A stretch of 64,000 nt of DNA. Origin: Lachnospiraceae bacterium (lineage in GTDB: Bacteria; Bacillota; Clostridia; Lachnospirales; Lachnospiraceae). The notes beneath the pieces are model-generated. The model did not search any database. It saw only the letters and a list, made by a program, of their open reading frames with translations, and was not told where the DNA came from. Both the position numbers and the translations under genes were made by a program. Shown here piece after piece: positions 1 to 64,000 of the stretch (its first letter is position 1; the number at the start of each line of letters is the position of its first letter). The stretch spans positions 1-64,000 of the forward strand of contig JAILOK010000058.1 in the NCBI GenBank assembly GCA_024690825.1, written 5' to 3'.

Positions 1-10
1 TCACGAGCAT
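1..10 (-). CDS. Start of a leftward gene, cut by the window edge
   Basis: Only the first three codons (Met-Leu-Val) are inside the window. On the minus strand an AAGGAG ribosome binding site (plus positions 13-19) sits at good spacing before an ATG at position 10, and an extended -10 box lies further upstream at 45-53. Start codon, binding site and promoter in the right order support a real gene start. Nothing can be said about the product. Confidence 0.45.
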
Positions 11-44
11 TGTCTCCTTGGATTTTGTGAGTTTGGTCGCTGAC

Positions 45-53
45 ATTATACCA
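45..53 (-). promoter_or_regulatory. Extended -10 promoter for the leftward edge gene
   Basis: The minus strand reads TGGTATAAT, an extended -10 element (TGnTATAAT), about 35 bases before the ATG at position 10. No convincing -35 hexamer is seen, as is usual for extended -10 promoters. Confidence 0.4.
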
Positions 54-121
54 ATAAAGGGAGGTCAATGCTCTTTTTATTTTGAACTCCCGATAAATAG
101 AGGTTTTACACACAAAAAAGG

Positions 122-138
122 AGTGTCGATTAGACACT
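122..138 (+). promoter_or_regulatory. Small hairpin before the ParB-like/HAD gene
   Basis: AGTGTC and GACACT form a perfect six-base stem around a five-base loop, followed closely by the GGGGG ribosome binding site at 153-157. It could be an operator or an mRNA leader hairpin. The stem is short, so chance is possible. The rest of 11-165 holds only this and the leftward promoter. Confidence 0.25.
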
Positions 139-165
139 ACCTAATTATGCACGGGGGATACGAAT

Positions 166-1065
166 ATGAAATCAGCCAATATAGTTATCGAGAATTATGT
201 TGCGGAACAGATACAGAAATACAAGGGCGTGAGCATGCCGTTAAAAGCCGGTATGTTTGAGCGCACATTCAAACGCAGCCTTCGCTGGAACAGGATGCAT
301 CCCAACCCTGCGGACGAATTCTGTTTTCCCGACATAGGACCCAGCCACCGTATAATCAGTGAATACGAGAAGCACTTCCGTAAAGCCATGAAGGAGGGGC
401 ACCCTCTTTTTGACGAACCCATCATGGTGGAAAAGATGGCCCCCGACGGGTATCTCATACTCAACGGCCACCACCGCTGGGCCGCCGCCATGCGCTGCGG
501 AATAAAAAAAATCCCCGTAAAGATCGTAAATCTTACCCAGGAGACCGACATCAGAAAAATCCTGCAGAACTCCACACATGACAAACGGGCATCCTTCGAT
601 CTGGATGAGATAGTCTTTGGTTCGGCGGATGAAAAACTTCTGATGAAACCCCTTCCCTTCCCGCGCGGGATGTATTACAGGGAAAGGATCAGGGTCGGCA
701 TCCCTTCGATATTCCACTTCCTGTCCGTGAACGGCTACGATATATGGCTCTACACATCGTCCTACTATTCCTATGATTATATTAAGCAGCTGCTCAAATG
801 CTATCATGTCCATGCTGACGGTATCATCACGGGAACCAAACGAAAGGTTGAGGCCACAGCGGAAAACAAGGCTAAAAATGAAAGACTGCAGAACATGATA
901 AGAGATTCCTACAAAGAAACTCTTCACATAGACCACAGCGGCGTCGTGCGTTCCTTCGGTTCCGAAAAAGATTTTGAACAGTTCGATCTCAACTGCTCTC
1001 CTTCGGACTGGCCTTCCGAAGTCATGACGGTTCTGGAAAAGATCGTAAAGAAAGGGAAAAAATGA
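166..1065 (+). CDS. ParB-like nuclease/sulfiredoxin-fold domain fused to HAD-like domain
   Basis: This 299-residue protein joins two folds. Residues about 55-130 resemble the ParB/Srx N-terminal domain, with the signature ILNGHHRWAAAMRCG followed by a short strand (IPVKIVN). Residues about 140-290 resemble a HAD-like phosphatase: motif I is DLDEI, motif II lies in LYTSS, and a motif-IV-like HIDHS is present, where the neighbour has HIDDE, so one acidic ligand is replaced by His. The ATG at 166 follows a GGGGG ribosome binding site. The stop overlaps the next start by four bases (ATGA), so the two genes are translationally coupled. ParB-fold enzymes can bind CTP or ATP and HAD proteins usually cleave phosphates, but the joint function is unknown to me. 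Confidence 0.75.
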   Translation: MKSANIVIENYVAEQIQKYKGVSMPLKAGMFERTFKRSLRWNRMHPNPADEFCFPDIGPSHRIISEYEKHFRKAMKEGHPLFDEPIMVEKMAPDGYLILNGHHRWAAAMRCGIKKIPVKIVNLTQETDIRKILQNSTHDKRASFDLDEIVFGSADEKLLMKPLPFPRGMYYRERIRVGIPSIFHFLSVNGYDIWLYTSSYYSYDYIKQLLKCYHVHADGIITGTKRKVEATAENKAKNERLQNMIRDSYKETLHIDHSGVVRSFGSEKDFEQFDLNCSPSDWPSEVMTVLEKIVKKGKK

Positions 1066-1550
1066 GCGAAAAAAAAATGCGGGTCTCCTTTGACCTTGAT
1101 GAAGTGCTTTTTGTGATCCCCGAGACGCACAAAACGGAACCGCCCCTTCACTGGCCGTTCAATCTGATCTACAAGGAAAGACTGCGTTTAGGCACTCCGG
1201 AACTTATCAATTCCCTCCAGGATCTGGGTTATGAAGTATGGGTCTACACCTCTTCCTTCCGTTCCGAAAGCTATATCAGAAACCTTTTCAGGCACTATGG
1301 GACGCGTTTTGACGGGATAGTAAACGGAAACCGTCATTTAAGAGAGGTGCAGCGCGACAAAAAAGAGATCCTTCCGCAGAAGGTCCCCAGTTACTATCGC
1401 ATCTCACTTCATATCGATGATGAGACCGTCATATGCAATCTCGGCCGTCAGTACGGCTACGAGGTTTACCAGCTGGAAGCCCAGGATGATGACTGGAAAG
1501 AAAAGATCATCGCCCGCGCGGACGAGATACGGAAAAGAGATTTCAAATGA
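1062..1550 (+). CDS. Stand-alone HAD-like protein, paralogue of the neighbour's C-terminal half
   Basis: This 162-residue protein is a homologue of the C-terminal half of the preceding gene. It shares FDLDEVLF (motif I), VYTSS (motif II) and LHIDDE (motif IV, acidic pair intact), plus the intervening ERLRLGTPELI and DGIVNGN-like segments. It starts within the preceding stop codon (ATGA). The intact acidic pair suggests this copy is the catalytically competent one and the fused copy may be degenerate; that is an inference. The substrate is unknown. Its stop lies 12 bases from the convergent sigH stop, and no terminator is seen between them. Confidence 0.7.
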   Translation: MSEKKMRVSFDLDEVLFVIPETHKTEPPLHWPFNLIYKERLRLGTPELINSLQDLGYEVWVYTSSFRSESYIRNLFRHYGTRFDGIVNGNRHLREVQRDKKEILPQKVPSYYRISLHIDDETVICNLGRQYGYEVYQLEAQDDDWKEKIIARADEIRKRDFK

Positions 1551-1562
1551 TGCGGGGAACCG

Positions 1563-2174
1563 TTACAGATATTTTTTAAGCTTTGTGCGGATCCTCTGCA
1601 GCGCGTTGTCAGTGGATTTTTCATCGCGCCCGAGGATGTGGGCGATCTCGGCATATCCCATGCCGGTCATGAAAAGATCCATCACGCTCTTTTCAAGCGG
1701 TGACAGTTCCTTTTCTATTGCTTCCGATATCTCCAGCGCCTTTTCGTGATTTAATATGATGCTCTCCGGCTCCGTGTCACTGTCAGCCGGCAGCGTATCC
1801 TGCAAAGACACTGCGCTGCTTTCTCCCTCTTTCCTCTCATCCTCATTGTAGAACGAGATATAGGTATTTAACGGCATATGCTTCTTTCTGCCGGAAAGCT
1901 TTATCGCCGAGTACATCTTCCTTGATACGCAGAGCTTCGCAAAGGTCTTGAAGCTTGCATCCCTTCCGCTGTCATAATCACGCACCGCTTCAAAAAGCCC
2001 TATCATGCCTTCCTGGATGAGATCCTCCGTTTCTCCTCCGATGATATACATCGAGCCGGCAAGGCTTTTGACCATATCCTTGTATCTGACCATCAGGATA
2101 TCCGCTGCAGGCATGTCTCCGTCTCTGTATTCGGTTATCAGCTCCTCATCGGATAATAAAGACAGATCCTTCAT
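1563..2174 (-). CDS. sigH: RNA polymerase sigma factor, SigH-like
   Basis: A 203-residue sigma-70 family factor. Region 2 is visible as DLIQEGMIGLFEAVRDYD with TFAKLCVSRKMYSAI following. Region 4 at the C-terminus has the helix-turn-helix GYAEIAHILGR and NALQRIRTKLKKYL. I chose the ATG at 2174, which overlaps the rlmB stop (ATGA) and follows AGAGGATGGGG; an upstream in-frame start at 2207 would lie inside rlmB. The order cysE-cysS-mrnC-rlmB-sigH matches the well-known Bacillus/Clostridia cluster, which supports SigH rather than another alternative sigma factor. The yacP (NYN-domain) gene that separates rlmB and sigH in Bacillus is absent. SigH directs early sporulation or stationary-phase genes in Bacillus; whether this organism sporulates cannot be told from the window. 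Confidence 0.85.
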   Translation of the reverse strand: MKDLSLLSDEELITEYRDGDMPAADILMVRYKDMVKSLAGSMYIIGGETEDLIQEGMIGLFEAVRDYDSGRDASFKTFAKLCVSRKMYSAIKLSGRKKHMPLNTYISFYNEDERKEGESSAVSLQDTLPADSDTEPESIILNHEKALEISEAIEKELSPLEKSVMDLFMTGMGYAEIAHILGRDEKSTDNALQRIRTKLKKYL

Positions 2175-2944
2175 TTCCCCATCCTCTGCCGCACGATCTC
2201 GTAGCACAGCACGCCCGCTGCCACCGAAGCATTAAGCGACCCTATGTCACCCTTCATCGGGATCGATGTAATAAAATCGCACTTTTCCTTCACAAGTCTC
2301 GACACGCCCTTTCCCTCGGCTCCTATCACAAGGCCGATGGGACCGGTAAGCTTCTGGTCATACATACTTGTGCCGTCCATATCCGCGCACACAAACCACA
2401 TTCCCTGCTTCTTTAAGTCCTCTATGGTCCTCGACAGATTTGTCACTTTTGCAGCCCTTGTGTAATTGACCGCTCCGGCCGAAGCCTTTGCCACCGTTGC
2501 GGTAAGACCTACTGCCCTGTCCTTTGGGATCACAACCCCGTGCGCTCCGCAGACATTGGCCGTTCTTATTATGGCGCCCAGATTGTGCGGATCCTCGATG
2601 CCGTCAAGGAATAATAAAAACGGATCCTCGTTTCTTTTCTTTGCGATCCACATAAGGTCATCGACATCCACATAATTGTAAGCGGCGATACGCGCCATGA
2701 CACCCTGGTGGGAATGAGTCACGCTCATCCTGTCAAGACGGTTTTTGTCGACATACTCTATCCTGATCCCGAGTTTTTTTGCTTCGCGTCTGATAGTGGA
2801 ATAAGGACCTCCCTGCGCGCCGTCAAGCATATAAATGTGCTCTATGCTGCGTCCCGAGCGCAAGGCCTCGGTCACCTCATTTTTACCTTCCGCAAGGAGC
2901 ATTTCGCTTTCTGTCTGCATATCCATATTACGGTCATCACTCAT
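2171..2944 (-). CDS. rlmB: 23S rRNA (guanosine-2'-O-)-methyltransferase RlmB, TrmH family
   Basis: A SPOUT-class methyltransferase that 2'-O-methylates a guanosine of 23S rRNA (G2251 in E. coli numbering) using S-adenosylmethionine. The N-terminal substrate-binding domain begins with LLAEGKNEVTEAL. The catalytic knot motifs are LDGIEDPHNLGAIIRTAN, GLVIGAEGKGVSR and SLNASVAAGVLCYE, the classical TrmH motifs 1-3. I prefer the ATG at 2944; an in-frame GTG at 2953 is possible, and neither has a strong ribosome binding site. The start overlaps the mrnC 3' end by eight bases and the stop overlaps sigH, so translation is probably coupled along the operon. Confidence 0.9.
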   Translation of the reverse strand: MSDDRNMDMQTESEMLLAEGKNEVTEALRSGRSIEHIYMLDGAQGGPYSTIRREAKKLGIRIEYVDKNRLDRMSVTHSHQGVMARIAAYNYVDVDDLMWIAKKRNEDPFLLFLDGIEDPHNLGAIIRTANVCGAHGVVIPKDRAVGLTATVAKASAGAVNYTRAAKVTNLSRTIEDLKKQGMWFVCADMDGTSMYDQKLTGPIGLVIGAEGKGVSRLVKEKCDFITSIPMKGDIGSLNASVAAGVLCYEIVRQRMGK

Positions 2945-3320
2945 TTTCTTCACCCATGCATAGATCTATCAGATCATTTATTCTATCGCTTCTGCCTTCC
3001 AGAAAAAGATATCCGAAAAGGGCTTCCAAAGCCGTCGCCTTCTGATATTCGTAACCGGTTGCGTTTTTTGCCTTGTGGTCCGGTTTTGAATTCATGCCCC
3101 TTCTTACCGCCTCTTTTTCATCATCCGACAGCTCATCCATTATCCGGTCAAGAGCCTTCGCCTGGGCGGGAGCACGCACTATCCCGGACACCTTCTTATG
3201 AAGTTTGGCGGCGGACATATTCGCCCGCCGCACTATTCTTTCACTTACATACAGACTGTAAACCGAATCACCCATGAAGGCCAGAGCCAGTCCGGAATAT
3301 GTTTTCAGGCTCTCTCCCAT
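2937..3320 (-). CDS. mrnC: Mini-ribonuclease III
   Basis: A 127-residue RNase III catalytic domain without a double-stranded-RNA-binding domain, the hallmark of Mini-III. In Bacillus it matures 23S rRNA precursor ends. Visible signatures are [18 protein letters not shown] (metal-binding Asp) and the second conserved acidic stretch [16 protein letters not shown]. Length fits the family. The start overlaps the end of cysS by 16 bases and the end overlaps rlmB, as in other Firmicutes. Confidence 0.92.
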
Positions 3321-4714
3321 TTGACTCCCTCTCTGGTATCCTTCAAAACGATCCCCTTCTTTAAGAGTTCATCCCTGATCTCATCGGCTCTGGCAAAGTC
3401 TTTGTTTTTCCGCGCCTGCTGTCTTTCTTCAATAAGAGCCTCGATATCGCTGTCAAGGATCTCTTTTTCCTGCGTAACTGTAAGTCCCAGAACCCCTGCA
3501 AGCTCAAGCACGGTTTCTCTTATCTCCGTAATAAAAGCCTTGCTGCTTTCCGCACAAGTTTCCGTATTTGCAAGCTTTACGATCTCAAAGATAACCGATA
3601 TCGCATCTGCGGTGTTAAGATCATCCTCCATGGCATCATCAAATTTTGACTTAAGTGCCGACACCTTTTTCAGGGTCTCTTTTTCTTCACCTGAAAGCTC
3701 ACCCTCTCCGGCATTTGATACCTTGAAATCAAGATCCGATACGCAGTTTCTGATCCTTGCAAGGCCCGCCTTTGCCGACTCCATAAGTTCTCCCGAGAAA
3801 TTAAGCGGCGATCTGTAATGCGCGCTCAGCATGAAAAAGCGCAGTACCTGCAGATCATATTTTTCCGATATATCCCTCACGGTAAAGAAATTTCCAAGGG
3901 ACTTGCTCATTTTTTTATTATCGATATTGAGGAAAGCGTTGTGCATCCAGTAATGCGCAAAAGGCACTCCGTTTGCGGCCTCGCTCTGGGCTATCTCATT
4001 TTCATGGTGGGGAAAGATCAGATCCTCTCCTCCCGCATGTATGTCGATCGTATCGCCGAGATATTTTTTGGACATCACGGAGCACTCGATATGCCAGCCG
4101 GGACGGCCCTCGCACCAGGGCGAATCCCAGAAAGGCTCTCCTTCTTTTTTCGGCTTCCACAGAACAAAGTCAAGCATGTCCTCCTTGCCTTCGCTTCCCG
4201 TCACCTTGATGTCCCTGTGTCCGCCCTCGAGATCCTCGATATTCTTGTGCGACAGTTTGCCGTATTCCGGAAAAGACGTGGTACGGTAATAGACGGTCCC
4301 GTCATCTGCAACATAGGCATGTCCCTTGTCGATGAGGGTCTGTATCATCTCTATCATCCCGTCTATCTCCTCGGTCGCCTTCGGATGCGTGGTGGCGGGC
4401 ATGACATTTAAGCCCTCCATATCCTTTTTGCATTCCTTTATATACCGTTCGGAGATTTCCTTTGAATCAACGCCTTCTTCGTTTGCGGCCTTTATTATCT
4501 TGTCATCGACATCCGTGAAATTCGAAACATAATTCACATCGAAACCCTTGTAGGTCATGTACCTCCTGAAGGTATCAAAGATAATCATCGGTCTGGCATT
4601 TCCGATGTGAATGAGATTATAGACGGTGGGTCCGCATACATACATGGAAACCTTTCCGTCTTCGATCGGTTTGAATTCATCAAGTCTTCTTGTAAGGGTA
4701 TTAAAAATTTTCAT
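3305..4714 (-). CDS. cysS: Cysteine-tRNA ligase
   Basis: A class I aminoacyl-tRNA synthetase of 469 residues that charges tRNA-Cys in the cytoplasm. The HIGH signature is HIGN at residues 36-39 and KMSKS is at 268-272. Zinc ligands fit C27 (YVCGPT), C211 (HIECSVMS) and the HHENE stretch near 236. The C-terminal anticodon-binding helical region is present, so the gene is full length. Its ATG overlaps the cysE stop (ATGA). The pairing with cysE places cysteine synthesis and cysteine charging in one transcript. No T-box leader was recognised upstream of cysE. Confidence 0.95.
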
Positions 4715-5445
4715 ATTCCTTCTCCGTTCACTCCCTCAGTCTGGGCCTTGTCCATGGCCATCCTGCTCTTTTCCTTTGTCTTCCCTGCCATCTCATTTTT
4801 AATATCCCTGATGCTCTCCTCAAGATCAAGGATATGATTGGTAAGGTTCGCATTTGATTCCTGAAGTCTGTCGATATCATCACGCACGGGATCGGGAAGA
4901 TCAATGTGATTGAGTTCCTCGCGGTTCGGCGTGGTATCGTATCTCTTTACGACGCGTCCCGGCACACCGACTACAGTACAGTTCGGAGGCACCTCCTCAA
5001 GCACCACTGAGCCCGCTCCGATCTTTGAATTATCTCCTATCGTAAACGACCCCAGAACCTTTGCACCGGTCGAGATCATGACATTATTGCCAATGGTGGG
5101 ATGCCGCTTTCCCTTTTCCTTGCCGTTACCGCCAAGAGTCACTCCCTGATAAAGCGTTACATTATCACCGATGATCGTAGTCTCACCGATAATCACGCCT
5201 GCGCCGTGGTCGATGAAAAAGCCCTTCCCGATCTGCGCTCCGGGATGGATCTCGATCCCCGTCTTTCTCACCGCATGCTGCGAAAACAGCCTGGCCAGGA
5301 AATAATGTTTCTTCAGATACAGTTTATGCGCTATCCTGTACCAGTATATGGCCCAGAAACTGGGATACAGTATTGCCTCCATATCGGAATGGATGGCGGG
5401 ATCTCGGTCCCTGATGACTGCTATCTGTTCCTTAATAAAACCCAT
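4711..5445 (-). CDS. cysE: Serine O-acetyltransferase
   Basis: Transfers acetyl from acetyl-CoA to serine, the first step of cysteine synthesis. The left-handed beta-helix hexapeptide repeats run from about residue 70 to 180, with the catalytic His in [11 protein letters not shown] and the conserved [18 protein letters not shown]. The N-terminal helical domain is of the short bacterial type. The C-terminus carries an extra helical, charged tail of about 60 residues ([18 protein letters not shown] onward) predicted to be coiled-coil-like, longer than usual. The ribosome binding site is weak (AAGGA 12 bases away). A GGGACGGT-type palindromic repeat lies just upstream, between ispF and this gene. 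Confidence 0.9.
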
Positions 5446-5467
5446 TAATAAGGCTGTCCTTTCTTTT

Positions 5468-5494
5468 GTGACAGCAGAACCGTCCCTCTGTCAC
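5468..5494. repeat. GGGACGGT-type palindromic repeat, copy 1
   Basis: A 27-base element bounded by GTGACAG and CTGTCAC with the core AACCGTCCCT. The reverse complement matches the copy at 31675-31700 over 26 bases. It lies at the ispF/cysE border and supplies the ispF stop codon. Such elements resemble REP-type repeats spread by RAYT transposases, but no such transposase is in this window. Confidence 0.8.
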
Positions 5495-6006
5495 CTGGGG
5501 CACCCCGGACATCCGGCTTGATACGAACACTCCTGCAGACTTGCAAGAATACATACCGCCTGTGCGCTGATTCCCAGTCCCTGCCCGGTAAATCCCAGAT
5601 GTTCCTCAGTGGTTGCCTTCACATTGATCTGATCGATATCAATGTCCAGAGCATCCGCGATGTTTTGTCTCATCTCATCGATATACGGACGAAGCTTCGG
5701 GGCCTGCGCAATGATCGTCGCGTCGATGTTTTCAACGAAATAAAGCTTATCCGAAAGCATCCCTCCGACTTCTTTTAAGAGCTTAAGACTGTCAGCCCCT
5801 TCATACTTCGGATCCGTATCGGGAAAATGCTTTCCGATATCTCCCAAAGCCGCTGCGCCCAGCAGCGCATCCATGATGGCATGCAGCAGAACATCCGCAT
5901 CCGAATGGCCCAAAAGACCCTTTTCATATTCTATTTCCACTCCCCCGAGGATGAGCTTCCTCCCTTCGGCAAGAGCGTGTACATCATAGCCCGTTCCTAT
6001 TCTCAT
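5491..6006 (-). CDS. ispF: 2-C-methyl-D-erythritol 2,4-cyclodiphosphate synthase
   Basis: Fifth enzyme of the non-mevalonate isoprenoid pathway; makes the cyclodiphosphate with release of CMP. The start [12 protein letters not shown] carries the metal-binding DxH motif, and [31 protein letters not shown] and the C-terminal [16 protein letters not shown] are typical. I chose the ATG at 6006 by family alignment; a TTG at 6042 has a better ribosome binding site (AGAGGG) and would add 12 residues. The C-terminus runs about 15 residues past the usual end (after AVCILA) and stops with a TGA inside the palindromic repeat at 5468-5494, as if the repeat insertion replaced the original stop. Confidence 0.9.
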
Positions 6007-6054
6007 GTTGCTTACTTTATCATAAGAATATGATACATTCAACTTGCCCTCTAA

Positions 6055-6091
6055 AATAATAAAAGGGCACAGCCCGCTTCCGGCTGCGCCC
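6055..6091 (-). terminator. Rho-independent terminator of the 6114-9428 protease
   Basis: On the minus strand GGGCGCAGCC pairs with GGCTGTGCCC (one G-U) around a short loop, followed by TTTTATTATTTT. It ends the protease transcript and lies directly before ispF. Confidence 0.85.
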
Positions 6092-6113
6092 CGTTTATCC
6101 GTAACCCGAAGGA

Positions 6114-9100
6114 TCAGTAAACTGTAAAATAAACCGTCGACTTCTTGCCGCTGCCGTCGGTCGCCTTTATGGTCACCGAAGCATTTCCCTTCTTTTTACA
6201 TGTCAATATGCATGTATAGAGCAATCCTCCGCCTTCAGCTGCGGAATATTTATACACATACGCGGATACAACAGCGGGATTGCTGCTTTTTACTTCAGGT
6301 AGTATCACATGTCCTCCCGTTGTCATTGTATAATCCCATCCGAGATCGCCGGTAAAAAGACCATAATCAGTCACAGTTCCCACCGGAACCCTGAGAATTT
6401 TATACTCAGCCGGCTTCATGAATGTAGTGGAAGGTATCACCTTGAAAGTTTTCTGAAAAGCCGAGCCTGAACCGTCAGCGGCCTTTGCTCCGACTGTCAC
6501 CTCATAATATACACACTGATCAAAGTCCTTTAATTTGGAACTGGCAGATATATTTCCGCCTGAAGTCTTTATATATCCGTTGGCTTTGATCTCGGAGGTG
6601 ATATCCTTTGAACCGGTCTTCGAATAGCCGACTACCTTTACGGGTTCCTTATCCCATACGATCTTCTTTTCGGAGGGCTTTCCGTAAGCAGAACCCACAG
6701 CAGCCCTGACCTTCACTTTCCTTCCGAAACCCACGGCCTGCAGGCCATTACCAAGAAACAGATCCAGCCTTGAGACCGGAACATTGACTTTGACAGTGAC
6801 GACTGCCTTTTTTCCCGATCCGTCCAGTGCCCTGCATGTGATCTTCGTAGTTCCGCCCTTCTTTGCAGTAAGCTTTCCTGATTTGTCGATACTTGCCACC
6901 GACGGCTTGGAACTTATATATTCCACATCGGATGTGCGTTCACTCCTGCCCTCCACATTTCCGGTAAAGGTCAGCGTATTTTCGATTTTTGCGGTCCTGG
7001 GCAGGTCGACATTAAATACTCTTATGGATTTCAGGTTTCCGTTCTTATCATTGACCGGCCGGTTTAACTCATCGTCTGCCTTGTCTGCCTTAAGCCTTAC
7101 CGCGCTTGCGGGATCGATGATATTGACCTTCTTTTCGGCCTTTCCGCCCTCGATCTCGGCCACCACGGTAAAGGATCCGCTTGAAGTTTTCTTTACCTTG
7201 ACCTTTCCCGACTTCGCACTTATCGTGACTCCGGCAGGCGCCCCTTCCCCAAGCTTCCACTTCACGGCATTTTTCTTGAATTTACGGTTAAGCTTATAGG
7301 TAACGCTCTTTCCCCTGCCGATATATTCCGTACCGGTTATCAAAAGTCCCGTTGCCGCGTCACCATTTAAGGTGATCTCCTGCTCTGCCGTCTCCGTCAT
7401 TGTTCCAAGACCCGTGATACGGACCGCCTTCAGCGTGTTTGTTTCATTTATCATCAGGCCGTTATCAAGGAGCGTTAAAACAGGTATGGTCACATTGCCG
7501 CTTATGCTTGCGGCTTCGACAAAAAATCCTTCTTTTACCTCTCCTTTTGAAGCCGAGGGTTTTTTCCCGTTTACCGTATAGATATATCCGATGGTTCCTC
7601 CCGCTGCGCCGTTATCGCCGAGAGATATCAGACTGTTTACGGAAAGAGATGACGGCACATCTATTTTCGGAGCAGATGTATCCTCTAAAGGCAAAAGCAT
7701 TGCAGGAGCATTTACCATACCGGTTCCTATGGAATAAGAACTTGATATCTTCACCGTTGTTTTCTTCAGATTCTTTTCCACTTCATCCGGAGTCGGATTC
7801 TTTCCGGCTGCTCTTGCCGCGCTGATGTACAGAGCGCAGACACCGGAAACTACGGGACATGCCATGGAGGTACCGTTCCACGAGGAATAATAATCCTTTT
7901 TCTGGTTGGGAGTCTTTTCACCGCTGCCGTTCCAGGTGGAAAAGATTGCAGTACCGGGAGCCGATACATCCGCCCAGGAACCGTAGGTTGAAAAATCCGA
8001 TTTCTGATGGCTTTCATCCACAGCTGCCACGGCGATCAGATGATCATATGCCGCGGGATACTTCTTGCAGTTTGCGTGGTCATTGCCCATAGCCACACAG
8101 ATTGTGATCCCTGCATTATAAGCCGCCGTTATAGCCTGCTGTTCGGCTTCATTATACACAGGTCCGCCAAGACTCATATTTATGACATCAGCACGCTTAT
8201 TACCGCCGTTTGTTACATAATCTATACCTTTTATGAGATCAGCAGCCTCATAGTAACTGGCGACAAAAACCGGAACAGCAAGGATCTTTGCTTCAGGCGC
8301 TATGCCTGTTCCTCCGATCCCGTTTCCTGCCGTAGCCGCGATGATCCCTGCCACATGGGTTCCGTGGCCCGAAGTATCCACCATTCCGGAAAAATTCGGA
8401 TCAGTGCCCGCATCCGTAACTTTGCCTTTAAGATCCGGATGGTCTGCATAAACTCCCGTATCGATGACTGCAACGGTGACGCCCGCTCCCTTTGTTACAC
8501 CCCACGCTTTGTAGGTTCCTACAGCATCATGCATCCACTGATAACCGGATTTAGCTTTACTGTCTTCATCGGGATCATTAAACACATAAGCGGGATCAAG
8601 TCCCGGGTCGTTGAATTTTTTTGAGTTTTTCTCTCTCCAGTATGTCCAGTCCCTTCCGTCTATCGCGTTCTTTTTTGAAAGAACGGTGCCGGCTGCCATT
8701 TCACTTTGAGTCTCTGTGACAACCGTATCCTTTACGGGATCTGAAAGATAAACCTTATAATTAGCATCAACGGGAGGAAGCAGGGTTTTATCATCACATC
8801 CTGCCGCGACGGCCTGTTTTACGCTGACCTTATCGGTATCAAGCTTTATTACCGCAACACCCAGTTCGCAGGAATCCAAAGTACCGTTATATGCTTTGGC
8901 AACCGTTTCGGCATATTCAGGATCATTGCAGTAAAAGATGACCTCATCCTCCACATAGTCAACTCCGGGGGTCAGGCCCTCAAGCTGCGAGATCACATCA
9001 TGTTCGGCTATCCTCTTTTTTCCGAGGATCTCCTCATCGCTTAAAGCAAACCCTTCCGGCATACCGTTAAGATCGGCTTCCACTGTATCCTCAGATACCG

Positions 9101-9428
9101 AATTTTCAGATACCGGCTCTTCTTCGGAAACTTCATCGTCATCGCTTCCTGCTGTTTCCTCTGCGGCATTATCGGATACCGTCTCATCTGTACCTTCCGG
9201 CACAGATTCTTCAGAGACTGTTTCATTTTCCGATACCTGATCATCCGTATCCTCATCCTTTGGAACTGCCGGAGTCTTTGCCGCATCATCCGAAGGTATT
9301 GCTGCCTCACTTACGGCTGTGTTTCCCCCGGAAACGCTTTCCGCCGCATAAATCACGCCGCTTTGCGAGACAGTCATTGCCACGGCAATAAGTACCGCCA
9401 GCAGCCTTTGCTTCAATCCTGTTCTCAT
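6114..9428 (-). CDS. Secreted subtilisin-like serine protease (S8) with Big_2-like C-terminal domains
   Basis: An exported endopeptidase of about 1104 residues. The signal peptide is a basic start followed by [12 protein letters not shown] and a cut near YAAES. Residues about 45-120 form an acidic linker rich in VSEN/TVSE motifs. A propeptide-like segment follows (about 155-215). The catalytic triad is Asp323 (VAVIDTG), His355 (GHGTHVAGI) and Ser521 (NGTSMACP), with GNDHAN carrying the oxyanion Asn. The C-terminal half has Ig/Big_2-like units with two DGSGKK turns. I chose the ATG at 9428 because AGGAGG lies just before it, rather than the one at 9449. It is preceded at 42 bases by the propeptide-like lipoprotein gene and ends at a terminator. 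No LPXTG, SLH or dockerin motif is seen. Confidence 0.9.
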
Positions 9429-9470
9429 CTTAATTTTCCTCCTGTCCATACTCTTTTTACAAACAATCCT

Positions 9471-9878
9471 TCAATGGATATTTCCGTTATCTGTCCTAAA
9501 GTTTCCTGTATCACCGGTGTTGCTGTCGGCATACCCCTTTCCGTTTAATGAAAGCTCGGGCAGGCCGTCTTTCTTTCCTTTTTCGATCACAGAAAGCGGA
9601 TCCTCGTCCGTATGAAACGATGCCACGCCAAGCGAAAATTCCACCAGCTCTATTCCGTATTTATCCGCTATTTCTTCTGCCTCTTTTTCACTTCCGGCAA
9701 GGCATATCAGTTCCCTGCCTGCAACTATATTATCATACGATACTCCGCCGGAAATATCCACAACCTTCATATCTTCTCCTTCCTGTGTCAAAGTTCCCGT
9801 CTGTCCGCAGCCTGCCGGGGCAGACATCAAAACTATCACCACAGCAGCAGTTATCATCCGTATATATCCCGATCTCAT
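9471..9878 (-). CDS. Lipoprotein resembling a free subtilase propeptide
   Basis: A 135-residue predicted lipoprotein. The signal sequence MRSGYIRMITAAVVIVLMSAPAGC ends in a lipobox, Cys24. The mature part has a segment (EAEEIADKYGIELVEFSLG then VASF) that lines up with the region before the catalytic domain of both flanking subtilases (EAKEIADSYGAELIHFAHG then VAAI in the 10147 gene). This is the expected place of an inhibitor/chaperone propeptide. There is no catalytic domain. The ATG at 9878 follows CGGAGGATC, which decides the start over upstream in-frame codons back to 10022. It is first in a two-gene operon with the 6114-9428 protease. A membrane-anchored inhibitor or folding helper for the proteases is an inference. 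Confidence 0.7.
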   Translation of the reverse strand: MRSGYIRMITAAVVIVLMSAPAGCGQTGTLTQEGEDMKVVDISGGVSYDNIVAGRELICLAGSEKEAEEIADKYGIELVEFSLGVASFHTDEDPLSVIEKGKKDGLPELSLNGKGYADSNTGDTGNFRTDNGNIH

Positions 9879-9933
9879 ATCTTTGATCCTCCGGGCAAGT
9901 GCTTTCCCGTTCCCCTTAAACAGACATGACAAT

Positions 9934-9962
9934 ATTATAGCAGATAAATTTCTTTCAAAATA
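9934..9962 (-). promoter_or_regulatory. Extended -10 promoter for the lipoprotein-protease operon
   Basis: The minus strand has TGCTATAAT (extended -10) with a weak TATTTT 17 bases upstream. It lies about 60 bases before the ATG at 9878. Confidence 0.55.
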
Positions 9963-10038
9963 CTGCATTTTTTGATATCGGACGATAAATCTGAAATATG
10001 ATTTCACCCCCGATATTTTCACCTGTGAAAACGAACTA

Positions 10039-10067
10039 TTAATAAAAGTTATTTCTTATGTTATAGT
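10039..10067 (+). promoter_or_regulatory. Possible promoter for the rightward subtilase
   Basis: TTAATA, a 17-base spacer and TATAGT lie about 80 bases before the ATG at 10147. The match is modest. The 9879-10146 interval is the divergent control region of the two protease units and contains no other gene. Confidence 0.3.
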
Positions 10068-10146
10068 ATATGGGTATGAGCGGATGCAAATGACCATATA
10101 TATTTAAGATTTTGAATTCGTAGTATAACCGGAAAAGGAGAGGATC

Positions 10147-13100
10147 ATGAAGAATTTCAGGACGAAGAAACTGCTGGCGGTGATTCTGGCCGTGGTGCTG
10201 GTAACGCTTCAGAGCGGACCCGCATTTGCAACGGAAGGCGCTCAAAACGAAGTACAGGAGACTGTACAGACTGAGACAGGCACACAAACCCCTGCCGCTT
10301 CGGAAACGCAGGAGGGAGAACAGGCGGATACGGGAGATGCCGCCAAGCCTGCAAAGGAAGAGACACAGATCAGCGAAAACGAAACAGTTTTGCCGGAAGA
10401 AAGCACGGTTCCTTCGGGAGAGGAAATAACGGTTTCGGAAAACACGGAAACACCCGCAGATGAGATATCAGAGCCTGCAGAAGAGACAGTTTCCGAAGAT
10501 GTCATACCGGAAGAGGAAACAGCTGAGCCTGTTGAGCCCGAGACCGTGTCCGAGGATTCGGCTTCGGGAAATGCCGTTATCAACGGATTTCTGTCAGAGC
10601 TTACGACTGAGCAGATAAAGAATGCGGAATTCCTTAAGGAAGATATCAAAGAGCTCGAAAGCCTTGAACCCGAAGAGGACTATGTTCCAAACGAGGCAAC
10701 CTTCCTTGCGGATACCGAAGAAGAAGCAAAAGAAATCGCAGATAGCTATGGAGCAGAGCTTATACACTTTGCACACGGCGTTGCTGCGATCGCCTGGTCC
10801 GACAAGACAGTTGATGAGGCCTTTAAGGATGTAGTAAAGAATGTCGAAGATGTAAAAAAGGCCGAAGAATATATTTCTTCGGATGAAAACGGACAGCTTC
10901 CCTTATCGTCATTAAAAGCCGCCAACGAAGAACTCTATAACACAGTATCCAGGATCAATATCAAAGAAATCCCGGACAAGCGTGTTGAGCCCAATTATAT
11001 CGCTCATATATGCGCGGTAGATCCTTCAAATGATCCGATCTATGCAAAAACCAAAAGCACCTCCGACACGAGCGGACAGTGGTTCCATTTATCCATCAGT
11101 TCAGCCAATGCCTGGGCGGCAGGCGCTGACGGAACCGGGGTCACGGTGGCCGTCATCGATACCGGTATCGATACCTCCAATAATGACCTGTCAGGCAATC
11201 ATATAGAGGCGCTTTATTCCAGCAAGAGCTTCAAGTCCGGCGAAGATGATAATGGTCACGGAACTCACTGTGCCGGTATAGTGGCGGCGCTTGACAACGA
11301 CCTGGGAGGACTCGGCGTTGCGCCTAATGCAAAGATAATATCGATCAAAGCCGGAAACTACAGGGGCAGTCTGCCTAATACCGATATCAATGAGGCGATA
11401 CGGATAGCGATAGATAAAAATGTGGATATCATCTCCATGAGCTTCGGCGGAGGCTCCACGGATGCTACCGAAGCCCTTCTTAAGGAGGCTACAAGCAAAG
11501 GCATAACCTGTATTGCCGCCGCAGGAAATGAGCACACAAATGATGAGGCTTATCCTGCAGCCTATAGCTGCACTCTTGCTGTCGGTGCCTATGATCCCGG
11601 TGATGACGAGAAGCTTGCCAGCTATTCCAATTGGGGAGGCTGGGTTGATGTGGCAGCTCCGGGAACTGATATTTATGCCACAATGCCCGATGATCCTAGT
11701 GTATGGTTGAGAGATGGTGATCCAAGTGGACCTGCATTCAGAAACCAGATTACAGAGGGGTGCTCCTATGCAAAACTTAACGGTACTTCGATGGCAACTC
11801 CCGCAGTGGCCGGAATAGCAGCCCTTATAAAGAGCGTTCATAAAGATTATTCTCCTGCCCAGGTAAAGATGGCCATAAGAAATTCCGATCCGAAAAAAGT
11901 ATATAAATATAACTCCAATGTTGTATATCGCGGAGTTAACGCATATGCAGCTCTTACCGCTCCTACTGACGAATTAATTGATCCGGACGAGGTGGAGGAT
12001 GACAGGATAGCCCCTGCTGTCGAACAGCCAAATAAAGCAACTATGGAGCTTGGAGTGGGTCCTGCCATAAGTGTAGCCCAGGGCAAAAGTGTTAAGATGG
12101 GTGCCGTAGTGCTTCCGTCCACCACCACAAAGATCAGATACACGGTCAGCGGAGATTCCTCCATAACCGTGACCAAAAAAGGTCTGATAAAGGTTTCAAA
12201 AACAGCTGCCGTAGGCACTACCGCAACAGTCACTGCAACCTGCGGACTGCTCTCAGCCTCCACAAAGGTCACGGTCACAGCATCCCCGACTGCGGGAGAC
12301 TTCACTCTGACAAAGAGTCACGAAGATGATCTTTCGGTCGCCACGGGCATCGGAAAGAATTCCGTGGACATAACCGTCACGGGAGGAGATCCCAATATGG
12401 TCTACCGCTTCACTGTGTCGAGCAAAAAGGTGGCACTCTTTTCAAATAAATCCACCACGATCTCAGCAAAAGGCGGCGAAAAGGTAACACTGCTTGCCGC
12501 AGGCAACGGCAAGGCGACGGTTACGGCCTATGCAACGGACGGCTCAGGAAAGAAAGCTTCCGTCAAGGTGAAATGTATGACACCTCTTACAGATGCGATG
12601 ATCAAATATGCAAAGGCTCCGATCACAGGTCCCGTAAACATGGCCGTTGGAGGAAAGCTCAAACTGAAGCCTGCCGCCGTTGGTACAAAAGCCTCAAAGG
12701 TCACTGGAAAGACCATTTATACCTGGAGTGGACCTTATGTAAGCAAAAAGGGCGTGGTTCATCCGGATGCCAACGCCAAGGATCAGAGTTTTACGGTAAC
12801 ACTTACTGCCGTTAACAATGGTATATCTAAAAGCACGAATGTTACTATTAATGTTAAAAAGGAAAAAAAGATCAAATTGCTGGGATATATGCAACAATCT
12901 TATTATGGGTATATATACTATAACGGATCAACGGTTGATAAGGCCAGCAAAGGAGAAAAATTAGACATTTATTCAATGCCTGATTTCAGCAGTCACAGTG
13001 TATACGGGCCCTACGGTTTTACCAGGCTCGGTCGAAATCCTGCCGGAGAAAAATACTCTACTAATGACGGAGATTACGCTGTATCCGTTTCCGGAGGCAA

Positions 13101-13236
13101 GAAGATCAAGGTATACAGTTACGGACCTTATGGTGTCAAGACCTTCAAAGCACTGAAAAAAGGAACCTATACGGTAACATATACCGCTTTGGACGGTTCC
13201 GGAAAGAAATTCAGGAGAAGAATAAAAGTAAAATAA
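10147..13236 (+). CDS. Secreted subtilisin-like serine protease (S8), second copy
   Basis: A 1029-residue exported protease. The signal peptide LLAVILAVVLVTLQSGPAFA is cut near residue 28. Residues 30-145 are an acidic linker with repeated SENE, TVSE and VSEDS motifs. A propeptide-like segment at about 175-235 contains the EIADSYGAELIHF stretch shared with the lipoprotein at 9471. The triad is Asp338 (VAVIDTG), His371 (GHGTHCAGI) and Ser548 (NGTSMATP), with Asn461 as likely oxyanion residue. Three or so Big_2-like units follow, with DGSGKK turns, the last one at the very C-terminus. AAAAGGAGAGGATC gives a strong ribosome binding site. It is divergent from the first subtilase unit and homologous to it, so a local duplication followed by inversion is possible. 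It ends at a good terminator. Confidence 0.92.
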   Translation: MKNFRTKKLLAVILAVVLVTLQSGPAFATEGAQNEVQETVQTETGTQTPAASETQEGEQADTGDAAKPAKEETQISENETVLPEESTVPSGEEITVSENTETPADEISEPAEETVSEDVIPEEETAEPVEPETVSEDSASGNAVINGFLSELTTEQIKNAEFLKEDIKELESLEPEEDYVPNEATFLADTEEEAKEIADSYGAELIHFAHGVAAIAWSDKTVDEAFKDVVKNVEDVKKAEEYISSDENGQLPLSSLKAANEELYNTVSRINIKEIPDKRVEPNYIAHICAVDPSNDPIYAKTKSTSDTSGQWFHLSISSANAWAAGADGTGVTVAVIDTGIDTSNNDLSGNHIEALYSSKSFKSGEDDNGHGTHCAGIVAALDNDLGGLGVAPNAKIISIKAGNYRGSLPNTDINEAIRIAIDKNVDIISMSFGGGSTDATEALLKEATSKGITCIAAAGNEHTNDEAYPAAYSCTLAVGAYDPGDDEKLASYSNWGGWVDVAAPGTDIYATMPDDPSVWLRDGDPSGPAFRNQITEGCSYAKLNGTSMATPAVAGIAALIKSVHKDYSPAQVKMAIRNSDPKKVYKYNSNVVYRGVNAYAALTAPTDELIDPDEVEDDRIAPAVEQPNKATMELGVGPAISVAQGKSVKMGAVVLPSTTTKIRYTVSGDSSITVTKKGLIKVSKTAAVGTTATVTATCGLLSASTKVTVTASPTAGDFTLTKSHEDDLSVATGIGKNSVDITVTGGDPNMVYRFTVSSKKVALFSNKSTTISAKGGEKVTLLAAGNGKATVTAYATDGSGKKASVKVKCMTPLTDAMIKYAKAPITGPVNMAVGGKLKLKPAAVGTKASKVTGKTIYTWSGPYVSKKGVVHPDANAKDQSFTVTLTAVNNGISKSTNVTINVKKEKKIKLLGYMQQSYYGYIYYNGSTVDKASKGEKLDIYSMPDFSSHSVYGPYGFTRLGRNPAGEKYSTNDGDYAVSVSGGKKIKVYSYGPYGVKTFKALKKGTYTVTYTALDGSGKKFRRRIKVK

Positions 13237-13247
13237 AACAATTCATA

Positions 13248-13282
13248 AAGGCACCCCGGATAAAATTTCAGGGTGCCTTTTT
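13248..13282 (+). terminator. Rho-independent terminator of the second subtilase
   Basis: AAGGCACCC pairs with GGGTGCCTT around an AT-rich loop and is followed by a T run. Confidence 0.92.
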
Positions 13283-13302
13283 ATGACATTTGTGAAATTC
13301 AT

Positions 13303-13388
13303 CCAACATTTTTAGAGCCATTTCCGAATGATTTCCAACATTTTTAGAGCCATTTCCGGATGATTTCCAACATTTTTAGAGCCATTTG
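13303..13388. repeat. Three tandem 32-base repeats
   Basis: Units begin at 13303, 13335 and 13367 with CCAACATTTTTAGAGCCATT. The first two are full length and differ at one base (GAATG versus GGATG); the third runs about 21 bases before diverging. There are no spacers, so it is not a CRISPR array. They end 34 bases before the start of the GH3 gene, in the place of its promoter, and may be stacked binding sites. Confidence 0.85.
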
Positions 13389-13421
13389 CATATCCGGCGA
13401 AAAAATATTAGCATATTTCCC

Positions 13422-14804
13422 ATGAACAAAAAGAGTGAAAAGCACAAAAAAATAGTCAGGCAGAGGCTGCTCAGCGCAGTGATCACGCTGCTGATCCTCG
13501 GCATCATCTCGACAGGCATTTATTATGGCGCCCGGGTGATGCTGTTAAAGGTCAATGAGCGGCGTGAAAAGGAAAATGCGGCAAAGGCCGCGGCGGTTTC
13601 TGTTGAAGAAAAAACTAAAGAGCCGGAGGAGACCGTACCTGAGGAAGTTGAAGAGGACTGGTATGTTTCCGAAAACGAGGTATCGGAAAACAGCATCGAT
13701 GATAATGCCGATACTGTTTCGGGGCCGCAGGTTTCGGCCAAGGAGCAGGCAGTGATCGATTTTATCGAGGGCATGACCCTTGATCAGAAGATCTGCCAGC
13801 TTTTCATAGTAAAGCCCGAGGATCTGACAGGCGTTGACAATGTGACGGCTGCGCGTGATGCGACGCGGGAAGCACTTGAAAAATTCCCTGTCGGCGGGAT
13901 CATCTATTTCAGCGAAAATCTCGTCGACCCTGATCAGGTTAAGGAACTTTTGGATAATACAAACGGCTACGGACAGGAGGTAAATTCTCTCCCTCTCTTT
14001 TTATGCATAGATGAAGAAAACGGGAGCCTATCCCGCTTTGCCTCAAATGATAAATTTGATATACCGCTCTTTCCCTCCATGTGGGACATGGCTCTTTCGG
14101 AAAACGCCGCGTCCGCCGTATATAATGCAGGCTTTGAAACCGGAAAATACTTAAAGGAATTCGGCTTTAATGTTAATCTGGCACCCGTGTCGGATGTGGT
14201 GACCTCAAGCGAAAATTCCGCTATCGGCACACGCTCCTTCGGAAGTGTCCCCGAGGATACCGCCAGGCTTTCATGGCAGTATGCATCGGGTCTTGATGAC
14301 AGCGGTGTCATCCCCTGCTTTAAGCATTATCCCGGACTTGGCGAAACGGAAACAGATACCCATTTGGGTCTGGCATCGAGCAGAAAGACCTTAAAGGAAC
14401 TTAAGGATTCGGATCTTGTACCCTTTGAAAATGCCGTCACATCCGGAGCGCAGATGATCATGGCAGGGCATATCTCCTGTCCTTTGGTAACAGGCGATGA
14501 TACGCCGGCATCTCTTTCCGATGTGATGATAAACCAGGTACTCCGTGAAGATCTTGGATTTGAAGGCATTGTGATCACCGATTCACTTCAGATGAATTCA
14601 GTCACGGATAATTACACCTGCCCCGACGCTGTTAAACTTGCCGTAAAGGCAGGTGCCGATATCCTCCTCATGCCCGAAGATCTTGAAGCCGCCGTTAACT
14701 CACTGAAGGATGCAGTAAGAAACGGTGAAATACCGGAAGAGCGGATCGATGAATCGCTTTTCCGGATCCTCCGTGTCAAATATTCGCGTCTATCCACGCA
14801 GTAA
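13422..14804 (+). CDS. Membrane-anchored GH3 beta-N-acetylhexosaminidase (NagZ-like)
   Basis: A GH3 enzyme of 460 residues likely cutting N-acetylglucosamine from peptidoglycan fragments or related glycans. An N-terminal uncleaved anchor (LLSAVITLLILGIISTGIYY) is followed by a charged linker with VSENEVSEN. The catalytic domain has the family signature KHYPG (about 301-305) with TDTHLG, and ITDSLQM holding the candidate nucleophile Asp387. I take the ATG at 13422 (MNKKSEKHKK), which gives a normal anchor; a TTG at 13386 is possible. Neither has a clear ribosome binding site, which is unusual here and suggests a weakly or specially translated message. The 3' end overlaps the convergent trxA by 29 bases. 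Confidence 0.85.
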   Translation: MNKKSEKHKKIVRQRLLSAVITLLILGIISTGIYYGARVMLLKVNERREKENAAKAAAVSVEEKTKEPEETVPEEVEEDWYVSENEVSENSIDDNADTVSGPQVSAKEQAVIDFIEGMTLDQKICQLFIVKPEDLTGVDNVTAARDATREALEKFPVGGIIYFSENLVDPDQVKELLDNTNGYGQEVNSLPLFLCIDEENGSLSRFASNDKFDIPLFPSMWDMALSENAASAVYNAGFETGKYLKEFGFNVNLAPVSDVVTSSENSAIGTRSFGSVPEDTARLSWQYASGLDDSGVIPCFKHYPGLGETETDTHLGLASSRKTLKELKDSDLVPFENAVTSGAQMIMAGHISCPLVTGDDTPASLSDVMINQVLREDLGFEGIVITDSLQMNSVTDNYTCPDAVKLAVKAGADILLMPEDLEAAVNSLKDAVRNGEIPEERIDESLFRILRVKYSRLSTQ

Positions 14805-15087
14805 GCGCCTCTGCCGGTTTGAAGCCCACGCTGTCGCTTACCTTTTCTCCCTTTTTGAAGAAAATGAGGTTCGGGATGCTGCTTATCCCGTAGGATGCGG
14901 CGATCTCCTGGTTTTCATCCACATCCATATTAAAAAATGACACCTTTCCCTCATACTGCGCCGAAATCTCTTCGAGAACAGGCGCCATCATCTTGCACGG
15001 ACCGCACCATGCAGCTGAAAAATCCACCACTGCCGCATCCGCGTTCTTCACCTCATCAAACTGCGCTGCATTGATCACTTTTACCAT
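14776..15087 (-). CDS. trxA: Thioredoxin
   Basis: A 103-residue classical thioredoxin with the redox motif WCGPC in SAAWCGPCKMMAP and the cis-proline loop GISSIPNLIFF. It reduces protein disulfides in the cytoplasm. AAAGGAGGTTAAGTC precedes the ATG. It lies downstream of a thioredoxin-reductase-like gene in the same direction, separated by a 162-base palindromic element, so the two probably work as a pair. Its stop lies inside the 3' end of the convergent GH3 gene. Confidence 0.95.
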   Translation of the reverse strand: MVKVINAAQFDEVKNADAAVVDFSAAWCGPCKMMAPVLEEISAQYEGKVSFFNMDVDENQEIAASYGISSIPNLIFFKKGEKVSDSVGFKPAEALTAWIDANI

Positions 15088-15127
15088 GACTTAACCTCCT
15101 TTATTTTGAATTGATCAAAGAATTTGG

Positions 15128-15289
15128 GGTACCGGAGAAATATATGTATTTACGAACAATCAGCCGGCGATTCTTAACAAAGCGTGCGTTCTGTGGCGGA
15201 GCCCGTTTTGATAGCGACGCCTGCTACAGAACGTGCGATGAGTTTAGAATCGTCCGAGCCGTTCGTAATACATATATTTCGCCGGTACC
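15128..15289. mobile_element. MITE-like long imperfect palindrome between trxB-like and trxA
   Basis: The element starts with GGTACCGGAGAAATATATG and ends with the near-exact inverse (CATATATTTCGCCGGTACC). Pairing continues inward through TACGAAC, CGATTCT and GTTCTGT-type blocks for about 75 bases per arm, leaving a short centre near 15205-15215. It has no ORF. Terminal inverted repeats without a transposase fit a miniature inverted-repeat element. As RNA it would form one long hairpin that could separate the messages of the two genes. No clear target duplication was seen. Confidence 0.7.
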
Positions 15290-15298
15290 GTAAATAGT

Positions 15299-16153
15299 TC
15301 ACCCAAGATACTCCACTGCGGAAAGCGCCGCAACATTTCCCTCTCCCGCGGATTTGATATACTGATACGGCTTTCCTGTGATGTCGCCGCAGGCAAAAAG
15401 TCCTTTGATGTTTGTCCTCATCTGTCTGTCGACCACGATGTGGGGCCCGTCCGTTGCAAGTCCCGGGATGAGCGCTCCCGGAGATACGCTTTCTCTTAAT
15501 ACAAAGATCCCGTCCGTCTCAAAAACTGTTCCCTGCGCCGTAGTCAGCACCATCTTCGGGCCCTCTCTTTTAACCGAGGCCGGAACCTCCTTTATCACCT
15601 TTACATTATCCGCAGGATCTGAGGGTTCACCGTTATATACGGGAAAATATATGACCTTTCGCGCCACCTCTGAAAGGAAGGCCGCTTCCTTTTCCTCTTC
15701 CTTCCCGTAGCCTAAAACGATCACATCCTTTCCCCTGTACAGAGGAGCATCGCAGGTTGCACAGTAGCTTACGCCGCTTCCGACCAAAGGCTCCTCGCCG
15801 TCAAGCATCTTCCCCGGCATCACCCCCGTCGCCGCGATGACTGACAGTGCCTCATAGGTTTCCCCCGAGGTCTGAAGGGAAAAATATTTCCCCATGGCAT
15901 AGATGTTTACAACCTTCACATCCGTGATCTCTATTTCCATCTGCTTCAGATGACCGGACAAAGCCTTTGCCAGATCTTCACCCTTCACCTTCGGAAATCC
16001 CGGGTAATTATTGATCTCGTGAGCCTGTCTCATCTTTTTGGTCAGATCCCTGTCGCCGATGAGCAGCACTTTCTTATTTCTGATCTTTGCGGTTATCGCG
16101 GCGCTTACCCCCGCAGGGCCCGTACCTACCACCGCCACATCATACCGTTCCAT
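15299..16153 (-). CDS. Thioredoxin-reductase-like flavoprotein with an altered NAD(P)H motif
   Basis: A 284-residue flavoprotein. The FAD-binding GTGPAGVSAAI (residues 10-20), the redox pair CATC in SYCATCDAPLY and the C-terminal FACGDITG are typical of low-Mr thioredoxin reductase. The second nucleotide-binding motif is VLGYGKEEEKEAAFL instead of the usual GGGxSAxEEA, and the following HRR stretch that reads the NADPH phosphate is missing. This resembles clostridial ferredoxin- or flavin-dependent thioredoxin reductases that do not use NADPH. AGGAGGTTTCAT gives the start. With trxA downstream it forms a thioredoxin system, probably fed by another electron donor (inference). Confidence 0.8.
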   Translation of the reverse strand: MERYDVAVVGTGPAGVSAAITAKIRNKKVLLIGDRDLTKKMRQAHEINNYPGFPKVKGEDLAKALSGHLKQMEIEITDVKVVNIYAMGKYFSLQTSGETYEALSVIAATGVMPGKMLDGEEPLVGSGVSYCATCDAPLYRGKDVIVLGYGKEEEKEAAFLSEVARKVIYFPVYNGEPSDPADNVKVIKEVPASVKREGPKMVLTTAQGTVFETDGIFVLRESVSPGALIPGLATDGPHIVVDRQMRTNIKGLFACGDITGKPYQYIKSAGEGNVAALSAVEYLG

Positions 16154-16219
16154 ATGAAACCTCCTGATGATTAAATAAAACTACCGAATGGGCCGCAGAC
16201 TACATTCTAACCGATATTT

Positions 16220-19200
16220 TCATTTGATCCGTATCGTCGTCGTCACAGTCACCGGATTTACATTCTGCGCCTGGTCAACAAGTGTGACCAGAAACTTAAC
16301 ACTGTAGGTCCCGTTTTTGATCGAAGTATCCGAAAGCCTCAAAATCCCTTCAAACCTGCGCACCGAGCCGTTCTTTGCATTTGTCCCTTCAAAAGAAAAA
16401 TACTGCCCGGTCCTATTATCCTTTAATACCACATTTTTGATCACGGTATTATGCGGCGTGCCGCCCTTGCTTATTATGGCGATGTTGCGGCTGACGCTTG
16501 TTGCGCGGGTCATCGTCGCTTTCTTCAGATTGCAGTAGATCTTTGCCGGTTTCTGAACAGGCTTTACTTTTATCTCCTTACTTATCACCGCACCGTTATC
16601 CATGGTAAGACGAAGTACGGTCCTGTAGTTTTCCTTGCTGTCAAGCGTTGCTTGCTCCTTTGCGCTTATCACAATGAGGCCTGTGTCCGATGTCACAACC
16701 TTCCTGTCCGGAGTGATATCGCCCTTTTCGAGGAGAGAAATATCAAAGAGCGCGGCTGCATCCGCATTTTCGATCACGGCTGTCTTTATATTCCCGCAGC
16801 CGGTATTTACAACCGACGGTTTTAATTTTACACAGGATGTGACCCTGCTCACTATATTGATCGTACCCGATTTCTTAAATCCCAGGGCCGACGGCAGGTC
16901 CTTATCCGTGACCTTGACCGTAAATTTCAAAGCCTTTAACGGGTACATCTGTCCGTCAGACCCCCTGTATGAGGGCGTAAGCTTCAGCGTATATTTTCCG
17001 GGATCGGGACCCGCCCCCATGCTTGCAACTGACAAAACTCCGTCCTTATAAGCCGCATAGAGCGATGAACCGAGCACCTCTTCCGTCCTGTCATTTGCGG
17101 CCTCTATCTTAACATCGGTATCCATGCAGTAACTTTCGGTCCTTATTACTTTGATATCAAGCGTCCCCTTCTCTTTCGGAACATTCGTATTTACTGTGGC
17201 AGTATTTTTAATAAACGATACCGTGGGCTTAGCTGCTTCCTTTGCCGTCAGGGTAAGCGCCACATCCTTTGACCACAGGGCTGAGGAGAGCGCCACTTCC
17301 TTTTTCCCCGGCTCAAATGAAGCGGTCTTTTTGAATAAAAGCCTGCTTCCCGCAGCATCCACGGTGCATGAAAGACCCGGATCCGTGCAGGCTGCCGTTG
17401 TGTCCGCAGGAAGTACTACGGGATTTTTGTCCTTATCAAGGAGTACGGAATATGCCATGTCACAGCCTTCGTAAAATACCGCATTTTTTGCGGTTATCGA
17501 AGGTTTTGCATATTTTTTCAAAACCTCCGTGCTTATGTTTATATTCACATCTCCCTTTATGCCTTCACCCGAAACGGATGCAAAATACTTTTTATATACA
17601 GCCTTGGAATTGCCCGCATTACGGTTTACGGTCTTTAATGTCAGTATCCCGTTTTCAAATGAGGCTAAAGCAAAATACGGATCTCCCGCCGCATTCTCCT
17701 TTGTCTTGTCACGGTCCGTTATCCCCGTGATGTCAAAATTGGATGTTACCTTAAACTTCGCATATCCCGCATATTCATCATCGGAATAAAAGAGATTCGG
17801 CTTTGTTATCTGTGTCAGCGTAACCGAAGGCGTAAATTTCGTGACCTCATCCCTGGGTATCGCATCGGGATCCTTCGCATCCGAAAATACAGGGATCTTG
17901 AATACAAACGCATTCTTCAGGGCGCCTGCGCTTTTGTACTGATTATACGTAGTCGCCGACTCGGTATAGGGAGCCATGACATTCTGCATGTACTGATGCG
18001 TATAGAGAGGATCGATCAGGTCCCATTTCTCAAGATAGCCCGTATCCTGTCCGACGCTGATGTAGTTATTGCCCAGGAATCCCGCGCCGCCGTTTAAGGA
18101 TTTGTATCTTGTGGTCCATCCCTGCTCTCTGGCATAGGTGAGCCCGTTTTTCAATATCTCTTCGGCCGTCTTTCCTGATGCCTTTATGTTGAAATAATTA
18201 TACAGACCCTCATAGCCGGGATATGTTCCCGATATCATCTGGGAAGTGCCGTTTACTCCCTGCTCAAGCCTGACTCTTGATGCCAGGTGGTACGGGCTTA
18301 GCGACCGGCTCTTTCCTATCTCCATGAAAGCGTCCGCATAGGTCCTTGACTTCGAATCTCCCGGTATCGTGCCGCTCATGAAGGTATTGTTTAAGATACT
18401 CTGAACTCCGTCTTTTGTATGGTATTTTGAATTATAGCCAAGCTGCTCGAACATGAAGACATGTCCCTCGTCAAAGAAATTGACGGGATTCATGTAATAT
18501 CTTATCGCCTGCTTTGAAGCATAGAACCAGTACCCGCTCGAATCCGCCTCACCTTCTTTGTAGGAATCGGGCGCAGACTTCGGTATCCAGTTCCTGTTCC
18601 TGTCGGCATATTCACCGTTCACCGCATCATCAAGCGTCGTCACCGAATGAGTCTGCGGCACGAACACCCAGTTGGGGTGCGAAGTGTGAAGAGATGAAAG
18701 CTTGTCACGGTAGGATGCCGGAAAATCATCAAAGGACTGGTCGGCCTGTGTTTCCAGAACTGTATTTGAAAATATGCTCCCGGATCCGGTTGACATAATT
18801 CTAAGACTGTTTCCTTCCGTTTCTTCCGCTCCGTTCTCCCATTCGCCAAATCCCGCATCCGTACATACAAAGCTTTGTCTCTTAACATATCCCCTGCATT
18901 CCCTGCCGTCGATGAAGGATGTGACCTCAAACCACAGATCCTGCCCGTTTGTGACGCCCTTTTGTAATAAGACCGTATCTGCCGAGTAAAGCTTTGCAGC
19001 CGTTTCCGATGCTTCATCCGGTGACTTTTTCAGGTCACAGGTATCACAGTTGAAAATGACTCCATAAACGGTTCCCAAAGAAAGAACCTCATTCAAAGCC
19101 GCGATTTCTTCTTCCGGATCCGCTGCCGGATTTCCCGACGCTGCCTCTTCGGAGGATACGGTCATATCGGAAGATACTGTTCCGTCCGAAGACACTGTTT

Positions 19201-19447
19201 CGTCCGAAGACACTGTTTCGTCTCCGGATACCGTTTCATCAAAAAGTTCCTCTTCATTTCCGGAGACTGTCCCGTCGGAAGATACGGTCTCATCCGAAGA
19301 TATGACCTCATCCGGGGACACTGTCACATCGTAAATCGCCGTAACATCCGAAGAAACGGCAAACGCTGCTGCCGGCTGCACCAAAAGCGCAGTACAAAGC
19401 AGCAGCGTCATATGAATTTTAATTCTCAAACCTCTTTTTCCGGTCAT
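16220..19447 (-). CDS. Secreted GH73-type N-acetylglucosaminidase with SH3-like and Ig-like domains
   Basis: A 1075-residue exported wall hydrolase. The signal peptide LLLCTALLVQPAAAFA is followed by an acidic linker (residues 38-108) of TVSSDE/TVSGDE repeats. Residues about 125-195 look like a bacterial SH3-type wall-binding domain (DLKKSPDEAS, WFEVTSF, CRGYVKR). The glucosaminidase domain spans about 240-510, with SHPNWVF and the catalytic Glu395 in ASRVRLEQG. The rest is a run of Ig-like modules with no known catalytic motif. It would cut GlcNAc-MurNAc bonds in peptidoglycan during growth or separation. GGAGTATC precedes the ATG, 14 bases after the stop of the upstream membrane-protein gene, suggesting one operon. 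Confidence 0.85.
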   Translation of the reverse strand: MTGKRGLRIKIHMTLLLCTALLVQPAAAFAVSSDVTAIYDVTVSPDEVISSDETVSSDGTVSGNEEELFDETVSGDETVSSDETVSSDGTVSSDMTVSSEEAASGNPAADPEEEIAALNEVLSLGTVYGVIFNCDTCDLKKSPDEASETAAKLYSADTVLLQKGVTNGQDLWFEVTSFIDGRECRGYVKRQSFVCTDAGFGEWENGAEETEGNSLRIMSTGSGSIFSNTVLETQADQSFDDFPASYRDKLSSLHTSHPNWVFVPQTHSVTTLDDAVNGEYADRNRNWIPKSAPDSYKEGEADSSGYWFYASKQAIRYYMNPVNFFDEGHVFMFEQLGYNSKYHTKDGVQSILNNTFMSGTIPGDSKSRTYADAFMEIGKSRSLSPYHLASRVRLEQGVNGTSQMISGTYPGYEGLYNYFNIKASGKTAEEILKNGLTYAREQGWTTRYKSLNGGAGFLGNNYISVGQDTGYLEKWDLIDPLYTHQYMQNVMAPYTESATTYNQYKSAGALKNAFVFKIPVFSDAKDPDAIPRDEVTKFTPSVTLTQITKPNLFYSDDEYAGYAKFKVTSNFDITGITDRDKTKENAAGDPYFALASFENGILTLKTVNRNAGNSKAVYKKYFASVSGEGIKGDVNINISTEVLKKYAKPSITAKNAVFYEGCDMAYSVLLDKDKNPVVLPADTTAACTDPGLSCTVDAAGSRLLFKKTASFEPGKKEVALSSALWSKDVALTLTAKEAAKPTVSFIKNTATVNTNVPKEKGTLDIKVIRTESYCMDTDVKIEAANDRTEEVLGSSLYAAYKDGVLSVASMGAGPDPGKYTLKLTPSYRGSDGQMYPLKALKFTVKVTDKDLPSALGFKKSGTINIVSRVTSCVKLKPSVVNTGCGNIKTAVIENADAAALFDISLLEKGDITPDRKVVTSDTGLIVISAKEQATLDSKENYRTVLRLTMDNGAVISKEIKVKPVQKPAKIYCNLKKATMTRATSVSRNIAIISKGGTPHNTVIKNVVLKDNRTGQYFSFEGTNAKNGSVRRFEGILRLSDTSIKNGTYSVKFLVTLVDQAQNVNPVTVTTTIRIK

Positions 19448-19461
19448 GATACTCCGATTTC

Positions 19462-21240
19462 TTATTTCCCCGGTTTTATGAAGTCAAAATTGAAATCATC
19501 ATCCAGGTCAATATCCTGTCTTCCACCGGACATATATCCTCCGTTCATGCCGGGATCATTTCCCATGCCGGGTCCGCCGTAGCCGCCCTGCATTCCTCCC
19601 TGCTGCATGCCCTGATCCATATATCCCTGTCCATCCGCTTCGGGCGGATAAGGTCTTCTCTCGGTCCTCACTCCGGGTCTTGATTCATTTCTGACCTCAG
19701 TCCCGATCTGCTGCTGCGGTCTTGCCTCAGTCCTGACATTGCTCCTCATTTCGGTCCTGACTCCGGGTCTTGATTGATTCATTCTCTCCGGAGCGCGTCC
19801 CTCATCATTTCTCTGTACTCCGCGGCCCGTGCGTGAATCACCCCTGTCATAATATCTGATATCCTCTTCCTGTGAAGGATAGTCGCCCTGCATGCTCACA
19901 TTGTTATATCCGTAACCGCCCTGCTGTCCGTAGCCGCCCTGTCCTTCATAGTCATCATCTTCGTCATAGGCTCCGTCATCCTGCGCATATCTGCGTCCGC
20001 CGTTCCTGCGTATCGCAGACACTTCCTTCTTTCTGACGCGTCTCTTCATCTCCTCCACATCATCATCGTCATCGAGGTTTCTTCCGCCGCCTCTCCTGCC
20101 GTTTAAGGACATGTTCACGATGATGAATATCAAAACTACCGAAAACAGGATGAGACCTGCTATGATGAAGAGCCTGATCTGGGCGCTCTTTCTGTATTTT
20201 TCGGTTGATTCGCTCTCTCCCGTATCCATCTCAAGATATCTCTGATAGGTATGTCCTAAGGTATCATAAAGGAAAAAGCCCTGCGCTCCGTTATAATCGA
20301 TTCCGTAGATCAGGAAGAATTCCGAAGGCTGTGCCTTTACAAAGCCTGCCGCATCAACCTGGACATTTGCTGCCGCAACCTCCGCTGCCGCTGCATCTTC
20401 ATAATTTGCGGCATCATCCACTGTCGTGCCGTCCACATAGGAATTATCGACAACGGTCGCGTTTGTCGTATCTACGGTCGTGTTTGCGGGAACCTCTCCC
20501 GTTCCTGCATCAGACGAGCCTGCGCCGATCCCCAGTCCCAGATCGCCGGCATAGACCGTTTCGGTAACCCTGAAAAATCCTTCTTTTTTCTTCTTGTCCT
20601 TCTTATCCTTATCCTCTTCATCCGTTGACGATCCGTCAGGCAGAGTCCATGCCGTAACGCTCTTATTATCTATATTGAGGACTGCCTTGTTGAATCCGGC
20701 CGGCGGATTGATATTGTCGCCGGGATCGAGGATTATGAGAAATGCTCCGTTGCCTCCGTCAAGCTTCACATAGTCGGACATGGTCGCCGTAGCCGTGTCG
20801 CACAGATAAAAATCTCCGACGGTTCCGGTCACATCCGTAAGGTAGGCAAGTACCACTGCATCCGAATTGTCCATATATGCCAGATCTATGTTCTGTCCCT
20901 GATAGGCGACCGTCTGTCTGTGGAATCCCGAAGGCATCATGGAATCAGGGAAGGTATTTGCTATATAAAGTCCGTTGTTGGCAAGTATTGTTCCCTGCGT
21001 TACTCCGGTTCCGGTTCCGGCATCGGACATCTCGCCGTCAGCAAACAGGTCATCTGTCAGCTCCCCGTCTGCGGGCACTTCCCCGTCTGCGGGTATTTCT
21101 TCGTCAACGGGCGATTCCCCTTCATCTGCCACCTCGTCGGCATAGACCCGCACATCTGCCTTAAACGGTACGGCTGAAGCCAGCACAGCCGCTGCCAGCA
21201 GACAAGCTCTTATTCTTTTTGATAAATAACTTCCTTTCAT
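19462..21240 (-). CDS. Single-pass membrane protein with a low-complexity Gly/Gln/Arg-rich cytoplasmic tail
   Basis: I do not recognise this 592-residue protein. It has a signal peptide (LLAAAVLASAVPFKADVRVYA), an acidic low-complexity stretch, an extracellular part with two segments describing no known fold, one transmembrane helix near residue 360 (LFIIAGLILFSVVLIFIIVN), and a cytoplasmic tail of about 210 residues. The tail begins with an Asp cluster, then basic residues, RTE-type repeats, and a Gly/Gln/Met/Tyr-rich end (GYGQQGGYGYNN, QQGGMQGGYGGPG) resembling prion-like sequences. It lies 30 bases after purD and 14 bases before the GH73 gene, so a wall-related scaffold role is possible. 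Confidence 0.7.
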   Translation of the reverse strand: MKGSYLSKRIRACLLAAAVLASAVPFKADVRVYADEVADEGESPVDEEIPADGEVPADGELTDDLFADGEMSDAGTGTGVTQGTILANNGLYIANTFPDSMMPSGFHRQTVAYQGQNIDLAYMDNSDAVVLAYLTDVTGTVGDFYLCDTATATMSDYVKLDGGNGAFLIILDPGDNINPPAGFNKAVLNIDNKSVTAWTLPDGSSTDEEDKDKKDKKKKEGFFRVTETVYAGDLGLGIGAGSSDAGTGEVPANTTVDTTNATVVDNSYVDGTTVDDAANYEDAAAAEVAAANVQVDAAGFVKAQPSEFFLIYGIDYNGAQGFFLYDTLGHTYQRYLEMDTGESESTEKYRKSAQIRLFIIAGLILFSVVLIFIIVNMSLNGRRGGGRNLDDDDDVEEMKRRVRKKEVSAIRRNGGRRYAQDDGAYDEDDDYEGQGGYGQQGGYGYNNVSMQGDYPSQEEDIRYYDRGDSRTGRGVQRNDEGRAPERMNQSRPGVRTEMRSNVRTEARPQQQIGTEVRNESRPGVRTERRPYPPEADGQGYMDQGMQQGGMQGGYGGPGMGNDPGMNGGYMSGGRQDIDLDDDFNFDFIKPGK

Positions 21241-21270
21241 ACGGTTTCCCTCTCTTTAGCTCTTTTTCCC

Positions 21271-22542
21271 TCAGGCTTCATCTATAGCTTTTCCTATATC
21301 CGATCTGCAGTATTTATTCTCAAAATCTATCCATTCCACGGCTTCATAGGCATTGGCCCGTGCTTTTTTCAGGGTTTCTCCCTTCGCAGTGACTCCAAGC
21401 ACCCTGCCGCCGTTTGTTGCTATGCCCTTTGTGGTCTTTTTCGTACCTGCATGGAATACATAGTAACCGTCCTTATCATCAAATGACTCAAGGCCTTTTA
21501 TTATGAATCCCCGCTCGTATTTTAACGGGTATCCCTTTGACGCCAGCACCACGCATACGGCCGCATTGTCCTCAAATTCAAGCTTCAGCTTTGAAAGAGT
21601 GCCGTCAATGCAGGCTTCCATTACATCAATGATATCATTTTTCATCCTCGGGAGCACTACCTGTGCCTCGGGATCGCCGAACCTGGCATTGTACTCAAGC
21701 ACCTTCGGTCCGTCCTTTGTGAGCATCAGTCCGAAGAAGATAACGCCCTTAAACGGTCTTCCTTCAGCTGCCATAGCCTCGACCGTAGGCTTGTATATGT
21801 TCTTTTTGCAGAACTCATCAACTTTTTTTGTATAGAACGGCGAAGGGGAAAATGTTCCCATTCCTCCGGTGTTCAAGCCCTCGTCATTATCCAGGGCTCT
21901 TTTGTGATCCTGCGCCGAGCTCATGACCTTTACGGTCTTTCCGTCGCAGAAAGTCAGCACCGATACCTCGCGTCCCTCTAAAAACTCCTCGATAACGACC
22001 TTGTTTCCGGCAGTTCCGAATTTCTTTTCAAGCATTATGTCCTTGATGCCGTTGCGGGCTTCATCGAGTGTTTCACAGATGAGCACACCCTTTCCCAAAG
22101 CCAGTCCGTCCGCCTTTAACACGATCGGGAACTTCGCGCTGTCAAGATATTTGAGAGCGTCCGCAGCGTTGTCAAAGGTTTCATAGGCGGCAGTCGGGAT
22201 GTTGTATTTTTTCATCAGTTCCTTTGAGAAGGCCTTTGACCCTTCGATGATCGCGGCATTCCTTCTCGGTCCGAAGGCACGGATGCCTGCCTCTTCAAGC
22301 GCATCCACAAGTCCTCCGACTAAAGGATCATCGGGACCGACTATGACCAGATCCACCTTTTTTTCTTTTGCGTGAAAGACGATCTTGTCAAATTCCATTG
22401 CCTTGATATCGGTACATTCGGCAATCTTTGCTATTCCGGCATTTCCCGGAACGCAGTATATCTTTTCGACCTTAGGGCTTTTTGATACGGCAAGCGCAAT
22501 GGCATGCTCCCTGCCGCCGCTTCCTACTATGAGGACTTTCAT
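21271..22542 (-). CDS. purD: Phosphoribosylamine-glycine ligase (GAR synthetase)
   Basis: An ATP-grasp ligase of 423 residues that joins glycine to phosphoribosylamine in purine synthesis. The N-terminus MKVLIVGSGGREHAIA, the central IVLKADGLALGKGV, and GVIFFGLMLTKDGPKVLEYNARFGDPEAQ are diagnostic. The length is normal. It starts directly after the purN stop and is the last gene of purE-purM-purN-purD. Confidence 0.97.
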   Translation of the reverse strand: MKVLIVGSGGREHAIALAVSKSPKVEKIYCVPGNAGIAKIAECTDIKAMEFDKIVFHAKEKKVDLVIVGPDDPLVGGLVDALEEAGIRAFGPRRNAAIIEGSKAFSKELMKKYNIPTAAYETFDNAADALKYLDSAKFPIVLKADGLALGKGVLICETLDEARNGIKDIMLEKKFGTAGNKVVIEEFLEGREVSVLTFCDGKTVKVMSSAQDHKRALDNDEGLNTGGMGTFSPSPFYTKKVDEFCKKNIYKPTVEAMAAEGRPFKGVIFFGLMLTKDGPKVLEYNARFGDPEAQVVLPRMKNDIIDVMEACIDGTLSKLKLEFEDNAAVCVVLASKGYPLKYERGFIIKGLESFDDKDGYYVFHAGTKKTTKGIATNGGRVLGVTAKGETLKKARANAYEAVEWIDFENKYCRSDIGKAIDEA

Positions 22543-23172
22543 TCATTCACCTCCGATAACGGTCTTATTATCTTTCACGGAAACCTTCCCGTTTGCGATC
22601 AAATCTACCGCCTTCGGAAGGATCTTCCATTCTGCCTGCTCCATAACTCTTTTCTGCAATGTCTCGGGAGTGTCGGAAGGCTCGATCTCCACAGCCTTCT
22701 GCAGGATTATGGGGCCGGTATCGCACCCTTTGTCGACAAAATGCACTGTCGCTCCCGTGATCTTCACTCCTCTTTTGAGCGCCTCCTCATGGACCTTAAG
22801 TCCGTAGTATCCCTTCCCGCAGAAGGAGGGAATGAGGCTCGGATGTATGTTTATGATGCGGTTTTCAAAGGCATTTATCATTCCTTCGGGAAGCACTGTC
22901 ATAAATCCGGCAAGTACTACAAGATCCGTTCCCGCTTCTCTTAACGCCTCAAGCATCTTTTCTTCGTAATCTTTTATATCCGCCGCGTCCCTGCGCCTTA
23001 TCACCTTGGTGGCGATACCGGCTTTTTCGGCCCTTTCAAGAGCATAGGCATCGCTTCTGCTGCTTATCACGAGACCGATCTTTGCGTTGGTTATCCTGCC
23101 GTCTTTAACGGCATCTATTATGGCCTGAAGATTCGTCCCGCCTCCGGACACGAGCACCGTTATGTTCAGCAT
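22543..23172 (-). CDS. purN: Phosphoribosylglycinamide formyltransferase
   Basis: Transfers formyl from 10-formyltetrahydrofolate to GAR. The start [20 protein letters not shown] is typical, and the catalytic triad residues lie in NIHPSL (Asn, His) and [12 protein letters not shown] (Asp). It is 209 residues, full length. The ATG overlaps the purM stop by seven bases, and purD follows without a gap. Confidence 0.96.
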
Positions 23173-24194
23173 AACCGCACGCCCTTTTCGCCTTTATCGA
23201 AAACACTTCCCACGATGTATGCCTTCTCGCCTGCAGATCCTATCGCATTTATTACGCCCTCGGCATCCTTTGGATCAACTGCAAGGACCATTCCCAGTCC
23301 CATGTTGAAGGTATTGTACATCATGTGCCCTTCTATGCCGCCGTCCTTCTGTATCATGTCAAATATGGGCGGCACGGGATATGAATCCTTCTTCACTTCC
23401 GCTTCAATGCCCTCCGGAAGCATCCTCGGGATGTTCTCAAAGAAGCCTCCGCCCGTGATGTGCGAGCAGCCCTTTATATTAAATCCGGCATCCTTCACTG
23501 ACTTCAATGCCTTCGTATATATCTTTGTGGGTGTTAAAAGCGTATCTCCCAGCGACGCGCCCAGGCTGTCATAATACCTGTTCAGGTTTTCCTCTTTCAT
23601 GGAAAAAACCTTCCTTACCAGAGAGAAGCCGTTGCTGTGGACACCGCTCGAAGCTATGCCTATGAGCGTATCTCCGTCCTTTATGGTTTTCCCGTCGATG
23701 ATGTCCTTTTTGTCCGCGATACCGACCGCGAATCCGGCCAGATCGTATTCATCCTCGGGCATGAGTCCGGGGTGTTCTGCAGTCTCTCCTCCGATAAGGG
23801 CAGCGCCTGCCATTTTGCAGCCTTCGGCCACGCCCTCTACGATCTTTGCGATCTTTTCCGGGATGTTCTTTCCGCATGCGATATAATCAAGGAAGAACAA
23901 CGGCTGTCCGCCTGCACATGAAATATCATTGACGCACATGGCCACACAGTCTATTCCGACGGTATCGTGCCTGTCCAGAATAAAGGCGATCTTGATCTTT
24001 GTTCCGACGCCGTCCGTTCCGGAAAGAAGCACGGGCTCATCCATGCCTTTTATCTTCCCGAGATCAAAAGCTCCCGAAAAACCTCCAAGCGATCCTATGA
24101 CCTCTTCTCTCTTTGTGGACTCAACAAATCCCTTTATCAGCTCAACTGATCTGTAGCCCGCTTCTATATCAACACCTACACTCTTGTAGTCCAT
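23166..24194 (-). CDS. purM: Phosphoribosylformylglycinamidine cyclo-ligase (AIR synthetase)
   Basis: ATP-dependent ring closure giving aminoimidazole ribotide. Family motifs include [48 protein letters not shown] and [13 protein letters not shown]. At 342 residues it is complete. It starts 21 bases after purE and overlaps purN. Confidence 0.97.
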
Positions 24195-24215
24195 AACTCT
24201 CCTTTGATATTACGA

Positions 24216-24728
24216 TCATTTCTTTGAAAGATAGTCTTTATACCCGGTCTCTTTCAGCCTTGAATCCTTTGCCATGACTTCTTCTTTCTGCTTTTTTGAA
24301 AACTCCTTAAGTTTTTCAAGCAGTTCGGGATTTCCGACAGCAAGTATCTTTGCCGCCATGATGCCCGCATTTTTGGCCCCGTCTATGGCCATCGTCGCAA
24401 CCGGTATTCCCGGAGGCATCTGTACTATGGAATAAAGGGCATCCTTGCCTGAAAGCGCTCCGCCCTTTAACGGTATCCCGATGACGGGAAGCGGAAAGAC
24501 AGCCGCGCTCATTCCGGGCAGATGCGCTGCCATGCCTGCACCCGCTATGATCACCTTTACGCCCTTTTCTTCAAGACCGGAAACCCATTCAAAAAACACA
24601 TCCGGCTCCCTGTGAGCCGATATGATGTTCATCTCATATTCTATACCGAGATCGTCAAGGACCGATGCCGCCTTTGACATCACTTCCATGTCCGAGTCCG
24701 AGCCCATGACTATCGCAACTTCAACCAT
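24216..24728 (-). CDS. purE: N5-carboxyaminoimidazole ribonucleotide mutase
   Basis: First gene of the purine operon. VAIVMGSDSDMEVMSKAA and SAHREPD are the class I PurE signature, and AAHLPGMSAA and GAKNAGIMAAKIL follow. It moves the carboxyl group of N5-CAIR to C4. No purK is seen next to it, so the carboxylating partner must be elsewhere or CO2 is used directly. A strong promoter lies 50 bases upstream. Confidence 0.95.
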   Translation of the reverse strand: MVEVAIVMGSDSDMEVMSKAASVLDDLGIEYEMNIISAHREPDVFFEWVSGLEEKGVKVIIAGAGMAAHLPGMSAAVFPLPVIGIPLKGGALSGKDALYSIVQMPPGIPVATMAIDGAKNAGIMAAKILAVGNPELLEKLKEFSKKQKEEVMAKDSRLKETGYKDYLSKK

Positions 24729-24779
24729 ACTCCGTCACCCTTAAACATTGCTTGAAAATCTTTTAATTGTAACCTAATA

Positions 24780-24808
24780 ATTATACTTATTTCATGCTTT
24801 CATATCAA
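24780..24808 (-). promoter_or_regulatory. Sigma-70 type promoter of the pur operon
   Basis: The minus strand reads TTGATA, a 17-base spacer and a perfect TATAAT, giving a leader of about 45 bases before purE. No purine riboswitch fold or obvious PurR box is visible in the 24729-24845 interval. Confidence 0.85.
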
Positions 24809-24845
24809 GAAAAATATTACCCCGCCAAAGCCTTTCGGACTTTAC

Positions 24846-26840
24846 TTACGGCAGCAGCGGAATGTTGAGTTCACCGCAGCCTTCCGCAAAAAACAGCCCG
24901 TCTTTTATTATATAGTGCCTGTTCCCGCCGCTGTCTACGGAAGCTATGGACAAAAGCTCCTCATAGGGAATCGTAACATCCGTGTGGCAGTTAAAATAGG
25001 CCTTCACAGGATCGGTCTTTCTGTATTTTTCCGTATGCTCATTGTCCCTTGAGATGATCTCTCTTCCGTCGGGATTGAACACCCTGACATCCTCGGCCCT
25101 GCTGTAACAGGTGTCTCCGAAAGCAAAGTGCGGACCGGTCTTTTCGGCTATAAGTATCGGGAGTTTGTCAAAGATATCATATGTTTTTGCCATTGCATAG
25201 GCAGTTGTGTTCGTGCCTATGGCAAATTCACCCACCGGCAGCGTATCGTGGCCGTGAAGTATGTTTTCCTCTATATAACGTCTGTTTTTCTCGTCCGTGT
25301 CAAAATTAGAACAGCTGTAATCGGTAATAAAACCGTTTTCAACGACAAACTTCAGGTTCTTGAATACCAGACCGTTTAAATACACCTGTGATACATGAAG
25401 AACACCGCTTGTCCCGGCAAGCTTCGGGGAGGTAAACACCTCACCCACGGGGATGTTCACATCCGCCACGCAGTTTTCGAAAACAGTCTGCTTTTCCCTG
25501 TCTTCCATATCCATAAGGCTCACCCTTATATCCGTCAGGTTCTCTCCCCTTCCTTTGACTTCAACGCATCCGCCCTTTTCAAGCGTCAGGATTATCTCCT
25601 GCTGTATATTCCGGTACTTTTCATAGGGCAGGGTATTTATCTTTACGGTTTCCTTAAAGATCTCTTCAAAGTCTTTTCCTATCGAAGGGACCGGATAGGC
25701 GATTATCGTAAATGACCGTTCATCAGCAGGAATATATTCATTTGCGATCGCCGCGCTTCGTGAGGCAAGAGAGGCAGACAGCTTCTTCTGCTCTTTGGAA
25801 AGAGCAAAACTCTCATTTTTAATTATGGGAGTAAACTCTTTTTCCCCGAAACGCTCCATGACCGCGGGTCCTGCATAAACAGCTGCCTTATCCTTATGTC
25901 TTTCATAGGCGTTTCTTACCGCCTCAAGCTTTCTTTCAACATAGGCCCTGTCAAGAAAGAGAGCATTATCTTCCCTGTGGTCAAAATCCATCTGTTCGTT
26001 TACGGGTTCTCCGGTAAAGCCCACGCGGGACAACCCGTTTCTTGCAGCGGGATGAAGTGCTCTTCTGAATACCGTCACATCAAGTCCAAGGCTTTTAAAA
26101 TTTTCGGCCTCTGCCTTTACAAGTCTTTCAAATCCCAGATTGTACCTGATGCTTACGGTCTTCTTTTGGGAAAGATCCTTGCCGGTCGTGACAAAACCTG
26201 TCCTGAAGCCCTCCGTGAAGGTATCGGCCATCCGTTTTATCTCCTCTTCGGGAAGGGAATTTAAGAAGGCCGCCGTCCTTTTTGTGTCCTCATTTACATA
26301 TTCACCGAATTTATCAAGATAGGCCGGATCCGAAAGATCTGCTGTTCTTATGATATTAAGCGCAAAATCATATGAAGGGTCGACCTGGGAAGCTATCCTT
26401 TTTTCCATTGTCTCATCAAGGTAATCAAACACATACCTGTAAAGGATATCCTTTATCTGAGAGCTTTTTGAAGCAAAGTCCTCCCCGTCCTCATTCAACT
26501 GCAAAAAAGCGCCGTAAACCTCAAGGAAGACCTCGTTTATCTTTGTGATCTCATCAAGCTCCCCCTCGGCTGCAAAAGGTATCACATTAATAAGTTCGTA
26601 AGCTAAAAATGAGAGGAGTCTTCCCATTTCGGTTCCGAAAAGTCCGACGGTATAAGCCGGATTGGTATATGATGTCTCATATTTTCCGGGCAGCAGGCCG
26701 GAGTAGTCCGGATTGCACAAAAATAAAGCGCATTTTCTGAAGTATGCGCCATAATCGCCCGGAAGGATGTCCTCGTCGGTCATCTCTTTGATCCTGCCGG
26801 CGGAAAGTTCATATCTTGTCTGTATCATCTCATCGATCAT
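24846..26840 (-). CDS. Aminopeptidase, M29-like, with an extended N-terminal domain
   Basis: The C-terminal half of this 664-residue protein resembles the thermophilic-type metallo-aminopeptidases of family M29. Seen are NIPVGEVFTSP and GEFAIGTN (acidic metal ligands) and EKTGPHFAFGDTCYS (His and other ligands). The N-terminal 250 residues are helical and not part of the core family, so the protein is longer than a typical AmpT/AmpS of about 410 residues. It is cytoplasmic, with no signal peptide. AGAGG precedes the ATG. A role in peptide turnover is likely. It is the last gene of a leftward run with two small membrane proteins upstream. Confidence 0.75.
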   Translation of the reverse strand: MIDEMIQTRYELSAGRIKEMTDEDILPGDYGAYFRKCALFLCNPDYSGLLPGKYETSYTNPAYTVGLFGTEMGRLLSFLAYELINVIPFAAEGELDEITKINEVFLEVYGAFLQLNEDGEDFASKSSQIKDILYRYVFDYLDETMEKRIASQVDPSYDFALNIIRTADLSDPAYLDKFGEYVNEDTKRTAAFLNSLPEEEIKRMADTFTEGFRTGFVTTGKDLSQKKTVSIRYNLGFERLVKAEAENFKSLGLDVTVFRRALHPAARNGLSRVGFTGEPVNEQMDFDHREDNALFLDRAYVERKLEAVRNAYERHKDKAAVYAGPAVMERFGEKEFTPIIKNESFALSKEQKKLSASLASRSAAIANEYIPADERSFTIIAYPVPSIGKDFEEIFKETVKINTLPYEKYRNIQQEIILTLEKGGCVEVKGRGENLTDIRVSLMDMEDREKQTVFENCVADVNIPVGEVFTSPKLAGTSGVLHVSQVYLNGLVFKNLKFVVENGFITDYSCSNFDTDEKNRRYIEENILHGHDTLPVGEFAIGTNTTAYAMAKTYDIFDKLPILIAEKTGPHFAFGDTCYSRAEDVRVFNPDGREIISRDNEHTEKYRKTDPVKAYFNCHTDVTIPYEELLSIASVDSGGNRHYIIKDGLFFAEGCGELNIPLLP

Positions 26841-26858
26841 GTCTTAAAAACCTCTGTT

Positions 26859-27197
26859 TCAGAGCCCTGCCAGAAGTCCCGCATAGAGTACAAAGCTCCA
26901 GGCTATGGCGCAGAGCACGGAAAGAGCGAACCCGAGTCTGGGAAAAAATTCAAACTTATCCTTTTCAAGCAGTGCAAGTATCCCCAGGGCAATCCCCGCA
27001 AAACAAAAAACAAAGGCAACAAAGCCGGCAGCGCCCATGCGCTCTCCCGCCTGTCCCCCGTTTTTTACAACTCTTGTCAGCACTGCCGCAAAACCGGCAG
27101 TTGAGATCAGTGCGCAGACAGTGGACATTATCCCTTTTGATGAGCGGCTCTTGCTTGTGAACCTGTACTCTCTGCGCCCGAAGAACTGTGTGCTCAA
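26859..27197 (-). CDS. Small membrane protein with three predicted helices
   Basis: A 112-residue protein with an N-terminal basic segment (FFGRREYRFTSKSRSSKG) and three hydrophobic helices (STVCALISTAGFAAVL, AAGFVAFVFCFAGIALGILAL, GFALSVLCAIAWSFVLYAGLLAG). The most upstream start is a TTG whose last two bases belong to the TGA of the preceding gene (TTGA), pointing to coupled translation. I do not recognise a named family or function. Confidence 0.6.
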   Translation of the reverse strand: MSTQFFGRREYRFTSKSRSSKGIMSTVCALISTAGFAAVLTRVVKNGGQAGERMGAAGFVAFVFCFAGIALGILALLEKDKFEFFPRLGFALSVLCAIAWSFVLYAGLLAGL

Positions 27198-27355
27198 AAC
27201 AGCAGCCCCGAACGGTTCTGCAAAAGCTTGCTGCCGCTGATGACCAAAAGCGTGCCGGTGATGATCCCCACACAGATGGTGATGATCCCTATGGTCAGGG
27301 CCGCAACTCCTCCGAATCCCATATATCTGTAAGCTTTTTCATTTCCTTCATTCAT
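27194..27355 (-). CDS. Short membrane protein with two predicted helices
   Basis: A 53-residue peptide beginning MNEGNEKAYRYMG, with one long hydrophobic stretch (VAALTIGIITICVGIITGTLLVISG) that may cross twice. I chose the ATG at 27355, which follows AAGGAGTTCGG, rather than an in-frame start at 27385. It overlaps the next gene by four bases (TTGA). Together they look like a two-gene membrane module of unknown role. Confidence 0.6.
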   Translation of the reverse strand: MNEGNEKAYRYMGFGGVAALTIGIITICVGIITGTLLVISGSKLLQNRSGLLF

Positions 27356-27397
27356 AATGCCGAACTCCTTTTTTGATGGACACATGTTTTCCCCGCC

Positions 27398-27436
27398 GTC
27401 ACAAGGAATCCACCACTTCGTGGTCCCCCTTATGAC
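27398..27436. repeat. REP-like palindrome after pyrE
   Basis: GTCACAAGG and CCTTATGAC form outer arms (one mismatch) around an inner ACCAC-TTC-GTGGT hairpin. It covers the pyrE stop codon and probably folds as an mRNA 3' structure. Only one copy was found in the window. Confidence 0.6.
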
Positions 27437-28101
27437 AAACCGTATTGATCGTAGTAATCACTGATGGCTTTTTTCAGTGCGTCATCAAGGACATACTTTC
27501 CGTCGACTTCATTATTTCCGAGATATTCGATCACATCCGACATCGTAACGATCGAAGCCGTCTTTATTCCGTATTCCTCTTCGATCTCTTTAAGCGCCGA
27601 CTTCTCGCCTTTTCCTTTCTCCTGTCTGTCGACCGATACGCAAAGTCCCACGCACTTCGCGCCTCTTTCGGTCAGTATCGGCATGGTCTCGGCGATCGAT
27701 GTGCCCGCGGTGGTCACATCCTCAATAATAAGAACCTTCGAGCCCTCTTCTATAGGCGTCCCCAAAAGGATACCCTTGTCGCCGTGATCCTTTATCTCCT
27801 TGCGGTTTGATGAATAACCTATATCCTTTCCGTATTCTCTCGAAATCTCCATCGTTGCAGCGACTGAAAGCGGAATTCCCTTATATGCCGGTCCGAAGAG
27901 AATGTCAAAATCAAGGCCGAAATGATCCTTTATCGCTTTGGCATAATAACCGCCCAGCCTGATGAGCTGCCCGCCTGTCCTGTAAAAACCCGTATTAATG
28001 AAAAACGGGGTCTTCCTTCCGCTTTTCGTAACGAAATCCCCGAATTTCAAAACACTGCATTCAAGCATGAAACGTATAAATTCCTGTTTGTAGCCTTCCA
28101 T
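27430..28101 (-). CDS. pyrE: Orotate phosphoribosyltransferase
   Basis: Makes orotidine 5'-phosphate from orotate and PRPP. The PRPP-binding loop is VLIIEDVTTAGTSI and the flexible substrate loop contains YSSNRKEIKDHG. SGRKTPFFINTG near the N-terminus is also characteristic. At 223 residues it is full length. It starts six bases after the pyrF stop, so pyrF and pyrE are co-transcribed. The stop codon sits on the edge of a palindromic repeat. Confidence 0.96.
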   Translation of the reverse strand: MEGYKQEFIRFMLECSVLKFGDFVTKSGRKTPFFINTGFYRTGGQLIRLGGYYAKAIKDHFGLDFDILFGPAYKGIPLSVAATMEISREYGKDIGYSSNRKEIKDHGDKGILLGTPIEEGSKVLIIEDVTTAGTSIAETMPILTERGAKCVGLCVSVDRQEKGKGEKSALKEIEEEYGIKTASIVTMSDVIEYLGNNEVDGKYVLDDALKKAISDYYDQYGLS

Positions 28102-28107
28102 CTGCTC

Positions 28108-29034
28108 TTACCTTCCTATGGCTTCGTTTATATCTTTTATCATGTCAAGCACTGCTGCTCTTGCGGCATCCGCAAAATCCGCTTCACCGTATTTTTCCTT
28201 ATAGGGATCCTTTGTATGGGCCGCTATGATCCCTCTCGAGGAATTGACGATCGCGCCGTTTTTTTCATCGTCAAAAAATCCCTTCAGGTCTTTTCCCGAT
28301 GCACCCTGCGCACCGTATCCCGGCACCAGGATAAAGGTATGCGGCATAAGCTTTCTCAAAGCCTCACCCTGCTCGGGGTAAGTCGCTCCGACGACTGCGC
28401 CGACATTGCTGTATTTTCCCTCACGGGTATCCTCTCCCCATTCTTCAACCTTTGCGGCCACATGCTCGTAAAGCGGTTTCCCGTCAATAAGCCTGTCCTG
28501 AAATTCGCCGCTTGAAGGATTTGAGGTTTTTACGAGCACAAATATGCCCCTGTCATTTTCTTTGCAGACCTTTACAAAAGGCATGACTCCGTCACTTCCG
28601 AGATACGGATTCACCGTAGCCATATCCTCGTTAAACGGAAAATATGCGCTCTCTCCGACCGTAACCTTTCCGATGTGGCCGGCGGCGTACGCCTCAGATG
28701 TGGATCCTATGTCTCCCCTTTTTATGTCCCCGATCACCACAAGTCCCTTTTCATGACAGTAATCAATTGTCTTTTTATATGCCTTTAACCCCGGCAGCCC
28801 GTATTGTTCATACATGGCAGACTGGGGTTTTACTGCAGGAATAAGATCGTATATATTATCTATGAGTTTTTTATTAAACTTCCAGACCGCCTTCGCGGCG
28901 CCCTCGAGCGTCTCGCCCTTTTCCTTGTATGCCTTCCGCTTTATGTGATCGGGCACAAATTTCAGATTCGGGTCGAGCCCTACCACTACGGGCGCGTTCT
29001 TCTTTTCGATCTCTTCGTATAACCTCTTTATCAT
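28108..29034 (-). CDS. pyrF: Orotidine 5'-phosphate decarboxylase, type 2
   Basis: Last step of UMP synthesis. The catalytic DxKxxD motif is DIKRGDIGSTSEAYA and the N-terminal VVGLDPNL is typical. At 308 residues it belongs to the longer type 2 group. The ATG shares a base with the nrdD stop (TGATG), so translation is coupled to the ribonucleotide reductase gene. Grouping UMP synthesis with deoxynucleotide synthesis makes metabolic sense. Confidence 0.95.
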   Translation of the reverse strand: MIKRLYEEIEKKNAPVVVGLDPNLKFVPDHIKRKAYKEKGETLEGAAKAVWKFNKKLIDNIYDLIPAVKPQSAMYEQYGLPGLKAYKKTIDYCHEKGLVVIGDIKRGDIGSTSEAYAAGHIGKVTVGESAYFPFNEDMATVNPYLGSDGVMPFVKVCKENDRGIFVLVKTSNPSSGEFQDRLIDGKPLYEHVAAKVEEWGEDTREGKYSNVGAVVGATYPEQGEALRKLMPHTFILVPGYGAQGASGKDLKGFFDDEKNGAIVNSSRGIIAAHTKDPYKEKYGEADFADAARAAVLDMIKDINEAIGR

Positions 29035-31439
29035 CAGACCGTCACCGAAAGTTCTTCATTAACAAACTTCTTTATTGCGGAGGCGTTCGATATCTTTCTC
29101 GTTCCCTCCTTTGATACCAGTACAAGCGTCGGTGCCTGCATCACTCCGTACTTCTTTGTCAGCTCGATATTTTCCTCGGCATCTATCTCCATATACTTGA
29201 AATCCGCCAGAAGCTTTTTGACGAGCTTGCAGTTCGGGCAGGTCTTCGTCGTAAAAAGATAGGTGATGTTTTCCACCGGCTCTATCTCCACGCTCACATT
29301 CTCAACTCCGTCAAGGCCCTGTATCTTTGACAGCGTCACCATGCTGGTCGTGGGCTTTTTTAAGCAGCTTGTCTGTACATCATAGAGCTTCCTGTCCTCA
29401 TACTCCTGAGCCTTTCCGTCGTTCCAGTTCTGTATCGGCCTGTAGTATCCGGTTATCCTGCTGTATACCTCCGTAGGCTTGCCGCACTCGGGGCACACCT
29501 TCTGCTCGCCTGCCAGATATCCGTGTTCGCGGCAGATCGAATATGTAGGTGACAGAGTATAATAAGGAAGCTTGTAATTATCAGATATCGCCTTCACCAG
29601 ATTAGCGGCTGCCTTCCAGTCGGGAAGCTTCTCTCCGAGGAATGCATGGAACACGGTTCCGGATGTATAAAGGGTCTGAAGCTCATCCTGTATATCAAGA
29701 GCATCAAATATGTCGCTTGTATATCCGACAGGCAGGTGGGACGAGTTGGTATAATAAGGAGTCTCGCCCGGTCTTCCCGCAGTCTTTATATTGGGGAACT
29801 GCTTCCTGTCATGTTTTGCAAGCCTGTAGGCCGTGCTCTCTGCGGGAGTAGCCTCCAGGTTGTACAGATCTCCGTACTTTTCCTGATAATCCTTCAGTCT
29901 TTCCCTCATATGGTTGAGGACCTTCTTTGTGAACTCCTGGGTCTTCTTTGAGGTAAGGTCTTCTCTTAACCAGTTGGCATTCAGTCCGACCTCATTCATG
30001 CCGACAAGGCCGATGGTGCTGAAGTGATTGCTGAAGGTTCCGAGATATCTCTTTGTATACGGATAGAGACCCTCGTTCAAAAGCTTTGTCACCACATCCC
30101 TCTTTACTTTGAGAGATCTTGCCGCCACATCCATCATATGGTTCAGTCTTCTGAAGAAGTCATCCTCATTCGCCGAAAGATAAGCGATCCTGGGCATGTT
30201 TACCGTGACGACTCCGATGGATCCCGTTGATTCGCCCGAGCCGAAGTATCCGCCGCTCTTCTTGCGCAGTTCTCTCAGATCGAGTCTTAACCTGCAGCAC
30301 ATGGAACGGATGTCGGACGGCTCCATGTCGGAATTTACATAGTTTGAAAAATACGGTGTGCCGTATTTGCTCGTCATCTCAAACAACAGCCTGTTGTTTT
30401 CCGTATCGGACCAGTCGAAATCCTTTGTTATGGAATATGTGGGAATGGGATACTGGAATCCCCTTCCGTTGGCGTCGCCTTCGATCATGGTCTCGATGAA
30501 GGCCTTGTTCACCATATCCATTTCCTTCTTGCAGTCCTTGTAGCAGAAGTCCATCTCTTTACCACCGACAATGCAGGGAAGCTCCGCAAGGTCATCGGGA
30601 ACTGTCCAGTCAAGCGTGATGTTTGAGAACGGTGACTGCGTTCCCCACCTTGACGGTGTATTGACCCCGTAGACGAAGGATTCCACGCACTGCTTTACTT
30701 CCCTGTAGCTTAGATTGTCGGCTTTTACAAAAGGAGACAGGTAGGTATCGAAAGATGAAAACGCCTGAGCGCCTGCCCATTCATTCTGCATGATGCCCAG
30801 GAAGTTTACCATCTGATTGCAAAGTGTAGAAAGGTGTTTTGCCGGAGCCGATGATATCTTTCCGTTGATCCCGCCAAGCCCTTCCTTGATGAGCTGCTTT
30901 AAGGACCATCCGGCACAATATCCGGTCAGCATCGAAAGATCATGTATGTGTATGTCACAGTTTCTGTGAGCATCGGCTATCTCCGGATCATAAACCTCGG
31001 AAAGCCAGTAATTTGCGGTTACAGCGCCTGAATTTGAAAGGATGAGGCCTCCGACCGAATAAGTAACGGTAGAGTTCTCCTTGACTCTCCAGTCCTCGAC
31101 CTTTACATATGAATTTACGACATCCCTGTAATTAAGGATGGCCGCATTCATATTTCTGACCTTTTCACGCTGCTTACGGTAAAGTATGTATGCTTTGGCA
31201 ACATCCGTAAAGCCTGTTTGGTTGAGAACGGTCTCCACAGAGTCCTGTATATCCTCCACGGTGATCCTGTCATTTATTATCTTTTCCTGGAAATCTGCCG
31301 TAACGCGCAGAGCCAGCAGATCGATGATGTCGTTATTATACTGTTTCTCACAGGCTACAAAAGCCTTCATTATCGCATCATTGATTTTTGTAAGATTGAA
31401 GTCCGCCTTCTGACCGTCTCTTTTGATTACACTGAACAT
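29034..31439 (-). CDS. nrdD: Anaerobic ribonucleoside-triphosphate reductase with C-terminal glutaredoxin-like domain
   Basis: A class III glycyl-radical ribonucleotide reductase of 801 residues. Residues 1-90 are an ATP-cone allosteric domain (VIKRDGQKADFNLTKIND). The zinc site is CREHGYLAGEQKVCPECGKP and the radical Gly664 lies in RITGYYRPIQNW. Residues about 720-801 form an added thioredoxin/glutaredoxin-like domain with CPNC (734-737) and a cis-Pro loop (VMQAPTLVLV), likely a built-in reductant. The activase nrdG is not in this window. Tandem NrdR-like boxes cover the promoter. The ATG follows AGGATAGT. The gene is co-directional and coupled with pyrF and pyrE. Confidence 0.95.
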   Translation of the reverse strand: MFSVIKRDGQKADFNLTKINDAIMKAFVACEKQYNNDIIDLLALRVTADFQEKIINDRITVEDIQDSVETVLNQTGFTDVAKAYILYRKQREKVRNMNAAILNYRDVVNSYVKVEDWRVKENSTVTYSVGGLILSNSGAVTANYWLSEVYDPEIADAHRNCDIHIHDLSMLTGYCAGWSLKQLIKEGLGGINGKISSAPAKHLSTLCNQMVNFLGIMQNEWAGAQAFSSFDTYLSPFVKADNLSYREVKQCVESFVYGVNTPSRWGTQSPFSNITLDWTVPDDLAELPCIVGGKEMDFCYKDCKKEMDMVNKAFIETMIEGDANGRGFQYPIPTYSITKDFDWSDTENNRLLFEMTSKYGTPYFSNYVNSDMEPSDIRSMCCRLRLDLRELRKKSGGYFGSGESTGSIGVVTVNMPRIAYLSANEDDFFRRLNHMMDVAARSLKVKRDVVTKLLNEGLYPYTKRYLGTFSNHFSTIGLVGMNEVGLNANWLREDLTSKKTQEFTKKVLNHMRERLKDYQEKYGDLYNLEATPAESTAYRLAKHDRKQFPNIKTAGRPGETPYYTNSSHLPVGYTSDIFDALDIQDELQTLYTSGTVFHAFLGEKLPDWKAAANLVKAISDNYKLPYYTLSPTYSICREHGYLAGEQKVCPECGKPTEVYSRITGYYRPIQNWNDGKAQEYEDRKLYDVQTSCLKKPTTSMVTLSKIQGLDGVENVSVEIEPVENITYLFTTKTCPNCKLVKKLLADFKYMEIDAEENIELTKKYGVMQAPTLVLVSKEGTRKISNASAIKKFVNEELSVTV

Positions 31440-31592
31440 ACTATCCTATTCCCCCATAGAAGCCCTTTTTTGCAGGGCTAAGAATGATTTATGTCAACCA
31501 ATCCTCTGCGCAATCCAATTATTCTCATGTAAAATTCTTTCAAAAAAAATGATGTCATCCTGAAAAATGCGCAAAAACCGCTGACATTTCAC

Positions 31593-31621
31593 ATGATAAC
31601 ATCACATAGTGGTTAAGTCAA
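31593..31621 (-). promoter_or_regulatory. nrdD promoter
   Basis: The minus strand reads TTGACT, 17 bases and TATCAT. The spacer is exactly filled by the NrdR-like box at 31599-31614, so repressor binding would block polymerase. The rest of the 31440-31705 interval holds a short GC-rich hairpin near 31462 and the palindromic repeat. Confidence 0.75.
31599..31614. promoter_or_regulatory. nrdR box: NrdR-like box, proximal
   Basis: ACATCACATAGTGGTT matches the NrdR palindrome (ACACWATATATWGTGT type) best in its right half. It lies between the -35 and -10 elements and 30 bases, about three helical turns, from the second box. Confidence 0.6.
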
Positions 31622-31628
31622 GTTGTAT

Positions 31629-31644
31629 ACACAAGATATTGTGG
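31629..31644. promoter_or_regulatory. nrdR box: NrdR-like box, distal
   Basis: ACACAAGATATTGTGG is a nearly perfect palindrome close to the NrdR consensus. It lies just upstream of the -35 element. Two boxes spaced by whole helical turns are typical of NrdR control of ribonucleotide reductase genes. Confidence 0.75.
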
Positions 31645-31674
31645 TATTATGTCAAAAAATTATGTAGCCAAAGA

Positions 31675-31700
31675 TGACAGAGGGACGGTTCTGCTGTCAC
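31675..31700. repeat. GGGACGGT-type palindromic repeat, copy 2
   Basis: TGACAGAGGGACGGTTCTGC followed by TGTCAC; identical over 26 bases to the reverse complement of copy 1 at 5468. It lies six bases beyond the stop of the TPR lipoprotein gene and upstream of the nrdD control region. Confidence 0.8.
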
Positions 31701-31705
31701 CTTTT

Positions 31706-32749
31706 TTATCTCGTCGACAAAAATTTATTTTCTCTCTGGGCGGCGCTGTCATCGGGATAATTTTTCAGATACTCTTTCATGAGGGCAGATGCTTTCGTAA
31801 AATCGGACAAGTATTCGTAGGCTATGATCCTGTTGTACTCGAGCGTCTGGACATATTCGTTGTCGGGAACCGCAAGTCCCTGCTCAAACGAAGCCCTCGC
31901 CCCGTCATAATCCCCCATATCAAGGCAGCACAGTCCCAGCTGGTTGCAGATCTCAACATCGGTGGGATCCTCCTCAAGATACGCTCTGTAAAGGGACGCC
32001 GCATAATTTGTATCACCCAGCGCTTCGTAGGTACGGCCCAGATACAGCATCACTCCACCCTTTGCATTGGCATTTCTTGCGCTTTCAAGAGAATTTTTGG
32101 CCTGTTCGTATTCACCCAGGCAGTAATAAAGCTTTCCCTTCTGCAGATCCGTCAGCTTCGTGCTGATCTCCATTGCATCCTTCAGATATTTGTCGCCTTC
32201 ATCCTTCATGCCCACAGCATTCAGGCATTCATATATCTGTATGAAAAGATCCGGATCGGTCGGGTTTAATTCCACCGCCCTGTTAAAATCCTGCAGGGCA
32301 TTGTCCGTCTCGCCGAGTCTCAGTTCCGTCTTTCCTCTTTGCAGAAATGCATCAAATTCCTGCGGATACAGACCGATTATGGCAGAATAAGTGCTCTTTG
32401 CCCCTTCATAATCCCCGCTCCTGTATTGAGCCACAGCAAGATAATATGAAGTATCCCTGTCCTGTTCCTTTACATATCCGCGGTTAGCGGAAAGCGACCT
32501 CAAAAGATCCTCCGTGGCATTTTCATACGAAGCCAGCTCCATTTCCGCGATCCCCTTCACCCTGTAAAGAAGCTCGGGATCCTCTCCCGCTTCGATCGCA
32601 TTATCAAGCATCGTAAGAGCTTCCTCGTACTGTCCGTTCTTTACGGCCTCCACGGCAGAATCCGTATTTTCATGTTTATTTGAAAAAGCGCATGCCGAAA
32701 GAAAGCATGCGAATGATATGCAGATAACAGCGGTGCTTTTGTTTTTCAT
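31706..32749 (-). CDS. TPR-repeat lipoprotein
   Basis: A 347-residue predicted lipoprotein. The signal peptide MKNKSTAVICISFACFLSAC has a lipobox ending at Cys20. The rest is about eight tetratricopeptide repeats with the usual pattern (NGQYEEALTMLDNAIEAG, GDYEGAKSTYSAIIGLYP, DNALQDFNRAVELNPTDP). Such proteins serve as scaffolds on the outer face of the membrane; the partner is not known. It starts three bases after the diguanylate cyclase stop, so the two are co-transcribed. A palindromic repeat lies just after its stop. Confidence 0.85.
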   Translation of the reverse strand: MKNKSTAVICISFACFLSACAFSNKHENTDSAVEAVKNGQYEEALTMLDNAIEAGEDPELLYRVKGIAEMELASYENATEDLLRSLSANRGYVKEQDRDTSYYLAVAQYRSGDYEGAKSTYSAIIGLYPQEFDAFLQRGKTELRLGETDNALQDFNRAVELNPTDPDLFIQIYECLNAVGMKDEGDKYLKDAMEISTKLTDLQKGKLYYCLGEYEQAKNSLESARNANAKGGVMLYLGRTYEALGDTNYAASLYRAYLEEDPTDVEICNQLGLCCLDMGDYDGARASFEQGLAVPDNEYVQTLEYNRIIAYEYLSDFTKASALMKEYLKNYPDDSAAQRENKFLSTR

Positions 32750-32752
32750 GGG

Positions 32753-34105
32753 TCACGACCTTGTTTTTGCTACCCTGAAGCAGTTCTTTCCCGCTTCCTT
32801 TGCCTCGTACAGGGCTTCATCCGCGGCCTTGTACAACTCCTCATACTCCGTTCCGTCCATTGAAAAGAAGGCTATCCCTATTGAACAGCTGATGCCTACC
32901 GTAATATCCCTTTCGGTAAAGGTCCTCTTGATCTTCTTGTTGAGTTCTCCTGCCCGCTCCATGGTAATCTCCGGGGTGGTATCCTTCATGAGCACCATGA
33001 ATTCGTCTCCTCCCATCCTTCCGACATAGTCGCTGTCTCTGAAGGTATCCTTTATTGAACCGGCAACAAACCTTATGACCTCATCTCCGAAGGGATGTCC
33101 CAGATTGTCATTAACGCTCTTGAAGTTATCGGTATCCACCATGATAAGCGCATGACAGTTTTCGGGGTCGCTTGCGGCTATGAACTTCTCAACCTTTGAC
33201 TGCATGGCGGTCTTGTTCAGAAGTCCCGTCATGCCGTCTCTTCCGACTTTTGCCTTCAGTTCTTCATCACGGAGTTTTTCTTCATTTATGTCTTTTTCCG
33301 AACCCACTATCCTTATCACGGTATCCCTGTGCTCGAAGGATGCGTAGTTCAGCCTGTACCAGCGTATCTCACCCTTTTCGGTCTTTGCCCTATACTCGAC
33401 TACGCCCTTCTTCTGCTCTTTTAAGGCCTCTCTCATCGCCTTTTTAAAGCCCGGAAAATCCTCTTCATGTATTATAGCCTTATATATGTTCTTCTTTCTG
33501 AATTCCTCTATTGTTATCCTGTTTCCTTCCTCATCCTTTCTGGATGTGGTCAGAACATCGGAGAGCACATCATAATCATACTGTGTATTGTCGACCGCTT
33601 CCTCGATGAGCTTGTAGCGCTCCGTCTCCATGTAAAGCTTCTCATTTATCTCTGCAAGCCTCTGCTGAGCAAGCTTTTCGGTTGTGATATCGCTGATGAT
33701 AACAAAGAAACTGCGGGTCCCGTCATCATTTTTTACAAGCCTGCCCTTGTGGTAGATCCACATGATGTCATCGGTCATATCCTTGACTCTGTAAGTCAGC
33801 TCCACGGTCTCAAAAAAACTGATCTGGTTTTCGATCATCTCCTTGACCATGGCGCGGTCCGATTTGTGCACAAAGACATCAAAACTGTTGTAATAATGCT
33901 CGCGGAACTGCTCTTCGCCGCACTGGAAAATAGACAGCACGCCACGGCTTATATAGCCGATCTTTCCGCTGTCCGCATCATAACTGAAAACGCCTCCCGG
34001 TATATTGTCGAGGAGGATATCAAGCTTCATCCTCGTCTTTTCCAGTTCGGCCTTCAGGCTTTCCACATCTTCGGTTTTTACTTCTTCTGCCTCAGAGCCT
34101 TTCAA
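32753..34105 (-). CDS. Diguanylate cyclase with two PAS domains
   Basis: A cytoplasmic GGDEF protein making cyclic di-GMP from GTP. A coiled N-terminal segment precedes a PAS domain (about 25-140) and a second PAS/PAC unit (about 160-275, ending IVGSEKDINEEK). The GGDEF domain runs to the C-terminus with an intact GGDEF active site near residue 363 in GRMGGDEF. An RDSD inhibitory I-site lies five residues before it, so product feedback is expected. I place the start at a TTG (34105) because GGAGGA lies seven bases before it; an ATG at 34123 lacks a binding site. No membrane segment is present. It is co-transcribed with the TPR lipoprotein. Confidence 0.85.
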   Translation of the reverse strand: MKGSEAEEVKTEDVESLKAELEKTRMKLDILLDNIPGGVFSYDADSGKIGYISRGVLSIFQCGEEQFREHYYNSFDVFVHKSDRAMVKEMIENQISFFETVELTYRVKDMTDDIMWIYHKGRLVKNDDGTRSFFVIISDITTEKLAQQRLAEINEKLYMETERYKLIEEAVDNTQYDYDVLSDVLTTSRKDEEGNRITIEEFRKKNIYKAIIHEEDFPGFKKAMREALKEQKKGVVEYRAKTEKGEIRWYRLNYASFEHRDTVIRIVGSEKDINEEKLRDEELKAKVGRDGMTGLLNKTAMQSKVEKFIAASDPENCHALIMVDTDNFKSVNDNLGHPFGDEVIRFVAGSIKDTFRDSDYVGRMGGDEFMVLMKDTTPEITMERAGELNKKIKRTFTERDITVGISCSIGIAFFSMDGTEYEELYKAADEALYEAKEAGKNCFRVAKTRS

Positions 34106-34171
34106 CTCTTCTCCTCCGAACATTAATCTGCCATTCAACTATAAAACAACGGCTTTTTTATGTCAATCAAA

Positions 34172-35242
34172 TCATGCGCTCTGTTTTGCCAGTTTCTCCG
34201 CCTGGTCGGCTGCGATCAATGCATCCAGTATCTCCTGCAGGTCGCCGTTCATTATATCCTCTATTCTGTAGAGCGTGAGCTTGATCCTGTGATCGGTGAC
34301 CCTGCCCTGCGGAAAATTATAAGTACGGATCTTTTCCGAACGGTCACCGGTACCGATCTGTGAGCGTCTGGCTTCCGATTCGGCATCCTGCTTTTTCTGC
34401 AGTTCCAGATCATAAAGCTTTGAGCGCAGCAGCGCAAACGCCTTTGCCTTGTTCTGTATCTGCGATTTCTCCGTCTGGGAATAAATGACTATGCCTGTGG
34501 GAAAATGCGTCAGCCTGACAGCGGAATCCGTTGTGTTCACGCACTGCCCTCCGTTTCCGGAAGCCCTCATCACATCGATCCTTATGTCCTTTTCATCTAT
34601 TTTCACATCCACGTCCTCGGCCTCCGGCATTACAGCCACTGTGATCGTCGAGGTATGGATCCTTCCGCCGGATTCGGTTTCGGGCACGCGCTGCACCCTG
34701 TGCACACCCGATTCATATTTCATTATGGCATAGGCGCCCTCTCCCTTTATCATGAAGGAGACATTTTTCATGCCGCCGATACCCGTTTCTTCATATTCAA
34801 TTGTCTCGATCTTCCAGCCGCGTCCCTCCGCATAATGCACATACATCCTGTAAATCTCGGCAGCAAAAAGGGCAGCCTCGTCTCCTCCGGCTCCCGCCCT
34901 GATCTCGACTATGACATTTCTGTCATCATTCATATCCTTCGGAAGCAGCAGGATCTTAAGCTTTTTTTCCAGGTCAGGCGCTTTGTCCTTTGCCTCGGCA
35001 AGCTCCTCGCGGGCCAGCGCTTTCATATCCTCATCCGTTTCCTCATTTATTATATCGAGGGCTTCCTCCATGGCTTTTTCGTTATCTTTATATTCCCTGT
35101 AGGCCGATACAACAGGCGCGAGCATCGCCTGCTCCTTCATGAGCTTCATGTATTTCTGTCCGTCGCCTGCCGCCTCGGGCTCCGATGCCATCCGGAGAAG
35201 TTCTTCATATTTCCTTTCTATGTCTTCTACCTGTTCAAACAT
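34172..35242 (-). CDS. prfA: Peptide chain release factor 1
   Basis: Reads UAA and UAG stop codons and triggers peptide release. The catalytic GGQ is at residues 231-233 in [20 protein letters not shown]. The C-terminal [20 protein letters not shown] is typical. At 356 residues it is full length. Its start overlaps the end of prmC by 16 bases; PrmC methylates the GGQ glutamine, so enzyme and substrate are coupled. Confidence 0.96.
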
Positions 35243-36057
35243 TTCATTACCCTCTCATTTCCCGCATAATCCCTTATTATGCGGATATCCCTGTAACCTT
35301 TTTCCTCAAAAATCCTTCGCACATCCTCTCCCTCGTCATATCCGATCTCAAGGATGATCCTTCCTTCTTTTTTCAGATGATCCGCGGCCAAATCCGCAAT
35401 GATGCGGTAGAAATCCAGTCCGTCCTCTCCTCCGTCAAGGGCCGTGCGCGGCTCGTGGTCTCTTACCTCGATCTCAAGTCCGTTTATATCAGCGCTTTTG
35501 ATATAAGGCGGGTTTGACACTATGCAGTCAAAGGTTCCCTCCACCTTTTCAAACATGTCGGAGCATAATAAAACCGGATCTTTCTTCAGGCTCTTTGCAT
35601 TCTCTTCTGCCACTTTGAGAGCCTCCTTACTGATATCGGTCCCGACACCTTCTATGTCATTTTTGTAGCTCATGACCGAAAGCAGGATACAGCCCGAACC
35701 TGTGCAAAGATCCAGAACCCTGTCACCGTCGGAAACCTCCTTTAAGACTTCTTCCGTCACAAACTCGGTATCAAAGCGCGGGATCAGGACATCAGGCGTG
35801 ACCTTAAAGGGAAGCCCCATGAACCAGACCGTGCCGGTGATATGCTGGAGCGGTATATGCTCCGCCCTCCCTGCAATAAAAACCTTATAATCCTTTTCTT
35901 CATCTTCGGTCACATCCGCGCCGGGATGAGCCTTGATATATGTCCTGTCTTTTTTTAATACATGCTCAAGCAGAAGGACCGCATCGATCCTATGATCGGT
36001 GATCCCTTCCTTTCGGAGTATCTCTTCACCCTCTGCCAGAAGCTTTGCTACCGTCAT
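35227..36057 (-). CDS. prmC: Release factor glutamine methyltransferase
   Basis: N5-methylates the Gln of the release factor GGQ motif with S-adenosylmethionine. The SAM-binding motif [14 protein letters not shown] and catalytic VSNPPYIKS are clear. At 276 residues the length is normal. The ATG overlaps the stop of the DUF1385 gene (ATGA). The order rpmE-DUF1385-prmC-prfA is conserved in Firmicutes. Confidence 0.95.
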
Positions 36058-37103
36058 GTCTCTTCCCCGGACTCCTTTTCATCTCCGGCAGCCGGGCCGT
36101 TTTCCTTATCAAATTTAAGCCCGAAATTTTCCGTCAGATATTTTCTCCAGTCAAAAACCTCCTCGACCGATCTGATACCGACCTCGATCATGCCGTCATC
36201 GGGTTCCAAAGTAGTCAGGCGCTGCATCCACAGACCCGGGGCGCTTAAAGCCCTTATTATGGGAGAACTGCTCCGTCCGGCCGCCCTGATAAATTCATAG
36301 GCGACACCCGCGATCACCGGCACGAGCACTATCCTGAGCACAACCCGAAGCCATCTTTCGGGAGTCTGTATGAAAGAAAAGAAAATAATGGATACCACCA
36401 TCACATACAGCAGGAAGCTGGTGCCGCACCGCCTGTGCTCTCTCGAAGATCTCCTCACATTTTCGGGATTGAGTTCCATGCCGGATTCGATGCAGTTGAT
36501 GCATTTATGTTCTGCCCCGTGATACATGAAGACTCTTTTGATATCCTTCATCAGCGAAATGAGTTTGATATATGCTATGAATATAAGTATCCTTATCACG
36601 CCTTCAATAAGCGAAAGCAGGACGGCATTTCCCACGATCTTTTTGAAAAGCTGCGATATATAAAACGGAAGGATCATGAATAGACCCACCGCGAAAACGA
36701 CGGCTATTATCGTTATGAGAGTGGATATGATGCCGTCAGAAACAGACTTCTTTTTTTCTTTTCCCTTGTTTTCTTCCTGTTTTTCTCCTTCTTTATTTTC
36801 ATCCTCTTCTTCCATATATATATCAGATGAAAAATTTAAGGAGGACATTCCCAGCACCAGCGAGTCGACAAAAGCAAAGACACCCCTTATCACCGGTATC
36901 TTTTTCATGACCCCGTTTCCGGCAAAGCCCTTGAACTTATCCTTTTTTACAATGATCTCTCCATTGCTTTTTCTCACGGCCACGGCATAATCGTCCCCGT
37001 TCTTCATCATCACGCCTTCCATGACCGCCTGGCCGCCGATCCCGGAATACTTCACTCCGGATATATTGCAGGACTGCGCCTGCTGTTCTTTTTCATTCGA
37101 CAT
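36054..37103 (-). CDS. DUF1385 membrane protein (YqhQ-type)
   Basis: A 349-residue integral membrane protein. The family signature IGGQAVMEGVMMKNGDDYAV is near the N-terminus and YHGAEHKCINCIE in the middle. Four or so membrane helices follow (LITIIAVVFAVGLFMILPFYI, LLSLIEGVIRILIFIAYIKLI, and two later), interrupted by a Glu/Lys-rich loop (EEEDENKEGEKQEENKGKEK). The molecular function of the family is not established to my knowledge. It is the conserved partner of rpmE, prmC and prfA. Confidence 0.9.
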   Translation of the reverse strand: MSNEKEQQAQSCNISGVKYSGIGGQAVMEGVMMKNGDDYAVAVRKSNGEIIVKKDKFKGFAGNGVMKKIPVIRGVFAFVDSLVLGMSSLNFSSDIYMEEEDENKEGEKQEENKGKEKKKSVSDGIISTLITIIAVVFAVGLFMILPFYISQLFKKIVGNAVLLSLIEGVIRILIFIAYIKLISLMKDIKRVFMYHGAEHKCINCIESGMELNPENVRRSSREHRRCGTSFLLYVMVVSIIFFSFIQTPERWLRVVLRIVLVPVIAGVAYEFIRAAGRSSSPIIRALSAPGLWMQRLTTLEPDDGMIEVGIRSVEEVFDWRKYLTENFGLKFDKENGPAAGDEKESGEET

Positions 37104-37123
37104 ATTTTTTTCCTCATAAATGT

Positions 37124-37146
37124 GTCAGAGGGACGGTCCTTCTGAC
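37124..37146. repeat. GGGACGGT-type palindromic repeat, copy 3 (variant)
   Basis: GTCAGAGGGACGGTCCTTCT followed by GAC. It shares the core with copies 1 and 2 but differs in the right arm. It lies between the rpmE terminator and the DUF1385 start. Confidence 0.7.
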
Positions 37147-37193
37147 AACTTTTTTATAATACCGCACAGGCATCTGACGCTCTTTGAACAATA

Positions 37194-37231
37194 AAAGGAC
37201 CGCCGGGGCAGAATCTGCTCCGACGGTCCTT
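37194..37231 (-). terminator. Rho-independent terminator of rpmE
   Basis: On the minus strand AGGACCGTCGGAGCAGA pairs with the inverse sequence ending GGCGGTCCT, followed by TTTTATTG. A long, GC-rich stem directly after the rpmE stop. Confidence 0.9.
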
Positions 37232-37240
37232 ATTAAAATG

Positions 37241-37444
37241 CTACTTTGCTGCTGCGTACTTCCTGTTGAACTTCTCGATACGTCCGTCAGCGCGGGCAGC
37301 CTTCTGCTGTCCTGTATAGAACTGATGGCACTTCGAACAAACCTCGACCTTGATCTCCTTCTTTGTGGAGCCGATGGTAAAGGTATTTCCGCAGTTGCAT
37401 GTCACCTTTGCCTGAAAATACTCAGGATGAATTCCCTCTCTCAT
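37241..37444 (-). CDS. rpmE: 50S ribosomal protein L31, zinc-binding type
   Basis: A 67-residue ribosomal protein. [20 protein letters not shown] opens the family, and the four-Cys set CNC and CSKC marks the zinc-containing (C+) type. The ATG at 37444 follows AAAGGAGATAGCA, which decides it over an in-frame start at 37489. It has its own promoter and terminator. Confidence 0.96.
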
Positions 37445-37547
37445 TGCTATCTCCTTTTCAGCGGCTGTAGATTTCTGACCCGCAGCCAAATACTACCAAA
37501 GTTGCCCGCTGCCCGTAAAAACCTTCCTTTTTCGCGGCAGCCTGTAA

Positions 37548-37576
37548 ATATTACCATAACTTCCGCACTATTGCAA
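37548..37576 (-). promoter_or_regulatory. rpmE promoter
   Basis: The minus strand has TTGCAA, 17 bases and TAATAT. The leader to rpmE is about 95 bases and contains a CTGCC/GGGCAG inverted repeat that might serve autoregulation. Confidence 0.65.
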
Positions 37577-37594
37577 GCGGAAAAATCGGTGATA

Positions 37595-40500
37595 CTATTT
37601 TACATTAATAGTGATCTTCATCGTCCTGCCGTTTACTTTTGTTGATACCACGGCTTTACCCTTGCCGCGGGCATAAACAAACCCGTTTTCGTCAACAAAT
37701 ACGGTCTTTGCCTTGTTGCTCTTATAGTTTAAGGTCTGGTAAACATTGTCTATCTTAAACTGCTTCATTTCACCGACATTCATATCGACCACGGATCCGT
37801 TCTTTACTGTCTCTTTATTGAATATGATCTTCGGATCTTCCACATAAAATCTGGTAGAAAATGTAAATCCGCGGTAAGAACAGCTGACATCTCCCGTCCC
37901 GTATTTTTTACCCGAGGCTTTTCCTGCATTTTTTCCGGATTTCACGGAAACCACATCCGTATCGGAAGACTTCCACCAGTCTGCTTTCTTATTATTCACA
38001 TTCGGGAATCTCACCGTTTCACTTTTCCCGACCGTAATATAAGCCGCACTCTTTGAAGATACCGGTATTACTGTAACGGTAAGCGTCATGGTATTACCCT
38101 TTACATCAGTTCCGTATAAGGTTGTGGTACCTTCTCCTATTGCGGTTATCTTACCGGATTTCGTGATCGAAACTATGCTGTTCTTGTAGCCTCCGTCAGT
38201 TTTTCCCGACCTGCTGTTCATTGCGGGCTCAACCCCGTTACCGCTCCAGGATGCTCCGTTCATCTTAAATACCTTCTTATCTGCCTTGAGATCAAAGGAC
38301 TGCAGCGGGTTCATGGAAAATTCCGCTTTATTGTCCGTGATCTTTGAAGGTGCTTTATATTTATCCGTCACCTTGACAGTCGAACTGTATGCTTTTCCTC
38401 CAACATAGGCTGTTACTTTTGTGCTGCCCTTGCCCAAAGCGGTTACGGTTCCCGCATTTACTGCAGCGATCTTCGGATCGGCACTCGTCCATGTTACCGG
38501 ATATCTGTCATCCGTAACGGCAGGAGCGTTGAGATTCAGTGCAATATATGCCCTCTGTCCCACAAGGATCTGCACCTTGAGACAGTCTTCGGATACGGCA
38601 GGAGCTGCGACATTTACGGTATAGCTTGCATTGGGACCGTTGATCACGGCTGTTCCCATGCTCTTTCCGGTGATCTTTCCGTTCCTGTCAACGACCGCCA
38701 CCGACTCATCGGAGGTATTCCAATCCCCGCCTCCCGCTGTATATGTCTGTCCTTTTACAAGATAGATCGTATTGTTGATAATCTCAGGCACAGTATCCTT
38801 TCCCGAGCCGGTATTTTCACTGACGGCCACTTTTTCCGCCTTAAATGATGCCTTTAAAGTCATGTCCCTGTTTATCGGAATTGAAAAATTCCATATGGAA
38901 CCTTCATATTCCCATCCGACAAATATATATCCGGCTCTTGCGGGATCGGCAGGTCTTTTTGCCGTCTTTCCTTCATCTATATACTGCGTTGCTACGGTCT
39001 CTTCCCCGTTTACGAACACCACCTTGTATTTTCCGGTTTCAACTTTGGGTTCCTCATAAACAGTCACCGTACATGAAGCAGTCAGGCCGCCGTCATCAGA
39101 TGAAACGGTTATCACTGCCTTTCCTGTGCCTTTTGCCGTAATAAGACCATCTTTTACATCGGCAACATTCGTATCGGAGGATGACCATTTTACTCCCTTG
39201 TCCGAAGCATCCGACGGACTGATCTCGGCTTTAAGAACGGCTGTATCTTTCGGTTTGATCCTGATCTCACTCTTATCAAGTTTTATTCCGGTAACAGATA
39301 CCTTTTTTACGGTAACTGTGCAGGCTGCGCTGAGACTTCCATCCTGTGTCGAAACCGTGACCACAGTATTGCCCGGAGCAGCTCCCGTAACGATTCCGCC
39401 GCTTACCGTTGCGACCCCGGGATCACTGACCGTCCATACAAGATCCTGTGTATCCTCACCAGCAGGAAATACTCTGGCTTCGAGCGTAACCGTCTCACCC
39501 GGCTTTAATTCTACGGAAGTTTTATCAAGCACGATCCCCGGGATGACATCCCTTTCTACAGTAACGCTGCAGTCTGCCTTAAAGTCACCGTCCCGTGTCA
39601 TGGCAGTAACCGTCGTGTGCCCTTCCGCAAGTCCCGTGATGATACCGTTATCTACTGATGCTATTTCAGGATCACTTACTGTCCATACAATATCCTGCAC
39701 AGATGCATCAGCCGGAAATACGGATGCATTCACGGAAATGCTTTCGCCTATGCTTATGTTTGCAGATACCCTGTCGATCGAGATGCCCTCGACATGAACC
39801 ACATTTTTCCTTATAAATGTCCCCTTTGCTATTTCTCCGCCTTTGAAGATCATTTCTCCGCTGTCACTTAGATAATAATGATCATCGTCATCACTGTTTA
39901 TGAAAAACCATGCGGGCATTCTTATATTTGATCTGTTGACTATCTTCTTAAAAGGATTATCGTAGAAAACACCGTTGTCTATTCTTGTCATGCTTTCAGG
40001 TATCACCAGATCACCGGATAAACCGGTCAGACCGTAGAAAGTACCTCCACCTGTCATGGATTTCATCCCTTTAGGTAATATCAGATCTCCCTGCAGTCCA
40101 TAGCAGCCGTTGAATACCGCAGACTCCAGAGTTTCGATGCTGCCTCTGAATGTGATACCGGTCAGACCGGAACAGCCCGAAAACGCTGCATTTCCAATAG
40201 TTCTCATACCTCCCGGTATTATCAGATCGCCTGACAGACCCTTACAGCCTGAAAATGCAGCCTGTCCTATCGAATCCATACTGACCGGAAGGATCAGTCC
40301 GGTGAAATCACTAAGGCCATAAAACGCACTCTGTTCAATGGTTTTCACTCCCTGCGGTATGATGATATTTCCCGACATTCCCGTGATACCGACAAATGAA
40401 CCGGTACAGATATTGGTGACTCTCTTTCCCAGCACCTTTTCCGGAATGACCAGATCCCCTTTCTGTCCGTTGTTGTACCATTTGACTATTTCAGTATCAC

Positions 40501-43240
40501 TGCCATTCTCATAAACCTTTATCAGCGAGCGGACATTGCAGCTGCAGCCACTCAGGACATAACTTGATATATCGGGATAACTGTAATAATAATTTCCCCG
40601 GGATTTCACTATTATATCTCCGGACAAACCGGTACAGCCGGAAAAAACACCTTCTCCGATACTCATAACATTTGACGGAAACACCACACCTCCCGTCAAT
40701 CCGGTACAGTTTTCAAATGCATACTTTCTGAATACATAGGCATTTGTTATGGTAAGACCGGTAAGACCCGTACAATCCTTAAATGCCTTTTCACAGATCT
40801 GCAGACTGTTTGCGGATAGTATCAACTCCCCTGTAAAACCGCTGCAGCCTTCAAATGCTTCGGATTCTATTACATAAATGTTCTTCGGTAATACCAGATT
40901 TCCCGTAAAGCCGCTGCACCCATTGAAAGCCCGTTTGTATATAGCATTCAGACAGTCCGGCAGATCCAGGCTTCCGGTAAAGCCACTGCAGCCTTCAAAT
41001 GCTCCGGGATAAATACCCCAAACATTATCCGGCAGTTTCAGCCTCCCATTAAAACCACTGCAGTTCCTGAATGCACCGGCTCCTATATAATTAACGCTGT
41101 TTGATATCGTCAGATTTCCCGTAAAACCGCTGCAGTCCTCAAATGCTCCTCCGCCCAGTGTCTCCACGGAACCCGGGATCGTAAGGCTGCCCGTAAAACC
41201 GTCACAGCCCTTAAATGCTTCTTCACCAATGCTCTTCAGATTGTCTGAGAAAACGAGATTTCCGGTAAGGCCGCTGCAATCCTTAAAAGCCTTATCTCCT
41301 ATCGACTGTATCTTTTCCGGGATCGTAAGTGTTCCGGTAAGACCGCTGCAGCCCTCGAAAACACTCTCTTCAATCCTGTTAAGGCTTGCTGTGGGCAGGC
41401 TCAGTCCGGAGAACCCGGAACAGCCCGAAAATGCGCATGATCCCATTTCGCCTATATTTTCCGGGATCGTTAGTGTTCCCGAAAGACCGCTGCAGCCTGA
41501 AAATGCGCTATATTCAAGCCTGTTCAGACTTGCCGGCAGCATCAGATTTCCCGTCAGACCGCTGCAGCCCGAAAATGCTTCGTACCCGATCGCTGCTACA
41601 CTGTCCGAAAATGTGACCCCCGTAAAGCTGCTGCAGTTCTTAAATGCCTGTGATCCTATCTCTTCTATGTTGTCAGGGATAATAAGATTTCCTGTCAGAC
41701 CGCTGCAGTTCTCAAAAACATTATTATCTATCTTACTCAGACCGGCCGGGACCGTAATATCTCCGGTCAGACCGGTACAGCCACTGAATGCAGCCTCTCC
41801 TATTTCTTCCATACTGTCCGGAAGTGTGACTTTGCTAAAACCGGTACAGCCGGAAAATGCATTCTCTCCGATCTTTTCAATGCTGTCGGGAATCACCAGA
41901 TTTCCCGTCAGACCGGTACAGCCGGAAAAGCATTGCCGGCTTATCTCGGACAGTGAGTCAGGGATCACCAGATCTCCCGACAGACTTGTGCATGAGGCAA
42001 AAGCCGCCTCACCTATTCTGTTTATGCCGGCAGGCAGTTTAATTATCCCGGTCTGAAAACTGTTATAATACTGATCGGAAAAAGCATGATCTGCGATCTC
42101 CGTTACGGTATTTCCCAGTATGGCATCGGGAATAACCGCACTTTTACGTATTTTTCCGGATGTTATGACCGCCTTTCCCTCACTGACAGAATAATACATC
42201 TGACACTGAGCTTTGTTTATATAAATGTCCTCGGTTCTTCCGTAATTACCTGTGTATTTCAATCCTGTCGGGATCAGCGCATTACCCGTAAAGCTTTCAC
42301 GGTCAAATGCATCCCATTTGACAGTCTTTACACTGTCAGGGATCACCAGATCTCCGTCAAAGCCGCAGCCGCTGAAGGCCTCTTCTCCTATAAACTGCGC
42401 ACCCTTACGGATCGTAAGATCTGTAAAACCGCAGCAATGCGCAAAAGCGCTTTTTCCCATTTGCTCCAGGCCGCTGCCTATTACAAGATTCCCGCTCAAA
42501 CCGCTGCAATCCGCGAACGCATTCGGACCTATATACCTCACGCTGTCAGGGATCACCAGATCTCCGTCAAAACCGCTGCATTGGGAGAATGCTGATTCGT
42601 AAATATTATTACAGGACTCAGGGATCTTAAGTTCTCCTTTAAGCTTGAAGCATCTATAAAAAGCGCTTTTTCCTATCGATATCACGGTATCCGGTATCAC
42701 AAGCTTTCCGTTGAAACTGTCATTGGAAAAAGCATAGTCAGCGATCTCTGTAACGGGTCTGCCGTCGACCTGATCCGGTATGATCAGATCTCCGGACGGA
42801 GTACCTTTATACCTGGTGATATTAATACCATGGCCAACCCCGGGACGCCAATAAAAGTTTCCGGAAAGATTATCAGATTTCGCCCAACCGATCCCTGCCG
42901 CTTCTTCCGTCTCCGCAGGATCTTCCGTTATCTCTTCGGCCGCAGGTTCCTCTTTTATCTCTTCAGCCGCATCCTCCCCTGCTTCCTGCTCCGAAACGGT
43001 TTCTTCCTCTGAAATGTTTCCTTCCTCTGAAATGTTTCCTTCCTCCGAAATGGTTTCCCCGGCCGAAGGTTCTTCTTCATCTTTTACTTCCGGCATGCCG
43101 GCTGTATCATTTTCTTCTGTAAGCACATTTACTCCGGTCTCAATCGCCGCTGTTTCATCAGCAAAGATCGCAGTGCTCTGTGATATACACATAACTGCCG
43201 CAAGCAACAATGCAAGTGTCCTTTTGTAATGTGATCTCAT
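37595..43240 (-). CDS. Giant secreted BspA-like leucine-rich-repeat protein with Big_2 domains
   Basis: An 1881-residue exported protein. The signal peptide LALLLAAVMCISQSTAIFA is followed by an acidic linker with NISEEG/TVSEQ motifs. Residues about 130-1110 are some 35-40 BspA-type repeats of roughly 23 residues, consensus IPxSVxxIGxxAFxxCSGLTG, where Cys and Phe are nearly invariant. Three Big_2-like domains follow (about 1148-1390), then an InlB-type B-repeat (GYIFVGWEYEGSIWNF), then more Ig-like domains to the end. Such proteins bind host or plant surfaces or other cells. No catalytic motif and no wall-sorting signal is seen. GGGAGAAAGAAA precedes the ATG. It is divergent from a DtxR/MntR-like regulator with a shared 202-base control region. 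Confidence 0.9.
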   Translation of the reverse strand: MRSHYKRTLALLLAAVMCISQSTAIFADETAAIETGVNVLTEENDTAGMPEVKDEEEPSAGETISEEGNISEEGNISEEETVSEQEAGEDAAEEIKEEPAAEEITEDPAETEEAAGIGWAKSDNLSGNFYWRPGVGHGINITRYKGTPSGDLIIPDQVDGRPVTEIADYAFSNDSFNGKLVIPDTVISIGKSAFYRCFKLKGELKIPESCNNIYESAFSQCSGFDGDLVIPDSVRYIGPNAFADCSGLSGNLVIGSGLEQMGKSAFAHCCGFTDLTIRKGAQFIGEEAFSGCGFDGDLVIPDSVKTVKWDAFDRESFTGNALIPTGLKYTGNYGRTEDIYINKAQCQMYYSVSEGKAVITSGKIRKSAVIPDAILGNTVTEIADHAFSDQYYNSFQTGIIKLPAGINRIGEAAFASCTSLSGDLVIPDSLSEISRQCFSGCTGLTGNLVIPDSIEKIGENAFSGCTGFSKVTLPDSMEEIGEAAFSGCTGLTGDITVPAGLSKIDNNVFENCSGLTGNLIIPDNIEEIGSQAFKNCSSFTGVTFSDSVAAIGYEAFSGCSGLTGNLMLPASLNRLEYSAFSGCSGLSGTLTIPENIGEMGSCAFSGCSGFSGLSLPTASLNRIEESVFEGCSGLTGTLTIPEKIQSIGDKAFKDCSGLTGNLVFSDNLKSIGEEAFKGCDGFTGSLTIPGSVETLGGGAFEDCSGFTGNLTISNSVNYIGAGAFRNCSGFNGRLKLPDNVWGIYPGAFEGCSGFTGSLDLPDCLNAIYKRAFNGCSGFTGNLVLPKNIYVIESEAFEGCSGFTGELILSANSLQICEKAFKDCTGLTGLTITNAYVFRKYAFENCTGLTGGVVFPSNVMSIGEGVFSGCTGLSGDIIVKSRGNYYYSYPDISSYVLSGCSCNVRSLIKVYENGSDTEIVKWYNNGQKGDLVIPEKVLGKRVTNICTGSFVGITGMSGNIIIPQGVKTIEQSAFYGLSDFTGLILPVSMDSIGQAAFSGCKGLSGDLIIPGGMRTIGNAAFSGCSGLTGITFRGSIETLESAVFNGCYGLQGDLILPKGMKSMTGGGTFYGLTGLSGDLVIPESMTRIDNGVFYDNPFKKIVNRSNIRMPAWFFINSDDDDHYYLSDSGEMIFKGGEIAKGTFIRKNVVHVEGISIDRVSANISIGESISVNASVFPADASVQDIVWTVSDPEIASVDNGIITGLAEGHTTVTAMTRDGDFKADCSVTVERDVIPGIVLDKTSVELKPGETVTLEARVFPAGEDTQDLVWTVSDPGVATVSGGIVTGAAPGNTVVTVSTQDGSLSAACTVTVKKVSVTGIKLDKSEIRIKPKDTAVLKAEISPSDASDKGVKWSSSDTNVADVKDGLITAKGTGKAVITVSSDDGGLTASCTVTVYEEPKVETGKYKVVFVNGEETVATQYIDEGKTAKRPADPARAGYIFVGWEYEGSIWNFSIPINRDMTLKASFKAEKVAVSENTGSGKDTVPEIINNTIYLVKGQTYTAGGGDWNTSDESVAVVDRNGKITGKSMGTAVINGPNASYTVNVAAPAVSEDCLKVQILVGQRAYIALNLNAPAVTDDRYPVTWTSADPKIAAVNAGTVTALGKGSTKVTAYVGGKAYSSTVKVTDKYKAPSKITDNKAEFSMNPLQSFDLKADKKVFKMNGASWSGNGVEPAMNSRSGKTDGGYKNSIVSITKSGKITAIGEGTTTLYGTDVKGNTMTLTVTVIPVSSKSAAYITVGKSETVRFPNVNNKKADWWKSSDTDVVSVKSGKNAGKASGKKYGTGDVSCSYRGFTFSTRFYVEDPKIIFNKETVKNGSVVDMNVGEMKQFKIDNVYQTLNYKSNKAKTVFVDENGFVYARGKGKAVVSTKVNGRTMKITINVK

Positions 43241-43283
43241 TTTCTTTCTCCCGTAAAAAGTTTATATATTTCCACAGTTTTTT

Positions 43284-43312
43284 ATTCTACATCCGGACAA
43301 TCACATTATCAA
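43284..43312 (-). promoter_or_regulatory. Promoter of the BspA-like gene
   Basis: The minus strand reads TTGATA, a 17-base spacer and TAGAAT, about 45 bases before the ATG at 43240. Confidence 0.75.
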
Positions 43313-43373
43313 TCTGTTTCTCCCATAAAAAATCCGTATGATCTGAACTGTCCTCACAGAATATCGGCAGACA

Positions 43374-43402
43374 TTGAAAAATGATCGTATTTGTAGTAAA
43401 TT
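43374..43402 (+). promoter_or_regulatory. Possible promoter of the DtxR/MntR-like gene
   Basis: TTGAAA, 17 bases and TAAATT, 40 bases before the ATG at 43443. The -10 match is moderate. Confidence 0.4.
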
Positions 43403-43442
43403 TCAGATATAACGTTCACATTTTTTAAGGAGACTCAAAAAT

Positions 43443-43811
43443 ATGAACATCCATGAATCGGCTGAAGATTATCTGGAGGCCATATTAAAGATAAAGGAAA
43501 AAAAGGGAATGGTCCGTTCCATAGATGTGGTCAACGAACTCGGCTTTTCAAAGCCGAGTATAAGTGTAGCCATGAAAAGGCTTCGTGAAAACGGATATAT
43601 TTCAATGGATGGCGACAATTATATATCTTTGACCGATACCGGCAAGGCCATCGCCGAAAAGATCTACAACCGGCACAAAACACTTACTTCATTTCTCGTA
43701 AAGCTCGGAGTGGATGCAAAAACCGCGGAAAAAGATGCCTGTAAGATAGAGCACGACTTAAGCGACATCTCTTTTGAAAAGATCGCAGCCTTTACCGGTT
43801 CCATGGACTGA
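43443..43811 (+). CDS. Short DtxR/MntR-family metal-dependent regulator
   Basis: A 122-residue regulator. The N-terminal winged helix (HESAEDYLEAILKIKEKKGMVR, then helix-turn-helix IDVVNELGFSKPSISVAMKRL) and the dimerisation helices with ligand-like residues (HKTLTSFLVKLGV, DACKIEHDLSDISFEKI) match the family. The C-terminal SH3-like domain of DtxR is absent, as in MntR. It would bind Fe(II) or Mn(II) and then DNA. AAGGAGACTC precedes the ATG. No transporter gene is adjacent; it is divergent from the BspA-like gene, whose control region it may bind. Confidence 0.85.
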   Translation: MNIHESAEDYLEAILKIKEKKGMVRSIDVVNELGFSKPSISVAMKRLRENGYISMDGDNYISLTDTGKAIAEKIYNRHKTLTSFLVKLGVDAKTAEKDACKIEHDLSDISFEKIAAFTGSMD

Positions 43812-43817
43812 AAATCC

Positions 43818-45155
43818 TCATTCAAGGCTTTCCAGTCCCGCAAACATTACATTATACTTCGTGATCCTGTTACCCTTTGTCTCGATCTTTGCCGCCATCA
43901 GATCCGGAGGATACATCGGATTCTTTCCCGCAAGATAATCCTTCGCGTCATATTCCTCATCACTTATCATCGTATCATCCGGCACGGTCAGAGCGCAGTC
44001 ATCATCAAAATACAGCGTCACATTTTCATCCATTGTATAGGTGAGCGGAAAATACAGTGAGGAGCCGGCAAAAAAGATCATATCATCTTCATCATAACCG
44101 TCATCCTTAAAATAATCCGTCGATCCCATCTGTTTTATCTGCTCTTCTTCAAGCTGAAGCGTCAGACCGTAAACTATCTTTTCGTATCCGAAATAGTCCT
44201 CGTAGCTCTTTTCCTCTTTAAATACCCTTTCATAATCCTCATCTTCATCAAAGGCCGTCATGGAAAGAGCCGTTCCGAAATCTCCGCTCCGGCTGATGGA
44301 AAGGATCATGTATTTATCATTCGCAAAATCAACTACCTGACCTTCTTCCAGTGCTTCATACTCATCCTTTTTAAGGATGCAGGTGCCAAGCAGCGCTCCG
44401 GTCACGCTCTCCTCATCATTTGATACAGGCATGAAATAAAGGCCTCCCTCATGGGGATATACATCCTGCATATTATCCTCTTTGGACAGAGCCGCGTTAA
44501 AACTTGAGGAACTCTTCGGCTCTTCTTCCGGCTCTTCCTTTACCTCATCAGCGGAAACCTCGTCCCCGGAAAGAGTATCTTCTTCATCCTCGGGAAGCAG
44601 AAACTCCTCTTCGGATGCAATGATCTGATCCTCTTTATCCGGATCGGTCTGTCTTCCGTTACTCGTCATGAATACTGCCGTGTTTATCATGATGACTGCA
44701 ATAAAAAATGCAGCAAACAGTATATTCTTTCTGACATTTTCAGGCAGTGAAAAGGATGTGATCTTAAGGATCAGTTTATTTATCTGGTCTTTTCTTGCGG
44801 CCGACCTTCTTACCTTTTTGGAAGCCTTCTGCTCTGCCTTCTTTTTGCGTTCCTTCCGGAATTTGGCCTTTGCCTTTTTGCTCTTTTTGCTCCGGCTTTC
44901 CTTCAGCGCCTTCTGTCTGTTTTTTTCACGCTGTTTCTTTTCCGCCTCGGAGATCTCACCGGACTTCTTTTTTGAATCCGGTTTCTTTTCTTTGGTCTTC
45001 TTTTCCTCGGTCTTTTTCTCTTCGGTCTTTTTCTCTTCGGTCTTTTCTTCTTCGGTCTTCTTCTCTTCAGCCTCTTTTTCTTCAGTCTTCTTTATTTCCG
45101 TGCTCTTTACCTCGGTTTTTTTGCTTCCGGATTTTTTCTTTTTCTTCTTTCCCAT
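43818..45155 (-). CDS. Single-pass membrane protein with a Lys/Glu repeat cytoplasmic domain
   Basis: I do not recognise this 445-residue protein. Residues 1-120 are extremely charged, with a tandem KKTEE/EEKKTEEKK repeat (repeated bases near 45000-45090), then Lys/Arg-rich helices. One transmembrane helix (ILFAAFFIAVIMINTAVFM, about 145-165) puts the basic part inside. An acidic linker with LSGDEVSADEV follows and then an outer domain of about 230 residues (YPHEGGLYFMPVSN, VTLYFDDDCALTVPDD) with alternating strands and no known motif. The positive-inside rule supports this topology. The basic repeat could contact nucleic acid or the ribosome, but that is speculative. Confidence 0.75.
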   Translation of the reverse strand: MGKKKKKKSGSKKTEVKSTEIKKTEEKEAEEKKTEEEKTEEKKTEEKKTEEKKTKEKKPDSKKKSGEISEAEKKQREKNRQKALKESRSKKSKKAKAKFRKERKKKAEQKASKKVRRSAARKDQINKLILKITSFSLPENVRKNILFAAFFIAVIMINTAVFMTSNGRQTDPDKEDQIIASEEEFLLPEDEEDTLSGDEVSADEVKEEPEEEPKSSSSFNAALSKEDNMQDVYPHEGGLYFMPVSNDEESVTGALLGTCILKKDEYEALEEGQVVDFANDKYMILSISRSGDFGTALSMTAFDEDEDYERVFKEEKSYEDYFGYEKIVYGLTLQLEEEQIKQMGSTDYFKDDGYDEDDMIFFAGSSLYFPLTYTMDENVTLYFDDDCALTVPDDTMISDEEYDAKDYLAGKNPMYPPDLMAAKIETKGNRITKYNVMFAGLESLE

Positions 45156-45189
45156 TTTAATGTTTCATTCCCTGTGTTTTATTTTTTTA

Positions 45190-47508
45190 TTAAACCGCCC
45201 TGCTGTCGTGGCAGGTAAAATATATTATCTGATAAGGTTCGGATATCCTCTTTAAAAGATTTATGCCGCCCTTCACCCTGTCATTATCCAAATTAACAAA
45301 GGGGTCGTCAAGTATGAGGAACGGTCTTTCTTCTTCATACATCGCTTCGATCATCGCCATCCTGCGGCACAGACCGACCAGATCCCTGTATCCGCCGCTT
45401 AAAAGTCCTGTATCCCTGCTCACGCCTCTGTTCCTTACCATTACCCTCAAGTCGGCATCCAGTTCATATTCCTTTCCGTCATCCGGTGACAGGACACTGT
45501 AATACTTGTCAAAGGCGCGCTTTACCGGTTCCATGTATCTGCCTGCAAAGGCCGCTTTTGCCTTTTCAAGATAATCCTTTGTATCCGATATGATATCATA
45601 TCTGTACTGCAGTTCCTCCAGCTTTTCCTTAAGTCTTTCATTTTCCTCCTCGTCGGAGGCTATGTCCTCCAGGACTTCATTGCACCCGTCAAGCTCTTCC
45701 TCATATTTTTTCAGGGTTTCATCCTCTCTTTCAACTTCATCGGAAAGAGTCTCAAATTCGTCATCGAGCGCATCAAGATCCTTATCGGGAAGTATCACTT
45801 CTTCATCAAGCGGCTCCCCTTCATGATCCTTTTCAAATCTTTCAAGCCTGGCTTCCTGTTCCCTGACCCTTTCGACAGCGGAGGAAAGATTCCTTACCCT
45901 GTCCTTCAGCGCCAGAAAAGCCTCGGAAGGATCAACACTCTCACTACCGCCGTATTTCTTTACAAGTTCGTTTATTACCTTTACTACAGCCTCTCTCTCC
46001 TTTACGGCTTCGTCAAAGCCGGCTCTCTTTTTTGAAAGTTCCCTCTGTTTTGCGGCATCTTCCCTGACCCCCTCAAGGAAGGGCGCTGCCTCTTTTACCT
46101 CTCCTTCCTCTCCGAGCATCCTTAAGAATTCCCCGAAAGTTTCCTCCGTCTTTTTTATGAACCTCTCGTCATCTTCTATGCTCTTTGCCAGCTCTATGGC
46201 TGTCTCATCCTTCTGTCTCTTTATCTTCTTTATCGAAAGAAGCGACACCACAGCTGCAAGCAGACATACACCCGCTGCCGCAAGGGCCGGTGTGAAATAC
46301 TGCCGGTTTGAAAAACCGAAAAACACGGATGCCGCGGCAAGAACAATAAACACCGCCGCAAAGACCACTCTTCCCGTATTCCTTCTCTTTTCGTCAAGCC
46401 TTTCCTTTTTCTTCATCTCCTGCACAAGCTTCAGATTGGCTTTTTTTGAAGGCAGGACATTTTTCCTTGCCGCGCACTCGCTGCAAAGAGCCTGCATTCT
46501 CGATATCTCTTCTTCCTGCGGAAATCCGTTCACATAGGTATCATAGATCCTCTCCTCTTCGCTTCGTTCATCCGGAGACAATCTCAGATCCCTGATATTC
46601 TGATCAAGTCCCGTAAGCTTTGCCGCCTTTTTTGAAATATCCTCCAATACATCGTCTTCGGGCACTCCGTCCGGGAATGAATTACGGATCTCCTCCTTCT
46701 TTTTCTCCGCCTCCTTCAGGTCTTCTTTGAGGCTTTCATATTCGGATTTAACCCTCAGCCTGTCCTTTTGGACGGAGATCATTTTTATCTCTTCCCTTAT
46801 GCCCTTAAGCTTCTTTTTGTTTTCCTCCTGCAGCTCTCCGAGTCTTTTGATCTGATCGAGAAGTTCGTCCCTGTGCGCTTCATGAGAAGCCTTTGACGAC
46901 ACTCTCACCTCACGCTGGGCGATATCTTCCTTAAGCCTTGCTATGGCTCCCGTTTTTCTAAACGGTGTCAGATTGTCTGCCTCTTTTTTGAGTTTTTCCT
47001 GTACCAGCGTAAAACGTCCCATATCATCGGTGTCGCTCACATTTCCGATCTTCGCGTTTATTGCGCTCGTAGCTTCCGTGGCGCAGTCCTGCTGGCCTAT
47101 GAACACGGTCCGCTCAAAGGAATCACTGTCGATGCCAAAGAGCTCCTCCCCGATCTTTTCCGTATAATCAGAACTTTTCAGATTTGTCTTTGCATCATAC
47201 AGGTCAAATGTGCTTCCTTTTTTCTCGCTGAAGGTACGCTCGATGCGATAGGTCTTTCCCTTAGCCTCGAAAACGAGCATGCCTCCGTATCCGCCGCCCT
47301 GCCAGGGCAGAAATCTCTTTCTCTCGTTTTCAAGTTCGCTTCGTTTTCCCTCATTGTCAAAGCCGTAAAACATAACCCTGATAAAGGAAGCAAGCGTGCT
47401 CTTTCCCCATCCGTTTTCGTGAACAATGGTATTTATCCCGTCTTTAAAGAGATACCTGTAATCCTTCAGTATCCCGAAATTATCTATCTGCAGACTGATC
47501 AGCTTCAT
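45190..47508 (-). CDS. YhaN-like SMC-type AAA ATPase (SbcC-related)
   Basis: A 772-residue ATPase of the SbcC/Rad50 class. Walker A is HENGWGKSTLASFIR near the N-terminus; the C-terminal end has the ABC signature LLSGGYRDLVGL and Walker B FLILDDPFVNLD. Long coiled coils lie between. Two hydrophobic helices near residue 380-430 (VVFAAVFIVLAAASVFFGF, LAAAGVCLLAAVVSLLSI) are typical of YhaN rather than SbcC and would tether it to the membrane. I chose the ATG at 47508 because GGAGG sits seven bases before it and it overlaps the nuclease stop (ATGA); an ATG at 47514 is too close to the site. It pairs with the following nuclease in DNA end processing or a related task. Confidence 0.88.
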   Translation of the reverse strand: MKLISLQIDNFGILKDYRYLFKDGINTIVHENGWGKSTLASFIRVMFYGFDNEGKRSELENERKRFLPWQGGGYGGMLVFEAKGKTYRIERTFSEKKGSTFDLYDAKTNLKSSDYTEKIGEELFGIDSDSFERTVFIGQQDCATEATSAINAKIGNVSDTDDMGRFTLVQEKLKKEADNLTPFRKTGAIARLKEDIAQREVRVSSKASHEAHRDELLDQIKRLGELQEENKKKLKGIREEIKMISVQKDRLRVKSEYESLKEDLKEAEKKKEEIRNSFPDGVPEDDVLEDISKKAAKLTGLDQNIRDLRLSPDERSEEERIYDTYVNGFPQEEEISRMQALCSECAARKNVLPSKKANLKLVQEMKKKERLDEKRRNTGRVVFAAVFIVLAAASVFFGFSNRQYFTPALAAAGVCLLAAVVSLLSIKKIKRQKDETAIELAKSIEDDERFIKKTEETFGEFLRMLGEEGEVKEAAPFLEGVREDAAKQRELSKKRAGFDEAVKEREAVVKVINELVKKYGGSESVDPSEAFLALKDRVRNLSSAVERVREQEARLERFEKDHEGEPLDEEVILPDKDLDALDDEFETLSDEVEREDETLKKYEEELDGCNEVLEDIASDEEENERLKEKLEELQYRYDIISDTKDYLEKAKAAFAGRYMEPVKRAFDKYYSVLSPDDGKEYELDADLRVMVRNRGVSRDTGLLSGGYRDLVGLCRRMAMIEAMYEEERPFLILDDPFVNLDNDRVKGGINLLKRISEPYQIIYFTCHDSRAV

Positions 47509-48593
47509 TGCCATTCCTCCCCGGACAGTGCCTGTATCCCGCAGCGTATTATGGCAGATCGTCTCTCCTCGTCAAGACTTTCATCTGCCTTCAGTATCCT
47601 TACGAACTCACCCTTTAAGGACGCATCCTTCATGAAGCTGTCATAATCAACGGCAATCGAGGTTTCATCCGAAACCCTGACAAAATAATAGTCCCTTTCA
47701 AACCTGACCCTTACCTGCTCCGGATCCTTTTCACACTCCACATCGACCTTTCCGGTAAGTTCGATCTTTACCATATCCTCCGGCGGGATATCTCTCCCCT
47801 CCAAAGCGTCCTCCACAGCGTTTATTATCTCCGCCGTGGTCATTACGCCGTTCACATCCACGCTTACCAGATGGAGCGTTCTCTTTGCAAAAGGTATGAA
47901 TTTATGGCTGACCCTTTTTTCCTTCACGTCTATGTCAAGCAGTTCAAAACCGTGCCGGCCGCATTCGTCAAATCCGCGTCCCTCCAGACATCCGGGATAA
48001 CAGTACTCGCCTCTCGGAGGAAGCACCCCCGTCCTTCTTTCATGGATATGACCCAAGGCCAGATAATCTATGCTCTTATTCTTCAGGGCTCCCAGATTTA
48101 TCACCTCGGCCCTGTCCTTTCCCGCATAATCGGAAAGCTGCCCGTGCAGCATCACTATATTGATGTCCTGCGGCGACAGTACAAGCTTTGAATAAATATC
48201 CGCTGAATTTTCATCATCCAGTTCAACTCCGGTGATGACGATCTCCTCATCTTCCATTCTGTATGATGTCCAGTCCGAACCGAAAAGCTTCAGATTTTCC
48301 GGAGCCTCAAAAAAAGCATTGTCGTCATGATTCCCTTTCAGATAATAAAAGACTGTATCGGGATTGGAATTTATCACGCCGTATACCAGATTGCGCGCCG
48401 CGGCGCTTACCGTTTTCCTGTCAAAAAGGTCGCCTGCGATGAGCACGGCCTTTATGTCATTTTCAGATGCATAGGAAACGAGCCTCATGAATGTATCCAA
48501 AAGCTCACTTCTTCTCATCTTCGCCTTTTCCTTTGACAGATTTGCATTCAGCTTCGAATCAAGATGCAGATCCGCGCAGTGTATCATCTTCAT
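47505..48593 (-). CDS. YhaO/SbcD-like metallophosphoesterase nuclease
   Basis: A 362-residue calcineurin-like phosphoesterase. All metal-binding motifs are visible: HCADLHLDS, AGDLFDRK, KGNHDD, MLHGQ and GHIHER. It is the Mre11/SbcD-type nuclease partner of the ATPase encoded next, with coupled translation. The start at 48593 follows GGGAG at seven bases; a TTG at 48608 is less likely. B. subtilis YhaO-YhaN has the same arrangement. Confidence 0.9.
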   Translation of the reverse strand: MKMIHCADLHLDSKLNANLSKEKAKMRRSELLDTFMRLVSYASENDIKAVLIAGDLFDRKTVSAAARNLVYGVINSNPDTVFYYLKGNHDDNAFFEAPENLKLFGSDWTSYRMEDEEIVITGVELDDENSADIYSKLVLSPQDINIVMLHGQLSDYAGKDRAEVINLGALKNKSIDYLALGHIHERRTGVLPPRGEYCYPGCLEGRGFDECGRHGFELLDIDVKEKRVSHKFIPFAKRTLHLVSVDVNGVMTTAEIINAVEDALEGRDIPPEDMVKIELTGKVDVECEKDPEQVRVRFERDYYFVRVSDETSIAVDYDSFMKDASLKGEFVRILKADESLDEERRSAIIRCGIQALSGEEWQ

Positions 48594-48619
48594 AATAAAA
48601 ACTCCCAACCATAAAACCG

Positions 48620-49414
48620 TTATATCAGTTCAAAATGTTTCATCGCATTTATTATACCGTCTTCCAAAAGTCCGGTCGTCACATAGTCCGCAAACTGCTT
48701 TGCCTCGTCGGTCCCGGAACCCATGACGACTCCGACTCCGGCTGCAATGAGCATTTCCCTGTCATTTATGCTGTCGCCGAAGGCAAAGGTATCCTTGATG
48801 TCCGCTCCTAAAAGATCACAGACCTTTTGTATACCGGTACCCTTGCTGAAGCCCTTCGGCACGACCTCCATCACTATGTCATTGTGCTCGATGAAGTCAT
48901 AGGAATCCCCGGTCTCCTTCATGAAACCCGCTCTGTCACACCCGTAGGTCGAGCAGGAAAATTTCTGTATCCGGCCGTTCTTCACCTCACATAAGGGCCG
49001 CAGGTCATCGCCCATCTCACGCGCGATCTTTTTAATATAATAACCGTCCCTTTCATCTCCGAGGAATTCCTCCGCGTTTGCGTAGAGGCATTTCGCTCCT
49101 TCAAAGATCAGTTTGAACCTGTACCTGTTTGCAGTCTCAAGTATCCGGTCTTTTTCCTCATCCGAAAAAAATCTTGAACTTACAATCTCATCCTCATATT
49201 CGATCATGGTGCCGCATCCCGACACTATCCCGTCAAAGCCCATGTCAAGCAGATTCTTCTCCCTGATAAACGACCTGCTCCTTCCGGTATTTATAAAGGC
49301 TTTATGTCCCTTTTTCTGTGCCAGCTTAATGGCTCTTACAGTGCTTTCCGGTATGTAGTTCCTGTAGTCCCAGAGCGTTCCGTCCATGTCAAAAAAAAGT
49401 AATTTCCGGCACAT
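48620..49414 (-). CDS. Cof-type HAD phosphatase
   Basis: A 264-residue HAD hydrolase of the Cof/IIB group. Motif I is FFDMDGTL, motif II INTGRS, motif III a Lys in GFSKGTGI and motif IV AFGDSINDREML. The family dephosphorylates sugar phosphates, flavin or pyridoxal phosphates; the substrate cannot be read from sequence. GAGGTGAAC precedes the ATG at a rather long distance. It lies between the kinase gene and the YhaO-like gene on the same strand. Confidence 0.9.
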   Translation of the reverse strand: MCRKLLFFDMDGTLWDYRNYIPESTVRAIKLAQKKGHKAFINTGRSRSFIREKNLLDMGFDGIVSGCGTMIEYEDEIVSSRFFSDEEKDRILETANRYRFKLIFEGAKCLYANAEEFLGDERDGYYIKKIAREMGDDLRPLCEVKNGRIQKFSCSTYGCDRAGFMKETGDSYDFIEHNDIVMEVVPKGFSKGTGIQKVCDLLGADIKDTFAFGDSINDREMLIAAGVGVVMGSGTDEAKQFADYVTTGLLEDGIINAMKHFELI

Positions 49415-49423
49415 TTTTTTAGT

Positions 49424-52400
49424 TCACCTCAGTTCTTTGATCAGTCTGGAAGCCTTCTCTCCGTCAAAATCTTCAAGCGCCTCCTTTATCTTCTCTATAT
49501 CCTCTCTCCTGTTCCTTAAGTCATGGTCTAAAAGCATCCCCGCTGTCATCAGCGCCTCGTCATATTCAAACTCCTCGATAAGGATCGTCATCCTGTGAAG
49601 ATAATCAGAGAGGTCCTCATCGGAAAGAGGCGGCAGATCCGAATCCTTTTTATCCTCCAGGATCTTTTCGCATTCATGAAGCTTTCCCACTAAGGTTTCA
49701 TAGTCTGACATGAAATCATCGAAGGCAGCCCTGATACCCTTAAGGTCTTTTTTATTTCCGAGTTCCTCAAGATTAAGGGCTTTCTTTGAAAGATCATCAT
49801 CTCCCATTATCTTTGCGCTGCTTTTTACGGCATGTACTCTCACCGTAAAATCCTCGATATTCCTGTCATCCAGGAGTTTTTCCAGAAGTTTGAGGTTTTC
49901 GCTTCCTGTGCGGACAAAGGATTCCGTTATATGGATGAGGGTTTCTTCATTACCGGCATTTGCAAGCGCAGCGTCAAGATCGATCTCCTCCGTTTTGCCA
50001 AGCAGGGACATAAATTTCTTTCTGGTGCCGGCTGCAGTATCTTTGGTCTTTTTCTTTTCACCCGGTTCCAAAAGCTTTTCCTTCGGGAGAAGCTTCATTA
50101 TCAGTCTTTCCAAAGAAGGACCGCTCACCGGTTTTGAGATATAATCGTCAAAGCCCTGCTTCAGATACTTTTCCCTTGCCCCGGCAACAGCATCCGCGGT
50201 AAGGATTACACAGATCGTGTCTTTATTTGGCGAATCAAGACGACGGAGTTTTTTTAAGACCTCGTCACCCTTCATGCCCGGCATCTGCTGGTCGATAAAG
50301 ATGATGTCGTACTTTTTCATCTTTGCCATCGTCAGCGCTTCTTCACCTCCGGGAACGGTATCGATCCTTATCTGCGTATCCTTGAGAAGTGAGGTTATGA
50401 CGATGAGGTTCATCTCCGTGTCATCGGCAACGAGAATGGAGGCCGACGGCGCCCGGAAACTTTCATGATAGGCTTCCTTTGGCACATCAAGCCTTTGTCT
50501 TGAACCGTAATCCCCCATTGCTTCCCAGTCCGTCACATCCTGCTTTACGGCAAAGGAAAAAACCGACCCTTTTCCGTACTCGCTTTTGACATCGAGATGC
50601 GAATCCATGAGTTTTAAGAAGCTGTTCACTATGGAAAGTCCCAGTCCCGTGCCTTCAACACCGTAATTCTTTTTTTGATCCAGTCTTTCAAAAGGCCTGT
50701 TCAGTTTTTCCAGATCCTTCTTTTTGATACCTATGCCGGTATCGGCAACGCTTATCAGAAGATCGACCGAGGATTCCCCGTGCTTTTTAAAATCCACCTC
50801 AAGCCTGACACTTCCCGTCTGAGTATATTTGACCGCATTGTTAAGTATGTTTATCGTGCACTGCTTGACCCTTGTCTCATCACCCTTAAGTAAATGAGGG
50901 ATCTCGGGATTGACATTTACCAGGAGCTTAAGCCCCTTTGACTGTGCCTTCGGGGAAACGATGTTCACTATATCGTTAAGAGTGGATGCAAGATCATAAT
51001 TTACCGGTATGATCTCCATCTTTCCGGATTCTATGCGGGCGGTGTCAAGGAGGTCGTTAATAAGACCGAGGAGCAGTTTCCCGGAATCCTCGATATTCCT
51101 TGCATATCTTCGCACATCCTCTTCCTCTGCTTCCCTGAGTATCATCTCATCCATTCCGAGGATCGCATTTATCGGTGTCCTGATCTCGTGGGAGACGCTC
51201 GACAGAAATTCCGTCTTTGCCTTATTGGCCTTTTGGGCTGCTTCGGCCGCATGTATCAGGTCCTGTGACATTGCTGTAAAGAAATGAAACAGTTTGTAAT
51301 GGGAGGGAACTATACTCCAGAAGGATCTGTCCTCCTCACGGTTATCATCTGCCGCGCCGCTGTCCAAAACGCCTTCTCCTTCCCTGAATGCAGCGGAGAT
51401 CAGGGCGCTGTTGTATTCGCCGGCGCCTTTCCTGTTGGAATGAAGCTCCGCAAATCCGTAAACGGCTGCCCCGTCTTTGAAATTTGCGGTATAGTGATCC
51501 GTCTCTTTGTGCTCATCATCCTTTAACAGTATGAGCCTGTTGACGCATATGAAGAGAAGCAGTCCCTGAGGATTAAAGGCCCGGACCTTCCCGGCATCTT
51601 TTCTTATGCATTTCAGGATCTCATCCGGATTCCCGTAGCTTAACCGTATTATATCCCCCTCTTTCATGGGTATACCGAAACTCAGTTCTTCTCCTTCGGG
51701 ATTTGACATGCCGATACAGGCCTTTATTATACCGTTCTTTTCCCGGACAAGGGGGAAGTCGCAGACATTCCAGGAATTGATCTGTTCCTTGCTGATCCCG
51801 AGATATTTCGTATATACCGATGTCGCACTCATCCCGTCGATATGGGTCACCACCGTGGGAGATGACATGTTCGTGACCTTCATCTCCCTGCCCATCGGCG
51901 TCCAGCCAAGATTATATCCGGCTTTAATATGAAGATCTGCACCTGAAAAGATCACTGCATGAAGAGTATTAAAAACAGGGTTATCCCCGGGTGAAACAAA
52001 AAAATTGCTGTAACCTGGACCGACCGTAGCCTTCATCCCGAAAAACTGCACATCGGAAACTCCCCTTGAGGCATTTTCAAGCAGCGCATCAAAGGGTATC
52101 TCGTACCTGTTTGGATTGATATATACTCCCCTGACATCGGAAAGGGATCTTATCTTTTCATTCAAGCCCGTTCCGGGGACCTCTTCATTTTCATCAACGG
52201 AAATTAAGCAGACATCAGAGCTTTCAAAAAGCATCGCAGAAACCAGAAATCCGCCCTCTTTCGGCATTTCATAGGGTATCGTCAGGATATTTGACCTGTC
52301 ATGAAAACAGGTTGCGCTGATATGGGCATCGGGAAAGAGACGGGCAAGTTTTCCCGCAAATCTCTTTACCTTCTCACCATCCCAGAGTTCATACCACACA

Positions 52401-52507
52401 AGCAGCAGTCTGCATGCCGCCTTCTCATATTCCCTGCTTCCCGTGAGTTCTCCGGCAAAATCCTGTATTGCCTTCCTGTTTTTAAGATATTCGGTCTTCT
52501 GTATCAT
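49424..52507 (-). CDS. Soluble FIST-domain hybrid histidine kinase with receiver and Hpt domains
   Basis: A 1027-residue phosphorelay protein without membrane segments. Residues about 20-400 resemble the FIST ligand-sensing domain (N part ILHAVIFSGADLHIKAGYN-like with GWTPMGREMKVT; C part with NPEGEELSFGIPM and LLLFICVNRLILL). The kinase core has the phospho-acceptor His440 (SHEIRTPINAILGMDEM), N-box NNAVKYT, DTGIGI and GTGLGLSI. A receiver follows with Asp739 (FIDQQMPGM) and a C-terminal Hpt domain with His892 (HAVKSSAKIMG). FIST domains are thought to bind amino acids or other small molecules. The ATG at 52507 has TATAAT only seven bases before it, so the message may be leaderless. It is a paralogue of the kinase at 58802 and divergent from the C11 protease. 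Confidence 0.88.
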   Translation of the reverse strand: MIQKTEYLKNRKAIQDFAGELTGSREYEKAACRLLLVWYELWDGEKVKRFAGKLARLFPDAHISATCFHDRSNILTIPYEMPKEGGFLVSAMLFESSDVCLISVDENEEVPGTGLNEKIRSLSDVRGVYINPNRYEIPFDALLENASRGVSDVQFFGMKATVGPGYSNFFVSPGDNPVFNTLHAVIFSGADLHIKAGYNLGWTPMGREMKVTNMSSPTVVTHIDGMSATSVYTKYLGISKEQINSWNVCDFPLVREKNGIIKACIGMSNPEGEELSFGIPMKEGDIIRLSYGNPDEILKCIRKDAGKVRAFNPQGLLLFICVNRLILLKDDEHKETDHYTANFKDGAAVYGFAELHSNRKGAGEYNSALISAAFREGEGVLDSGAADDNREEDRSFWSIVPSHYKLFHFFTAMSQDLIHAAEAAQKANKAKTEFLSSVSHEIRTPINAILGMDEMILREAEEEDVRRYARNIEDSGKLLLGLINDLLDTARIESGKMEIIPVNYDLASTLNDIVNIVSPKAQSKGLKLLVNVNPEIPHLLKGDETRVKQCTINILNNAVKYTQTGSVRLEVDFKKHGESSVDLLISVADTGIGIKKKDLEKLNRPFERLDQKKNYGVEGTGLGLSIVNSFLKLMDSHLDVKSEYGKGSVFSFAVKQDVTDWEAMGDYGSRQRLDVPKEAYHESFRAPSASILVADDTEMNLIVITSLLKDTQIRIDTVPGGEEALTMAKMKKYDIIFIDQQMPGMKGDEVLKKLRRLDSPNKDTICVILTADAVAGAREKYLKQGFDDYISKPVSGPSLERLIMKLLPKEKLLEPGEKKKTKDTAAGTRKKFMSLLGKTEEIDLDAALANAGNEETLIHITESFVRTGSENLKLLEKLLDDRNIEDFTVRVHAVKSSAKIMGDDDLSKKALNLEELGNKKDLKGIRAAFDDFMSDYETLVGKLHECEKILEDKKDSDLPPLSDEDLSDYLHRMTILIEEFEYDEALMTAGMLLDHDLRNRREDIEKIKEALEDFDGEKASRLIKELR

Positions 52508-52514
52508 ACTCCGT

Positions 52515-52520
52515 ATTATA
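52515..52520 (-). promoter_or_regulatory. -10 box directly before the FIST kinase start
   Basis: A perfect TATAAT on the minus strand ends seven bases before the ATG at 52507. The usual initiation distance puts the first transcribed base at or next to the ATG. No good -35 was found. Confidence 0.5.
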
Positions 52521-52567
52521 CCACAAAAGAATCGACATTTGACTGTGTACATTTTCCGTATTTTTTA

Positions 52568-52573
52568 TATAAT
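52568..52573 (+). promoter_or_regulatory. -10 box for the C11 protease gene
   Basis: TATAAT 38 bases before the ATG at 52612. A TTGACT at 52539 is 23 bases away, too far for a standard pair, so the -35 is uncertain. Confidence 0.4.
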
Positions 52574-52611
52574 ATAAGAAGTAATTTTGCGCTTTTTTAA
52601 GGAGGTTATTT

Positions 52612-55600
52612 ATGAAAAAGAGATGGAAGATCACTCTGTCGAGGCTTCTTGTACTGGTATTGACCATGCAGAGCCTCTTTGCAGGAAGCGTTTTCGGCGC
52701 GGAAAATGTGCCGGCGCCCGAAACGGTTTCGGAAAGCAGCGTGGAGGAAGGCATCCCCTCGGATGAAAATACCGCACCGTCCGAAACGCCCGCTGACAGC
52801 GCTCCCGGAGAAACTGTCTCCGGCAATGACGGATCCGATGAGACCGTCTCCGAAGACGACGCAGCACCCGATGAGATCATCGAAGATGTGACCGTTTCGG
52901 AAGATACAACAGGGGAGATTTCGGAAAATGAAACGGTTTCGGAGGATGAAGCAGATGATCTTACCGAAGAAAACTCCGGAGATGCGGAAACGGAAACAAA
53001 AAATGTTACCGTAATGCTCTACGCGGTAGGCTCCGACCTCGAAAGAAACAGCCTTGCTTCCCGAATGGATCTGACAGAGATAATGGAAGGTATCGCAGCA
53101 AGAACAAATAACGACTCCGTCGCCCCTTCCATAAACTTCATCGTACAAACAGGAGGAATGAAGCAGGGAACTGCCCAGGAACAGAGTGCCTACAGCAAAC
53201 TCATCGAGGACAGAAAGACTGAGCTTGCCGGTGACAAACTTGCAAATTTCAACAGATTCATAGATGCCGGTCTTGATTATACAAAGAACCAGCGCTGGGA
53301 GCTTTCCGGCGATTCGATAAAACCGGCTTTAAATGATGAAGGAGTAAACCGTGACCGCGCCATGACAGGAGCAGTCGACGATGTAAATGAGGAACTCCTT
53401 GACTTTATCGATACAACCACGGAAAAATATCCCGCAAAGCAGTATATCCTTATTTTCTGGGATCACGGCTCCGGCCCCATGAGAGGCTTCGGCCAGGATG
53501 AAAGAAAGGACGATGTGTCCCTACTTTCAAATCATGTGGCAGCCACCATGAAAAAAACACAGGTTTTCGGCAAAGAGAAGAAAAAGCTTGCCTGGATCGG
53601 ATATGACGCATGCCTGATGGCAAATATCGAAACAGCGATCACATGGGCTCCCTATGCCAGATTCTTTTCCGGTTCCGAGGAACTTGAAGGCAACGACGGT
53701 TGGGATTATGTTAACTGGGTTAAAATGCTCTGCACCGCAGCCGCCGAGAAGAATAATGATTTTACTGACCAGCCCTATGTGGACCGACTTGTCGGAGGTG
53801 TTACAGGCAAAGGCCAGGCCGCCGGTCTTGTCGAGACAAATATAGATGATTTCGTTAAACATTATAAGGGCAGCGGCAACGCGACCCAGTCACTTGTGGA
53901 TCTGAGCGAGATCAATGATGCTGGTCTGGCGCTTAAGGATTATGCCGATGCCCTACTTCCCATTCTTGAGGATCATCCTCTGGATGCCTACTGGGCACTT
54001 CGTTACATCAGATCCTCTACCAAGGGATTCGGCAGCGCGCATCCGCACATCATGGATCTGAACGATTTCATCAGCCGCACAAAGGACAGTGCTTTTATCA
54101 ACACTCTTAAGATAAGAGGCGTGAACGACATAAATACCGCGGATATCAACAAGCTGAACACTGCAGCATCAAATCTTGAAACCAGGCTTAAAGCAGCCGT
54201 TATATCCGAAAACCATACCTCTGACATAAAAGCGCCTCTTGGCGGACTTACCGTATTTTTCCCTTATGTATCGCCGTCAACTCCGATCAATGAAAACGAA
54301 AGGGAGGACGAATGGATCGACTACCGCAGTTATTATGAAAACAGCGTGTTCAGCGATTCTTCCTATGTCGGCATCTTCGGATCTTTAGATTCCTACAGGG
54401 ATCTTGTAAGTCTCTACCTTTCCATAAGAGATGCGGGTGAAGCTCTCGGAGACAATAATGCCGCCCAGAGCACAGCGGAAACTGCCTTTAATGCATCTCT
54501 TTCCAAATACAAGGTCTCTGATCTTAAGGAAAAAAGCAATGTGGCCAAACTTCCTTCCGAGGTCGCCTCACACCGCATACAGAACGAGGCGATAAAGATC
54601 TGTGTTGACGCTACGAGCGTCAATTTCTTAAGACGCGATACGGTCACGCTTGAAGGTTTCGACCAACAGCTCTACCTGCAGGATAATAATGAAAACAAAC
54701 TGTTCCTCGGATACCTTCCTTCAGGAGCTGTTTCGGAATTTTTTGGTCAGCGTCAGCAGCAGCTTACCAATCACAACCCCGTTAAATGGTTTGAGGTTGA
54801 AAGCGGCGGAAAAAAATATCCTCTGCCCGTTTATTTCCATTATCTGGCAGACGGATCCGTGAACGCGCTTACCGATTATATGGATATATTCATCCCTGTT
54901 GCCAATACCGAGGATAACTCCATCTACATGCTCGATTATTCATTTAACGGCGGCGATACCGGAACCCTTAACGGCTATTTGGGATTCAGCTATGAGTACG
55001 CACAGTTTGAACGCTATGTACCGATTGAAGGCGCAGACGATGCTGCAAAAAAGACCTTCCTTAAGAATCAGATAGGCGACAAGATTGCCCTCATCGGCAA
55101 TCTGGCAGAAAGCCTGGATAACCGCAGCGGGGTTAATTTCAATCACGAAACACTCAGTGAATATGCCTATGCCACAGACATTGAAACGGATGATCTTATT
55201 GACCGTGTAAAACGAAATGTTACTGAATTTTCCGGAGCCTCTGTGGGAAATTACAAGGTCAGCATGAATTATGTATTAAAGGACATCTTTGATACGGCCT
55301 ATATCTACAAGGATTCCTATAAGGAAAAGCTTTCCGTTTCAGTAAAGCTTAAGGACGGACTTTCGGGGTTCAAAAAGGGTGATTACTTAAAGCGCGATGA
55401 CATCGAACTTTCCATCAAGGATCCTGCCGGAAAGAAAGTCGAAAATTACACTATAGATGGCAGTGTCATTCCTCTCGAAAAAACCCTCTTCTGCATGTAT
55501 GATGACCATAATACGGAGATCCCGATCACCGAAGATGCAGGATACCTTTGGGCGGATATTGACGGAAAGGGATCAAAGAAGATCGAAGCAACTCCGGATA

Positions 55601-57942
55601 CAACGATCTTCCTTTCCGAAAAGGCTTTGGATATAAAGACCTACAGCTCAATAGACTGTGCCACGGAAGACCTTGATTCCGTATTTACGCTTGTTTCCGA
55701 CACCAACAAGATCACCCTGCCGGTCTATGATCCCGAAACAGACAATCTTAATGTCAGCATACTTTCAACTCCTTACTATTATCTGGCATACAAGGCATCA
55801 AGGCTGAGCATAACCGATTTTGCGGATTACTTCAGCGTAAAACTCGGAAATATCGATGTAACAAAGGATAAAAAATTAACCGTGAAATTTGCGGTAAAGG
55901 AAGACACGGGCTTTGTATCCAAAAATGCCACGGCTGTGCTCAAGTCCGGACTCAAGCCCGGAGCCGAGATAGCAGCCTATGTGGAATTTGAAGGACTCAA
56001 TGCCGACAATGAATCAAACCCGCTCGTCCTTAAAAAGTCACCCGCAAAGATAGTGGGAACCGAGCCGGTGAAGACCTACAGGCTTCAGAATCTTCAGAAG
56101 GATTACAGCAAGGCGATTTCAGTCACTTATTATGACGCAAAGAATAACCCGGTTAAGGATGTCAAAAATTACAACCACACGAAACTGTCGGAGATCACGA
56201 CCGATAACAGCGCCACGATAGATACCAAGGGTATCGATAAGGCCATTTCGGCAAACTACTTAAATATTCCTCTTTCCGCCAACGGTACATGGAAACCGGC
56301 CTTCTCCGACTATTTTGAGGTCACCGAATTTGTTCTTTCGGAATACCACGTGCTTGATGTTAAAAATGTGCGCTTCCTTTCTTCCGTGGACAGATCTGCT
56401 CTTAGCACCGCTGTTTCCGTTCCCATGGACAAGTCTGCGGTAAAGGGAAGGATCCAGATCAGCGACAATGCTCTGGTCATAAAGGGAGATGATCCCGTGG
56501 AGTGGTACTTCAAGGCAGGAACAGCAAATCCCGTGATCGTATATAAAAATGATGAGCCTGCTTCATACAGGGATGTCGATCTGGTGGAAAAGAACAATAA
56601 CGGAAAATGGATGTTCTATCTGCCCGAAAACTTCGACTGCTCTGATGTGATATTCTATGCAGGCTATGCCGCAAAGGCTGAGAATCAGGGAGATGTGGAA
56701 GCGGTCATCGATCCCATCACTCCCGTTGAATATACGGGCCGTGATCTGGTGACCACCAAATCCGGCAAGTCCGGTTCAAAGGTCATAGGCCTTGTCGTAA
56801 GATCAGCCGACAAAGACACGATCCTTACCGAAGGCACTGATTATACCGTAACCTATAAAAACAACAAAAAGGTTGCGGACATAAATGACAGCAAGGCACC
56901 GACTCTCATCATAAAGGGAAAGAATGATTATAAAGGGCTTAAATACAAGGTAAACTTCTCCATACTTCCGGCCGACTTTGCCAATGCATCGATCTCTGTT
57001 AACCGTAAGTATGTCGCTCTTAACAAGAGTAAAAAGAAGGGTATCAATCTTGAGGCAACGGTCAAGCTTCCCGGCGGAAAGGCCGTGCCCGCAAGCCGTG
57101 TTGAACTTCATTTCTATAAGAAGGACGACAACGGTCTCCGTACCGAGGTGACCAGACAGCAGCTTGCCTCATATTACACGACAAACAAGTACTATCCTCT
57201 GTATGTTTCCGCAAAGGCCATCCAGCCCGCGGATGAGAATTCAAACTATGTGACCGGAAGCAGGATAGATCCCAAAAACGAGGTTCTTATCTACGCTTAT
57301 CCGAAGTCAAACGGAAAGCCCAAGGTCACCTTAAAGAAGAGCAAATATGATTATAACGAGAACGGAACAAAGATAGCAGATATCTTCACCAAGGCAAACA
57401 TCAAAAAGCTCAAGGCAGGAAACAAGACCGTTTCCACAGGCCAGATCAGACCGGTTAAGGCATATTATGACAGTGCTCTTACAAAGCCCGTGGATTCGGA
57501 TGTCCTTGTCAATGCCGGCACCTATTATCTTGATATCGGCCTGACAGACAAGTATGCGGCGCAGTATCGTTACTTTAACTCAGCAGCTCTCAAGGTGACC
57601 ATCGTCGGCACAAAGATCAAGAAAAAAAATGTTGCTCTGACGACCAAAAAGATCAAGGCGGTAAGCGGCAATGAGAGAGAACCCGAATCTCTTCCTCTGG
57701 TACTGAGATTCGCATCCGACTTCGAATGGAATACACTTAAGGTCAGATGCAAACAGAGAGACCAGAGCGTCAAAGAATTCATTATCCACAATGATGATGA
57801 AGACTGCGAAGAAAGAGACGGAATGCTTTATTACACCTTAAAAGGCGTTGATAACGGAGCAGTCGGAAACTATTCGATAACCGTTTACGGAACCGGCGCA
57901 TACTCCGGAAACATAAGCTTCGATTACAAAGTCACAAGATAA
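52612..57942 (+). CDS. Giant secreted clostripain-family (C11) cysteine protease
   Basis: A 1776-residue exported protein. The signal peptide LLVLVLTMQSLFAGSVFGA is followed by an acidic linker (35-128) with TVSE, TVSGN and VSEDE motifs. The C11 domain starts at about 131 (VTVMLYAVGSDLE); His285 in FWDHGSG and Cys334 in GYDACLMAN form the catalytic dyad. The family cuts after Arg or Lys and often matures itself. The remaining 1200 residues are Ig-like and lower-complexity modules, including a bacterial surface module near 1370-1470 (IDPITPVEYTGRDL, TVTYKNNKKV). AAGGAGG gives a strong start. No sorting motif is present. It is convergent with the response-regulator gene across a palindromic repeat pair. 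Confidence 0.9.
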   Translation: MKKRWKITLSRLLVLVLTMQSLFAGSVFGAENVPAPETVSESSVEEGIPSDENTAPSETPADSAPGETVSGNDGSDETVSEDDAAPDEIIEDVTVSEDTTGEISENETVSEDEADDLTEENSGDAETETKNVTVMLYAVGSDLERNSLASRMDLTEIMEGIAARTNNDSVAPSINFIVQTGGMKQGTAQEQSAYSKLIEDRKTELAGDKLANFNRFIDAGLDYTKNQRWELSGDSIKPALNDEGVNRDRAMTGAVDDVNEELLDFIDTTTEKYPAKQYILIFWDHGSGPMRGFGQDERKDDVSLLSNHVAATMKKTQVFGKEKKKLAWIGYDACLMANIETAITWAPYARFFSGSEELEGNDGWDYVNWVKMLCTAAAEKNNDFTDQPYVDRLVGGVTGKGQAAGLVETNIDDFVKHYKGSGNATQSLVDLSEINDAGLALKDYADALLPILEDHPLDAYWALRYIRSSTKGFGSAHPHIMDLNDFISRTKDSAFINTLKIRGVNDINTADINKLNTAASNLETRLKAAVISENHTSDIKAPLGGLTVFFPYVSPSTPINENEREDEWIDYRSYYENSVFSDSSYVGIFGSLDSYRDLVSLYLSIRDAGEALGDNNAAQSTAETAFNASLSKYKVSDLKEKSNVAKLPSEVASHRIQNEAIKICVDATSVNFLRRDTVTLEGFDQQLYLQDNNENKLFLGYLPSGAVSEFFGQRQQQLTNHNPVKWFEVESGGKKYPLPVYFHYLADGSVNALTDYMDIFIPVANTEDNSIYMLDYSFNGGDTGTLNGYLGFSYEYAQFERYVPIEGADDAAKKTFLKNQIGDKIALIGNLAESLDNRSGVNFNHETLSEYAYATDIETDDLIDRVKRNVTEFSGASVGNYKVSMNYVLKDIFDTAYIYKDSYKEKLSVSVKLKDGLSGFKKGDYLKRDDIELSIKDPAGKKVENYTIDGSVIPLEKTLFCMYDDHNTEIPITEDAGYLWADIDGKGSKKIEATPDTTIFLSEKALDIKTYSSIDCATEDLDSVFTLVSDTNKITLPVYDPETDNLNVSILSTPYYYLAYKASRLSITDFADYFSVKLGNIDVTKDKKLTVKFAVKEDTGFVSKNATAVLKSGLKPGAEIAAYVEFEGLNADNESNPLVLKKSPAKIVGTEPVKTYRLQNLQKDYSKAISVTYYDAKNNPVKDVKNYNHTKLSEITTDNSATIDTKGIDKAISANYLNIPLSANGTWKPAFSDYFEVTEFVLSEYHVLDVKNVRFLSSVDRSALSTAVSVPMDKSAVKGRIQISDNALVIKGDDPVEWYFKAGTANPVIVYKNDEPASYRDVDLVEKNNNGKWMFYLPENFDCSDVIFYAGYAAKAENQGDVEAVIDPITPVEYTGRDLVTTKSGKSGSKVIGLVVRSADKDTILTEGTDYTVTYKNNKKVADINDSKAPTLIIKGKNDYKGLKYKVNFSILPADFANASISVNRKYVALNKSKKKGINLEATVKLPGGKAVPASRVELHFYKKDDNGLRTEVTRQQLASYYTTNKYYPLYVSAKAIQPADENSNYVTGSRIDPKNEVLIYAYPKSNGKPKVTLKKSKYDYNENGTKIADIFTKANIKKLKAGNKTVSTGQIRPVKAYYDSALTKPVDSDVLVNAGTYYLDIGLTDKYAAQYRYFNSAALKVTIVGTKIKKKNVALTTKKIKAVSGNEREPESLPLVLRFASDFEWNTLKVRCKQRDQSVKEFIIHNDDEDCEERDGMLYYTLKGVDNGAVGNYSITVYGTGAYSGNISFDYKVTR

Positions 57943-57947
57943 AAAAA

Positions 57948-58016
57948 GTGACAGGGGGACGGTCCCGGTGACAACTTTTCAGGAAAAAGTTGTCACCGAG
58001 ACCGTCCCCCTGTCAC
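57948..58016. terminator. Head-to-head GGGACGGT repeat pair acting as a bidirectional terminator-like hairpin (copy 4)
   Basis: Two 32-base arms (starting GTGACAGGGGGACGGTCCCG and ending ACAACTTTT) are inverted around CAGGA with a single mismatch, giving one 69-base hairpin. It fills the gap between the C11 protease stop (57942) and the response-regulator stop (58020) on opposite strands. The ACTTTT/AAAAGT inner ends and A-rich flank allow terminator function in both directions, and the sequence belongs to the same repeat family as 5468, 31675 and 37124. Confidence 0.8.
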
Positions 58017-58019
58017 ATT

Positions 58020-58787
58020 CTATGATATGCTTTTTTCTATTTTATCCAACAGCTCATTAAGCGAAGGAGGTTTCAAAAGATAACCCTGCGGCTTTAGTTT
58101 CAGCACTGCCTCGACATGAGCCTTGTCCTTTATTCCCGTTAAAAAGATCACCGGTATATCCTTAAGATCATCCTCGGCCTTTATCATCTCAAAGGTCTGT
58201 TTTCCGTCACAGACCGGCATCTCATAATCCAAAAGGATGAGATCCGGCCTTTTCTTTCCGATCTCCGTCATTGCTTTTATCCCCGAGGATGCTACCCTCA
58301 CTTCGTAATAACCCCTGAGCATCTCCTTTATGCTCCTTAAGGTCAGAGCATTGTCATCGACCACGAGGATATCCTTAACTCTGTCATCTTCTTTTAAGAC
58401 CAGCTTCTCATCATCCTTTTCCTCAACCTCAAGCTCCAGTCTCCTGCAGACGGCCTGGATTATATCCCTGTTTTCCACGGGTCTTATCAGATTTTCAAAC
58501 TGTCCGTCCTCGTAATATCTTAAAAAAGAGTTTTTCTCGCTTTCAGTACCTATTGTGAGTACCGGGATATGATGATATTCAGCCGCCAGAAGTCTGAAGA
58601 GTCCCCTGTCGTAATCCTGTGCGCCAACCAGACTTATGACCACAAGCTCCGGATCGTACATCTTCAGCATGCCCTCGAGCGCATCGGATTTCAGTTCGCA
58701 GATCTGCACCCGGAAAAGCTCGGACAGGCTTTTATTGATATCCTTTAACACATCGTTGGTTTTTCCGAACAACAGTATTTTTTTCAT
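58020..58787 (-). CDS. Response regulator with two receiver domains and no output domain
   Basis: A 255-residue protein. The N-terminal half (1-115) has a receiver-like fold but lacks the usual acidic cluster and phospho-acceptor Asp, so it is degenerate. The C-terminal receiver (about 135-255) is intact: ILVVDDNALT, phospho-acceptor Asp187 in LLDYEMPVCDG, FLTG and the Lys in LLKPPS. No DNA-binding or enzyme domain is present, so it may pass phosphate on or act by protein contact. GGAGGGTATT precedes the ATG. It lies 14 bases after the hybrid kinase stop, so the two form a relay unit. Confidence 0.88.
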   Translation of the reverse strand: MKKILLFGKTNDVLKDINKSLSELFRVQICELKSDALEGMLKMYDPELVVISLVGAQDYDRGLFRLLAAEYHHIPVLTIGTESEKNSFLRYYEDGQFENLIRPVENRDIIQAVCRRLELEVEEKDDEKLVLKEDDRVKDILVVDDNALTLRSIKEMLRGYYEVRVASSGIKAMTEIGKKRPDLILLDYEMPVCDGKQTFEMIKAEDDLKDIPVIFLTGIKDKAHVEAVLKLKPQGYLLKPPSLNELLDKIEKSIS

Positions 58788-58801
58788 AATACCCTCCTAT
58801 A

Positions 58802-60712
58802 TTACAATGTCCCCCTGATCTTTGACAGTATCCGGGACACCTCATCCTGGTCAAGATCTGCGACCGCCCTCTTCAGTTTGTCAAATTTACTCTCAACCTC
58901 TTCCGGCAGCTTAAATGATGAAAGTTTTTTTACCGCATCATCCGCTCCGTCTATATCCATCTCTTCCATGGCATCCTTTAGCATCTTCAAAAGAAGCTTA
59001 AGGATCTCTTCCTTTATCTCTTCCTTATCATCCGGACCTTCATCCTTTGTACCGTTATATTCCCCGAGCAGTTTTTTATAGCTCCTCCATTCCTTTATGA
59101 AAAGATCATGAAGTGTCTCTATGGTGTCCGTATCTTTTTCCGATGCAGCCCTCTCAAGGACCGCCGCCATGCCGGAAAGCGTGAAGATGCCGACCGAGGC
59201 CGAGGCGCTCTTCATTCCGTGGACCATTATCCTGTAATCATCGATCGTATCCGGCAGCAGATCCCTGTATCTTTGAAGCTCATCTGCCTGTATGTCAATG
59301 GAATCTTCAAATTCCGACAAAACCGCGTCAAGCACCTCCTTTTTCTGCATCCGCATCAATGCAATTCTCCAGTCAAGACCGAAGACGGGAGGTAATGTTT
59401 CGATCAGTTCCTCAAGATCGGCATTTCCTTTATCCTTCCCGGCACCGCCGTCAGAAGCTGCCCTGACCTTCCTTCCGGGAAGCAGCTCCTTTACGGTATT
59501 TTCCAGCTTGTCTCCGGATACCGGCTTTGAGAGGTATCCGTCAAAACCGTCCTCAAGATAACTCTCCCTCATCCCTGCCACGGCATTTGCCGTAAGTATT
59601 ATGACCGGAGTGGCTGCGCACGGCCCATCCTTCATCTCCTTTATCCTCTTCATGGTCTCGATCCCGTCCATGCCGGGCATCATATGATCCATGAATATGA
59701 TGTCAAAATGCTGCACCGAGGCAAGCTTCAGCGCATCGATCCCGTTATCTGCTTCGGTTATCCTGATCTTTGTCTGTTTAAGCAGGGACACAAAAACCTT
59801 ACGGTTCATGCTGTTGTCATCCACCAGAAGAATGTCGGCTTCCGGCGCCGTAAAAGAGCCCGCATAGGAATAGTTTTCCGACATGAGGTTTTTGATATTC
59901 TCCTCATAATCGCCGACGGGAGTTTCGTCGGTGACCTTCTGTCTTAAGTCAAAATAAAACCTTGATCCCTTTCCGTACTCGCTCTTAAGCTGGAGCTCGG
60001 AATCCATAAGCTTTAACAGCTTCATGGTGATCGGCACGCCGAGCCCTGTTCCCTCTACATTTCTGTTATGCTCGTCACCGATCCTCTGAAAATTAGAAAA
60101 AAGCTTGACCATTTCATCAAGCTTTATGCCTACACCGGTGTCCTCAACTTCAAAACGAAGCAGGACACTGTCCTCCTCCTTGTTTTCTTCCTTTAAGCTT
60201 ACCCGCAGCTCCACCGAGCCCTTCCGGGTGTATTTTACGGCATTGGTGAGCAGGTTCATCAGGATCTGCTTTATCCTTATATCATCACCGTAAAGTCCCG
60301 ACGGGATATCCGTGGATACCTTTACCCGAAATTCCAGTCCCTTTTCTTCCGCCCTGAAGCGGATCATGTTTTCCACATCCGCTATCACGGCAGGAACCGA
60401 ATACTCTGCCGGAACGATCTCCATTTTTCCTGCTTCGATCTTGCTTAAGTCGAGGATGTCATTGATGATGGAAAGAAGCGTACGTCCGGCCATCCGTATA
60501 TCCATCGCATATTCCCTGATCGCGCTGTCGGTACTTTCCCTTAAGATCATCTCATCCATACCGAGTATCGTATTGATAGGGGTTCTTATCTCATGCGACA
60601 TGCTCGCAAGGAAATAAGATTTTGCCTTGTTGGCATTTTCCGCGATCTTTTTCTGCTCCTCTATTTCACTGATATAATCCTTTATCATCTGATTCATCAG
60701 ATCCACCTGCAT
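58802..60712 (-). CDS. Soluble hybrid histidine kinase with receiver and Hpt domains, no sensor domain
   Basis: A 636-residue kinase. It starts with a short helix and then the kinase core at once: His40 in SHEIRTPINTILGMDEM, TNAVKYT, DTGVGI and GTGLGVPI. The receiver has Asp342 in FMDHMMPGMDG and KPVSGDK, and an Hpt domain has His498 in VHGMKSASAS. The C-terminus is an extra helical region (about 560-636). It has no membrane segment or sensory domain, unlike its paralogue at 49424, so the signal must come through a partner. The start has a modest site; ATG at 60697 follows AGGTGG and is an alternative. The small peptide gene 60734-60943 ends 21 bases before it. Confidence 0.88.
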   Translation of the reverse strand: MQVDLMNQMIKDYISEIEEQKKIAENANKAKSYFLASMSHEIRTPINTILGMDEMILRESTDSAIREYAMDIRMAGRTLLSIINDILDLSKIEAGKMEIVPAEYSVPAVIADVENMIRFRAEEKGLEFRVKVSTDIPSGLYGDDIRIKQILMNLLTNAVKYTRKGSVELRVSLKEENKEEDSVLLRFEVEDTGVGIKLDEMVKLFSNFQRIGDEHNRNVEGTGLGVPITMKLLKLMDSELQLKSEYGKGSRFYFDLRQKVTDETPVGDYEENIKNLMSENYSYAGSFTAPEADILLVDDNSMNRKVFVSLLKQTKIRITEADNGIDALKLASVQHFDIIFMDHMMPGMDGIETMKRIKEMKDGPCAATPVIILTANAVAGMRESYLEDGFDGYLSKPVSGDKLENTVKELLPGRKVRAASDGGAGKDKGNADLEELIETLPPVFGLDWRIALMRMQKKEVLDAVLSEFEDSIDIQADELQRYRDLLPDTIDDYRIMVHGMKSASASVGIFTLSGMAAVLERAASEKDTDTIETLHDLFIKEWRSYKKLLGEYNGTKDEGPDDKEEIKEEILKLLLKMLKDAMEEMDIDGADDAVKKLSSFKLPEEVESKFDKLKRAVADLDQDEVSRILSKIRGTL

Positions 60713-60733
60713 GTCTTCCCGGAAATCAAAAGT

Positions 60734-60943
60734 CTATTTCCGTTTTCCCGTAGTATCGATCCCTTCATCCTTCTTCACGGCAGCCCTGACATTTTTCAGA
60801 TCATCAAGCGCCAGTTCATCGGATATATCAGTTACCCGGGCAGTCTTAAACAGCTTATTGTAAAGTCTGTTTTTATGATCGCTCCCTTTTGTAAAATCCG
60901 CGTTCCGGATCATATTCTCAATATCAAAACTGTTATCTGCCAT
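60734..60943 (-). CDS. Small leader-peptide-like protein of unknown function
   Basis: A 69-residue protein starting MADNSFDIENMIRNADFTKG. The ATG at 60943 follows GAAGAGGGATGAG, which decides it over an in-frame start at 61057 that would overlap the preceding gene. The body is charged and helical, with DHKNRLYNKLF, then a leader-like DELALDDLKNVRAA where bacteriocin leaders often have xxDLxxVxGG; here RAA replaces the double Gly. The C-terminal 14 residues are Lys-rich and contain no Cys, Ser or clear core. It lies 70 bases after the Nif11-like gene and 21 bases before the sensor-less kinase. It could be a precursor peptide, a kinase regulator or both; I do not recognise a named family. Confidence 0.6.
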   Translation of the reverse strand: MADNSFDIENMIRNADFTKGSDHKNRLYNKLFKTARVTDISDELALDDLKNVRAAVKKDEGIDTTGKRK

Positions 60944-61013
60944 CTTCTCATCCCTCTTCACTCTGTTTTTATTGTGTATCAGATAACGGGCTGCTCTTAT
61001 GATTACCGGTCTT

Positions 61014-61304
61014 TCATATAAACAACCGTACATACCAGGGCAGCTCAAGTTTTCCACCGGCTACGGTCCTCATTTCGGATATATCTATCTCTCCTTCCGA
61101 TGCGGCCTTCTTTGCTTCCTGCGCTTCATCAAAAGTAAATTCCAGTCCCTCTGCCTTTGCTATGGGAAAGATTATCGCTTCGAATACGGCTCTCTCATCC
61201 GTCCTGTCGCCTTCAAAAGCCATTGCAGCATGCTGGAGTTTTTCCTGCAGCAGTTCATCCTTCATGAACCTTTCTTCAAATTTCGTAACATTATCCTTAG
61301 CCAT
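61014..61304 (-). CDS. Nif11-like leader peptide with GG motif and 12-residue tail (candidate RiPP precursor)
   Basis: A 96-residue protein. Residues 1-75 resemble the Nif11-type leader of ribosomally made, modified peptides: KFEERFMKDELLQEKLQHA and the later IAKAEGLEFTFDEAQEA match the family pattern FlxxxxxDxxLqekL...AkxxGyxFtxeE. SEMRTVAGG (Gly83-Gly84) fits a double-glycine cleavage site. The tail KLELPWYVRLFI (85-96) would be the core; it has no Cys and one Trp and one Tyr. GGAGGTATCGAT gives a strong start. No radical-SAM enzyme, lanthionine synthase, YcaO or peptidase-transporter is present in the window, so the precursor role is inferred from the leader and GG motif only. Confidence 0.65.
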   Translation of the reverse strand: MAKDNVTKFEERFMKDELLQEKLQHAAMAFEGDRTDERAVFEAIIFPIAKAEGLEFTFDEAQEAKKAASEGEIDISEMRTVAGGKLELPWYVRLFI

Positions 61305-61383
61305 ATCGATACCTCCTTTCCATCCTGTCTTTTGTCCTTTTAATATATACGCTTCAGGACTTCAAAATGCGACATATATAATG

Positions 61384-63438
61384 TCATTTTCCGTATTGAT
61401 CCTTTACCGAAAGCAGGGCTTTCAAAGTCTTCATCCTGGGGTGGTCCTCATCGGTTATGCCTTCGGAATCGATCTGCCTTTTCGCATCCGAGATCATATC
61501 GGAAACAAGATCTGCCCAGACATTTTCATCCGTATCCTCATACAGACCCATTTCCACTATCTGAGGCACAAAGCCCAGAGTTGAGGTCAGATAGAAATTG
61601 CCGTTCCACTTGCTTAAGGTTTCATCGTTTTCCATCATCTGTGTATGGATCTTATTTGTTAAAAGAACTATCACCAGATCGTTATCCGGATCGATCATGG
61701 TAAGCGTTCCCGTAAATCCCTGATGTCCGAAGGTCTCCGAATCCGTGATCGATCCGAAATACCAGTCTCTCCTGTGGTCTGCCTCCCTCCACCATCCGAG
61801 GCCGAAATTCGGGTAGGCTTCTCCCTTCGGAGCTGTAAAGAGATCTATCACATCCCGCTTAAAATATGCCCTGTCATCATACCCGCCGGTAAGCATCAAT
61901 GATGCCAGCTTTGCCAGATCGGATGCATTTGAAAAAAGCCCCGCATGTCCCGATATGCCTGCCATGCAGTAATAGGCGTTCGGGTCATGCACCTGCCCGG
62001 CTATAGTTTCCTCCCTTATTCCCGAGTAGTGAAGATTTCCGTCCCTGGTATTTCCCATAAGCTCGGTCGCGGCGCAGTCATCCTTTGTAAAGCCGTTTTC
62101 AAGCGGATTGTAAGTGATATGCGAAAGACCCATGGGTTCAAAGAATACTTCGGAAAGATATTCGTCCATCCTCTTTCCCGTTATCTTCTCGACGCAGTAG
62201 CAGAGGATCATATAATCAACATCGCTGTAGATCGTCTGCGTTCCGGGTTCATACATCAAAGGTGTCTGACAGATCGCCTTCAGGGTTTCCTCACGGGTCT
62301 TTAGGTCTCCTGCCGTTCCGACATAGATGACATTGCCCGCATCCGAGTCGAAATCCTGTGTGGCATGATCATAACGGTCATTGTAATAATGCGGTCCCGG
62401 CGGAAATCCTCCCTGATGACGCAAAAGATCTCTTACGGTAAGTTCTTCCTTCCATTTTTTATTTGTTTCAAGAGATACCGCATCATATCCCTCATAATCG
62501 ATCTTTATCGTATCATCCGAAAATTCACTTCCCAGGATATCAACTATCCTGCTGTCAAGATCTGCCTCTCCCTTTGTCAGAAGATACTGTATGGCATAGT
62601 TGACACTGTACATCTTTGTATTGGAAGCAAGATCATACAGCGTATCTGTTGTAACGGGACTGCTCTCTATCGGGTTTCCGTTTTCATCATATGTCCTGAC
62701 ATTTCCCCAGGCATTTTCATATACGAGCTTTCCGTCTTTTACTATCGCAAGCTGGGCGCTTGAAAAACCGTTTTCGATATCGGCGGAGATTATCCTGTCT
62801 ATCAGCTCTAATGCTTTCTCCTGTATCCCTGCCTCCTCAGGTTTTCCCTCCGTGACAACGGGATAGGGAATGCATACCCTGACATTGCCTTTTTCAAGGC
62901 CGCTGACCATCACCGAATTCATTCCGTCCACTGAAGCACCGGATATATCCGCCAGATAGGAGCCTCCCGCTTTAAGGTCCGGCACATCGATCTTTTTTCC
63001 GTTCAGGAAAAGATCAAAGCTTTCCGCTTCATCATCGCATTCCATATAAAGCCGGCCCTGTCCGCTGTAGCCGTAAAATCCCACACAGTTGTTGATCGCA
63101 TAAGTTGAGCTTAAATCACCTCTCCAGTCGGGGAAAGAAACATCGAGCTGCCATTCACCTTCAGGTATTGAAGCCTCCCTGAATGTGACCTCTGCATCCG
63201 GTGCCGCATCAGCATTTTCTTTCTTTTCTTCAGATACTTCCCCTGCATCGGTTCCCTCTTCATCAGATGTCTTTGTATCACCGGTTGATCCCACATCAGC
63301 CGGTTTTGAACCTTTGTCCGAAAGCGCCTTTATTCCGTCTTCATCAATGCTCACCGCGCATCCCGACAGAAGATTTACCAAAAAAACTGCAGTAATAAAG
63401 ACCGCTGCGATTTTCCTTATCAGTTTACCCTTAACCAT
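61384..63438 (-). CDS. Serine-hydrolase lipoprotein (beta-lactamase/PBP-like fold)
   Basis: A 684-residue predicted lipoprotein. The signal peptide IAAVFITAVFLVNLLSGC ends in a lipobox, followed by an acidic linker (EVSEEKKENADA). Residues about 90-190 look like a small beta-sandwich. The catalytic domain has the Ser272-x-x-Lys275 motif in LASNTKMYS, a Tyr motif in YSDVDY and a third-motif equivalent HQGFTG, as in the class C beta-lactamase/EstB group. The substrate could be a D-amino-acid peptide, an ester or a wall fragment. A strong GGGGGGGAAAG precedes the ATG. It lies 79 bases upstream of the Nif11-like gene on the same strand. Confidence 0.85.
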   Translation of the reverse strand: MVKGKLIRKIAAVFITAVFLVNLLSGCAVSIDEDGIKALSDKGSKPADVGSTGDTKTSDEEGTDAGEVSEEKKENADAAPDAEVTFREASIPEGEWQLDVSFPDWRGDLSSTYAINNCVGFYGYSGQGRLYMECDDEAESFDLFLNGKKIDVPDLKAGGSYLADISGASVDGMNSVMVSGLEKGNVRVCIPYPVVTEGKPEEAGIQEKALELIDRIISADIENGFSSAQLAIVKDGKLVYENAWGNVRTYDENGNPIESSPVTTDTLYDLASNTKMYSVNYAIQYLLTKGEADLDSRIVDILGSEFSDDTIKIDYEGYDAVSLETNKKWKEELTVRDLLRHQGGFPPGPHYYNDRYDHATQDFDSDAGNVIYVGTAGDLKTREETLKAICQTPLMYEPGTQTIYSDVDYMILCYCVEKITGKRMDEYLSEVFFEPMGLSHITYNPLENGFTKDDCAATELMGNTRDGNLHYSGIREETIAGQVHDPNAYYCMAGISGHAGLFSNASDLAKLASLMLTGGYDDRAYFKRDVIDLFTAPKGEAYPNFGLGWWREADHRRDWYFGSITDSETFGHQGFTGTLTMIDPDNDLVIVLLTNKIHTQMMENDETLSKWNGNFYLTSTLGFVPQIVEMGLYEDTDENVWADLVSDMISDAKRQIDSEGITDEDHPRMKTLKALLSVKDQYGK

Positions 63439-63545
63439 ACTTTCCCCCCCTTTTCATTCAACTTTTCATGATGTTTCGATTCACTTGTAAAACATCTCAG
63501 TGTTTATTATTTATACGGACAAAATCTTAAAATGAGACACGAACT

Positions 63546-64000
63546 TTATTTTTTCCCAAAATATTTTAAAACGACCGAGGTAATATCATCAAATCCGGGG
63601 GCCTCCCCGACAAATTCCGCCACCGCTTTTCTGACATTATTGTCCATATCCTCTGCGGATGCAGTCCTGTCTTTATTAAGCGCCTCAAGAAGCCTTTCCT
63701 TCCTGAACATGTTTTCCTGCAGATCCCTGGCTTCGGTCACGCCGTCGGTGTACTGATAAAGGATATCTCCGGGCCGGAGCATAAAGGATCCGGCTTCATA
63801 ATCCATGCTTTCCATGGCAGCCACAACAAAACTGTGCACATCCTCGATTATCGCAAAATCCTTTCCTGCGCGGCATATCGCAGGATACTCATGTCCGGCG
63901 TTCACATAGTCAACCTGTCCGGTACTTACGGTAAGAACTCCAATCCACAGCGTCACAAACATCCCGGCATCATTTTCCCCGCAGAGTTCTTTATTTACTT
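63546..64000 (-). CDS. SpoIIE/RsbU-type PP2C phosphatase, C-terminal part
   Basis: The reading frame runs open to the window end, so the 5' part is missing; about 150 residues are seen. NDAGMFVTLWIGVLTVSTGQ, NAGHEYPAI, GDILYQYTDGVTEA and the C-terminal GFDDITSVVLKYF are the PP2C/SpoIIE motifs, with the metal-binding Asp pair in TDGVTEA and DDITS. Such phosphatases act on anti-sigma-factor antagonists in partner-switching control. The stop lies 107 bases upstream of the serine hydrolase start; 63439-63545 holds no gene, and no clear promoter was found there. Confidence 0.85.
   Translation of the reverse strand, partial: VNKELCGENDAGMFVTLWIGVLTVSTGQVDYVNAGHEYPAICRAGKDFAIIEDVHSFVVAAMESMDYEAGSFMLRPGDILYQYTDGVTEARDLQENMFRKERLLEALNKDRTASAEDMDNNVRKAVAEFVGEAPGFDDITSVVLKYFGKK

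Follow-up and report, generated by a model that had tools for sequence, protein, structure and literature searches.

Clusters that combine NHLP or Nif11 (N11P) precursor genes with the TIGR03794/03796/03797 export system have been described by Haft et al. 2010 (PMC2887384). As such clusters are portrayed in the main text of that paper (PMC2887384), the locus described here resembles them in its peptide P1, which has a GG-bearing leader related to the Nif11 type and a short variable tail, and in its adjoining three-gene C39 ABC exporter. It departs from that portrayal in that P1 falls below the curated Nif11 cut-offs, the cluster has no recognised modifying enzyme, and ECF-STAS-SpoIIE genes and a cluster-specific promoter motif are present. 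A word search of the main text of Haft et al. 2010 (PMC2887384) did not find 'sigma', and a search of the available text of the Hungate1000 bacteriocin paper (PMC13289728) found none of Nif11, NHLP and sigma. Among the matches listed, the open-licence literature held no description of sigma control of Nif11/NHLM clusters.

In partner switching of the RsbU/SpoIIE-STAS-anti-sigma kind, a SpoIIE-type phosphatase and a STAS antagonist are encoded beside a sigma factor. The present cluster likewise places a SpoIIE-type phosphatase and a STAS gene next to a sigma gene, but here the sigma factor is an ECF one, and a look through the gene calls of the cluster revealed no RsbW-type anti-sigma kinase, so that the STAS step is left without its usual partner. 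The PhyR-NepR-sigma EcfG switch belongs to the Alphaproteobacteria. On the features of that switch considered here, the locus resembles it in having an ECF sigma factor, a protein of very small size and a phosphorelay whose last component is a receiver protein that lacks a DNA-binding domain, whereas its regulator has no sigma-like domain, only receivers exceeding Pfam cut-offs, and comes from a different phylum. FlgM is the exported anti-sigma factor of flagellar assembly and would be a match only if the small protein P2 were an anti-sigma factor with an export signal. The kinase of the locus recalls BarA/TorS-type hybrid kinases in its HisKA-HATPase-REC-HPt order and in similarity, but has no sensor or membrane part and is partnered by a separate protein of pseudo-receiver and receiver.

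The DNA analysed, a stretch of 64,000 nucleotides that we call the window, comes from Lachnospiraceae bacterium, a gut bacterium (GCA_024690825.1, contig JAILOK010000058.1, positions 1–64,000, forward strand). We consider it reasonably likely that four of its genes form the distal part of a sigma-controlled peptide-export regulon, in which P1 would be the product, P2 a candidate sigma regulator and the kinase and regulator a lineage-specific addition (Table 1). Gene coordinates bear out the preliminary description in that these four genes are consecutive on one strand with gaps of 70, 21 and 14 bases. A single transcript is plausible because the spacing is tight and no strict match to the promoter motif lies between the genes, and the inverted repeat past the regulator could terminate it. 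This inverted repeat is a dispersed repeat. The window edge halves the cluster, whose other genes continue upstream on this contig and strand: past the edge the order is HlyD-like protein, C39-peptidase ABC transporter (NHLM ABC1), NHLM ABC2, ECF sigma factor, STAS and SpoIIE phosphatase, followed inside the window by serine hydrolase, P1, P2, kinase and regulator.

Table 1. Features of the P1-P2 locus and their positions in the window.
Feature	Position	Strand	Remarks
P1, Nif11-like precursor peptide	61304-61014	minus	96 aa; AGG to residue 84, then 12-residue tail KLELPWYVRLFI
P2, small protein	60943-60734	minus	69 aa; motif DFTKGSDHKxRL; leader-like DDLKNVRAA ending; family linked to ECF sigma genes
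Hybrid histidine kinase, HisKA-HATPase-REC-HPt	60712-58802	minus	636 aa; without sensor domain
Regulator	58787-58020	minus	255 aa; pseudo-receiver and intact receiver; without output domain
ECF-type promoter motif before P1	61344..61374	minus	TGTCGCAT-N15-CGTATATA
ECF-type promoter motif before serine hydrolase gene	63510..63539	minus	TGTCTCAT-N14-CGTATAAA
Serine hydrolase, lipoprotein-like, beta-lactamase family PF00144	61384..63438	minus	second motif-bearing gene
SpoIIE-type phosphatase, C-terminal part	63546..64000	minus	gene as called is contig C5 65408-63546; cut by window edge
Inverted repeat, 35-nt arms	57945..58019		directly past regulator stop

Export and modification genes had been suggested as something to look for elsewhere in the genome. 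The export genes were found in the same cluster, about 5–10 kb upstream beyond the window edge, but none of the genes called over the span from HlyD through the regulator was recognisable as that of a modifying enzyme. NHLM ABC1, a full frame of 714 residues with the C39 motif ECGAASL in frame, scores 968.4 bits against TIGR03796 (cut-off 853.3), and NHLM ABC2 scores 800.2 bits against TIGR03797 (cut-off 709.4). The HlyD-like protein is short at 207 residues, matches best the C-terminal part of the TIGR03794 model and stays below its cut-off (147.9 vs 156.2 bits). Scores for the ECF sigma factor (72.6 bits, cut-off 42.9), STAS (63.4 bits, cut-off 53.45) and the SpoIIE phosphatase (152 bits, cut-off 25) are all above threshold, and the phosphatase has weak Cache and HAMP matches. 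These three genes stand together in the window cluster and likewise in genomes G230 and G201 and in another genus. The trio also occurs in G220:C122; there the contig end truncates the frame that follows STAS, but the N-terminus of this frame is 35% identical to the window phosphatase. In G079, a short frame beside STAS and SpoIIE resembles an RsbW-type kinase by eye.

P1 had been described as a Nif11-like peptide with a GG site and a 12-residue tail. It stands as a Nif11-like precursor of the double-glycine type but scores below the curated Nif11 cut-offs, with 17.4 bits against PF07862 (cut-off 23.8) and 10.4 bits against TIGR03798 (cut-off 32.3). All seven members of the P1 family match PF07862 at E<=0.01 (best 3.1e-7) and TIGR03798 at E<=1 (best 2.8e-8), and the GG is invariant in 7/7. 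The leader of P1 is 35–63% identical to those of its six relatives in the genus, with just 0–3 aligned identities in the tail, and tails across the family are 6 to 32 residues long, the layout of a double-glycine site with a short variable tail behind it. Two of these tails, that of G220:C58 and that of one G220:C144 copy, resemble one another. Single-sequence searches with P1 or P2 gave little and profiles were needed: P1 by itself returned only itself and one ordinary Nif11-type peptide from 200 family genomes (E<=0.01), and a seven-member P1 profile matched only the own genome among 397 family genomes (E<=1e-8). On the best reading of these sequences, P1 would be the exported product of the cluster. 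Its gene is probably switched on by a dedicated sigma factor of its own and its product exported by the transporter just beyond the window.

A two-block ECF-type promoter motif stands before P1, before the serine hydrolase gene and before a double-glycine peptide pair at an unlinked site, accounting for 3/3 strict matches in the own genome. Ten genomes searched with the strict motif gave 11 matches, all in G000, G220, G230, G201 and G225 and 0 in the other 5, against 5 matches for a reversed-pattern control, 3 of them in those same five genomes. The strict pattern was derived from 8 sites, 6 of which are among the 11 matches; 10/11 matches, and 4/5 of those outside the derivation set, precede P1, serine hydrolase, lipoprotein or double-glycine peptide genes. 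The spacer of the window P1 site is 15 bases and that of 9/10 other strict matches is 14. Because of this N15 spacer, a motif restricted to N14 (<=3 mismatches) has a single match in the window, that of the serine hydrolase gene, where 0.26 would be expected; 22/100 shuffles reach this count. The loosened motif was not enriched, giving 16 matches in 5 genomes against 14 for the reversed control and, in the own genome, 6 against 6, 3 of those 6 matches being inside genes. A generic sigma-70 promoter scan stayed at chance level (10 found, 8.7 expected).

We propose a mechanism in which a signal at the SpoIIE-type phosphatase would act via STAS to free the ECF sigma factor of the cluster, which would then transcribe both the P1-P2-kinase-regulator operon and the gene of the serine hydrolase. 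Cleavage of P1 after AGG would fall to the C39 domain of ABC1, and the 12-residue tail would be exported, probably unmodified given that the called genes from HlyD through the regulator include no recognised modifying enzyme. P2 may act on the ECF sigma factor, most simply as an anti-sigma factor in negative feedback. The kinase, as a shortened relative of membrane-sensor kinases, would have come into the operon in this lineage, where together with the regulator it may tune the response from inside the cell. With the motif where it is, the kinase lies downstream of the presumed sigma switch and may be an output of the system rather than its input. An isolated oddity thereby becomes a regulon open to testing. 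Peptide genes, including those distant from the exporter, would be marked by an ECF sigma factor whose promoter motif can be read, and orphan precursors in these gut bacteria would therefore be findable by their promoters. Control of the sigma factor by P2, if true, would add a class of regulators that are very small and lie outside any Pfam family.

P2 belongs to a family of small proteins without a Pfam match and is a candidate regulator of the ECF sigma factor of the cluster. An ECF sigma gene lies on the same stretch at 10/19 P2-family loci and at 1/80 control loci (Fisher 6e-8), a comparison in which the controls are kinase loci, some of the ECF genes behind the ECF model themselves come from P2-like loci and two P2-like loci are near-identical. 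At 9/19 loci the ECF gene is not in view, several of these being cut by contig ends, and 2 of 4 later P2-like loci are without ECF and NHLM genes. In another genus the order is P2like-rSAM-SpoIIE-STAS-ECF-HlyD-ABC1-ABC2. A 12-member P2 profile found matches in 5 of 397 family genomes (E<=1e-4), and a single-sequence structure model of P2 has a mean pLDDT of 57.4 and a pTM of 0.23. The gene neighbourhood would point, most simply, to a putative anti-sigma factor. Rather than a regulator, P2 could be a second exported precursor of a two-peptide product, which we regard as rather unlikely. NHLM-linked members of its family have a leader-like LSDDELDxVxAA ending and short tails, the small peptides recognised beside the NHLM genes of G080 and G298 are only P2-like proteins with such endings, one of them preceding a radical SAM gene, and the paralogue on C36, the only other match when P2 alone was searched against the own genome, ends with a true AGGG site. 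However, the P1-linked P2 proteins, the leader-like ending of P2 itself included, have AA for GG at the would-be cleavage site, and their tails are partly conserved and mostly charged, unlike those of P1. Other family members are without the leader-like part, and several of these lie by ECF genes. With P2 as candidate sigma regulator, a bolder extension that we consider very improbable is that P2 founds a family of very small anti-sigma proteins with an export signal for the NHLM exporter. Secretion of P2 would then report a working exporter and free the ECF sigma factor for more peptide, an FlgM-like secretion-coupled switch for peptide natural products in Firmicutes that is also wired to an output-less phosphorelay.

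The kinase was rightly described as soluble and without a sensor domain, having 37 residues ahead of the H-box MSHE and no membrane segment by hydropathy count. Its HisKA, HATPase_c and receiver domains are above Pfam cut-offs and its HPt domain is below (21.1 vs 24.6 bits). Fewer than 60 residues precede the H-box in 5 of 103 kinase frames, and the 4 besides that of the window run into the stretch end. The regulator likewise proved to be the two-receiver protein without output domain that had been claimed, only receiver-type sequence exceeding the Pfam cut-off. Its first receiver is a pseudo-receiver, with no Asp at the phosphorylation column in 19/19 aligned full-length proteins, that of the window included, and its second receiver keeps DD, Asp and Lys in 19/19. 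The sister kinase in G220 has its own 7TM sensor region; where the window has 21 bases and a kinase beginning shortly before the HisKA domain, G220 has a lipoprotein gene and this 7TM kinase. Such a difference, and an input region missing from a kinase that retains its catalytic motifs, would fit a decaying passenger that has lost the 7TM sensor and the G220-type lipoprotein gene, leaving an orphan phosphorelay that has no specific role and is transcribed by read-through from the P1 promoter. We think this unlikely: the remaining kinase domains are intact and conserved relative to G220 (67% protein identity by blastp, 70% DNA identity), and the frames are free of stops. Over its first 15 or so residues the window kinase also differs from the G220 kinase, and a plain deletion is therefore insufficient; a one-step deletion from a G220-like kinase was ruled out as explanation of these residues. 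From its sequence, the window kinase looks like a shortened relative of membrane-sensor kinases and a later addition, not the receptor of the peptide. On our best reading, kinase and regulator would be a lineage-specific addition read from the P1 promoter.

The proposal that the peptides are the input of the kinase is not supported. It would imply a peptide quorum circuit in which the sensor-less kinase detects exported P1 (or P2), either directly or once it has been taken up, and feeds the two-receiver protein, and we judge this highly improbable. The tight spacing of the four genes on one strand would agree with such a circuit, as would G220:C58, which also has peptides and a lipoprotein gene followed by kinase and regulator, and the second NHLM/Nif11 cluster of the own genome (C53), after which come an HPt protein and a hybrid kinase. 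However, the expected recurrence of gene order held only in part: the P1-P2 pair recurs in the genus, together in 5/48 genomes and at 6 loci, but the kinase adjoins it in only 2/6, those of the window and G220:C58, other genes occupying its place in the remaining 4/6. The G220 sister kinase with its 7TM region and the absence of any membrane part with which the window kinase could meet an exported peptide also speak against this circuit. A related kinase lies within 8 kb at only 2/21 NHLM loci examined. A blastp search (E<=1) of the window and 100 stretches collected for the kinase or the regulator detected P1 and P2 in the window and in stretch L117 but in none of the other 99; in 76/90 other kinase-bearing stretches, >=1 kb of sequence precedes the kinase. 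Divergent from P1 in G220:C58 and G230:C333 is an M13 peptidase gene rather than that of a serine hydrolase. In the own genome as in G230 and G201, NHLM genes lie close to P1 and P2, which in G201 are 798 bases apart with two other genes in between.

The window edge cuts a gene cluster that continues on its contig, which extends to 75170. The preliminary description had pointed to the rest of the genome for peptide export genes, and an NHLM exporter is found upstream on the same contig, on the same strand as P1 (Nif11-like peptide), P2 (small protein), the hybrid kinase and the two-receiver regulator. Gene calls outside the tool searches follow our own heuristic and their start codons are uncertain; the called ECF sigma start is probably too late because the stop-to-stop frame scores higher. 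The SpoIIE phosphatase also has dCache and HAMP matches, both below cut-off.

Genes of the cluster in contig coordinates, with model scores
Feature	Position	Strand	Score or remark
HlyD-like	71596-70973	minus	147.9 vs cut-off 156.2
C39 ABC1	start near 70976, full frame 714 aa	minus	968.4 vs cut-off 853.3
ABC2	68817-66214	minus	800.2 vs cut-off 709.4
ECF sigma	66098-65715	minus	72.6 vs cut-off 42.9
STAS	65708-65412	minus	63.4 vs cut-off 53.45
SpoIIE phosphatase	65408-63546	minus	SpoIIE 152 vs cut-off 25
Serine hydrolase	63438-61384	minus	then P1, P2, kinase, regulator
P1	61304-61014	minus	
P2	60943-60734	minus	
Kinase	60712-58802	minus	
Regulator	58787-58020	minus	

Judging from the general functions of these families, SpoIIE and STAS would act on the ECF sigma factor, the sigma factor would act at a promoter motif, and P1 would be processed to yield an exported tail. 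The peptides had initially been proposed as the input of the kinase; as far as genomic data can indicate, a sigma-controlled export regulon that includes the phosphorelay in its transcribed output is better supported than peptides feeding the kinase. No account of such control of Nif11/NHLM clusters was found among the open-licence papers listed.

The four frames of the row and their intergenic gaps of 70, 21 and 14 bases stand as first described. P1 ends in AGG followed by KLELPWYVRLFI. In the kinase, HisKA, HATPase_c and a receiver score above their Pfam cut-offs and HPt falls slightly short of its own (21.1 vs 24.6), and SMSHEIRTP, FMDHMMPG and MVHGMKSA can be read in its sequence. Among 19 aligned full-length regulators, including that of the window, receiver 1 lacks the phosphorylation-column Asp in all and receiver 2 is intact in all. 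Beyond the regulator lies an inverted repeat with 35-nt arms (57945-58019; GTGACAGGGGGACGGTC...); it is a dispersed palindromic repeat, its core recurring in fetched stretches L138, L139 and L236 of the same genome, in genome G214 (L130) and in L047. Convergent with the operon, 52612-57942 (plus strand) encodes a 1776-aa secreted protein that by eye resembles clostripain-type peptidases.

Conservation of gene order bears directly on a link between peptides and kinase. In 48 genus genomes (mostly drafts, one per species), two-row profiles, each with one row from the window's genome and one from G220, matched P1 in 16 and P2 in 13 at E<=0.05, the weaker P1 matches inspected being mostly ordinary Nif11 peptides. 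Six genomes hold P1 matches at E<1e-10 (own, G220 three times, G230, G225, G201, G215) and five hold P2 matches at E<1e-20 (own, G220 twice, G230, G201, G215); G225 has P1 with no match to the two-row P2 profile. P1 and P2 occur jointly at six loci (window, G220:C58, G220:C144, G230:C333, G201:C2, G215:C132), separated in G201 by 798 bases and two genes and in G215 by an extra double-glycine peptide. The kinase, together with the regulator, adjoins P1/P2 at just two of the six, the window and G220:C58. NHLM genes are in view at three of the six. In G201, SpoIIE, STAS, ECF and NHLM genes lie on the P1 side, ABC1 being called as two frames; in G230, a 133-aa frame truncated by the end of the contig comes after P2; it matches no NCBIfam model but shares 63% identity with the beginning of ABC2 from the window's cluster. 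The short G215 contig shows neither kinase/regulator nor NHLM genes. Identity to P1 among the genus relatives is 35-63% in the leader and amounts to 0-3 aligned residues in the tail; the tails of G220:C58 and of one of the two G220:C144 copies are similar to each other. A seven-row P1 profile matched only the window's genome at E<=1e-8 among 397 family genomes, which from this genus included that genome, G079 and G228.

At G220:C144 (positions 1-8887, L189), P1 is present in two copies, of which one has a Cys-containing tail, and a radical SAM/SPASM gene stands next to them, in front of P1. Another double-glycine peptide there carries the promoter motif, and P2 is followed by genes for an M4 peptidase and for a serine hydrolase that shares 81% identity with that of the window. 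This locus may be a version of the system that modifies its peptides. Genes of peptidase or hydrolase type whose products begin like lipoproteins are recurrent neighbours of P1 in L117, L190, L189 and the window (M13, M4 and serine hydrolase of the beta-lactamase family); they might serve in processing, immunity or feeding.

The motif was drawn from DNA upstream of P1 at six loci, the window serine hydrolase and a G230 lipoprotein gene, and reads TGTC(G/T)(C/T)AT, a 14-base spacer (15 before the window P1), CGT and a final A/T-rich stretch, in most cases TAAAT. Such a two-block arrangement is the form of ECF promoters. Across 10 genus genomes the strict pattern gave 11 matches (window genome G000 3, G220 2, G230 3, G201 1, G225 2) and none in G231, G215, G079, G200 or G222; read backward it gave five, three of them within the five matching genomes. 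All strict matches except G225:C45 lie about 40-130 bases upstream of relevant gene types (P1 4, serine hydrolases 2, one-family lipoprotein genes 2, double-glycine peptide genes 2), six of the 11 having served to derive the pattern; of the new matches, 4/5 precede such genes. The motif-bearing G230:C328 serine hydrolase is 72% identical to the window's. A looser pattern matched the five genomes 16 times against 14 backward, and the window's genome six times against six, three of its six forward matches lying inside genes. Information can therefore be drawn from the strict form alone. From the lack of a strict match between P1 and the regulator, we infer that transcription of kinase and regulator would start at the P1 promoter. 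The three strict matches in the window's genome precede P1, the serine hydrolase and the first of two consecutive double-glycine peptides (C65:45057-45311 and 45387-45629), whose cores of about 60 residues look Cys-rich and zinc-ribbon-like by eye; no exporter was recognised in the surrounding stretch, L236.

Scanning of genome contigs yielded at least 562 confirmed kinase relatives, of which 80 loci were kept; the named ones suggest that the organism belongs to the Lachnospiraceae. Ahead of the H-box, five of 103 kinase frames (window plus 91 loci) have fewer than 60 residues, and all of these except the window's reach the edge of their fetched stretch. In another five, which have 65-259 residues there, the hydropathy count showed no membrane segment. 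The G220 sister kinase, separated from P2 by a lipoprotein gene, has a HisKA_7TM region (75.9 bits vs cut-off 28.6). The window kinase is therefore best seen as shortened. Plain deletion from the G220 form would leave its first ~15 residues unexplained, and an assembly error at the P2-kinase junction is conceivable.

Among 21 NHLM loci (the window's cluster and 20 taken mainly from the top of the TIGR03797 match list), an ECF gene lies within 8 kb of ABC2 in six, STAS in six and a window-related kinase in two (L141, L222). Within this set, the five loci whose ABC2 is most similar to that of the window's cluster (phmmer >=1065 bits) have STAS in 5/5 and ECF in 4/5. At E<=1e-100, TIGR03797, the ABC2 model, has matches in 42/48 genus genomes, and in 32 of them its cut-off is exceeded.

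P2 has no Pfam match and is a family of its own, its collected genus members spanning ~51-103 aa with a common ..DF(S/T)KxxDxKxRL; the member in L224 comes from a stretch retrieved on account of NHLM genes. An ECF sigma gene lies on the same fetched stretch at 10/19 P2-like loci vs 1/80 kinase control loci (Fisher 6e-8), in a count where the ECF model was built partly from P2-like loci, locus lengths differ, several loci are contig-cut, and near-identical L203 and L204 both enter. Two of three further loci in other genera carry NHLM and ECF genes: G080 (HlyD-ABC1-ABC2-ECF-P2like, with 178 bases between the last two) and G298 (P2like-rSAM-SpoIIE-STAS-ECF-HlyD-ABC1-ABC2, all on the same strand). 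The P2-like loci of G420 (other genus) and G228 (own genus) have neither. NHLM-linked P2-like proteins end leader-like in LSDDELDxVxAA, and a paralogue on C36 of the window's genome has a true AGGG. Ahead of this paralogue come an ECF gene and a frame, interrupted by the contig end, that shares 62% identity with the ABC2 of G080. Given this ECF/NHLM neighbourhood and the leader-like endings, P2 could be an anti-sigma factor, an exported peptide, or both. Members of the P2 type that end in PPVM occur in L203 and L204 (G244, G234), L202, L197 and L194, stretches in which no NHLM genes were recognised; ECF genes adjoin them in L203 and L204 and lie 5.9 kb away in L202.
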